The notes under the pieces were generated by a model. It was given only the letters and a program-made list of their open reading frames with translations. It was not told the origin of the DNA and did not search any database. DNA of 53,381 nucleotides from Utricularia gibba (Eukaryota; Streptophyta; Magnoliopsida; Lamiales; Lentibulariaceae): assembly GCA_002189035.1 (NCBI GenBank), contig NEEC01000244.1:1-53381 (forward strand), written 5' to 3'. Shown one piece after another: positions 1 to 53,381 of this stretch. The position numbers were made by a program, and so were the translations under genes. The number at the start of each line of letters is the position of its first letter. Position 1 is the first letter of the stretch.

Positions 1-169
1 ACATCCTAACTTCAATAAATGCATCACGATTTTCGTCAAATAGTACCGATTTGGCTCAGGAGTCGAACCGAACTTGGGTCCGGATGAAGTTCCCAACGAA
101 GCACCACCAAAAAAGACAAGCTTTTCCTTCAGAAAATGTAGGCAGTGCCGAAAACCCAACGTTAATAAT
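1..169 (+). repeat. Partial monomer, left edge of window
   Basis: This is the last ~169 bp of a monomer, starting inside GACATCCTAACTTCAATAAATGC and running to the next anchor. It is of the CAATAAATGC family. Local oddities are CAAATAGTACC in place of CGAATAGGACC, GATTTGGC in place of GATTGGGC, and loss of the C in GGCAGTGCC, which breaks the palindrome. The array clearly continues beyond the window. Confidence 0.95.
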
Positions 170-3100
170 GGATCACTTTTTTGCCGGGCTACAAATGACT
201 ATGGGCCCGAGTTCGACCGACCTCCGGCCCGATCCTAGTGCCCTCGAGAGCGCCTCCTCAAATAAAAAGCATGTGGTTGAGAAAACCATTTGGGGTGCTC
301 ATGACATCCTAACTTCAATAAATGCATCACGATTTTCGTCGAATAGGACCCGATCGGGCTCAGGAGTCGAACAGAACCTTGGGTCGGATGAACTTCCCAA
401 TGAAAGCACCCACCAAAAACGACAAGCTTTTCCTTCAGAAACAATGTAGGCAGCTGCCGAAAACCCAACGTTAATAAATGGATCACTTTTTTTCCCGGGC
501 TACAAATGACTATGGGCCCGAGCCCGACCCGACCTCGGCCCGATCCTGGTGCCCCTCGAGAGCGCCTCCTCAAATATAAAGCTTGTGGATGAGAAAACCA
601 TTTGGGGTGCTCATGACATCCTAACTTCAATAAATGCATCACGATTTTCGTCGAATAGGACCCGATCGGGCTCAGGAGTCGAACGAACCTTGGGTCCGGA
701 TGAACTTCCCAACGAAAGACCACCCAAAAACGACAAGCTTTTCCTTCAGAAACAATGTAGGCAGCTGCCGAAAACCCAACGTTAATAATGGATCACTTTT
801 TTTGCCGGGCTACAAATGACTATGGGCCGAGCCCGACCCGACCTCGGCCCGATCCTGGTGCCCCTCGAGAGCGCCTCCTCAAATATAAAGCTTGTGGTGA
901 GAAAACCATTTGGGGTGCTCATGACATCCTAACTTCAATAAATGCATCACGATTTTCGTCGAATAGGACCCGATCGGGCTCAGGAGTCGAACAGAACTTG
1001 GGTCCGATGAACTTCCCAACGAAAGCACCCACCCAAAAACGACAAGCTTTTCCTTCAGAAACAATGTAGGCAGCTGCCAAAAACCCAACGTTAATAAATG
1101 GATCACTTTTTTTCCGGGCTACAAATGACTATGGGCCGACATGACCTCCGGCCCGATCCTAGTGCCCCTCGAGAGCGCCTCCTCAAATAAAAAGCTTGTG
1201 GATGAGAAAACCATTGGGGTGCTCATGACATCCTAACTTCAATAAATGCATCACGATTTTCGTCGAATAGGACCGATCGGGCTCAGGAGTCGAACGAACC
1301 TTGGGTCCGGATGAACTTCCCAATGAAAGCACCAACCAAAAACGACAAGCTTTTCCTTCAGAAACCATGTAGGCAGCTGCCGAAAACCCAACGTTAATAA
1401 ATGGATCACTTTTTTTCCGGGCTACAAATGACTATGGGCCCGAGCCCGACCCGACCTCCGGCCCGATCCTAGTGCCCTCGAGAGCGCCTCCTCAAATATA
1501 AAGCTTGTGGATGAGAAAACCATTTGGGGTGCTCATGACATCCTAACTTCAAAAAATGCATCACGATTTTCGTCGAATAGGACCCGATCGGGCTCAGGAG
1601 TCGAACAGAACCTTGGGTCCGGATGAACTTCCCAACGAAAGCACCCACCAAAAACGACAAGCTTTTCCTTCAGAAACAATGTAGGCAGCTGCCGAAAACC
1701 CAACGTTAATAAATGGATCACTTTTTTTGCCGGCTACAAATGACTATGGGCCCGAGCGACCCGACCTCCGGCCCAATCCTAGTGCCCCTCAGAGCGCCTC
1801 CTCAAATAGAAAGCTTGTGGATGAGAAAACCATTTGGGGCTCATGACATCCTAACTTCAATAAATGCATCACGATTTTCGTCAAATAGGACCTGATTTGG
1901 CTCAGGAGTCGAACCGAACTTGGGTCCGGATGAACTTCCCAACGAAAGCACCACCCAAAAACGACAAGCTTTTCCTTCAGAAACCATGTAGGCAGCTGCC
2001 GAAAACCCAACGTTAATTAAATGGATCACTTTTTTGCCGGGCTACAATGACTATGGGCCCGAGTTCGATATGACCTCGGCCCGATCCTAGTGCCCCTCGA
2101 GAGCGCCTCCTCAAATAAAAGCATGTGGTGAGAAAACCATTTGGGGTGCTCATGACATCCTAACTTCAATAAATGCATCACGATTTCGTCGAATAGGACC
2201 CGATTGGGAAGGAGTCGAACAGAACCTTGGGTCCGGATGAACTTCCCAACGAAAGCACCCACCCAAAAACGACAAGCTTTTCCTTCAGAAACAATGTAGG
2301 CAGCTGCCGAAAACCCAACGTTAATAAATGGATCACTTTTTTTGCCGGGCTACAAATGACTATGGGCCCGAGCGACCCGACCTCCGCCCGATCCTGGTGC
2401 CCCTCGAGAGCGCCTCCTCAAATATAAAGCTTGTGGATGAGAAAACCATTTGGGGTGCTCATGACATCCTAACTTCAAAAAATGCATATTTTCGTCGAAT
2501 AGGACCCGATTGGGCTCAGGAGTCGAACCGAACCTTGGGTCCGGATGAACTTCCCAATGAAAGCACCCACCAAAAAACGACAAGCTTTTCCTTCAGAAAC
2601 ATGTAGGCAGCTGCCGAAAACCCAACGTTAATAAATGGATCACTTTTTTTGCCGGGCTACAAATGACTATGGGCCCGAGCCCGACCGACCTCCGGCCCGA
2701 TCCTGTGCCCCTCGAGAGCGCCTCCTCAAATAAAAAGCTGTGGTTGAGAAAACCATTGGGGTGCTCATGACATCCTAACTTCAATAAATGCATCACGATT
2801 TTCGTCGAATAGGACCCGATTGGGCTCAGGAGTCGAAAAGAACCTTGGGTCGGATGAACTTCCCAACGAAAGCACCCACCAAAAACGACAAGCTTTTCCT
2901 TCAGAAACAATGTAGGCAGCTGCCGAAAACCCAACGTTAATAAATGGATCACTTTTTTGGGCTACAAATGACTATGGGCCCGAGCCGACCCGACCTCCGG
3001 CCCGATCCTGGTGCCCCTCGAGAGCGCCTCCTCAAATATAAAGCTTGTGGATGAAAAACCATTTGGGGTGCTCATGACATCCTAACTTCAATAAATGCAT

Positions 3101-3880
3101 CACGATTTTCGTCGAATAGGACCCGATTGGGCTCAGGAGTCGAACAGAACCTTGGGTCCGGATGAACTTCCCAACGAAAGCACCCACCCAAAAAAAGACA
3201 AGCTTTTCCTTCAGAAACCATGTAGGCAGCTGCCGAAAACCCAACGTTAATAATGGATCACTTTTTTTGCCGGGCTACAAATGACTATGGGCCCGAGTTC
3301 GATATGACCTCCGGCCCGATCCTGTGCCCCTCGAGAGCGCCTCCTCAAATAAAAGCATGTGGTTGAGAAAACCATTTGGGGTGCTCATGACATCCTAACT
3401 TCAATAAATGCATCACGATTTTCGTCGAATAGGACCCGATCGGCTCAGGAGTCGAAAGAACCTTGGGTCCGGATGAACTTCCCAACGAAAGCACCCACCC
3501 AAAAACGACAAGCTTTTCCTTCAGAAACCATGTAGGCAGCTGCCGAAAACCCAACGTTAATAAATGGATCACTTTTTTTCCCGGGCTACAAATGACTATG
3601 GGCCCGAGCCCGACCCGACCTCCGGCCCGATCCTGGTGCCCCTCGAGAGCGCCTCCTCAAATATAAAGCTTGTGGATGAGAAAACCATTTGGGGTGCTCA
3701 TGACATCCTAACTTCAATAAATGCATCACGATTTTCGTCGAATAGGACCCGATCGGGCTCAGGAGTCGAACAGAACCTTGGGTCCGGATGAACTTCCCAA
3801 CGAAAGCACCCACCCAAAAACGACAAGCTTTTCCTTCAGAAACAATGTAGGCAGCTGCCGAAAACCCAACGTTAATAAAT

Positions 3881-4813
3881 GGATCACTTTTTTTGCCGGG
3901 CTACAAATGACTATGGGCCCGAGTTCGATATGACCTCCGGCCCGATCCTAGTGCCCCTCGAGAGCGCCTCCTCAAATAAAAAGCATGTGGTTGAGAAAAC
4001 CATTTGGGGTGCTCATGACATCCTAACTTCAATAAATGCATCACGATTTTCGTCGAATAGGACCCGATCGGGCTCAGGAGTCGAACGAAACCTTGGGTCC
4101 GGATGAACTTCCCAAAGCACCCACCAAAAACGACAAGCTTTTCCTTCAGAAACCATGTAGGCAGCTGCCGAAAACCCAACGTTAATAAATGGATCACTTT
4201 TTTTTCCGGCTACAAATGACTATGGGCCCGAGCCCGACCCGACCTCCGGCCCGATCCTGGTGCCCTCGAGAGCGCCTCCTCAAATATAAAGCTTGTGGAT
4301 GAGAAAAACCATTTGGGGTGCTCATGACATCCTAACTTCAATAAATGCATCACGATTTTCGTCGAATAGGACCCGATTGGGCTCAGGAGTCGAACAGAAC
4401 CTTGGGTCCGGATGAACTTCCCAACGAAAGCACCCACCCAAAAACGACAAGCTTTTCCTTCAGAAACAATGTAGGCAGCTGCCGAAAACCCAACGTTAAT
4501 AAATGGATCACTTTTTTTGCCGGGCTACAAATGACTATGGGCCCGAGTTCGATATGACCTCCGGCCCATCCTAGTGCCCCTCGAGAGCGCCTCCTCAAAT
4601 AAAAAGCTTGTGGATGAGAAAACCATTTGGGCTCATGACATCCTAACTTCAATAAATGCATCACGATTTTCGTCGAATAGGACCCGATTGGCTCAGGAGT
4701 CGAACCGAAACTTGGGTCCGGATGAAGTTCCCAACGAAGCACCCACCCAAAAAAGACAAGCTTTTCCTTCAGAAACCATGTAGGCAGCTGCCGAAAACCC
4801 AACGTTAATAAAT
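3881..4813 (+). repeat. Trimeric higher-order repeat unit 1 (933 bp)
   Basis: Three monomers in the order (i) TTCGATATG with ATGTGGTTGAG, (ii) the TATAAAGC/GATGAG class with CCTGGTGCC and GAACAGAACC, (iii) a GATGAG monomer with the shortened TTTGGGCTCATG and GATTGGCTC. The order, not the bulk sequence, defines the unit. The next three blocks repeat it with small changes. Confidence 0.65.
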
Positions 4814-5463
4814 GGATCACTTTTTTTGCCGGGCTACAAATGACTATGGGCCCGAGTTCGATATGACCTCCGGCCCGATCCTAGTGCCCCGAGAGCGCCT
4901 CCTCAAATAAAAAGCTGTGGTTGAGAAAACCATTTGGGGTGCTCATGACATCCTAACTTCAATAAATGCATCACGATTTTCGTCGAATAGGACCCGATCG
5001 GGGAGTCGAAGAACCTTGGGTCGGATGAACTTCCCAATGAAAGCACCCACCAAAAACGACAAGCTTTTCCTTCAGAAACAATGTAGGCAGCTGCCGAAAA
5101 CCCAACGTTAATAAATGGATCACTTTTTTTCCCGGGCTACAAATGACTATGGGCCCGAGCCGACCGACCTCCGGCCCATCCTGGTGCCCCTCGAGAGCGC
5201 CTCCTCAAATATAAAGCTTGTGGATGAGAAAACCATTTGGGGTGCTCATGACATCCTAACTTCAATAAATGCATCACGATTTTCGTCGAATAGGACCCGA
5301 TCGGGGCTCAGGAGTCGAACAGAACCTTGGGTCCGGATGAACTTCCCAACGAAAGCACCCACCCAAAAACGACAAGCTTTTCCTTCAGAAACAATGTAGG
5401 CAGCTGCCGAAAACCCAACGTTAATAAATGGATCACTTTTTTTGCCGGGCTACAAATGACTAT

Positions 5464-5498
5464 GGGCCCGAGCCCGACCCGACCTCCGGCCCGATCCT
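5464..5498 (+). repeat. CCCGA microrepeat block within the monomer (example)
   Basis: GGGCCCGAG, CCCGACCCGACC, TCCGGCCCGATCC: a local run of CCCGA/CCGA units around an ApaI-type GGGCCC palindrome. This is the most length-variable part of the satellite. Other copies read GAGTTCGATATG, GAGTTCGACC, GAGCGACC, GGGCCGAGCC, GGGGCCGAGCC or GGCCAGATCC. The pattern fits slippage or short-repeat recombination, and the variants serve as subtype markers. Confidence 0.8.
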
Positions 5499-5684
5499 GG
5501 TGCCCCTCGAGAGCGCCTCCTCAAATATAAAGCTTGTGGATGAGAAAACCATTTGGGGTGCTCATGACATCCTAACTTCAATAAATGCATCACGATTTTC
5601 GTCGAATAGGACCCGATTGGGCTCAGGAGTCGAACAGAACCTTGGGTCCGGATGAACTTCCCAACGAAAGCACCCCCCAAAAAC

Positions 5685-5743
5685 GACAAGCTTTTCCTTC
5701 AGAAACAATGTAGGCAGCTGCCGAAAACCCAACGTTAATAAAT
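5685..5743 (+). other. Nearly invariant tail of the monomer (example)
   Basis: The ~60-bp segment running GACAAGCTTTTCCTTCAG, then AAAC-ATG with one variable position, TAGGCAGCTGCC, GAAAACCCAACG, TTAATAAATGG. It is almost unchanged across all copies, including the two truncated monomers at 45.4-45.9 kb. Variation is limited to AACAATG/AACCATG/AACATG, to GCAGCTGCC/GCAGGTGCC, and to rare single-base losses. Stable sub-regions like this are common in satellites and can mark protein-binding or nucleosome-positioning sequence. Function here is unproven. Confidence 0.75.
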
Positions 5744-6661
5744 GGATCACTTTTTTTGCCGGGCTACAAATGACTATGGGCCGGACCTCCGGCCCGATCC
5801 TAGTGCCCCTCGAGAGCGCCTCCTCAAATAAAAAGCTGTGGTTGAGAAAACCATTGGGTGCTCATGACATCCTAACTTCAATAAATGCATCACGATTTTC
5901 GTCGAATAGGACCCGATTGGCTCAGGAGTCGAAAGAACCTTGGGTCCGGATGAACTTCCCAATGAAAGCACCCACCAAAAACGACAAGCTTTTCCTTCAG
6001 AAACCATGTAGGCAGCTGCCGAAAACCCAACGTTAATAAATGGATCACTTTTTTTCCCGGGCTACAAATGACTATGGGCCCGAGCCCGACCGACCTCCGG
6101 CCCGATCCTGGTGCCCCTCGAGAGCGCCTCCTCAAATATAAAGCTTGTGGTGAGAAAACCATTTGGGGTGCTCATGACATCCTAACTTCAATAAATGCAT
6201 CACGATTTTCGTCGAATAGGACCCGATTGGGCTCAGGAGTCGAACAGAACCTTGGGTCGGATGAACTTCCCAACGAAAGCACCCACCAAAAACGACAAGC
6301 TTTTCCTTCAGAAACAATGTAGGCAGCTGCCGAAAACCCAACGTTAATAAATGGATCACTTTTTTTGCCGGGCTACAAATGACTATGGGCCCGAGCCGAT
6401 ATGACCTCCGGCCCGATCCTAGTGCCCCTCGAGAGCGCCTCCTCAAATAAAAAGCTTGTGGATGAGAAAACCATTTGGGCTCATGACATCCTAACTTCAA
6501 TAAATGCATCACGATTTTCGTCAAATAGGACCCGATTGGCTCAGGAGTCGAACCGAACCTTGGGTCCGGATGAAGTTCCCAACGAAAGCACCCACCAAAA
6601 ACGACAAGCTTTTCCTTCAGAAACCATGTAGGCAGCTGCCGAAAACCCAACGTTAATAAAT
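5744..6661 (+). repeat. Trimeric higher-order repeat unit 3 (918 bp)
   Basis: Order: CTGTGGTTGAG monomer (with a shortened GC block, GGGCCGGACC), then CCCGGG/TATAAAGC monomer with GAACAGAACC, then a GATATG monomer with TTTGGGCTCATG, CAAATAGG and GATTGGCTC. The third monomer matches the third of unit 1, six monomers earlier. Confidence 0.6.
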
Positions 6662-7592
6662 GGATCACTTTTTTTGCCGGGCTACAAATGACTATGGGCC
6701 CGAGCGACTGACCTCCGGCCCGATCCTAGTGCCCCTCGAGAGCGCCTCCTCAAATAAAAAGCTGTGGTTGAGAAAACCATTTGGGGTGCTCATGACATCC
6801 TAACTTCAAAAAATGCATCACGATTTTCGTCGAATAGGACCCGATTGGGCAGGAGTCGAACCGAACCTTGGGTCCGGATGAACTTCCCAACGAAAGCACC
6901 CACCCAAAAACGACAAGCTTTTCCTTCAGAAACAATGTAGGCAGCTGCCGAAAACCCAACGTTAATAAATGGATCACTTTTTTTGCCGGCTACAAATGAC
7001 TATGGGCCCGAGCCCGACCCGACCTCCCCCGATCCTGGTGCCCCTCGAGAGCGCCTCCTCAAATATAAAGCTTGTGGATGAGAAAACCATTTGGGGTGCT
7101 CATGACATCCTAACTTCAATAAATGCATCACGATTTTCGTCGAATAGGACCCGATTGGTCAGGAGTCGAACCGAACCTTGGGTCCGGACGAACTTCCCAA
7201 TGAAAGCACCCACCAAAAAACGACAAGCTTTTCCTTCAGAAACCATGTAGGCAGCTGCCGAAAACCCAACGTTAATAAATGGATCACTTTTTTTGCCGGG
7301 CTACAAATGACTATGGGCCGAGCCCGACCCGACCTCCGGCCCGATCCTGGTGCCCCTCGAGAGCGCCTCCTCAAATATAAAGCTTGTGGATGAGAAAACC
7401 ATTTGGGGTGCTCATGACATCCTAACTTCAATAAATGCATCACGATTTTCGTCGAATAGGACCCGATTGGGCTCAGGAGTCGAACAGAACCTGGGTCCGG
7501 ATGAACTTCCCAACGAAAGCACCCACCAAAAACGACAAGCTTTTCCTTCAGAAACAATGTAGGCAGCTGCCGAAAACCCAACGTTAATAAAT
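6662..7592 (+). repeat. Trimeric higher-order repeat unit 4 (931 bp)
   Basis: Order: GAGCGACTG plus CTGTGGTTGAG monomer, then two TATAAAGC/GATGAG monomers with CCTGGTGCC. It is followed at 7593 by an extra GATATG/GATTGGCTC monomer, after which the register shifts by one monomer. Confidence 0.55.
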
Positions 7593-9660
7593 GGATCACT
7601 TTTTTTGCCGGGCTACAAATGACTATGGGCCCGAGTTCGATATGACCTCCGGCCCGATCCTAGTGCCCCTCGAGAGCGCCTCCTCAAATAAAAAGCTTGT
7701 GGATGAGAAAACCATTTGGGTTCATGACATCCTAACTTCAATAAATGCATCACGATTTTCGTCGAATAGGACCCGATTGGCTCAGGAGTCGAACCGAACC
7801 TTGGGTCCGGATGAACTTCCCAACGAAAGCACCCACCCAAAAAGACAAGCTTTTCCTTCAGAAACCATGTAGGCAGCTGCCGAAAACCCAACGTTAATAA
7901 ATGGATCACTTTTTTGCCGGGCTACAAATGACTATGGGCCCGAGTTCGATATGACCTCCGGCCCGATCCTAGTGCCCCTCGAGAGCGCCTCCTCAAATAA
8001 AAAGCATGTGGTTGAGAAAACCATTGGGGGTGCTCATGACATCCTAACTTCAATAAATGCATCACGATTTTCGTCGAATAGGACCCGATTGGGCTCAGGA
8101 GTCGAACGAACCTTGGGTCCGGATGAACTTCCCAACGAAAGCACCCACCAAAAACGACAAGCTTTTCCTTCAGAAACAATGTAGGCAGCTGCCGAAAACC
8201 CAACGTTAATAAATGGATCACTTTTTTTCCCGGGCTACAAATGACTATGGGCCCGAGCCCGACCCGACCTCCGGCCCGATCCTGGTGCCCCTCGAGAGCG
8301 CCTCCTCAAATATAAAGCTTGTGGATGAGAAAACATTTTGGGGTGCTCATGACATCCTAACTTCAATAAATGCATCACGATTTTCGTCGAATAGGACCCG
8401 ATCGGGCTCAGGAGTCGAACAGAACCTTGGGTCCGGATGAACTTCCCAACGAAAGCACCCACCAAAAACGACAAGCTTTTCCTTCAGAAACAATGTAGGC
8501 AGCTGCCGAAAACCCAACGTTAATAAATGGATCACTTTTTTTGCCGGGCTACAAATGACTATGGCCCGAGCGACGACCTCCGGCCCGATCCTAGTGCCCC
8601 TCGAGAGCGCCTCCTCAAATATAAAGCTTGTGGATGAGAAAACCATTTGGGGTGCTCATGACATCCTAACTTCAATAAATGCATCACGATTTTCGTCGAA
8701 TAGGACCCGATTGGGCTCAGGAGTCGAACCGAACCTTGGGTCCGGATGAACTTCCCAATGAAAGCACCCACCAAAAACGACAAGCTTTTCCTTCAGAAAC
8801 CATGTAAGCAGCTGCCGAAAACCCAACGTTAATAAATGGATCACTTTTTTTGCCGGGCTACAAATGACTATGGGCCCGAGCCCGACCCGACCTTCGGCCC
8901 GATCCTGGTGCCCCTCGAGAGCGCCTCCTCAAATATAAAGCTTGTGGATGAGAAAACCATTTGGGGTGCTCATGACATCCTAACTTCAATAAATGCATCA
9001 CGATTTTCGTCGAATAGGACCCGATCGGGCTCAGGAGTCGAACAGAACCTTGGGTCCGGATGAACTTCCCAACGAAAGCACCCACCCAAAAACGACAAGC
9101 TTTTCCTTCAGAAACAATGTAGGCAGCTGCCGAAAACCCAACGTTAATAAATGGATCACTTTTTTTGCCGGGCTACAAATGACTATGGGCCCGATTTCGA
9201 CAAGACCTCCGGCCCGATCCTAGTGCCCCTCGAGAGCGCCTCCTCAAATAAAAAGCATGTGGTTGAGAAAACCATTTGGGGTGCTCATGACATCCTAACT
9301 TCAATAAATGCATCACGATTTTCGTCGAATAGGACCCGATTGGGCTCAGGAGTCGAACGAACCTTGGGTCCGGATGAACTTCCCAACGAAAGCACCCACC
9401 AAAAACGACAAGCTTTTCCTTCAGAAACCATGTAGGCAGCTGCCGAAAACCCAACGTTAATAAATGGATCACTTTTTTTCCCGGGCTACAAATGACTATG
9501 GGCCCGAGCCCGACCCACCTCCGGCCCGATCCTGGTGCCCCTCGAGAGCGCCTCCTCAAATATAAAGCTTGTGGATGAGAAAACCATTTGGGGTGCTCAT
9601 GACATCCTAACTTCAATAAATGCATCACGATTTTCGTCGAATAGGACCCGATTGGGCTCA

Positions 9661-9671
9661 GGAGTCGAACC
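9661..9671 (-). promoter_or_regulatory. Pol III B-box / tRNA T-loop-like motif (example, domain 1)
   Basis: On the minus strand this reads GGTTCGACTCC, matching the RNA polymerase III B-box consensus GGTTCGANTCC at every position. It recurs in every monomer with GAGTCGAACC. Copies with GAACAGAACC or GAACGAACC keep the core GTTCGACTCC. No convincing A box lies in the 30-70 nt upstream on the minus strand, and a T5 run about 45 nt upstream would hinder a longer transcript. A promoter role is therefore only possible. Confidence 0.3.
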
Positions 9672-12600
9672 GAACCTTGGGTCCGGATGAACTTCCCAAC
9701 GAAAGCACCCACCCAAAAACGACAAGCTTTTCCTTCAGAAACAATGTAGGCAGCTGCCGAAAACCCAACGTTAATAAATGGATCACTTTTTTTGCCGGGC
9801 TACAAATGACTATGGGCCCGAGTTCGAGACCTCCGCCGATCCTAGTGCCCCTCGAGAGCGCCTCCTCAAATAAAAGCTTGTGGATGAGAAAACCATTTGG
9901 GTGCTCATGACATCCTAACTTCAATAAATGCATCACGATTTTCGTCGAATAGGACCCGATTGGGCTCAGGAGTCGAACCGAACCTTGGGTCCGGATGAAC
10001 TTCCCAACGAAAGCACCCACCAAAAAAGACAAGCTTTTCCTTCAGAAACCATGTAGGCAGCTGCCGAAAACCCAACGTTAATAAATGGATCACTTTTTTG
10101 CCGGGCTACAAATGACTATGGGCCCGAGTTCGACCGACCTCCGGCCCGATCCTGTGCCCCTCGAGAGCGCCTCCTCAAATAAAAAGCTGTGGTTGAGAAA
10201 ACCATTGGGGGTGCTCATGACATCCTAACTTCAATAAATGCATCACGATTTTCGTCGAATAGGACCCGATTGGGCTCAGGAGTCGAACAGAACCTTGGGT
10301 CCGGATGAACTTCCCAACGAAAGCACCCACCCAAAAACGACAAGCTTTTCCTTCAGAAACAATGTAGGCAGCTGCCGAAAACCCAACGTTAATAAATGGA
10401 TCACTTTTTTTCCCGGGCTACAAATGACTATGGGCCCGAGCCCGACCCGACCTCGGCCCGATCCTGGTGCCCCTCGAGAGCGCCTCCTCAAATATAAAGC
10501 TTGTGGATGAGAAAACCATTTGGGGTGCTCATGACATCCTAACTTCAATAAATGCATCACGATTTTCGTCGAATAGGACCCGATTGGGCTCAGGAGTCGA
10601 ACAGAACCTTGGGTCCGGATGAACTTCCCAACGAAAGCACCCACCCAAAAACGACAAGCTTTTCCTTCAGAAACATGTAGGCAGCTGCCGAAAACCCAAC
10701 GTTAATAAATGGATCACTTTTTTTGCCGGGCTACAAATGACTATGGGCCCGAGTTCGACGACCTCCGGCCGATCCTAGTGCCCCGAGAGCGCCTCCTCAA
10801 ATAAAAAGCATGTGGTTGAAAACCATTTGGGGTGCTCATGACATCCTAACTTCAATAAATGCATCACGATTTTCGTCGAATAGGACCCGATTGGGCTCAG
10901 GAGTCGAACGAACCTTGGGTCCGGATGAACTTCCCAACGAAAGCACCCACCAAAAACGACAAGCTTTTCCTTCAGAAACCATGTAGGCAGCTGCCGAAAA
11001 CCCAACGTTAATAAATGGATCACTTTTTTTCCCGGGCTACAAATGACTATGGGCCCGAGCCGACCCGACCTCCGGCCCGATCCTGGTGCCCCTCGAGAGC
11101 GCCTCCTCAAATATAAAAGCTTGTGGATGAGAAAACCATTTGGGGTGCTCATGACATCCTAACTTCAATAAATGCATCACGATTTTCGTCGAATAGGACC
11201 CGATTGGGCTCAGGAGTCGAACAGAACCTTGGGTCCGGATGAACTTCCCAACGAAAGCACCCACCCAAAAACGACAAGCTTTTCCTTCAGAAACAATGTA
11301 GGCAGCTGCCGAAAACCCAACGTTAATAAATGGATCACTTTTTTTGCCGGGCTACAAATGACTATGGGCCCGAGTTCGATGACTCCGGCCAATCCTAGTG
11401 CCCCTCGAGAGCGCCTCCTCAAATAAAAGCTTGTGGATGAGAAAACCATTTGGGGCTCATGACATCCTAACTTCAATAAATGCATCACGATTTTCGTCGA
11501 ATAGGACCCGATTGGGCTCAGGAGTCGAACCGAACCTTGGGTCCGGATGAACTTCCCAACGAAAGCACCCACCCAAAAACGACAAGCTTTTCCTTCAGAA
11601 ACATGTAGGCAGCTGCCGAAAACCCAACGTTAATAAATGGATCACTTTTTTTCCCGGCTACAAATGACTATGGGCCCGAGCCGACCCGACCTCCGGCCCG
11701 ATCCTGGTGCCCCTCGAGAGCGCCTCCTCAAATAAAAGCTTGTGGATGAGAAAACCATTTGGGGCTCATGACATCCTAACTTCAATAAATGCATCACGAT
11801 TTTCGTCGAATAGGACCCGATTGGCTCAGGAGTCGAACCGAACCTTGGGTCCGGATGAACTCCCAACGAAAGCACCCACCCAAAAAAGACAAGCTTTTCC
11901 TTCAGAAACATGTAGGCAGCTGCCGAAAACCCAACGTTAATAAATGGATCACTTTTTTGCCGGGCTACAAATGACTATGGGCCCGAGTTCGATATGACCT
12001 CCGCCCGATCCTAGTGCCCCTCGAGAGCGCCTCCTCAAATAAAAAGCTGTGGTTGAGAAAACCATTTGGGGTGCTCATGACATCCTAACTTCAATAAATG
12101 CATCACGATTTTCGTCGAATAGGACCCGATTGGGCTCAGGAGTCGAACCGAACCTTGGGTCCGGACGAACTTCCCAACGAAAGCACCCACCAAAAACGAC
12201 AAGCTTTTCCTTCAGAAACCATGTAGGCAGCTGCCGAAAACCCAACGTTAATAAATGGATCACTTTTTTTCCGGGCTACAAATGACTATGGGCCCGAGCC
12301 CGACCGACCTCCGGCCCGATCCTGGTGCCCCTCGAGAGCGCCTCCTCAAATAAAAGCTTGTGGATGAGAAAACCATTTGGGGTGCTCATGACATCCTAAC
12401 TTCAATAAATGCATCACGATTTTCGTCAAATAGGACCCGATTGGGCTCAGGAGTCGAACAAACCTTGGGTCCGGATGAACTTCCCAACGAAAGCACCCAC
12501 CCAAAAAGACAAGCTTTTCCTTCAGAAACATGTAGGCAGCTGCCGAAAACCCAACGTTAATAAATGGATCACTTTTTTTGCCGGGCTACAAATGACTATG

Positions 12601-15600
12601 GGCCCGAGCCCGACCGACCTCCGGCCCGATCCTGTGCCCCTCGAGAGCGCCTCCTCAAATATAAAGCTTGTGTTGAGAAAACCATTTGGGCTCATGACAT
12701 CCTAACTTCAATAAATGCATCACGATTTTCGTCGAATAGGACCCGATTGGCTCAGGAGTCGAACCGAACCTTGGGTCCGGATGAACTTCCCAACGAAAGC
12801 ACCCACCAAAAAAGACAAGCTTTTCCTTCAGAAACCATGTAGGCAGCTGCCGAAAACCCAACGTTAATAAATGGATCACTTTTTTTGCCGGGCTACAAAT
12901 GACTATGGGCCCGAGCCCGACCGACCTCCGGCCCGATCCTGGTGCCCCTCGAGAGCGCCTCCTCAAATAAAAAGTGGGTGAGAAAACCATTTGGGGTGCT
13001 CATGACATCCTAACTTCAATAAATGCATCACGATTTTCGTCGAATAGGACCCGATTGGCTCAGGAGTCGAACCGAACCTTGGGTCCGGATGAACTTCCCA
13101 ACGAAAGCACCCACCCAAAAACGACAAGCTTTTCCTTCAGAAACCATGTAGGCAGCTGCCGAAAACCCAACGTTAATAAATGGATCACTTTTTTTGCCGG
13201 GGCTACAAATGACTATGGGCCCGAGCCGATATGACCTCCGGCCCGATCCTAGTGCCCCTCGAGAGCGCCTCCTCAAATAAAAAGCTTGTGGATGAGAAAA
13301 CCATTTGGGGTGCTCATGACATCCTAACTTCAATAAATGCATCACGATTTTCGTCGAATAGGACCCGATTGGCTCAGGAGTCGAACCGAACTTGGGTCCG
13401 GACGAAGTTCCCAACGAAAGCACCCACCAAAAAACGACAAGCTTTTCCTTCAGAAACCATGTAGGCAGCTGCCGAAAACCCAACGTTAATAAATGGATCA
13501 CTTTTTTTCCCGGCTACAAATGACTATGGCCCGAGCCCGACCCGACCTCCCCGATCCTGGTGCCCCTCGAGAGCGCCTCCTCAAATAAAAGCTTGTGGAT
13601 GAGAAAACCATTTGGGGTGCTCATGACATCCTAACTTCAATAAATGCATCACGATTTTCGTCGAATAGGACCCGATTGGGCTCAGGAGTCGAACCGAACC
13701 TTGGGTCCGGATGAACTTCCCAACGAAGCACCCACCAAAAACGACAAGCTTTTCCTTCAGAAACATGTAGGCAGCTGCCGAAAACCCAACGTTAATAAAT
13801 GGATCACTTTTTTTGCCGGGCTACAAATGACTATGGGCCACGACAAGACCTCCGGCCCGATCCTAGTGCCCCTCGAGAGCGCCTCCTCAAATAAAAGCAT
13901 GTGGTTGAGAAAACCATTTGGGGTGCTCATGACATCCTAACTTCAATAAATGCATCACGATTTTCGTCGAATAGGACCCGATTGGGCTCAGGAGTCGAAC
14001 AGAACCTTGGGTCGGATGAACTTCCCAACGAAAGCACCCACCAAAAACGACAAGCTTTTCCTTCAGAAACCATGTAGGCAGCTGCCGAAAACCCAACGTT
14101 AATAAATGGATCACTTTTTTTCCGGGCTACAAATGACTATGGGCCGAGCCCGACCCGACCTCCGGCCCGATCCTGGTGCCCCTCGAGAGCGCCTCCTCAA
14201 ATATAAAGCTTGTGGATGAGAAAACCATTTGGGGTGCTCATGACATCCTAACTTCAATAAATGCATCACGATTTTCGTCGAATAGGACCCGATTGGGCTC
14301 AGGAGTCGAACAGAACCTTGGGTCCGGATGAACTTCCCAACGAAAGCACCCACCCAAAAACGACAAGCTTTTCCTTCAGAAACAATGTAGGCAGCTGCCG
14401 AAAACCCAACGAATAAATGGATCACTTTTTTCCCGGGCTACAAATGACTATGGGCCCGAGCCCGACCGACCTCCGGCCCGATCCTGGTGCCCCTCGAGAG
14501 CGCCTCCTCAAATATAAAGCTTTGTTGAGAAAACCATTTGGGGCTCATGACATCCTAACTTCAATAAATGCATCACGATTTTCGTCGAATAGGACCCGAT
14601 TGGGCTCAGGAGTCGAACCGAACCTTGGGTCCGGATGAACTTCCCAACGAAGCACCACCCAAAAAACGACAAGCTTTTCCTTCAGAAACCATGTAGGCAG
14701 CTGCCGAAAACCCAACGTTAATAAATGGATCACTTTTTTTGCCGGGCTACAAATGACTATGGGCCCGAGTTCGACCGACCTCCGGCCCGATCCTGTGCCC
14801 CTCGAGAGCGCCCCTCAAATAAAAAGCTGTGGTTGAGAAAACCATTTGGGGTGCTCATGACATCCTAACTTCAATAAATGCATCACGATTTTCGTCGAAT
14901 AGGACCCGATTGGGCTCAGGAGTCGAACAGAACCTTGGGTCCGGATGAACTTCCCAACGAAAGCACCACCCCAAAAACGACAAGCTTTTCCTTCAGAAAC
15001 AATGTAGGCAGCTGCCGAAAACCCAACGTTAATAAATGGATCACTTTTTTCCGGGCTACAAATGACTATGGCCCCGAGCCCGACCTGACCTCCGGCCCGA
15101 TCCTGGTGCCCCTCGAGAGCGCCTCCTCAAATATAAAGCTTTGTTGAGAAAACCATTTGGGGCTTATGACATCCTAACTTCAATAAATGCATCACGATTT
15201 TCGTCGAATAGGACCCGATTGGCTCAGGAGTCGAACCGAACTTGGGTCCGGACGAAGTTCCCAACGAAGCACCCACCCAAAAAAGACAAGCTTTTCCTTC
15301 AGAAACCATGTAGGCAGCTGCCGAAAACCCAACGTTAATAAATGGATCACTTTTTTGCCGGGCTACAAATGACTATGGGCCCGAGCCGATATGACCTCCG
15401 GCCCGATCCTAGTGCCCCTCGAGAGCGCCTCCTCAAATAAAAAGCATGTGGTTGAGAAAACCATTTGGGGTGCTCATGACATCCTAACTTCAATAAATGC
15501 ATCACGATTTTCGTCGAATAGGACCCGATTGGGCTCAGGAGTCGAACAGAACCTTGGGTCCGGATGAACTTCCCAACGAAAGCACCCACCCAAAACGACA

Positions 15601-15655
15601 AGCTTTTCCTTCAGAAACCATGTAGGCAGCTGCCGAAAACCCAACGTTAATAAAT

Positions 15656-15942
15656 GGATCACTTTTTTTGCCGGGCTACAAATGACTATGGGCCCGAGCC
15701 GACGACCTCCGGCCCGATCCTAGTGCCCCTCGAGAGCGCCTCCTCAAATAAAAAGCATGTGGAGAGACCATCCTTTCAATAAATGCATCACGATTTTCGT
15801 CGAATAGGACCCGATTGGGCTCAGGAGTCGAACAGAACCTTGGGTCCGGATGAACTTCCCAACGAAAGCACCCACCCAAAAACGACAAGCTTTTCCTTCA
15901 GAAACAATGTAGGCAGCTGCCGAAAACCCAACGTTAATAAAT
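15656..15942 (+). repeat. Monomer with internal deletion (287 bp)
   Basis: Between about 15760 and 15782 the sequence runs AGCATGTGGAGAGACCATCC then TTTCAATAAATGC. Most of TTGAGAAAACCATTTGGGG and TGCTCATGACATCCTAAC has been lost or compressed. The rest of the monomer is normal. It is a private deletion, not seen elsewhere in the array. Confidence 0.8.
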
Positions 15943-18900
15943 GGATCACTTTTTTTGCCGGGCTACAAATGACTATGGGCCCGAGCCGACCTGACCTCCG
16001 GCCCGATCCTGTGCCCCTCGAGAGCGCCTCCTCAAATAAAAAGCTTGTGGTTGAGAAAACCATTTGGGGTGCTCATGACATCCTAACTTCAATAAATGCA
16101 TCACGATTTTCGTCGAATAGGACCCGATTGGCTCAGGAGTCGAACCGAAAACTTGGGTCCGGATGAACTTCCCAACGAAGCACCCACAAAAAACGACAAG
16201 CTTTTCCTTCAGAAACCATGTAGGCAGCTGCCGAAAACCCAACGTTAATAAATGGATCACTTTTTTTCCGGGCTACAAATGACTATGGCCCGAGCCCGAC
16301 CCGACCTCCGGCCCGATCCTGGTGCCCCTCGAGAGCGCCTCCTCAAATATAAAGCTTGTGGATGAGAAAACCATTTGGGGTGCTCATGACATCCTAACTT
16401 CAATAAATGCATCACGATTTTCGTCGAATAGGACCCGATTGGGCTCAGGAGTCGAACAGAACCTTGGGTCCGGATGAACTTCCCAACGAAAGCACCCACC
16501 CAAAAACGACAAGCTTTTCCTTCAGAAACCATGTAGGCAGCTGCCGAAAACCCAACGTTAATAAATGGATCACTTTTTTTTCCGGGCTACAAATGACTAT
16601 GGCCCGAGCCGACCCGACCTCCGGCCCGATCCTGTGCCCCTCGAGAGCGCCTCCTCAAATATAAAGCTTTGTTGAGAAAACCATTTGGGGCTCATGACAT
16701 CCTAACTTCAATAAATGCATCACGATTTTCGTCAAATAGGACCCGATTGGCTCAGGAGTCGAACAAACTTGGGTCCGGACGAAGTTCCCAACGAAGCACC
16801 CACCCAAAAAGACAAGCTTTTCCTTCAGAAACCATGTAGGCAGCTGCCGAAAACCCAACGTTAATAAATGGATCACTTTTTTTGCCGGGCTACAAATGAC
16901 TATGGGCCCGAGTTCGATATGACCTCCGGCCCGATCCTGTGCCCCTCGAGAGCGCCTCCTCAAATAAAAGCATGTGGTTGAGAAAAACCATTTGGGGTGC
17001 TCATGACATCCTAACTTCAATAAATGCATCACGATTTTCGTCGAATAGGACCCGATTGGGCTCAGGAGTCGAACAGAACCTTGGGTCCGGATGAACTTCC
17101 CAACGAAAGCACCCACCCAAAAACGACAAGCTTTTCCTTCAGAAACAATGTAGGCAGCTGCCGAAAACCCAACGTTAATAAATGGATCACTTTTTTCCCG
17201 GGCTACAAATGACTATGGCCCGAGCCCGACCCGACCCCGGCCCGATCCTGCCCCTCGAGAGCGCCTCCTCAAATATAAAGCTTTGTTGAGAAAACCATTT
17301 GGGTGCTCATGACATCCTAACTTCAATAAATGCATCACGATTTTCGTCAATAGGACCCGATTGGCTCAGGAGTCGAACCGAAACTTGGGTCCGGACGAAT
17401 TCCCAACGAAGCACCCACCCAAAAAGACAAGCTTTTCCTTCAGAAACCATGTAGGCAGCTGCCGAAAACCCAACGTTAATAATGGATCACTTTTTTTGCC
17501 GGGCTACAAATGACTATGGGCCCGAGCGATATGACCTCCGGCCCGATCCTAGTGCCCCTCGAGAGCGCCTCCTCAAATAAAAAGCATGTGGTTGAGAAAA
17601 CCATTTGGGGTGCTCATGACATCCTAACTTCAATAAATGCATCACGATTTTCGTCGAATAGGACCCGATTGGGCTCAGGAGTCGAACAGAACCTTGGGTC
17701 CGGATGAACTTCCCAACGAAAGCACCCACCCAAAAACGACAAGCTTTTCCTTCAGAAACCATGTAGGCAGCTGCCGAAAACCCAACGTTAATAAATGGAT
17801 CACTTTTTTTTGGGCTACAAATGACTATGGGCCCGAGCCGACGACCTCCGGCCAGATCCTAGTGCCCCTCGAGAGCGCCTCCTCAAATAAAAAGCATGTG
17901 GAAAACCATTTGGGGTGCTCATGACATCCTAACTTCAATAAATGCATCACGATTTTCGTCGAATAGGACCCGATTGGGCTCAGGAGTCGAACCGAACCTT
18001 GGGTCCGGATGAACTTCCCAACGAAAGCACCCACCCAAAAACGACAAGCTTTTCCTTCAGAAACAATGTAGGCAGCTGCCGAAAACCCAACGTTAATAAA
18101 TGGATCACTTTTTTCCCGGGCTACAAATGACTATGGGCCCGAGCCCGACCTGACCTCCGGCCCGATCCTGGTGCCCCTCGAGAGCGCCTCCTCAAATATA
18201 AAGCTTGTGGTTGAGAAAACCATTTGGGGTGCTCATGACATCCTAACTTCAATAAATGCATCACGATTTTCGTCGAATAGGACCCGATTGGGCTCAGGAG
18301 TCGAACCGAACCTTGGGTCCGGATGAACTTCCCAACGAAAGCACCCACCCAAAAACGACAAGCTTTTCCTTCAGAAACCATGTAGGCAGCTGCCGAAAAC
18401 CCAACGTTAATAAATGGATCACTTTTTTCCCGGCTACAAATGACTATGGGCCCGAGCCGACCCGACCTCCGGCCCGATCCTGGCCCCTCGAGAGCGCCTC
18501 CTCAAATATAAAGCTTTGGATGAGAAAACCATTTGGGGTGCTCATGACATCCTAACTTCAATAAATGCATCACGATTTTCGTCGAATAGGACCCGATTGG
18601 GCTCAGGAGTCGAACCGAACCTTGGTCCGGACGAACTTCCCAACGAAAGCACCCACCAAAAACGACAAGCTTTTCCTTCAGAACCATGTAGGCAGCTGCC
18701 GAAACCCAACGTTAATAAATGGATCACTTTTTTTGCCGGGCTACAAATGACTATGGCCCGAGCCCGACCCGACCTCCGGCCCGATCCTAGTGCCCCTCGA
18801 GAGCGCCTCCTCAAATAAAAAGCTGTGGTTGAGAAAACCATTTGGGGTGCTCATGACATCCTAACTTCAATAAATGCATCACGATTTTCGTCGAATAGGA

Positions 18901-19647
18901 CCCGATTGGCTCAGGAGTCGAACCGAACCTTGGGTCCGGACGAAGTTCCCAACGAAAGCACCCACCAAAAAACGACAAGCTTTTCCTTCAGAAACCATGT
19001 AGGCAGCTGCCGAAAACCCAACGTTAATAAATGGATCACTTTTTTTGCCGGGCTACAAATGACTATGGGCCCGAGCCCGACCCGACTCCGGCCGATCCTA
19101 GTGCCCCTCGAGAGCGCCTCTCAAATAAAAGCATGTGGTTGAGAAAACCATTTGGGGTGCTCATGACATCCTAACTTCAAAAAAATGCATCACGATTTTC
19201 GTCGAATAGGACCCTTGGGCTCAGGAGTCGAACCGAACCTTGGGTCCGGACAAAGTTCCCAATGAAAGCACCCACCCAAAAACGACAAGCTTTTCCTTCA
19301 GAAACCATGTAGGCAGCTGCCGAAAACCCAACGTTAATAAATGGATCACTTTTTTGCCGGGCTACAAATGACTATGGGCCCGAGTTCGACCCGACCTCCG
19401 GCCAGATCCTAGTGCCCCGAGAGCGCCTCCTCAAATATAAAGCTTGTGGACAGAAAACCATTTGGGTGCTCATGACATCCTAACTTCAAAAAATGCATCA
19501 CGATTTTCGTCGAATAGGACCCCATTGGGCTCAGGAGTCGAACCGAACCTTGGGTCCGGACGAAGTTCCCAAAGCACCCACCCAAAAACGACAAGCTTTT
19601 CCTTCAGAAACATGTAGGCAGGTGCCGAAAACCCAACGTTAATAAAT

Positions 19648-21208
19648 GGATCACTTTTTTGCCGGGCTACAAATGACTATGGGGCCAAGCCCGACCTGAC
19701 CTCCGCCCGATCCTGGTGCCCCTCGAGAGCGCCTCCTCAAATATAAACTTGTGGACAAGAAACCATTTGGGGTGCTCATGACATCCTAACTTCAAAAAAT
19801 GCATCACGATTTTCGTCGAATAGGACCCCATTGGGCTCAGGAGTCGAACAGAACCTTGGGTCCGGATGAACTTCCCAACGAAAGCACCCACCCAAAAAAC
19901 GACAAGCTTTTCCTTCAGAAACAATGTAGGCAGCTGCCGAAAACCCAACGTTAATAAATGGATCACTTTTTTTGCCGGGCTACAAATGACTATGGGCCCG
20001 AGTTCGACCCGACTCCCGGCCAGATCCTAGTGCCCCTCGAGAGCGCCTCCTCAAATAAAAAGCATTGTGGTTGAGAAAACCATTTGGGGTGCTCATGACA
20101 TCCTAACTTGAAAAAATGCATCACGATTTTCGTCGAATAGGACCCGATTGGGCTCAGGAGTCGAACCGAACCTTGGGTCCGGACGAAGTTCCCAATGAAA
20201 GCACCCACCCAAAAACGACAAGCTTTTCCTTCAGAAACCATGTAGGAAGCTGCCGAAAACCCACGTTAATAAATGGATCACTTTTTTTTGCCGGGCTACA
20301 ATTGACTATGGGCCCGAGTTCAATATGACCTCGGCCCGATCCTAGTGCCCCTCGAGAGCGCCTCCTCAAATAAAAAGCTTGTGGTTGAGAAAACCATTTG
20401 GGGTGCTCATGACATCTAACTTCAAAAAATGCATCACGATTTTCGTCGAATAGGACCGATTGGGCTCAAAGTCGAACCGAACCTTGGGTCCGGACGAAGT
20501 TCCCAATGAAAGCACCCACCAAAAAACGACAAGCTTTTCCTTCAGAAACCATGTAGGCAGCTGCCGAAAACCCAACGTTAATAAATGGATCACTTTTTTT
20601 GCCGGGCTACAAATGACTATGGGCCCCAGCCCGACCGACTCCGGCCAGATCCTAGTGCCCCTCGAGAGCGCCTTTCAAATAAAAAGCATGTGGTTGAGAA
20701 AACCATTTGGGGTGCTCATGACATCCTAACTTCAAAAAATGCATCACGATTTTCGTCGAATAGGACCCCATTGGGCTCAGGAGTCGAACCGAACCTTGGG
20801 TCCGGACAAAGTTCCCAAAAAGCACCCACCCAAAAAAGACAAGCTTTTCCTTCAGAAACCATGTAGGCAGCTGCCGAAAACCCAACGTTAATAAATGGAT
20901 CACTTTTTTTGCCGGGGCTACAAATGACTATGGGCCGAGTCGATATGACCTCCGGCCCGATCCTAGTGCCCCTCGAGAGCGCCTCCTCAAATAAAAAGCT
21001 GTGGTTGAGAAAACCATTTGGGGTGCTCATGACATCCTAACTTCAAAAAATGCATCACGATTTTCGTCGAATAGGACCCGATTGGGCTCAGGAGTCGAAC
21101 CGAACCTTGGGTCCGGACGAATTTCCGAACAAAAGCACCCACCAAAAACGACAAGCTTTTCCTTCAGAAACCATGTAGGCAGGTGCCGAAAACCCAACGT
21201 TAATAAAT
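19648..21208 (+). repeat. Pentameric higher-order repeat unit 1 (1561 bp)
   Basis: Five monomers: a (GACAAG, CCCCATTGGG, GAACAGAACC, GATGAAC, AACAATG); b (GGCCAGATCC, TTGAG, CGATTGGG, GACGAAG); c (CTTGTGGTTGAG); d (GACTCCGGCCAGATCC, ATGTGGTTGAG, CCATTGGG, ends CAAAAAGCACC); e (GTCGATATG, TTTCCGAAC, GGCAGGTGCC). The same five-way combination recurs immediately downstream. Confidence 0.75.
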
Positions 21209-22760
21209 GGATCACATTTTTTGCCGGGCTACAAATGACTATGGGCCGAGCCCGACCTGACCTCCGCCGATCCTGGTGCCCCTCGAGAGCGCCTCCTCAA
21301 ATATAAAGCTTGTGGACAAGAAAACCATTTGGGGTGCTCATGACATCCTAACTTCAAAAAATGCATCACGATTTTCGTCGAATAGGACCCCATTGGGCTC
21401 AGGAGTCGAACAGAACCTTGGGTCCGGATGAACTTCCCAACGAAAGCACCCACCCAAAAACGACAAGCTTTTCCTTCAGAAACAATGTAGGCAGCTGCCG
21501 AAAACCCAACGTTAATAAATGGATCACTTTTTTTTGCCGGGCTACAAATGACTATGGGCCCGAGTTCGACCCGACCTCCGGCCAGATCCTAGTGCCCCTC
21601 GAGAGCGCCTCCTCAAATAAAAAAGCATGTGGTTGAGAAAACCATTTGGGGTGCTCATGACATCCTAACTTCAAAAAAATGCATCACGATTTTCGTCGAA
21701 TAGGACCCGATTGGGCTCAGGAGTCGAACCGAACCTTGGGTCCGGACGAAGTTCCCAAAAGCACCCACCCAAAAACGACAAGCTTTTCCTTCAGAAACCA
21801 TGTAGGCAGCTGCCGAAAACCCAACGTTAATAAATGGATCACTTTTTTTGCCGGGCTACAAATGACTATGGGCCCGAGTTCGACCTCCGGCCCGATCCTA
21901 GTGCCCCTCGAGAGCGCCTCCTCAAATAAAAAGCTTGTGGTTGAGAAAACCATTTGGGGTGCTCATGACATCCTAACTTCAAAAATGCATCACGATTTTC
22001 GTCGAATAGGACCCGATTGGGCTCAGGAGTCGAACCGAACCTTGGGTCCGGACGAAGTTCCCAACGAAAGCACCCACCAAAAACGACAAGCTTTTCCTTC
22101 AGAAACCATGTAGGCAGCTGCCGAAAACCCAACGTTAATAAATGGATCACTTTTTTTGCCGGGCTACAAATGACTATGGGCCCGAGCCCGACCCGACTCC
22201 CGGCCAGATCCTAGTGCCCCTCGAGAGCGCCTCCTCAAATAAAAAGCATGTGGTTGAGAAAAAACATTTGGGGTGCTCATGACATCCTAACTTCAAAAAA
22301 TGCATCACGATTTTCGTCGAATAGGACCCATTGGGCTCAGGAGTCGAACCGAACCTTGGGTCCGGATTCCCAAAAGCACCCACCCAAAAAGACAAGCTTT
22401 TCCTTCAGAAACCATGTAGGCAGCTGCCGAAAACCCAACGTTAATAAATGGATCACTTTTTTTGCCGGGCTACAAATGACTATGGGCCGAGATCGATATG
22501 ACCTCCGGCCCGATCCTAGTGCCCCTCGAGAGCGCCTCCTCAAATAAAAAGCATGTGGTTGAGAAAACCATTTGGGGTGCTCATGACATCCTAACTTCAA
22601 AAAATGCATCACGATTTTCGTCGAATAGGACCGATTGGGCTCAGGAGTCGAACCGAACCTTGGGTCCGGACGAATTTCCGAACAAAGCACCCACCAAAAA
22701 CGACAAGCTTTTCCTTCAGAAACCATGTAGGCAGGTGCCGAAAACCCAACGTTAATAAAT
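21209..22760 (+). repeat. Pentameric higher-order repeat unit 2 (1552 bp)
   Basis: The a-b-c-d-e order of unit 1 is repeated. a begins with CACATTTTTT and carries GACAAG, CCCCATTGGG and AACAATG. b has GGCCAGATCC and ATGTGGTTGAG. c has CTTGTGGTTGAG. d has GACTCCCGGCCAGATCC and CCATTGGG. e has ATCGATATG, TTTCCGAAC and GGCAGGTGCC. Confidence 0.78.
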
Positions 22761-24007
22761 GGATCACATTTTTTGCCGGGCTACAAATGACTATGGGGCC
22801 GAGCCCGACCTGACCTCCGGCCCGATCCTGGTGCCCCTCGAGAGCGCCTCCTCAAATATAAAGCTTGTGGACAAGAAAACCATTTGGGGTGCTCATGACA
22901 TCCTAACTTCAAAAAATGCATCACGATTTTCGTCGAATAGGACCCCATTGGGCTCAGGAGTCGAACAGAACCTTGGGTCCGGATGAACTTCCCAACGAAA
23001 GCACCCACCCAAAAACGACAAGCTTTTCCTTCAGAAACAATGTAGGCAGCTGCCGAAAACCCAACGTTAATAAATGGATCACTTTTTTTGCCGGGCTACA
23101 AATGACTATGGGCCCGAGTTCGACCCGACCTCCGGCCAGATCCTAGTGCCCCTCGAGAGCGCCTCCTCAAATAAAAAGCATGTGGTTGAGAAAACCATTT
23201 GGGGTGCTCATGACATCCTAACTTCAAAAAATGCATCACGATTTTCGTCGAATAGGACCCGATTGGGCTCAGGAGTCGAACCGAACCTTGGGTCCGGACG
23301 AAGTTCCCAAAAAGCACCCACCCAAAAACGACAAGCTTTTCCTTCAGAAACCATGTAGGCAGCTGCCGAAAACCCAACGTTAATAAATGGATCACTTTTT
23401 TTTGCCGGGCTACAAATGACTATGGGCCCGAGTTGACCTCGGCCCGATCCTAGTGCCCCTCGAGAGCGCCTCCTCAAATAAAAAAGCTTGTGGTTGAGAA
23501 AAACCATTTGGGGTGCTCATGACATCCTAACTTCAAAAAATGCATCACGATTTTCGTCGAATAGGACCGGATTGGGCTCAGGAGTCGAACCGAACCTTGG
23601 GTCCGGACGAATTCCCAACGAAAGCACCCAACCAAAAACGACAAGCTTTTCCTTCAGAAACCATGTAGGCAGCTGCCGAAAACCCAACGTTAATAAATGG
23701 ATCACTTTTTTTGCCGGGCTACAAATGACTATGGGCCCGAGTTCGACCTGACCTCCGGCCCGATCCTAGTGCCCCTCGAGAGCGCCTCCTCAAATAAAAA
23801 GCTGTGGTTGAGAAAACCATTTGGGGTGCTCATGACATCCTAACTTCAAAAAATGCATCACGATTTTCGTCGAATAGGACCCGATTGGGCTCAGGAGTCG
23901 AACCGAACCTTGGGTGGACGAATTCCCAACAAAGCACCCACCAAAAACGACAAGCTTTTCCTTCAGAAACCATGTAGGCAGGTGCCGAAAACCCAACGTT
24001 AATAAAT
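22761..24007 (+). repeat. Pentameric unit 3 lacking one monomer (1247 bp)
   Basis: Monomers a, b, c and e are present, and a is near-identical to the a monomer at 21209. The d monomer (GACTCC-GGCCAGATCC with CCATTGGG) is missing, so the unit is four monomers long. This is the expected result of unequal exchange or deletion of exactly one monomer. Confidence 0.7.
23581..23591 (-). promoter_or_regulatory. Pol III B-box-like motif with T6 run downstream (example, domain 2)
   Basis: The same perfect minus-strand GGTTCGACTCC as in domain 1. Here the change from CAATAAATGC to CAAAAAATGC places a T6 run (23535-23540 on the minus strand) 40 nt after the motif, resembling a Pol III termination signal. 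Domain 1 copies lack this T-run because their sequence there is TTTATTG. No A box was recognised. The arrangement is suggestive only. Confidence 0.28.
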
Positions 24008-27000
24008 GGATCACTTTTTTGCCGGGCTACAAATGACTATGGGCCGAGCCCGACCTGACCTCCGGCCCGATCCTGGTGCCCCTCGAGAGCGCCTCCTCAA
24101 ATATAAAGCTTGTGGACAAGAAAACCATTTGGGGTGCTCATGACATCCTAACTTCAAAAAATGCATCACGATTTTCGTCGAATAGGACCCCATTGGGCTC
24201 AGGAGTCGAACGAACCTTGGGTCCGGATGAACTTCCCGAAAGCACCCACCCAAAAACGACAAGCTTTTCCTTCAGAAACATGTAGGCAGCTGCCGAAAAC
24301 CAACGTTAATAAATGGATCACTTTTTTTGCCGGGCTACAAATGACTATGGGCCCGAGTTCGACCCGACCTCCGGCCCGATCCTAGTGCCCCTCGAGAGCG
24401 CCTCCTCAAATAAAAGCTGTGGTTGAAGAAAACCATTTGGGGTGCTCATGACATCCTAACTTCAAAAAATGCATCACGATTTTCGTCGAATAGGACCCCA
24501 TTGGGCTCAGGAGTCGAACCGAACCTTGGGTCCGGACGAATTTCCGAAACAAAGCACCCACCCAAAAACGACAAGCTTTTCCTTCAGAAACCATGTAGGC
24601 AGGTGCCGAAAACCCAACGTTAATAAATGGATCACTTTTTTTTGCCGGGCTACAAATGACTATGGGCCCGAGCCCGACCCGACTCCGGCCCGATCCCGGT
24701 GCCCTCGAGAGCGCCTCCTCAAATATAAAGCTTGTGGAGAAAACCATTTGGGGTGCTCATGACATCCTAACTTCAAAAATGCATCACGATTTTCGTCGAA
24801 TAGGACCCCATTGGGCTCAGGAGTCGAACCGAACCTTGGGTCCGGATGAACTTCCAACGAAAGCACCCACCCAAAAACGACAAGCTTTTCCTTCAGAAAC
24901 AATGTAGGCAGCTGCCGAAAACCCAACGTTAATAAATGGATCACTTTTTTTGCCGGGCTACAAATGACTATGGGCCCGAGTTCGACCCGACCTCCGGCCA
25001 GATCTAGTGCCCCTCGAGAGCGCCTCCTCAAATAAAAAGCATGTGGTTGAGAAAACCATTTGGGGTGCTCATGACATCCTAACTTCAAAAAATGCATCAC
25101 GATTTTCGTCGAATAGGACCCCATTGGGCTCAGGAGTCGAACCGAACCTTGGGTCCGGACGAATTTTCCAACAACAGCACCCACCCAAAAACGACAAGCT
25201 TTTCCTTCAGAAACCATGTAGGCAGGTGCCGAAAACCCAACGTTAATAAATGGATCACTTTTTTTGCCGGGCTACAAATGACTATGGGCCCGAGCGACCG
25301 GACCTCCGGCCCGATCCTAGTGCCCCTCGAGAGCGCCTCCTCAAATAAAAAAAGCTTGTGGTTGAGAAAACCATTTGGGGTGCTCATGACATCCTAACTT
25401 CAAAAAATGCATCACGATTTTCGTCGAATAGGACCCATTGGGCTCAGGAGTCGAACCGAACCTTGGGTCCGGACGAAGTTCCCAACGAAAGCACCCACCA
25501 AAAACGACAAGCTTTTCCTTCAGAAACCATGTAGGCAGCTGCCGAAAACCCAACGTTAATAAATGGATCACTTTTTTTGCCGGGCTACAAATGACTATGG
25601 GCCGAGCCCGACCTGACCTCCGGCCCGATCCTGGTGCCCCTCGAGAGCGCCTCCTCAAATAAAAGCTTGTGGACAAGAAAACCATTTGGGGTGCTCATGA
25701 CATCCTAACTTCAAAAAATGCATCACGATTTTCGTCGAATAGGACCCGATTGGGCTCAGGAGTCGAACCGAACCTTGGGTCCGGACGAATTCCCAACGAA
25801 AGCACCCACCAAAAACGACAAGCTTTTCCTTCAGAAACCATGTAGGCAGCTGCCGAAAACCCAACGTTAATAAATGGATCACTTTTTTTTGCCGGGCTAC
25901 AAATGACTATGGGCCCGAGCGACTGACCTCCGGCCCGATCCTAGTGCCCCTCGAGAGCGCCTCCTCAAATAAAAAGCATGTGGTTGAGAAAACCATTTGG
26001 GGTGCTCATGACATCCTAACTTCAAAAAATGCATCACGATTTTCGTCGAATAGGACCCGATTGGGCTCAGGAGTCGAACCGAACCTTGGGTCCGGACGAA
26101 GTTCCCAACGAAAGCACCCACCAAAAACGACAAGCTTTTCCTTCAGAAACCATGTAGGCAGGTGCCGAAAACCCAACGTTAATAAATGGATCACATTTTT
26201 TTGCCGGGCTACAAATGACTATGGGGCCGAGCCCGACCTGACCTCCGGCCCGATCCTGGTGCCCCTCGAGAGCGCCTCCTCAAATAAAAAGCTTGTGGAC
26301 AAGAAAAACCATTTGGGGTGCTCATGACATCCTAACTTCAAAAAAAATGCATCACGATTTTCGTCGAATAGGACCCGATTGGGCTCAGGAGTCGAACCGA
26401 ACCTTGGGTCCGGACGAATTTCCGAACAACAGCACCCCACCAAAAACGACAAGCTTTTCCTTCAGAAACCATGTAGGCAGGTGCCGAAAACCCAACGTTA
26501 ATAAATGGATCACTTTTTTGCCGGGCTACAAATGACTATGGGCCGAGCCCGACCTGACCTCCGGCCCGATCCTGGTGCCCCTCGAGAGCGCCTCCTCAAA
26601 TATAAAGCTTGTGGACAAGAAAACCATTTGGGGTGCTCATGACATCCTAACTTCAAAAAATGCATCACGATTTTCGTCGAATAGGACCCCATTGGGCTCA
26701 GGAGTCGAACCGAACCTTGGGTCCGGATGAATTCCAACGAAAGCACCCACCCAAAAACGACAAGCTTTTCCTTCAGAAACATGTAGGCAGCTGCCGAAAA
26801 CCCAACGTTAATAAATGGATCACTTTTTTTTGCCGGGCTACAAATGACTATGGGCCCGAGTTCGACCGACCTCCGGCCAGATCCTAGTGCCCCTCGAGAG
26901 CGCCTCCTCAAATATAAAGCTTGTGGACAAGAAAACCATTTGGGGTGCTCATGACATCCTAACTTCAAAAAATGCATCACGATTTTCGTCGAATAGGACC

Positions 27001-30000
27001 CCATTGGGCTCAGGAGTCGAACCGAACCTTGGGTCCGGACGAATTTTCCCAACAAAGCACCCACCCAAAACGACAAGCTTTTCCTTCAGAAACCATGTAG
27101 GCAGGTGCCGAAAACCCAACGTTAATAAATGGATCACTTTTTTTGCCGGGCTACAAATGACTATGGGCCGAGCCCGACCTGACCTCCGGCCCGATCCTAG
27201 TGCCCCTCGAGAGCGCCTCCTCAAATATAAAGCTTGTGGACAAGAAAACCATTTGGGGTGCTCATGACATCCTAACTTCAAAAAAATGCATCACGATTTT
27301 CGTCGAATAGGACCCATTGGGCTCAGGAGTCGAACAGAACCTTGGGTCCGGATGAATTCCCAACGAAAGCACCCACCCAAAAACGACAAGCTTTTCCTTC
27401 AGAAACAATGTAGGCAGCTGCCGAAAACCCAACGTTAATAAATGGATCACTTTTTTGCCGGGCTACAAATGACTATGGGCCGAGTTCGACCCGACCTCCG
27501 GCCCGATCCTAGTGCCCCTCGAGAGCGCCTCCTCAAATAAAAAAGCTGTGGACAGAAAACCATTTGGGGTGCTCATGACATCCTAACTTCAAAAAATGCA
27601 TCACGATTTTCGTCGAATAGGACCCGATTGGGCTCAGGAGTCGAACCGAACCTTGGGTCCGGACGAATTCCCAACAACAGCACCCACCAAAAACGACAAG
27701 CTTTTCCTTCAGAAACCATGTAGGCAGCTGCCGAAAACCCAACGTTAATAAATGGATCACTTTTTTTTGCCGGGCTACAAATGACTATGGGCCCGAGCCC
27801 GACCTGACTCCGGCCCGATCCGGTGCCCCTCGAGAGCGCCTCCTCAAATATAAAGCTTGTGGATGAGAAAACCATTTGGGGTGCTCATGACATCCTAACT
27901 TCAAAAATGCATCACGATTTTCGTCGAATAGGACCCCATTGGGCTCAGGAGTCGAACCGAACCTTGGGTCCGGACGAATTCCAACAAAGCACCCACCCAA
28001 AAACGACAAGCTTTTCCTTCAGAAACCATGTAGGCAGCTGCCGAAAACCCAACGTTAATAAATGGATCACTTTTTTTGCCGGGCTACAAATGACTATGGG
28101 CCCGAGCCCGACCTGACCTCCGGCCCGATCCTGGTGCCCCTCGAGAGCGCCTCCTCAAAATAAAAGCTGTGGTGAGAAAACCATTTGGGGTGCTCATGAC
28201 ATCCTAACTTCAAAAATGCATCACGATTTTCGTCGAATAGGACCCCATTGGGCTCAGGAGTCGAACCGAACCTTGGGTCCGGATGAACTTCCAACGAAAG
28301 CACCCACCCAAAAACGACAAGCTTTTCCTTCAGAAACATGTAGGCAGCTGCCGAAAACCCAACGTTAATAAATGGATCACTTTTTTTGCCGGGCTACAAA
28401 TGACTATGGGCCCGAGTTCGACCCGACCTCCGCCCGATCCTAGTGCCCCTCGAGAGCGCCTCCTCAATAAAAAAGCTGTGGTTGAAGAAAACCATTTGGG
28501 GTGCTCATGACATCCTAACTTCAAAAAATGCATCACGATTTTCGTCGAATAGGACCCGTTGGGCTCAGGAGTCGAACCGAACCTTGGGTCCGGACGAATT
28601 CCCAAACGAAAGCACCCACCCAAAAACGACAAGCTTTTCCTTCAGAAACCATGTAGGCAGCTGCCGAAAACCCAACGTTAATAAATGGATCACTTTTTTT
28701 TGCCGGGCTACAAATGACTATGGGCCCGAGCGACGACCTCCGGCCCGATCCTAGTGCCCCTCGAGAGCGCCTCCTCAAATAAAAAGCTGTGGTTGAGAAA
28801 ACCATTTGGGGTGCTCATGACATCCTAACTTCAAAAAATGCATCACGATTTTCGTCGAATAGGACCTGATTGGGCTCAGGAGTCGAACCGAACCTTGGGT
28901 CCGGACGAATTTCCAACAACAGCACCCACCCAAAAACGACAAGCTTTTCCTTCAGAAACCATGTAGGCAGCTGCCGAAAACCCAACGTTAATAAATGGAT
29001 CACTTTTTGCCGGGCTACAAATGACTATGGGCCGAGCCCGACCTGACCTCCGCCCGATCCTGGTGCCCTCGAGAGCGCCTCCTCAAATATAAAGCTTGTG
29101 GACAAGAAAACCATTTGGGGTGCTCATGACATCCTAACTTCAAAAAATGCATCACGATTTTCGTCGAATAGGACCCATTGGGCTCAGGAGTCGAACCGAA
29201 CCTTGGGTCCGGATGAATTCCCAACGAAAGCACCCACCAAAAACGACAAGCTTTTCCTTCAGAAACAATGTAGGCAGCTGCCGAAAACCCAACGTTAATA
29301 AATGGATCACTTTTTTGCCGGGCTACAAATGACTATGGGCCCGAGCGACCGACCTCCGGCCCGATCCTAGTGCCCTCGAGAGCGCCTCCTCAAATATAAA
29401 GCTTGTGGACAAGAAAACCATTTGGGGTGCTCATGACATCCTAACTTCAAAAAATGCATCACGATTTTCGTCGAATAGGACCCCATTGGGCTCAGGAGTC
29501 GAACCGAACCTTGGGTCCGGATGAACTTCCAACGAAAGCACCCACCCAAAAAGACAAGCTTTTCCTTCAGAAACAATGTAGGCAGCTGCCGAAAACCCAA
29601 CGTTAATAAATGGATCACTTTTTTGCCGGGCTACAAATGACTATGGGCCGAGCCCGACCTGACCTCCGGCCCGATCCTGGTGCCCTCGAGAGCGCCTCCT
29701 CAAATATAAAGCTTGTGGATGAGAAAACCATTTGGGGTGCTCATGACATCCTAACTTCAAAAATGCATCACGATTTTCGTCGAATAGGACCCCATTGGGC
29801 TCAGGAGTCGAACCGAACCTTGGGTCCGGACGAATTCCAACAAAGCACCCACCCAAAAACGACAAGCTTTTCCTTCAGAAACCATGTAGGCAGCTGCCGA
29901 AAAACCCAACGTTAATAAATGGATCACTTTTTTTGCCGGGCTACAAATGACTATGGGGCCGAGCCCGACCTGACCTCCGCCCGATCCTGTGCCCCTCGAG

Positions 30001-30849
30001 AGCGCCTCCTCAAATATAAAAGCTTGTGGACAAGAAAACCATTTGGGGTGCTCATGACATCCTAACTTCAAAAAAATGCATCACGATTTTCGTCGAATAG
30101 GACCCCATTGGGCTCAGGAGTCGAACAGAACCTTGGGTCCGGATGAATTCCCAACGAAAGCACCTCCAAAAACGACAAGCTTTTCCTTCAGAAACCATGT
30201 AGGCAGCTGCCGAAAACCCAACGTTAATAAATGGATCACTTTTTTTGCCGGGCTACAAATGACTATGGGCCCGAGTTCGACCCGACCTCCGGCCAGATCC
30301 TAGTGCCCCTCGAGAGCGCCTCCTCAAATAAAAAGCTTGTGGTTGAGAAAAACCATTTGGGGTGCTCATGACATCCTAACTTCAAAAAATGCATCACGAT
30401 TTTCGTCGAATAGGACCCGATTGGGCTCAGGAGTCGAACGAACCTTGGGTCCGGACGAACTTCCCAACGAAAGCACCCCAAAAACGACAAGCTTTTCCTT
30501 CAGAAACAATGTAGGCAGCTGCCGAAAACCCAACGTTAATAAATGGATCACTTTTTTTGCCGGGCTACAAATGACTATGGGCCCGAGCCGACCCGACCTC
30601 CGGCCGATCCTAGTGCCCCTCGAGAGCGCCTCCTCAAATAAAGCTTGTGGAGAAAACCATTTGGGGTGCTCATGACATCCTAACTTCAAAAAATGCATCA
30701 CGATTTTCGTCGAATAGGACCCGATTGGGCTCAGGAGTCGAACCGAACCTTGGGTCCGGACGAAGTTCCAAACAAAGCACACCCAAAAACGACAAGCTTT
30801 TCCTTCAGAAACCATGTAGGCAGCTGCCGAAAACCCAACGTTAATAAAT

Positions 30850-31132
30850 GGATCACTTTTTTGCCGGGCTACAAATGACTATGGGCCCGAGCCCGACCCG
30901 ACCTCCGGCCCGATCCTGGTGCCCTCGAGAGCGCCTCCTCAAATATAAAGCTTGTGGATGAGAAAACCATTTGGGGTGCTCATGACATCCTAACTTCAAA
31001 AATGCATCACGATTTTCGTCGAATAGGACCGGAGGGTCGAACGAAGTCCCGAATGAAAGCACCCACCAAAAACGACAAGCTTTTCCTTCAGAAACCATGT
31101 AGGCAGCTGCCGAAAACCCAACGTTAATAAAT
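30850..31132 (+). repeat. Deleted-subtype monomer (283 bp)
   Basis: After CGAATAGGACC the sequence reads GGAGGGTCGAACGAAGTCCC near 31030. The CTCAGGAGTC-to-TTGGGTCC region is missing. Breakpoints differ from the later deleted copies, and the monomer carries the GATGAG box. Confidence 0.8.
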
Positions 31133-32025
31133 GGATCACTTTTTTTGCCGGGCTACAAATGACTATGGGCCCGAGTTCGACCGACCTCCGGCCGATCCTA
31201 GTGCCCCTCGAGAGCGCCTCCTCAAATAAAAAGCTTGTGGTTGAGAAAACCATTTGGGGTGCTCATGACATCCTAACTTCAAAAATGCATCACGATTTTC
31301 GTCGAATAGGACCCGATTGGGCTCAGGAGTCGAACCGAACCTTGGGTCCGGACGAACTTCCAACAAAGCACCACCCAAAAACGACAAGCTTTTCCTTCAG
31401 AAACCATGTAGGCAGCTGCCGAAAACCCAACGTTAATAAATGGATCACTTTTTTGCCGGGCTACAAATGACTATGGGCCCGAGCGACCCGACTCCGGCCG
31501 ATCCTAGTGCCCTCGAGAGCGCCTCCTCAAATAAAAAGCATGTGGTGAGAAAACCATTTGGGGTGCTCATGACATCCTAACTTCAAAAAATGCATCACGA
31601 TTTTCGTCGAATAGGACCGATTGGGCTCAGGAGTCGAACCGAACCTTGGGTCCGGACGAAGTTCCCAACGAAAGCACCCACCCAAAAACGACAAGCTTTC
31701 CTTCAGAAACCATGTAGGCAGCTGCCGAAAACCCAACGTTAATAAATGGATCACTTTTTTTGCCGGGCTACAAATGACTATGGGCCCGAGCGACCCGACC
31801 TCCGGCCCGATCCTAGTGCCCCTCGAGAGCGCCTCCTCAAATAAAAAGCTTGTGGTTGAGAAAACCATTTGGGGTGCTCATGACATCCTAACTTCAAAAA
31901 AATGCATCACGATTTTCGTCGAATAGGACCCGATTGGGCTCAGGAGTCGAACCGAACTTGGGTCCGGACGAATTCCCAACAAAGCACCCACCAAAAACGA
32001 CAAGCTTTTCCTTCAGAAACCATGT

Positions 32026-32072
32026 AGGCGAAAACCCAACGTTAAAAATGGATCACTTTTTTGCCGGGCTAA
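32026..32072 (+). repeat. Cluster of small lesions across a monomer junction
   Basis: GTAGGCGAAAACCC has lost seven bases of the GGCAGCTGCC palindrome, probably by deletion between GGC/GC repeats. Just after, TTAAAAATGG replaces TTAATAAATGG and GGGCTAAAATGAC replaces GGGCTACAAATGAC. The normally invariant tail is damaged only here and in a few other single copies. Confidence 0.75.
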
Positions 32073-33280
32073 AATGACTATGGGCCGAGCCCGACCGACC
32101 TCCGGCCCGATCCTAGTGCCCCTCGAGAGCGCCTCCTCAAATATAAAGCTTGTGGAGAAAACCATTTGGGGTGCTCATGACATCCTAACTTCAAAAATGC
32201 ATCACGATTTTCGTCGAATAGGACCCCATTGGGCTCAGGAGTCGAACCGAACCTTGGGTCCGGACGAATTCCCAACAAAAGCACCCACCCAAAAACGACA
32301 AGCTTTTCCTTCAGAAACATGTAGGCAGCTGCCGAAAACCCAACGTTAATAAATGGATCACTTTTTTTGCCGGGCTACAAATGACTATGGGCCCGAGTTC
32401 GACCGACCTCCGGCCCGATCCTAGTGCCCCTCGAGAGCGCCTCCTCAAATAAAAAGCTTGTGTTGAGAAAACCATTTGGGGTGCTCATGACATCCTAACT
32501 TCAAAAATGCATCACGATTTTCGTCGAATAGGACCCGATTGGGCTCAGGAGTCGAACGAACCTTGGGTCCGGACGAACTTCCAACAAAAGCACCCACCCA
32601 AAAACGACAAGCTTTTCCTTCAGAAACCATGTAGGCAGTGCCGAAAACCCAACGTTAATAAATGGATCACTTTTTTTGCCGGGCTACAAATGACTATGGG
32701 CCCGAGCCCGACCGACCTCCGGCCCGATCCTGGTGCCCCTCGAGAGCGCCTCCTCAAATAAAGCTTGTGGACAAGAAAACCATTTGGGGTGCTCATGACA
32801 TCCTAACTTCAAAAAATGCATCACGATTTTCGTCGAATAGGACCCATTGGGCTCAGGAGTCGAACGAACCTTGGGTCCGGATGAACTTCCAACGAAAGCA
32901 CCACCCAAAACGACAAGCTTTTCCTTCAGAAACCATGTAGGCAGCTGCCGAAAACCCAACGTTAATAAATGGATCACTTTTTTTGCCGGGCTACAAATGA
33001 CTATGGGCCCGAGTTCGACCCGACCTCCGGCCGATCCTAGTGCCCCTCGAGAGCGCCTCCTCAAATATAAAGCTTGTGGACAAGAAAACCATTTGGGGTG
33101 CTCATGACATCCTAACTTCAAAAAATGCATCACGATTTTCGTCGAATAGGACCCGATTGGGCTCAGGAGTCGAACCGAACCTTGGGTCGGACGAACTTCC
33201 AACAAAGCACCCACCAAAAACGACAAGCTTTTCCTTCAGAAACCATGTAGGCAGCTGCCGAAAACCCAACGTTAATAAAT

Positions 33281-33566
33281 GGATCACTTTTTTTGCCGGG
33301 CTACAAATGACTATGGGCCCGAGCCCGACCCGACCTCCGGCCCGATCCTGGTGCCCTCGAGAGCGCCTCCTCAAATATAAAGCTTGTGGATGAGAAAACC
33401 ATTTGGGGTGCTCATGACATCCTAACTTCAAAAATGCATCACGATTTTCGTCGAATAGGACCCGATTGGGTCGAACGAACTTTCCCAACGAAAGCACCAC
33501 CAAAAACGACAAGCTTTTCCTTCAGAAACCATGTAGGCAGCTGCCGAAAACCCAACGTTAATAAAT
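33281..33566 (+). repeat. Deleted-subtype monomer (286 bp)
   Basis: Near 33465 the sequence reads CGATTGGGTCGAACGAACTT then TCCCAACG. The B-box segment is lost. The GATGAG box is present. Confidence 0.82.
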
Positions 33567-36333
33567 GGATCACTTTTTTTGCCGGGCTACAAATGACTAT
33601 GGGCCCGAGTTCGACCCGACCTCCGGCCGATCCTAGTGCCCCTCGAGAGCGCCTCCTCAAATATAAAGCTTGTGAGAAAACCATTTGGGGTGCTCATGAC
33701 ATCCTAACTTCAAAAAATGCATCACGATTTTCGTCGAATAGGACCCGATTGGGCTCAGGAGTCGAACGAACCTTGGGTCCGGATGAAATTTCCAACGAAA
33801 GCACCCACCCAAAAACGACAAGCTTTTCCTTCAGAAACATGTAGGCAGCTGCCGAAAACCCAACGTTAATAAATGGATCACTTTTTTTGCCGGGCTACAA
33901 ATGACTATGGGCCCGAGCCGACCCGACCTCCGGCCCGATCCTAGTGCCCCTCGAGAGCGCCTCCTCAAATATAAAGCTTGTGGAGAAAACCATTTGGGGT
34001 GCTCATGACATCCTAACTTCAAAAATGCATCACGATTTTTCGTCGAATAGGACCCCGATTGGGCTCAGGAGTCGAACCGAACCTTGGGTCCGGACGAATT
34101 CCCAACGAAAGCACCCACCCAAAAACGACAAGCTTTTCCTTCAGAAACATGTAGGCAGCTGCCGAAAACCCAACGTTAATAAATGGATCACTTTTTTTGC
34201 CGGGCTACAAATGACTATGGGCCGAGCCCGACCCGACCTCCGGCCGATCCTAGTGCCCCTCGAGAGCGCCTCCTCAAATATAAAGCTTGTGAGAAAACCA
34301 TTTGGGTGCTCATGACATCCTAACTTCAAAAATGCATCACGATTTTCGTCGAATAGGACCCGATTGGGCTCAGGAGTCGAACCGAACCTTGGGTCCGGAC
34401 GAATTCCAACGAAAGCACCCACCCAAAAACGACAAGCTTTTCCTTCAGAAACCATGTAGGCAGCTGCCGAAAACCCAACGTTAATAAATGGATCACTTTT
34501 TTGCCGGGCTACAAATGACTATGGGCCCGAGCCCGACCGACCTCCGGCCCGATCCTGGTGCCCCTCGAGAGCGCCTCCTCAAATATAAAGCTTGTGGATG
34601 AGAAAACCATTTGGGGTGCTCATGACATCCTAACTTCAAAAATGCATCACGATTTTCGTCGAATAGGACCGATTGGGCTCAGGAGTCGAACCGAACCTTG
34701 GGTCCGGACGAATTTCCAACAAAGCACCCACCCAAAAACGACAAGCTTTTCCTTCAGAAACCATGTAGGCAGCTGCCGAAAACCCAACGTTAATAAATGG
34801 ATCACTTTTTTTGCCGGGCTACAAATGACTATGGGCCGAGCCCGACCGACCTCCGGCCCGATCCTAGTGCCCCTCGAGAGCGCCTCCTCAAATATAAAGC
34901 TTGTGGACAAGAAAACCATTTGGGGTGCTCATGACATCCTAACTTCAAAAAATGCATCACGATTTTCGTCGAATAGGACCCGATTGGGCTCAGGAGTCGA
35001 ACCGAACCTTGGGTCGACTTCCCAACAAAAGCACCCACCCAAAAACGACAAGCTTTTCCTTCAGAAACCATGTAGGCAGCTGCCGAAAACCCAACGTTAA
35101 TAAATGGATCACTTTTTTTGCCGGGCTACAAATGACTATGGGCCGAGCGACCGACCTCCGGCCGATCCTAGTGCCCTCGAGAGCGCCTCCTCAAATAAAA
35201 AGCTTGTGGTTGAGAAAACCATTTGGGGTGCTCATGACATCCTAACTTCAAAAAATGCATCACGATTTTCGTCGAATAGGACCCGATTGGGCTCAGGAGT
35301 CGAACCGAACCTTGGGTCCGGACGAACTTCCCAAAAAGCACCACCCAAAAACGACAAGCTTTTCCTTCAAACCATGTAGGCAGCTGCCGAAAACCCAACG
35401 TTAATAAATGGATCACTTTTTTTGCCGGGCTACAAATGACTATGGGCCCGAGCCCGACCCGACCTCCGGCCCGATCCTGGTGCCCCTCGAGAGCGCCTCC
35501 TCAAATATAAAGCTTGTGGAGAAAACCATTTGGGGTGCTCATGACATCCTAACTTCAAAAAATGCATCACGATTTTCGTCGAATAGGACCCATTGGGCTC
35601 AGGAGTCGAAGAACCTTGGGTCCGGATGAATTCCCAACGAAAGCACCCACCCAAAAACGACAAGCTTTTCCTTCAGAAACATGTAGGCAGCTGCCGAAAA
35701 CCCAACGTTAATAAATGGATCACTTTTTTTGCCGGGCTACAAATGACTATGGGCCCGAGCCCGACCCGACCTCCGGCCCGATCCTAGTGCCCCTCGAGAG
35801 CGCCTCCTCAAATATAAAGCTTGTGGAGAAAACCATTTGGGGTGCTCATGACATCCTAACTTCAAAAAATGCATCACGATTTTCGTCGAATAGGACCCAT
35901 TGGGCTCAGGAGTCGAACGAACCTTGGGTCCGGATGAACTTCCCAACAGCACCCACCCAAAAACGACAAGCTTTTCCTTCAGAAACCATGTAGGCAGCTG
36001 CCGAAAACCCAACGTTAATAAATGGATCACTTTTTTTGCCGGGCTACAAATGACTATGGGCCGAGTTCGACCCGACCTCCGGCCGATCCTAGTGCCCCTC
36101 GAGAGCGCCTCCTCAAATATAAAGCTTGTGGACAAGAAAACCATTTGGGGTGCTCATGACATCCTAACTTCAAAAAATGCATCACGATTTTCGTCGAATA
36201 GGACCCGATTGGGCTCAGGAGTCGAACCGAACCTTGGGTCCGGACGAAGTTCCAACAAAGCACCACCCAAAAACGACAAGCTTTTCCTTCAGAAACCATG
36301 TAGGCAGCTGCCGAAAACCCAACGTTAATAAAT

Positions 36334-36615
36334 GGATCACTTTTTTTGCCGGGCTACAAATGACTATGGGCCGAGCCCGACCCGACCTCCGGCCCGATCC
36401 GGTGCCCCTCGAGAGCGCCTCCTCAAATATAAAGCTTGTGGATGAGAAAACCATTTGGGGTGCTCATGACATCCTAACTTCAAAAATGCATCACGATTTT
36501 CGTCGAATAGGACCGATTGGTCCGAACGAAGTTCCCAACAAAGCACCACCAAAAACGACAAGCTTTTCCTTCAGAAACCATGTAGGCAGCTGCCGAAAAC
36601 CCAACGTTAATAAAT
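36334..36615 (+). repeat. Deleted-subtype monomer (282 bp)
   Basis: Near 36515 the sequence reads GGACCGATTGGTCCGAACGA then AGTTCCC. This is the first copy with the TCCGAACGAAG junction that is shared with the monomers at 39979, 41193 and 43865. It has the GATGAG and GATCCGGTGCC markers. Confidence 0.85.
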
Positions 36616-38774
36616 GGATCACTTTTTTTGCCGGGCTACAAATGACTATGGGCCCGACGACTGACCTCCGGCCGATCCTAGTGCCCCTCGAGAGCGCCTC
36701 CTCAAATATAAAGCTTGTGGTGAGAAAACCATTTGGGGTGCTCATGACATCCTAACTTCAAAAAATGCATCACGATTTTCGTCGAATAGGACCCGATTGG
36801 GCTCAGGAGGAGTCGAACCGAACCTTGGGTCCGGACGAATTCCAACAAAGCACCCACCCAAAAACGACAAGCTTTTCCTTCAGAAACCATGTAGGCAGCT
36901 GCCGAAAACCCAACGTTAATAAATGGATCACTTTTTTTGCCGGGCTACAAATGACTATGGGCCCGAGTTCGACCGACCTCCGGCCGATCCTAGTGCCCCT
37001 CGAGCGCCTCCTCAAATAAAAAGCTTGTGGTGAGAAAACCATTTGGGTGCTCATGACATCCTAACTTCAATAAATGCATCACGATTTTCGTCGAATAGGA
37101 CCGATTGGGCTCAGGAGTCGAACCGAACCTTGGGTCCGGACGAATTCCCAACGAAAGCACCCACCAAAAACGACAAGCTTTTCCTTCAGAAACCATGTAG
37201 GCAGCTGCCGAAAACCCAACGTTAATAAATGGATCACTTTTTTTGCCGGGCTACAAATGACTATGGGCCCGAGCCGACGACCTCCGGCCCGATCCTAGTG
37301 CCCCTCGAGAGCGCCTCCTCAAATAAAAGCTTGTGGTTGAGAAAACCATTTGGGGTGCTCATGACATCCTAACTTCAAAAAATGCATCACGATTTTCGTC
37401 GAATAGGACCCGATTGGGCTCAGGAGTCGAACCGAACCTTGGGTCCGGACGAACTTCCCAACAAAGCACCCACCCAAAAACGACAAGCTTTTCCTTCAGA
37501 AACCATGTAGGCAGCTGCCGAAAACCCAACGTTAATAAATGGATCACTTTTTTTGCCGGGCTACAAATGACTATGGGCCGAGCCCGACCGACCTCCGGCC
37601 CGATCCTAGTGCCCCTCGAGAGCGCCTCCTCAAATATAAAGCTTGTGGACAAGAAAACCATTTGGGGTGCTCATGACATCCTAACTTCAAAAAATGCATC
37701 ACGATTTTCGTCGAATAGGACCCCATTGGGCTCAGGAGTCGAACCGAACCTTGGGTCCGGACGAATTCCCAACAAAAGCACCCACCCAAAAACGACAAGC
37801 TTTTCCTTCAGAAACCATGTAGGCAGCTGCCGAAAACCCAACGTTAATAAATGGATCACTTTTTTTGCCGGGCTACAAATGACTATGGGCCCGAGTTCGA
37901 GACCTCCGGCCGATCCTAGTGCCCCTCGAGAGCGCCTCCTCAAATAAAAAGCTTGTGGTTGAGAAAACCATTTGGGGTGCTCATGACATCCTAACTTCAA
38001 AAATGCATCACGATTTTCGTCGAATAGGACCCGATTGGGCTCAGGAGTCGAACCGAACCTTGGGTCCGGACGAATTCCAACAAAGCACCCACCCAAAAAC
38101 GACAAGCTTTTCCTTCAGAAACCATGTAGGCAGCTGCCGAAAACCCAACGTTAATAAATGGATCACTTTTTTGCCGGGCTACAAATGACTATGGGCCGAG
38201 CCCGACCGACCTCCGGCCCGATCCTGTGCCCCTCGAGAGCGCCTCCTCAAATATAAAGCTTGTGGACAAGAAAACCATTTGGGGTGCTCATGACATCCTA
38301 ACTTCAAAAATGCATCACGATTTTCGTCGAATAGGACCCCATTGGGCTCAGGAGTCGAACGAACCTTGGGTCCGGATGAACTTCCCAACGAAAGCACCCA
38401 CCCAAAAACGACAAGCTTTTCCTTCAGAAACATGTAGGCAGCTGCCGAAAACCCAACGTTAATAAATGGATCATTTTTTTGCCGGGCTACAAATGACTAT
38501 GGGCCCGACGACCGACCTCCGGCCGATCCTAGTGCCCCTCGAGAGCGCCTCCTCAAATATAAAGCTTGTGGACAAGAAAACCATTTGGGGTGCTCATGAC
38601 ATCCTAACTTCAAAAAATGCATCACGATTTTCGTCGAATAGGACCCGATTGGGCTCAGGAGTCGAACGAACCTTGGGTCCGGATGAACTTCCCAACAAAG
38701 CACCCACCCAAAAACGACAAGCTTTTCCTTCAGAAACCATGTAGGCAGCTGCCGAAAACCCAACGTTAATAAAT

Positions 38775-39978
38775 GGATCACTTTTTTTGCCGGGCTACAA
38801 ATGACTATGGGCCGAGCCCGACCCGACCTCCGGCCCGATCCTAGTGCCCTCGAGAGCGCCTCCTCAAATATAAAGCTTGTGGTGAGAAAACCATTTGGGG
38901 TGCTCATGACATCCTAACTTCAAAAATGCATCACGATTTTCGTCGAATAGGACCCGTCGAACGAATCCCAACGAAAGCACCCACCCAAAAACGACAAGCT
39001 TTTCCTTCAGAAACCATGTAGGCAGCTGCCGAAAACCCAACGTTAATAAATGGATCACTTTTTTTGCCGGGCTACAAAATGACTATGGGCCCGAGTTCGA
39101 CCCGACCTCCGGCCGATCCTAGTGCCCCTCGAGAGCGCCTCCTCAAATATAAAGCTTGTGGACAGAAAACCATTTGGGGTGCTCATGACATCCTAACTTC
39201 AAAAAATGCATCACGATTTTCGTCGAATAGGACCCCGATTGGGCTCAGGAGTCGAACGAACCTTGGTCCGATGAACTTCCCAACGAAAGCACCCACCCAA
39301 AAACGACAAGCTTTTCCTTCAGAAACAATGTAGGCAGCTGCCGAAAACCCAACGTTAATAAATGGATCATTTTTTTGCCGGGCTACAAATGACTATGGGC
39401 CGAGTTCGACCCGACCTCCGGCCGATCCTAGTGCCCCTCGAGAGCGCCTCCTCAAATATAAAGCTTGTGGACAAGAAAACCATTTGGGGTGCTCATGACA
39501 TCCTAACTTCAAAAAATGCATCACGATTTTCGTCGAATAGGACCCCGATTGGGCTCAGGAGTCGAACCGAACCTTGGGTCCGGACGAATTCCCAACAAAA
39601 GCACCACCCAAAAACGACAAGCTTTTCCTTCAGAAAATGTAGGCAGCTGCCGAAAACCCAACGTTAATAAATGGATCACTTTTTTTGCCGGGCTACAAAT
39701 GACTATGGGCCGAGCCGACCGACCTCCGGCCCGATCCTAGTGCCCCTCGAGAGCGCCTCCTCAAATATAAAGTTGTGGACAAGAAAACCATTTGGGGTGC
39801 TCATGACATCCTAACTTCAAAAAATGCACGATTTTCGTCGAATAGGACCCGATTGGCTCAGGAGTCGAACCGAACCTTGGGTCCGGACGAACTTCCCAAC
39901 AAAGCACCCACCCAAAAACGACAAGCTTTTCCTTCAGAAACCATGTAGGCAGCTGCCGAAAACCCAACGTTAATAAAT
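38775..39978 (+). repeat. Tetrameric higher-order repeat unit 1 (1204 bp)
   Basis: It starts with a deleted monomer (277 bp; GACCCGTCGAACGAATCCC near 38951), followed by three full-length monomers with GACAG or GACAAG boxes. Two of these have GACCCCGATTGGG. Its deletion junction differs from that of the next units. Confidence 0.6.
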
Positions 39979-41192
39979 GGATCACTTTTTTTGCCGGGCT
40001 ACAAATGACTATGGGCCCGAGCCCGACCCGACCTCCGGCCCGATCCGGTGCCCTCGAGAGCGCCTCCTCAAATATAAAGCTTGTGGATGAGAAAACCATT
40101 TGGGGTGCTCATGACATCCTAACTTCAATAAATGCATCACGATTTTCGTCGAATAGGACCCGGATTGGGTCCGAACGAAGTTCCCAATGAAAGCACCACC
40201 AAAAACGACAAGCTTTTCCTTCAGAAACCATGTAGGCAGCTGCCGAAAACCCAACGTTAATAAATGGATCACTTTTTTTGCCGGGCTACAAATGACTATG
40301 GGCCCGAGTTCGACCCGACCTCCGGCCGATCCTAGTGCCCCTCGAGAGCGCCTCCTCAAATATAAAGCTTGTGGAGAAAACCATTTGGGGTGCTCATGAC
40401 ATCCTAACTTCAAAAAATGCATCACGATTTTCGTCGAATAGGACCCCGATTGGGCTCAGGAGTCGAACCGAACCTTGGGTCCGGACGAATTCCCAACGAA
40501 AGCACCCACCCAAAAACGACAAGCTTTTCCTTCAGAAACCATGTAGGCAGCTGCCGAAAACCCAACGTTAATAAATGGATCACTTTTTTTGCCGGGCTAC
40601 AAATGACTATGGGCCCGAGCCCGACCCGACCTCCGGCCGATCCTAGTGCCCCTCGAGAGCGCCTCCTCAAATATAAAGCTTGTGGACAAGAAAACCATTT
40701 GGGGTGCTCATGACATCCTAACTTCAAAAAATGCATCACGATTTTCGTCGAATAGGACCCCATTGGGCTCAGGAGTCGAACGAACCTTGGGTCCGGATGA
40801 ATTCCCAACGAAAGCACCACCCAAAAACGACAAGCTTTCCTTCAGAAACATGTAGGCAGCTGCCGAAAACCCAACGTTAATAAATGGATCACTTTTTTTG
40901 CCGGGCTACAAATGACTATGGGCCGAGCCCGACCCGACCTCCGGCCGATCCTAGTGCCCCTCGAGAGCGCCTCCTCAAATAAAAGCTTGTGGACAAGAAA
41001 ACCATTTGGGGTGCTCATGACATCCTAACTTCAAAAATGCATCACGATTTTCGTCGAATAGGACCCGATTGGGCTCAGGAGTCGAACCGAACCTTGGGTC
41101 CGGACGAACTTCCCAAAGCACCCACCCAAAAACGACAAGCTTTTCCTTCAGAAACCATGTAGGCAGCTGCCGAAAACCCAACGTTAATAAAT
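39979..41192 (+). repeat. Tetrameric higher-order repeat unit 2 (1214 bp)
   Basis: Order: deleted monomer with GATGAG (287 bp; GATTGGGTCCGAACGAAG near 40162, unusual CAATAAATGC), then a GAGAA monomer, then two GACAAG monomers. The deletion start and the GATGAG, GAGAA, GACAAG sequence define the register. Confidence 0.72.
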
Positions 41193-42389
41193 GGATCACT
41201 TTTTTGCCGGGCTACAAATGACTATGGGCCCGAGCCGACCCGACCTCCGGCCCGATCCTAGTGCCCCTCGAGAGCGCCTCCTCAAATATAAAGCTTGTGG
41301 ATGAGAAAACCATTTGGGGTGCTCATGACATCCTAACTTCAAAAATGCATCACGATTTTCGTCGAATAGGACCGATTGGGTCCGAACGAAGTTCCCAAAA
41401 AGCACCACCAAAAACGACAAGCTTTTCCTTCAGAAACCATGTAGGCAGCTGCCGAAAACCCAACGTTAATAAATGGATCACTTTTTTGCCGGGCTACAAA
41501 TGACTATGGGCCGAGGACCGACCTCCGGCCCGATCCTAGTGCCCCTCGAGAGCGCCTCCTCAAATATAAAGCTTGTGGAGAAAACCATTTGGGGTGCTCA
41601 TGACATCCTAACTTCAAAAATGCATCACGATTTTCGTCGAATAGGACCCGATTGGGCTCAGGAGTCGAACGAACCTTGGGTCCGGATGAATTTCCCAACG
41701 AAAGCACCCACCAAAAACGACAAGCTTTTCCTTCAGAAACCATGTAGGCAGCTGCCGAAAACCCAACGTTAATAAATGGATCTTTTTTTGCCGGGCTACA
41801 AATGACTATGGGCCCGAGCCCGACCGACCTCCGGCCGATCCTAGTGCCCCTCGAGAGCGCCTCCTCAAATATAAAGCTTGTGGACAAGAAAACCATTTGG
41901 GGTGCTCATGACATCCTAACTTCAAAAATGCATCACGATTTTCGTCGAATAGGACCCGATTGGGCTCAGGAGTCGAACGAACCTTGGGTCCGGATGAACT
42001 TCCCAACGAAAGCACCCACCAAAAACGACAAGCTTTTCCTTCAGAAACCATGTAGGCAGCTGCCGAAAACCCAACGTTAATAAATGGATCATTTTTTTGC
42101 CGGGCTACAAATGACTATGGGCCGAGTTCGACCGACCTCCGGCCGATCCTAGTGCCCCTCGAGAGCGCCTCCTCAAATATAAAGCTTGTGGAGAAAACCA
42201 TTTGGGGTGCTCATGACATCCTAACTTCAAAAATGCATCACGATTTTCGTCGAATAGGACCCGATTGGGCTCAGGAGTCGAACCGAACCTTGGGTCCGGA
42301 CGAATTCCAACAAAGCACCCACCCAAAAACGACAAGCTTTTCCTTCAGAAACCATGTAGGCAGCTGCCGAAAACCCAACGTTAATAAAT
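41193..42389 (+). repeat. Tetrameric higher-order repeat unit 3 (1197 bp)
   Basis: Order: deleted GATGAG monomer (282 bp; GATTGGGTCCGAACGAAG near 41373), GAGAA monomer, GACAAG monomer (T-tract shortened to GGATCTTTTTTTGCC), GAGAA monomer (GGATCATTTTTTTG). Confidence 0.72.
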
Positions 42390-43279
42390 GGATCACTTTT
42401 TTTGCCGGGCTACAAATGACTATGGGCCCGAGCCCGACCCGACCTCCGGCCCGATCCGGTGCCCTCGAGCGCCTCCTCAAATATAAAGCTTGTGGATGAG
42501 AAAACCATTTGGGTGCTCATGACATCCTAACTTCAAAATGCATCACGATTTTCGTCGAATAGGACCGATTGGGTCGAACGAAGTTCCCAACGAAAGCACC
42601 CACCAAAAACGACAAGCTTTTCCTTCAGAAACCATGTAGGCAGCTGCCGAAAACCCAACGTTAATAAATGGATCACTTTTTTTGCCGGGCTACAAATGAC
42701 TATGGGCCGAGCCCGACCCGACCTCCGGCCGATCCTAGTGCCCCTCGAGAGCGCCTCCTCAAAATAAAGCTTGTGGAGAAAACCATTTGGGTGCTCATGA
42801 CATCCTAACTTCAAAAAATGCATCACGATTTTCGTCGAATAGGACCCATTGGCTCAGGAGTCGAACCGAACCTTGGGTCCGGACGAATTCCAACAAAGCA
42901 CCCACCCAAAAACGACAAGCTTTTCCTTCAGAAACATGTAGGCAGCTGCCGAAAACCCAACGTTAATAAATGGATCACTTTTTTGCCGGGCTACAAATGA
43001 CTATGGGCCCGAGCCGACCCGACCTCCGGCCGATCCTGGTGCCCCTCGAGAGCGCCTCCTCAAATATAAAGCTTGTGGACAAGAAAACCATTTGGGTGCT
43101 CATGACATCCTAACTTCAAAAAATGCATCACGATTTTCGTCGAATAGGACCCCATTGGGCTCAGGAGTCGAACCGAACCTTGGGTCCGGATGAATTCCCA
43201 ACGAAAGCACCCACCCAAAAACGACAAGCTTTTCCTTCAGAAACCATGTAGGCAGCTGCCGAACCCAACGTTAATAAAT
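42390..43279 (+). repeat. Tetrameric-type unit reduced to three monomers (890 bp)
   Basis: Order: deleted GATGAG monomer (280 bp; GATTGGGTCGAACGAAG near 42567), GAGAA monomer, GACAAG monomer. The fourth monomer is missing. Confidence 0.68.
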
Positions 43280-43864
43280 GGATCACTTTTTTGCCGGGCT
43301 ACAAATGACTATGGGCCGAGCCCGACCCGACCTCCGGCCCGATCCGTGCCCCTCGAGAGCGCCTCCTCAAATATAAAGCTTGTGGATGAGAAAACCATTT
43401 GGGGTGCTCATGACATCCTAACTTCAAAAATGCATCACGATTTTCGTCGAATAGGACCGATTGGGCCGAACGAAGTTCCAAAAAGCACCCCCAAAAACGA
43501 CAAGCTTTTCCTTCAGAAACCATGTAGGCAGCTGCCGAAAACCCAACGTTAATAAATGGATCACTTTTTTTGCCGGGCTACAAATGACTATGGGCCGAGC
43601 GACCGACCTCCGGCCCGATCCTAGTGCCCCTCGAGAGCGCCTCCTCAAATATAAAGCTTGTGGAGAAAACCATTTGGGGTGCTCATGACATCCTAACTTC
43701 AAAAAATGCATCACGATTTTCGTCGAATAGGACCCGATTGGGCTCAGGAGTCGAACCGAACCTTGGGTCCGGACGAATTCCCAACAAAAGCACCCACCCA
43801 AAAACGACAAGCTTTTCCTTCAGAAACCATGTAGGCAGCTGCCGAAAACCCAACGTTAATAAAT
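43280..43864 (+). repeat. Tetrameric-type unit reduced to two monomers (585 bp)
   Basis: Order: deleted GATGAG monomer (278 bp; GATTGGGCCGAACGAAG near 43459), GAGAA monomer. The next monomer is already another deleted copy. Confidence 0.68.
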
Positions 43865-44151
43865 GGATCACTTTTTTTGCCGGGCTACAAATGACTATGG
43901 GCCCGAGCCCGACCCGACCTCCGGCCCGATCCTGGTGCCCCTCGAGAGCGCCTCCTCAAATATAAAGCTTGTGGACAAGAAAACCATTTGGGGTGCTCAT
44001 GACATCCTAACTTCAAAAAATGCATCACGATTTTCGTCGAATAGGACCCATTGGGTCCGAACGAAGGCTCCCAAAAAGCACCCACCAAAAACGACAAGCT
44101 TTTCCTTCAGAAACCATGTAGGCAGCTGCCGAAAACCCAACGTTAATAAAT
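43865..44151 (+). repeat. Deleted-subtype monomer (287 bp), last copy
   Basis: Near 44049 the sequence reads CATTGGGTCCGAACGAAGGC then TCCCAAAAAGC. It shares the TCCGAACGAAG junction but sits on a CCCATTGGG / GACAAG background rather than CGATTGGG / GATGAG. This suggests the deletion was moved onto another subtype by gene conversion or exchange. Confidence 0.78.
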
Positions 44152-44457
44152 GGATCACTTTTTTGCCGGGCTACAAATGACTATGGGCCCGAGCCCGACC
44201 CGACCTCCGGCCCGATCCTAGTGCCCTCGAGAGCGCCTCCTCAAATATAAAGCTTGTGGACAGAAAACCATTTGGGGTGCCATGACATCCTAACTTCAAA
44301 AATGCATCACGATTTTCGTCGAATAGGACCCATTGGGCTCAGGAGTCGAACCGACCTTGGGTCCGGACGAATTCCCAACAAAGCACCCACCCAAAAACGA
44401 CAAGCTTTTCCTTCAGAAACCATGTAGGCAGCTGCCGAAAACCCAACGTTAATAAAT

Positions 44458-44808
44458 GGATCACTTTTTTTGCCGGGCTACAAATGACTATGGGCCGAGC
44501 CCGACCTACACCTCCGGCCCGACTATGGGCCCCGATCCGAGACCGACCTCCTCAAATATAAAGCCTTGTGCCCTCGAGAATCCTCCTCAAATATAAAGCT
44601 TGTGGACAAGAAAACCATTTGGGGTGCTCATGACATCCTAACTTCAAAAAATGCATCACGATTTTCGTCGAATAGGACCCCATTGGGCTCAGGAGTCGAA
44701 CCGAACCTTGGTCCGGACGAATTCCCAACAAAAGCACCCACCCAAAAACGACAAGCTTTTCCTTCAGAAACCATGTAGGCAGCTGCCGAAAACCCAACGT
44801 TAATAAAT
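44458..44808 (+). repeat. Monomer with scrambled internal duplication (351 bp)
   Basis: Between about 44502 and 44605 the GC block and the HindIII stretch are partly repeated: CCCGACCTACACC, then a second CCCGACTATGGGCCCC, GAGACCGACCTCC, and two copies of CTCCTCAAATATAAAGC, the first followed by CTTGTGCCCTCGAG. It looks like a template-switch or slipped-repair product. The second half of the monomer is normal. Confidence 0.85.
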
Positions 44809-45419
44809 GGATCACTTTTTTTGCCGGGCTACAAATGACTATGGGCCGAGCCGACCCGACCTCCGGCCGATCCTGGTGCCCCTCGAGAGCGCCTCCTCAA
44901 ATATAAAGCTTGTGGAAAGAAAACCATTTGGGGTGCTCATGACATCCTAACTTCAAAAAATGCATCACGATTTTCGTCGAATAGGACCCATTGGGCTCAG
45001 GAGTCGAACCGAACCTTGGGTCCGGATGAATTCCAACAAAGCACCCACCCAAAAACGACAAGCTTTTCCTTCAGAAACCATGTAGGCAGCTGCCGAAAAC
45101 CCAACGTTAATAAATGGATCACTTTTTTGCCGGGCTACAAATGACTATGGGCCGAGCCCGACCTGACCTCCGGCCCGATCCTGGTGCCCCTCGAGAGCGC
45201 CTCCTCAAATATAAAGCTTGTGGAGAGAAAACCATTTGGGGTGCTCATGACATCCTAACTTCAAAAATGCATCACGATTTTCGTCGAATAGGACCCGATT
45301 GGGCTCAGGAGTCGAACGAACCTTGGGTCCGGACTTCCAACAAAGCACCCACCCAAAAACGACAAGCTTTTCCTTCAGAAACCATGTAGGCAGCTGCCGA
45401 AAACCCAACGTTAATAAAT

Positions 45420-45668
45420 GGATCACTTTTTTTGCCGGGCTACAAATGACTATGGGCCCGAGCCCGACCGACCTCCGGCCCGATCCTAGTGCCCCTCGAG
45501 AGCGCCTCCTCAAATATAAAGCTTGTGGAGAAAACCATTTGGGGTGCTCATGACATCCTAACTTCAAAAAATGATTTTCGTCGAAATAGGACCCGATTGG
45601 GCGGATTTTCGGATCGAATTTTCCTTCAGAAACATGTAGGCAGTGCCGAAAACCCAACGTTAATAAAT
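45420..45668 (+). repeat. Truncated, degenerate monomer (249 bp)
   Basis: ATGCATCACG is reduced to ATG before ATTTTCG, and TCGAAATAGG has an extra A. From CTCAGGAGTC to CGACAAGC everything is replaced by GGATTTTCGGATCGAAT. The conserved tail then resumes at TTTTCCTTCAG, with CAGTGCC in place of CAGCTGCC. Confidence 0.85.
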
Positions 45669-45897
45669 GGATCATTTTTTTGCCGGGCTACAAATGACTA
45701 TGGGGCCGAGTTCGAACCGGCCGATCCTACCTTGGGTTTGGGTGCCATGACATCCTAACTTCAAAAATGCATCACGATTTTCGTCGAATAGGACCCCATT
45801 GGGCCAACGAACAACCTTGCACGAATCCCCAAAAAAACGACAAGCTTTTCCTTCAGAAACCATGTAGGCAGCTGCCGAAAACCCAACGTTAATAAAT
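45669..45897 (+). repeat. Truncated, degenerate monomer (229 bp)
   Basis: After GATCCTA the XhoI, HindIII and diagnostic-box region is missing, replaced by CCTTGGGTTTGGGTGC. CATGACATCC then resumes. The B-box segment is also absent: GGGCCAACGAACAACCTTGC, ACGAATCCCC. The tail is intact. This is the shortest monomer in the window. Confidence 0.85.
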
Positions 45898-46825
45898 GGA
45901 TCACTTTTTTGCCGGGCTACAAATGACTATGGGCCCGAGCCCGACCGACCTCCGGCCCGATCCTGGTGCCCCTCGAGAGCGCCTCCTCAAATATAAAGCT
46001 TGTGGATGAGAAAACCATTTGGGGTGCTCATGACATCCTAACTTCAATAAATGCATCACGATTTTCGTCGAATAGGACCCGATTGGGCTCAGGAGTCGAA
46101 CGAACCTTGGGTCCGGATGAACTTCCAACAAAGCACCCACCCAAAAACGACAAGCTTTTCCTTCAGAAACATGTAGGCAGCTGCCGAAAACCCAACGTTA
46201 ATAAATGGATCACTTTTTTTGCCGGGCTACAAATGACTATGGGCCCGAGTTCGACCGACCTCCGGCCGATCCTAGTGCCCCTCGAGAGCGCCTCCTCAAA
46301 TAAAAAGCTGTGGTTGAGAAAACCATTTGGGGTGCTCATGACATCCTAACTTCAAAAAAATGCATCACGATTTTCGTCGAATAGGACCCGATTGGGCTCA
46401 GGAGTCGAACCGAACCTTGGGTCCGGACGAATTCCCAAAAAGCACCCACCCAAAAACGACAAGCTTTTCCTTCAGAAACCATGTAGGCAGCTGCCGAAAA
46501 CCCAACGTTAATAAATGGATCACTTTTTTTGCCGGGCTACAAATGACTATGGGCCCGAGTCGATGACCTCCGGCCCGATCCTAGTGCCCCTCGAGAGCGC
46601 CTCCTCAAATAAAAAGCTTGTGTTGAGAAAACCATTTGGGGTGCTCATGACATCCTAACTTCAAAAAATGCATCACGATTTTCGTCGAATAGGACCCGAT
46701 TGGGCTCAGGAGTCGAACCGAACCTTGGGTCCGGACGAAGTTCCAACAAAGCACCCACCCAAAAACGACAAGCTTTTCCTTCAGAAACCATGTAGGCAGC
46801 TGCCGAAAACCCAACGTTAATAAAT

Positions 46826-49800
46826 GGATCACTTTTTTGCCGGGCTACAAATGACTATGGGGCCGAGCCCGACCTGACCTCCGGCCCGATCCTAGTGCCC
46901 CTCGAGAGCGCCTCCTCAAATATAAAGCTTGTGGAGAAAACCATTTGGGTGCTCATGACATCCTAACTTCAAAAAATGCATCACGATTTTCGTCGAATAG
47001 GACCCCATTGGGCTCAGGAGTCGAACCGAACCTTGGGTCCGGACGAAGTTCCCAACAAAAGCACCCACCCAAAAACGACAAGCTTTTCCTTCAGAAACCA
47101 TGTAGGCAGCTGCCGAAAACCCAACGTTAATAAATGGATCACTTTTTTTGCCGGGCTACAAATGACTATGGGCCCGAGCCCGACCGACCTCCGGCCCGAT
47201 CCGTGCCCCTCGAGAGCGCCTCCTCAAATATAAAGCTTGTGGATGAGAAAACCATTTGGGGTGCTCATGACATCCTAACTTCAATAAATGCATCACGATT
47301 TTCGTCGAATAGGACCCGATTGGCTCAGGAGTCGAACGAACCTTGGGTCCGGATGAACTTCCCAACAAAGCACCCACCCAAAAACGACAAGCTTTTCCTT
47401 CAGAAACATGTAGGCAGCTGCCGAAAACCCAACGTTAATAAATGGATCACTTTTTTTGCCGGGCTACAAATGACTATGGGCCCGAGTTCGACCCGACCTC
47501 CGGCCGATCCTAGTGCCCCTCGAGAGCGCCTCCTCAAATAAAAGCTTGTGGAGAAAACCATTTGGGTGCTCATGACATCCTAACTTCAAAAAATGCATCA
47601 CGATTTTCGTCGAATAGGACCCATTGGGCTCAGGAGTCGAACCGAACCTTGGGTCCGGACGAAGTTCCCAACAAAGCACCCACCCAAAAACGACAAGCTT
47701 TTCCTTCAGAAACCATGTAGGCAGCTGCCGAAAACCCAACGTTAATAAATGGATCACTTTTTTTGCCGGGCTACAAATGACTATGGGCCGAGCCCGACCT
47801 GACCTCCGGCCCGATCCCGGTGCCCCTCGAGAGCGCCTCCTCAAATATAAAGCTTGTGGATGAGAAAACCATTTGGGGTGCTCATGACATCCTAACTTCA
47901 AAAATGCATCACGATTTTCGTCGAATAGGACCCGATTGGGCTCAGGAGTCGAACGAACCTTGGGTCCGGATGAACTTCCCAACAAAGCACCCACCCAAAA
48001 ACGACAAGCTTTTCCTTCAGAAACATGTAGGCAGCTGCCGAAAACCCAACGTTAATAAATGGATCACTTTTTTTGCCGGCTACAAATGACTATGGGCCCG
48101 AGTTCGACCCGACCTCCGGCCGATCCTAGTGCCCTCGAGAGCGCCTCCTCAAATAAAAGCTTGTGGTTGAGAAAACCATTTGGGGTGCTCATGACATCCT
48201 AACTTCAAAAATGCATCACGATTTTCGTCGAATAGGACCCGATTGGGCTCAGGAGTCGAACCGAACCTTGGGTCCGGACGAAGTTCCCAAAAAGCACCCA
48301 CCCAAAAACGACAAGCTTTTCCTTCAGAAACCATGTAGGCAGCTGCCGAAAACCCAACGTTAATAAATGGATCACTTTTTTTGCCGGGCTACAAATGACT
48401 ATGGGCCCGAGATCGATATGACCTCCGGCCCGATCCTAGTGCCCCTCGAGAGCGCCTCCTCAAATAAAAAGCTTGTGGTTGAGAAAACCATTTGGGGTGC
48501 TCATGACATCCTAACTTCAAAAAATGCATCACGATTTTCGTCGAATAGGACCCGATTGGGCTCAGGAGTCGAACCGAACCTTGGGTCCGGACGAATTCCC
48601 AACAAAAGCACCCACCCAAAAACGACAAGCTTTTCCTTCAGAAACCATGTAGGCAGCTGCCGAAAACCCAACGTTAATAAATGGATCACTTTTTTTGCCG
48701 GGCTACAAATGACTATGGGCCCGAGCCCGACCCGACCTCCGGCCCGATCCTGGTGCCCCTCGAGAGCGCCTCCTCAAATATAAAGCTTGTGGATGAGAAA
48801 ACCATTTGGGGTGCTCATGACATCCTAACTTCAAAAATGCATCACGATTTTCGTCGAATAGGACCCGATTGGGCTCAGGAGTCGAACCGAACCTTGGGTC
48901 CGGACGAATTCCAACAACAGCACCCACCCAAAAACGACAAGCTTTTCCTTCAGAAACCATGTAGGCAGCTGCCGAAAACCCAACGTTAATAAATGGATCA
49001 CTTTTTTTGCCGGGCTACAAATGACTATGGGGCCGAGCCCGACCTGACCTCCGGCCCGATCCTAGTGCCCCTCGAGAGCGCCTCCTCAAATATAAAGCTT
49101 GTGGAAGAAAACCATTTGGGTGCTCATGACATCCTAACTTCAAAAAATGCATCACGATTTTCGTCGAATAGGACCCCATTGGGCTCAGAGTCGAACCGAA
49201 CCTTGGGTCCGGACGAATTCCCAACAAAAGCACCCCCCAAAAACGACAAGCTTTTCCTTCAGAAACCATGTAGGCAGCTGCCGAAAACCCAACGTTAATA
49301 AATGGATCACTTTTTTTGCCGGGCTACAAATGACTATGGGCCCGAGCCCGACCCGACCTCCGGCCCGATCCTGGTGCCCCTCGAGAGCGCCTCCTCAAAT
49401 ATAAAGCTTGTGGATGAGAAAACCATTTGGGGTGCTCATGACATCCTAACTTCAAAAATGCATCACGATTTCGTCGAATAGGACCCGATTGGGCTCAGGA
49501 GTCGAACCGAACCTTGGGTCCGGACGAACCAACAAAGCACCCACCAAAAACGACAAGCTTTTCCTTCAGAAACCATGTGGCAGCTGCCGAAAACCCAACG
49601 TTAATAAATGGATCACTTTTTTTGCCGGGCTACAAATGACTATGGGCCCGAGTTCGATGACCTCCGGCCCGATCCTAGTGCCCCTCGAGAGCGCCTCCTC
49701 AAATAAAAGCTTGTGGTTGAGAAAACCATTTGGGTGCTCATGACATCCTAACTTCAAAAAATGCATCACGATTTTCGTCGAATAGGACCCGATTGGCTCA

Positions 49801-49916
49801 GGAGTCGAACCGAACCTTGGGTCCGGACGAATTCCCAACAAAGCACCCCCCAAAAACGACAAGCTTTTCCTTCAGAAACCATGTAGGCAGCTGCCGAAAA
49901 CCCAACGTTAATAAAT
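46826..49916 (+). repeat. Decameric higher-order repeat unit 1 (3091 bp)
   Basis: Ten monomers, with boxes in order GAGAA, GATGAG, GAGAA, GATGAG, TTGAG, TTGAG, GATGAG, GAAGAA, GATGAG, TTGAG. Monomers 1 and 8 share GGGGCCGAGCCCGACCTG and CCCCATTGGG. Monomers 2 and 4 share GAACGAACC and GATGAACTTCCCAACAAAGC. Each position has its best marker match ten monomers later. Confidence 0.68.
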
Positions 49917-52900
49917 GGATCACATTTTTTGCCGGGCTACAAATGACTATGGGGCCGAGCCCGACCGACCTCGGCCCGATCCTAGTGCCCCTCGAGAGCG
50001 CCTCCTCAAATATAAAGCTTGTGGACAAGAAAACCATTTGGGTGCTCATGACATCCTAACTTCAAAAAATGCATCACGATTTTCGTCGAATAGGACCCCA
50101 TTGGGCTCAGGAGTCGAACCGAACCTTGGGTCCGGACGAAGTTCCCAACAAAAGCACCCACCCAAAAACGACAAGCTTTTCCTTCAGAAACCATGTAGGC
50201 AGCTGCCGAAAACCCAACGTTAATAAATGGATCACTTTTTTGCCGGGCTACAAATGACTATGGGCCCGAGCCCGACCGACCTCCGGCCCGATCCTAGTGC
50301 CCCTCGAGAGCGCCTCCTCAAATATAAAGCTTGTGGATGAGAAAACCATTTGGGTGCTCATGACATCCTAACTTCAAAAATGCATCACGATTTTCGTCGA
50401 ATAGGACCCGATGGGCTCAGGAGTCGAACGAACCTTGGGTCCGGACGAACTTCCCAACAAAGCACCCACCCAAAAACGACAAGCTTTTCCTTCAGAAACC
50501 ATGTAGGCAGCTGCCGAAAACCCAACGTTAATAAATGGATCACTTTTTTGCCGGGCTACAAATGACTATGGCCCGAGTTCGACCCGACCTCCGCCGATCC
50601 TAGTGCCCCTCGAGAGCGCCTCCTCAAATATAAAGCTTGTGGAGAAAACCATTTGGGTGCTCATGACATCCTAACTTCAATAAATGCATCACGATTTTCG
50701 TCGAATAGGACCCGATTGGCTCAGGAGTCGAACCGAACCTTGGTCCGGACGAACTTCCCAACAAAAGCACCCACCCAAAAACGACAAGCTTTTCCTTCAG
50801 AAACCATGTAGGCAGCTGCCGAAAAACCCAACGTTAATAAATGGATCACTTTTTTTTGCCGGGCTACAAATGACTATGGGCCCGAGCCCGACCTGACCTC
50901 CGGCCCGATCCTAGTGCCCCTCGAGAGCGCCTCCTCAAATATAAAGCTTGTGGATGAGAAAACCATTTGGGGTGCTCATGACATCCTAACTTAAAAATGC
51001 ATCACGATTTTCGTCGAATAGGACCCGATTGGCTCAGGAGTCGAACGAACCTTGGGTCCGGATGAATTCCAACAAAGCACCCACCCAAAAACGACAAGCT
51101 TTTCCTTCAGAAACCATGTAGGCAGCTGCCGAAAACCCAACGTTAATAAATGGATCACTTTTTTGCCGGGCTACAAATGACTATGGGCCCGAGTTCGACC
51201 CGACCTCCGGCCAGATCCTAGTGCCCCTCGAGAGCGCCTCCTCAAATAAAAAGCTTGTGGTTGAGAAAACCATTTGGGGTGCTCATGACATCCTAACTTC
51301 AAAAATGCATCACGATTTTCGTCGAATAGGACCGATTGGGCTCAGGAGTCGAACCGAACCTTGGGTCCGGACGAAGTTCCCAACAACAGCACCCCACCCA
51401 AAAACGACAAGCTTTTCCTTCAGAAACCATGTAGGCAGCTGCCGAAAACCCAACGTTAATAAATGGATCACTTTTTTTGCCGGGCTACAAATGACTATGG
51501 GCCCGAGCCGACGACCTCCGGCCCGATCCTAGTGCCCCTCGAGAGCGCCTCCTCAAATAAAAGCATGTGGTTGAGAAAACCATTTGGGGTGCTCATGACA
51601 TCCTAACTTCAAAAAATGCATCACGATTTTCGTCGAATAGGACCCGATTGGGCTCAGGAGTCGAACCGAAACTTGGGTCCGGACGAAGTTCCCAACAAAA
51701 GCACCCACCCAAAAACGACAAGCTTTTCCTTCAGAAACCATGTAGGCAGGTGCCGAAAACCCAACGTTAATAAATGGATCACTTTTTTTGCCGGGCTACA
51801 AATGACTATGGGCCGAGCCCGACCCGACCTCCGGCCCGATCCTGGTGCCCTCGAGAGCGCCTCCTCAAATATAAAGCTTGTGGACAAGAAAACCATTTGG
51901 GGTGCTCATGACATCCTAACTTCAAAAAATGCATCACGATTTTCGTCGAATAGGACCCATTGGGCTCAGGAGTCGAACAGAACCTTGGGTCCGGACGAAC
52001 TTCCAACAAAGCACCCACCCAAAACGACAAGCTTTTCCTTCAGAACCATGTAGGCAGCTGCCGAAAACCCAACGTTTATAAATGGATCACTTTTTTTGCC
52101 GGGCTACAAATGACTATGGGGCCGAGCCCGACCTGACCTCCGGCCCGATCCTAGTGCCCCTCGAGAGCGCCTCCTCAAATATAAAGCTTGTGGACAAGAA
52201 AACCATTTGGGGTGCTCATGACATCCTAACTTCAAAAAATGCATCACGATTTTCGTCGAATAGGACCCCATTGGCTCAGGAGTCGAACCGAACCTTGGGT
52301 CCGGACGAAGTTCCCAACAAAAAAGCACCCACCCAAAAACGACAAGCTTTTCCTTCAGAAACCATGTAGGCAGCTGCCGAAAACCCAACGTTAATAAATG
52401 GATCACTTTTTTTGCCGGGCTACAAATGACTATGGGCCCGAGCCCGACCGACCTCCGGCCCGATCCTAGTGCCCCTCGAGAGCGCCTCCTCAAATATAAA
52501 GCTTGTGGATGAGAAAACCATTTGGGGTGCTCATGACATCCTAACTTCAAAAAATGCATCACGATTTTCGTCGAATAGGACCCATTGGGCTCAGGAGTCG
52601 AACCGAACCTTGGGTCCGGACGAATTCCAACAACAGCACCCACCCAAAAACGACAAGCTTTTCCTTCAGAAACCATGTAGGCAGCTGCCGAAAACCCAAC
52701 GTTAATAATGGATCACTTTTTTTGCCGGGCTACAAATGACTATGGGCCCGAGTCGACCTGACCTCCGGCCCGATCCTAGTGCCCCTCGAGAGCGCCTCCT
52801 CAAATAAAAAGCATGTGGTTGAGAAAACCATTTGGGTGCTCATGACATCCTAACTTCAAAAAATGCATCACGATTTTCGTCGAATAGGACCCGATTGGGC

Positions 52901-53019
52901 TCAGGAGTCGAACCGAACCTTGGGTCCGGACGAATTCCAACAACAGCACCCACCCAAAAACGACAAGCTTTTCCTTCAGAAACCATGTAGGCAGTGCCGA
53001 AAACCCAACGTTAATAAAT
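49917..53019 (+). repeat. Decameric higher-order repeat unit 2 (3103 bp)
   Basis: Boxes run GACAAG, GATGAG, GAGAA, GATGAG, TTGAG, TTGAG, GACAAG, GACAAG, GATGAG, TTGAG. Positions 2-6, 9 and 10 have the same box as unit 1. Positions 1, 7 and 8 differ in the box but mostly keep other markers, for example GGGGCCGAGCC with CCCCATTGGG at 1 and 8, and CCTGGTGCC at 7. A third unit starts at 53020 with the expected GGGGCCGAGCC / CCCATTGGG monomer. Confidence 0.68.
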
Positions 53020-53328
53020 GGATCACTTTTTTTGCCGGGCTACAAATGACTATGGGGCCGAGCCCGACCTGACCTCCGGCCGATCCTAGTGCCCCTCGAG
53101 AGCGCCTCCTCAAATATAAAGCTTGTGGACAAGAAAACCATTTGGGGTGCCATGACATCCTAACTTCAAAAAATGCATCACGATTTTCGTCGAATAGGAC
53201 CCATTGGGCTCAAGAGTCGAACCGAACCTTGGGTCCGGACGAATTCCAACAAAAGCACCCCCCAAAAACGACAAGCTTTTCCTTCAGAAACCATGTAGGC
53301 AGCTGCCGAAAACCCAACGTTAATAAAT
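53020..53328 (+). repeat. First monomer of a third decameric unit
   Basis: It carries GGGGCCGAGCCCGACCTG, GACAAG and CCCATTGGG, matching the first monomers at 46826 and 49917. It has GGGGTGCCATGAC (CT lost) and CTCAAGAGTCGAACC, a G-to-A change next to the B-box. Confidence 0.7.
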
Positions 53329-53381
53329 GGATCACTTTTTTTGCCGGGCTACAAATGACTATGGGCCCGAGCCCGACCCGA
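53329..53381 (+). repeat. Partial monomer, right edge of window
   Basis: The first 53 bp of a monomer: intact anchor, T-tract and the start of the CCCGA block (GAGCCCGACCCGA). The array continues past the window. By the decamer register this should be a GATGAG-class monomer. Confidence 0.9.

What the first reader, a model, noticed from the sequence alone, without database searches (positions are those of the whole stretch)
46826..53328. Decameric higher-order repeat of ~3.1 kb in the right-hand domain
GGGGCCGAGCC plus CCCATTGGG monomers start at 46826, 48995, 49917, 52084 and 53020, that is at monomer spacings 7, 3, 7, 3. Lining up copies ten apart matches most boxes position by position (3091 and 3103 bp). 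A ten-monomer period shows recent amplification of a large unit and differs from every other domain in the window.
Basis: seen in the sequence. Interest (0 to 1): 0.7.

Follow-up and report, generated by a model that had tools for sequence, protein, structure and literature searches.

The report
Duplicated ten-monomer block in plant satellite
Near the end of a long tandem repeat of 310-letter units in a small plant genome, a block of ten units was copied next to itself; similar block copies of other sizes occur elsewhere in the same repeat, so this looks like ordinary satellite-DNA turnover.

Summary
In 46454-53381, monomers ten apart are more alike than at any other spacing: substitution identity 0.985 against 0.970-0.980, 9.6 edits per pair against 13.1-15.6. 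Familywise permutation counts are 0, 0 and 3 of 5000 by substitutions, edits and homopolymer-compressed edits. GGGGCCGAGCC sits at monomer spacings 7,3,7,3.

About 2.2 copies lie before the contig end. They differ by about 5 substitutions per monomer, 57 of 63 at sites polymorphic in the array, and mostly fail a <=5-variant HOR rule. It is not unique: 8 of 26 tiled 22-monomer segments of four contigs (two of the 8 in this window) have their own significant lag, between 3 and 15, and C130 has a longer nine-monomer period. Simulated random block duplication gives such isolated lags.

Best reading: one tandem duplication of a ten-monomer block, later blurred by exchange (or by mixed-read consensus), in a ~310-bp satellite that is itself an old dimer. 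Centromere function is untested.

The parts
1..53381 (+). Head-to-tail ~310-bp satellite; 172 monomers by anchor, whole contig C160
   Evidence: Tandem Repeats Finder; monomer cutting; contig identity
45835..53381 (+). Right-hand domain after two odd-length monomers (m144, m147); m148-m171 plus remnant
46454..49547 (+). Block copy 1 (monomers m150-m159)
   Evidence: lag-10 pairs and type string
49548..52647 (+). Block copy 2 (monomers m160-m169); best of 700 ten-monomer blocks compared with copy 1, copy 1 itself aside (9.2 edits per monomer; next 11.4)
52648..53381 (+). Start of a third copy (m170, m171, remnant), cut by the contig end
46763..47072 (+). Marker monomer m151 (GGGGCCGAGCC, CCCCATT)
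48932..49240 (+). Marker monomer m158
49854..50165 (+). Marker monomer m161
52022..52336 (+). Marker monomer m168
52958..53265 (+). Marker monomer m171

Best explanation
A block of ten monomers (about 3.09 kb) of a ~310-bp plant satellite was copied in tandem (46454-49547 and 49548-52647, a third copy just begun at the contig end) by unequal sister-chromatid exchange or replication-associated copying. Short-tract exchange between monomers has since blurred the copies. The copy relation is shown; the recombination mechanism and the order of events are inferred. It is one of many block duplications of varied size in this satellite, not a homogenised higher-order repeat array.
For: Lag 10 is the only significant lag in the domain, by substitutions, edits and homopolymer-compressed edits. 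Left edge: type agreement is 11/12 from m150 on and 0/2 before. Of 700 ten-monomer blocks in C160, C130 and parts of C103, C240 and C37, the neighbouring copy 2 is the best match to copy 1 (9.2 edits per monomer; next 11.4; median 16.5). 57 of 63 lag-10 substitutions are between alleles common in the array, and private differences are no more frequent than in the other 219 pairs (0.50 against 0.52 per pair); linkage falls from mean r2 0.374 within 5 bp to 0.014-0.022 beyond 100 bp, as short-tract exchange would give. Other segments have other lags: 8 of 26 at <=20/2000, and lag 1 is the best lag in none of the 26. Simulation: blocks of 1-20 monomers gave 40 of 84 segments with one significant lag, all between 2 and 18; single-monomer events gave lag 1 only (53 of 84 segments).
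Against: The copies differ by 5.25 substitutions and 9.6 edits per monomer pair, so this is not a fresh duplication. Exchange and mixed-read consensus predict the same loss of linkage and cannot be told apart here: deletions are about 3 to 6 times commoner at or next to polymorphic sites than four or more bases away. 18 of 26 tiled segments have no significant lag. The simulation parameters were mine, three replicates each, and not fitted to this genome.
Confidence: 0.77

Rival explanations
1. A true decameric higher-order repeat array begins here and continues beyond the contig end; the window shows only its first 2.2 copies.
For: The third copy starts in register (m170, m171) and the contig simply ends (length). 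An assembly tends to break where a repeat is most uniform (inference).
Against: No 7-3 spacing of the GGGG marker in the 92 listed places outside this window (15 of 115 places were not listed). No block outside the window matches copy 1 better than 11.4 edits per monomer in about 186 kb compared, a part only of the satellite in this assembly. The two copies are too unlike for a homogenised array.
Confidence: 0.1
2. Assembly or consensus artefact: reads of different repeat copies were mixed or looped at the contig end.
For: The indel pattern looks like long-read consensus error (T7 run: 102 of 141 have 7, 29 have 6, 9 have 8, 1 has 5) and deletions cluster near polymorphic sites. Scrambled satellite lies at 44500-44600 and 45560-45830 and in C164 from about 22129 to at least 23000. 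The signal is at a contig end.
Against: Copies made from the same reads would agree at polymorphic sites; here 57 common-allele differences remain in 12 pairs. The signal survives homopolymer compression.
Confidence: 0.1
3. The spacing is maintained by function, for example a protein-binding box in particular monomers of a ten-monomer unit.
For: The marker monomers differ at several sites together (GGGG; CCCC and ACAAG in most).
Against: The marker occurs at 7 and 3, twice per unit. Other segments use other lags. In C164 the listed marker places lie 1 to 13 monomers apart.
Confidence: 0.03

Closest known systems
Multi-monomer HOR blocks of plant centromeric satellites as called by TRASH (Populus Palv156; Arabidopsis CEN178 for comparison)
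   Same: Blocks of consecutive, nearly identical monomers that recur in a head-to-tail satellite (passages of PMC12046899).
   Different: That paper ran TRASH with minhor 2 and maxdiv 5. The lag-10 pairs here average 9.6 edits or 5.25 substitutions and give no run of three within 5 edits. CENH3 occupancy is unknown.
Human alpha-satellite HOR arrays (recalled)
   Same: Multi-monomer unit repeated in tandem.
   Different: Only about 2.2 copies; monomers within the domain are themselves about 97.5% alike by substitutions, far more than in alpha-satellite units (recalled), and the units are not near-identical.
Centromere-associated 161-bp tandem repeat of Genlisea nigrocaulis (PMC4542322, passages)
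   Same: Abundant satellite of a very small plant genome; the half-unit here is about 155 bp.
   Different: Different unit length; its sequence was not compared; no FISH or CENH3 data here.

Membership tests
Satellite DNA | Long head-to-tail arrays of one unit | tested here: met
   172 monomers over 53 kb; 340 in C130; an exact 39-mer occurs 1167 times in the assembly
Homogenised higher-order repeat array | Unit copies more alike than monomers within the unit | tested here: met
   lag 10 0.9852 against lag 1 0.9735, 0/5000
Homogenised higher-order repeat array | Many near-identical unit copies | tested here: not met
   about 2.2 copies; 9.6 edits per pair; the second harmonic, lag 20, has only two pairs here (0.9802)
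TRASH-style HOR block | Consecutive monomer pairs with <=5 variants (I required runs of 3; the paper's setting was a minimum of 2) | tested here: inconclusive
   by edits no lag-10 run of 3; by substitutions and by homopolymer-compressed edits one run of 3 each (m150-152); runs of 2 were not counted
Centromeric satellite | CENH3 occupancy and one main array per chromosome | not testable with these tools
   no chromatin data; both sampled ends of C103, C117, C130, C146 and C164 are satellite, so these arrays are not anchored

The most novel reading that the evidence does not exclude
This satellite copies itself in a preferred step of nine to ten monomers (2.8-3.1 kb): lag 9 dominates C130 as a whole (z 8.25, 0/1000; strongest over m20-100, again m200-240, absent in m120-200 and m240-340), lag 10 appears here and in one C130 segment, and harmonics at 18 and 27 are weak, as if each block is copied from its immediate neighbour. 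Against it: other lags (3, 5, 7, 11, 15, 28) are significant elsewhere.
Probability: 0.12. Interest if true: 0.5.

Novelty: new member of a known kind. Interest (0 to 1): 0.22.

Why it matters
It shows block-wise turnover in a long satellite of a very compact plant genome, and that a marker spacing which looks like a higher-order repeat can be a single, already blurred duplication. If the plant were Utricularia gibba (not shown), these arrays would bear on a statement in print that its putative centromeric regions lack satellite repeats (PMC8333044, passage).

Tried and rejected
A whole-genome DNA search with a 575-base piece could not be scored. Rfam gave no match at gathering scores in 41000-53381. 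A 14-monomer period suggested by marker spacings 11,3,11 in C130:16452-24185 was not borne out by identity in that 10-kb stretch: lag 14 was not among its four best lags; over all of C130 lag 14 stands at 83/1000. A first run on that stretch was spoilt by a 626-bp double monomer, which I dropped. Deletions as proof of mixed-read consensus: only one isolated polymorphic column was available, so the clean version of the test had no power. The start of C37 (1-938), outside the tandem-repeat row, turned out on reading to be a diverged form of the same satellite, not a flank. Identifying the species from the organelle contig was given up: the stretches are withheld. In one search four tiles with odd-length monomers were left out (C160 from m132, C130 from m176 and m286, C37 from m0), and the right-end domain itself was not among the 26 tiles. 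In some searches the four odd-length C130 monomers were dropped (336 of 340 used).

Full report
What the window is. The window is the whole of contig C160 (53381 bp) in a 100.09-Mb, 516-contig assembly. It is a head-to-tail satellite of about 310 bp, which I cut into 172 monomers. The assembly is a plant's: an open rbcL frame of 484 aa lies on C516, and its best PDB matches are Rubisco large chains (that the top ones are land-plant chains is recalled). The species was not established. Genome size, contig sizes and a long-read-like error pattern remind me of the PacBio assembly of Utricularia gibba, but that is recall plus passages of PMC8333044 (genome ca. 100 Mb, a Unitig_8 of 6.8 Mb), not a test.

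The satellite elsewhere. An exact 39-mer of it occurs 1167 times in the assembly (716 + and 451 -). Pattern hits lie on at least C37, C103, C117, C130, C146, C160, C164, C172, C186, C189, C240 and C262 (lists capped at 100). The pieces read from C37, C103, C117, C130, C146, C164 and C240 are satellite, including both ends of C103, C117, C130, C146 and C164, with a scrambled part in C164. C37 holds a diverged subfamily. The unit itself is an old dimer: its two halves align with 102 identical of 165 columns, score 126.5 against a maximum of 89.5 in 300 simulated sequences.

The observation. GGGGCCGAGCC marks five and only five monomers of the right-hand domain, at spacings 7,3,7,3. In the 22 monomers from 46454 on, lag 10 gives 0.9852 substitution identity; the other 19 lags give 0.9704-0.9802. 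The familywise permutation count is 0/5000. By edit distance it is 9.58 against 13.10-15.62 at the other lags up to 16, by homopolymer-compressed edits 5.58 against 6.82-9.38, by substitutions 5.25 against 7.67-10.91; familywise counts are 0, 3 and 0 of 5000. Choosing the domain from 45800 weakens it to 11/5000 (substitutions) and 212/5000 (gaps counted). A segment m144-167 with two odd-length monomers shows nothing at lag 10 (1762/2000). The relation starts at m150 (46454); m148 and m149 do not fit.

How far it is a higher-order repeat. There are two copies and the start of a third. The copies differ at 63 substitution cells in 12 pairs, 57 of them between alleles common in the array. No run of three lag-10 pairs stays within 5 edits; one run of three does so by substitutions and one by homopolymer-compressed edits. 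The strongest six-pair run in the window is not this one but a lag-5 run starting at 19897 (0.9924); in the right-hand domain the best is 0.989.

It is not unique. In the window, lag 15 (1-10 kb, 5/5000) and lag 18 (30-39 kb, 51/5000) stand out, lag 5 (m48-71 and m60-83, 9/2000 and 5/2000), and lag 7 (m44-65, 1/2000). In 26 tiled segments of 22 monomers from C160 (6), C130 (13), three parts of C103 (6) and C240 (1), 8 have a significant lag at <=20/2000: 15, 7, 9, 10, 9, 9, 11 and 3; the other 18 do not; four tiles were skipped. In C130 as a whole lag 9 is best (16.67 edits against a mean of 18.57, z 8.25, 0/1000), strongest over m20-100 and again m200-240, not in m120-200 or m240-340, with a weak second harmonic (z 2.6, 224/1000) and no third; over m40-100 lag 28 is even stronger (0/2000). 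The 7-3 marker spacing does not recur among the 92 listed places outside the window (100 of 115 places listed), and copy 1's best match among 700 ten-monomer blocks, itself aside, is copy 2.

Mechanism. Variation is confined to few sites: 100 of 315 columns show neither substitution nor gap, and 20 columns hold 73% of the substitutions. Linkage between sites is nearly lost beyond 100 bp (mean r2 0.374 within 5 bp, 0.014-0.022 beyond 100 bp). A simple simulation with block duplications and deletions of 1-20 monomers, short-tract conversion and mutation gave isolated significant lags in 40 of 84 segments, all between 2 and 18; single-monomer events gave lag 1 only, in 53 of 84. In the real data lag 1 is the best lag in none of 26 segments. 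So block-wise copying plus short-tract exchange is sufficient (inferred). Mixed-read consensus is a rival for the exchange part: deletions run 9.2 per column at polymorphic sites and 6.9 next to them, against 1.6-2.1 at four bases or more.

Literature. HOR calling parameters are from passages of PMC12046899. PMC4542322 (passages) gives a 161-bp centromere-associated repeat in Genlisea nigrocaulis. PMC8333044 (passages) states that putative centromeric regions of U. gibba lack satellite repeats. PMC10663240 (passages) held nothing on satellites. The searches listed no paper whose title or abstract start describes a 310-bp satellite of this kind (two listed none at all); that is a narrow search of open papers.

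Noticed in passing
C130 (L021, L022, L007, L023-L030), monomers m20-100 and m200-240 counted on the reverse strand: A nine-monomer (about 2.8 kb) period, longer and stronger than the decamer, with weak harmonics.
   Followed up: partly
window 1-53381, consensus monomer: The ~310-bp unit is an ancient dimer of ~155-bp halves, 102 identical of 165 alignment columns.
   Followed up: yes
window 44500-44600, 45560-45830; L006 2130-3001 (C164:22129-23000): Scrambled pieces of the satellite in the right orientation but wrong order: consensus error or real decay.
   Followed up: partly
window about 30.7-44.4 kb (m99, m107, m117, m125, m129, m133, m137, m140, m142): Recurrent short monomers (276-287 bp), some four apart, near a lag-4 signal that is not significant over 39-45.6 kb (895/5000).
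   Followed up: no
L019 (C37:1-10000): Diverged satellite subfamily (314 bp): relative to the stretch 1645-1944, stretches about 5, 20 and 24 monomers away are 92-100% identical without gaps, the two next neighbours 69% and 82%.
   Followed up: partly
L020 (C240:1-10000): Strong three-monomer period (12.47 against 17.65 edits, z 5.2, 0/2000).
   Followed up: partly
G000 C2, C375, C451, C515: Eight partial rbcL-like matches, six of them with stop codons inside, probably plastid DNA inserted in other compartments.
   Followed up: no
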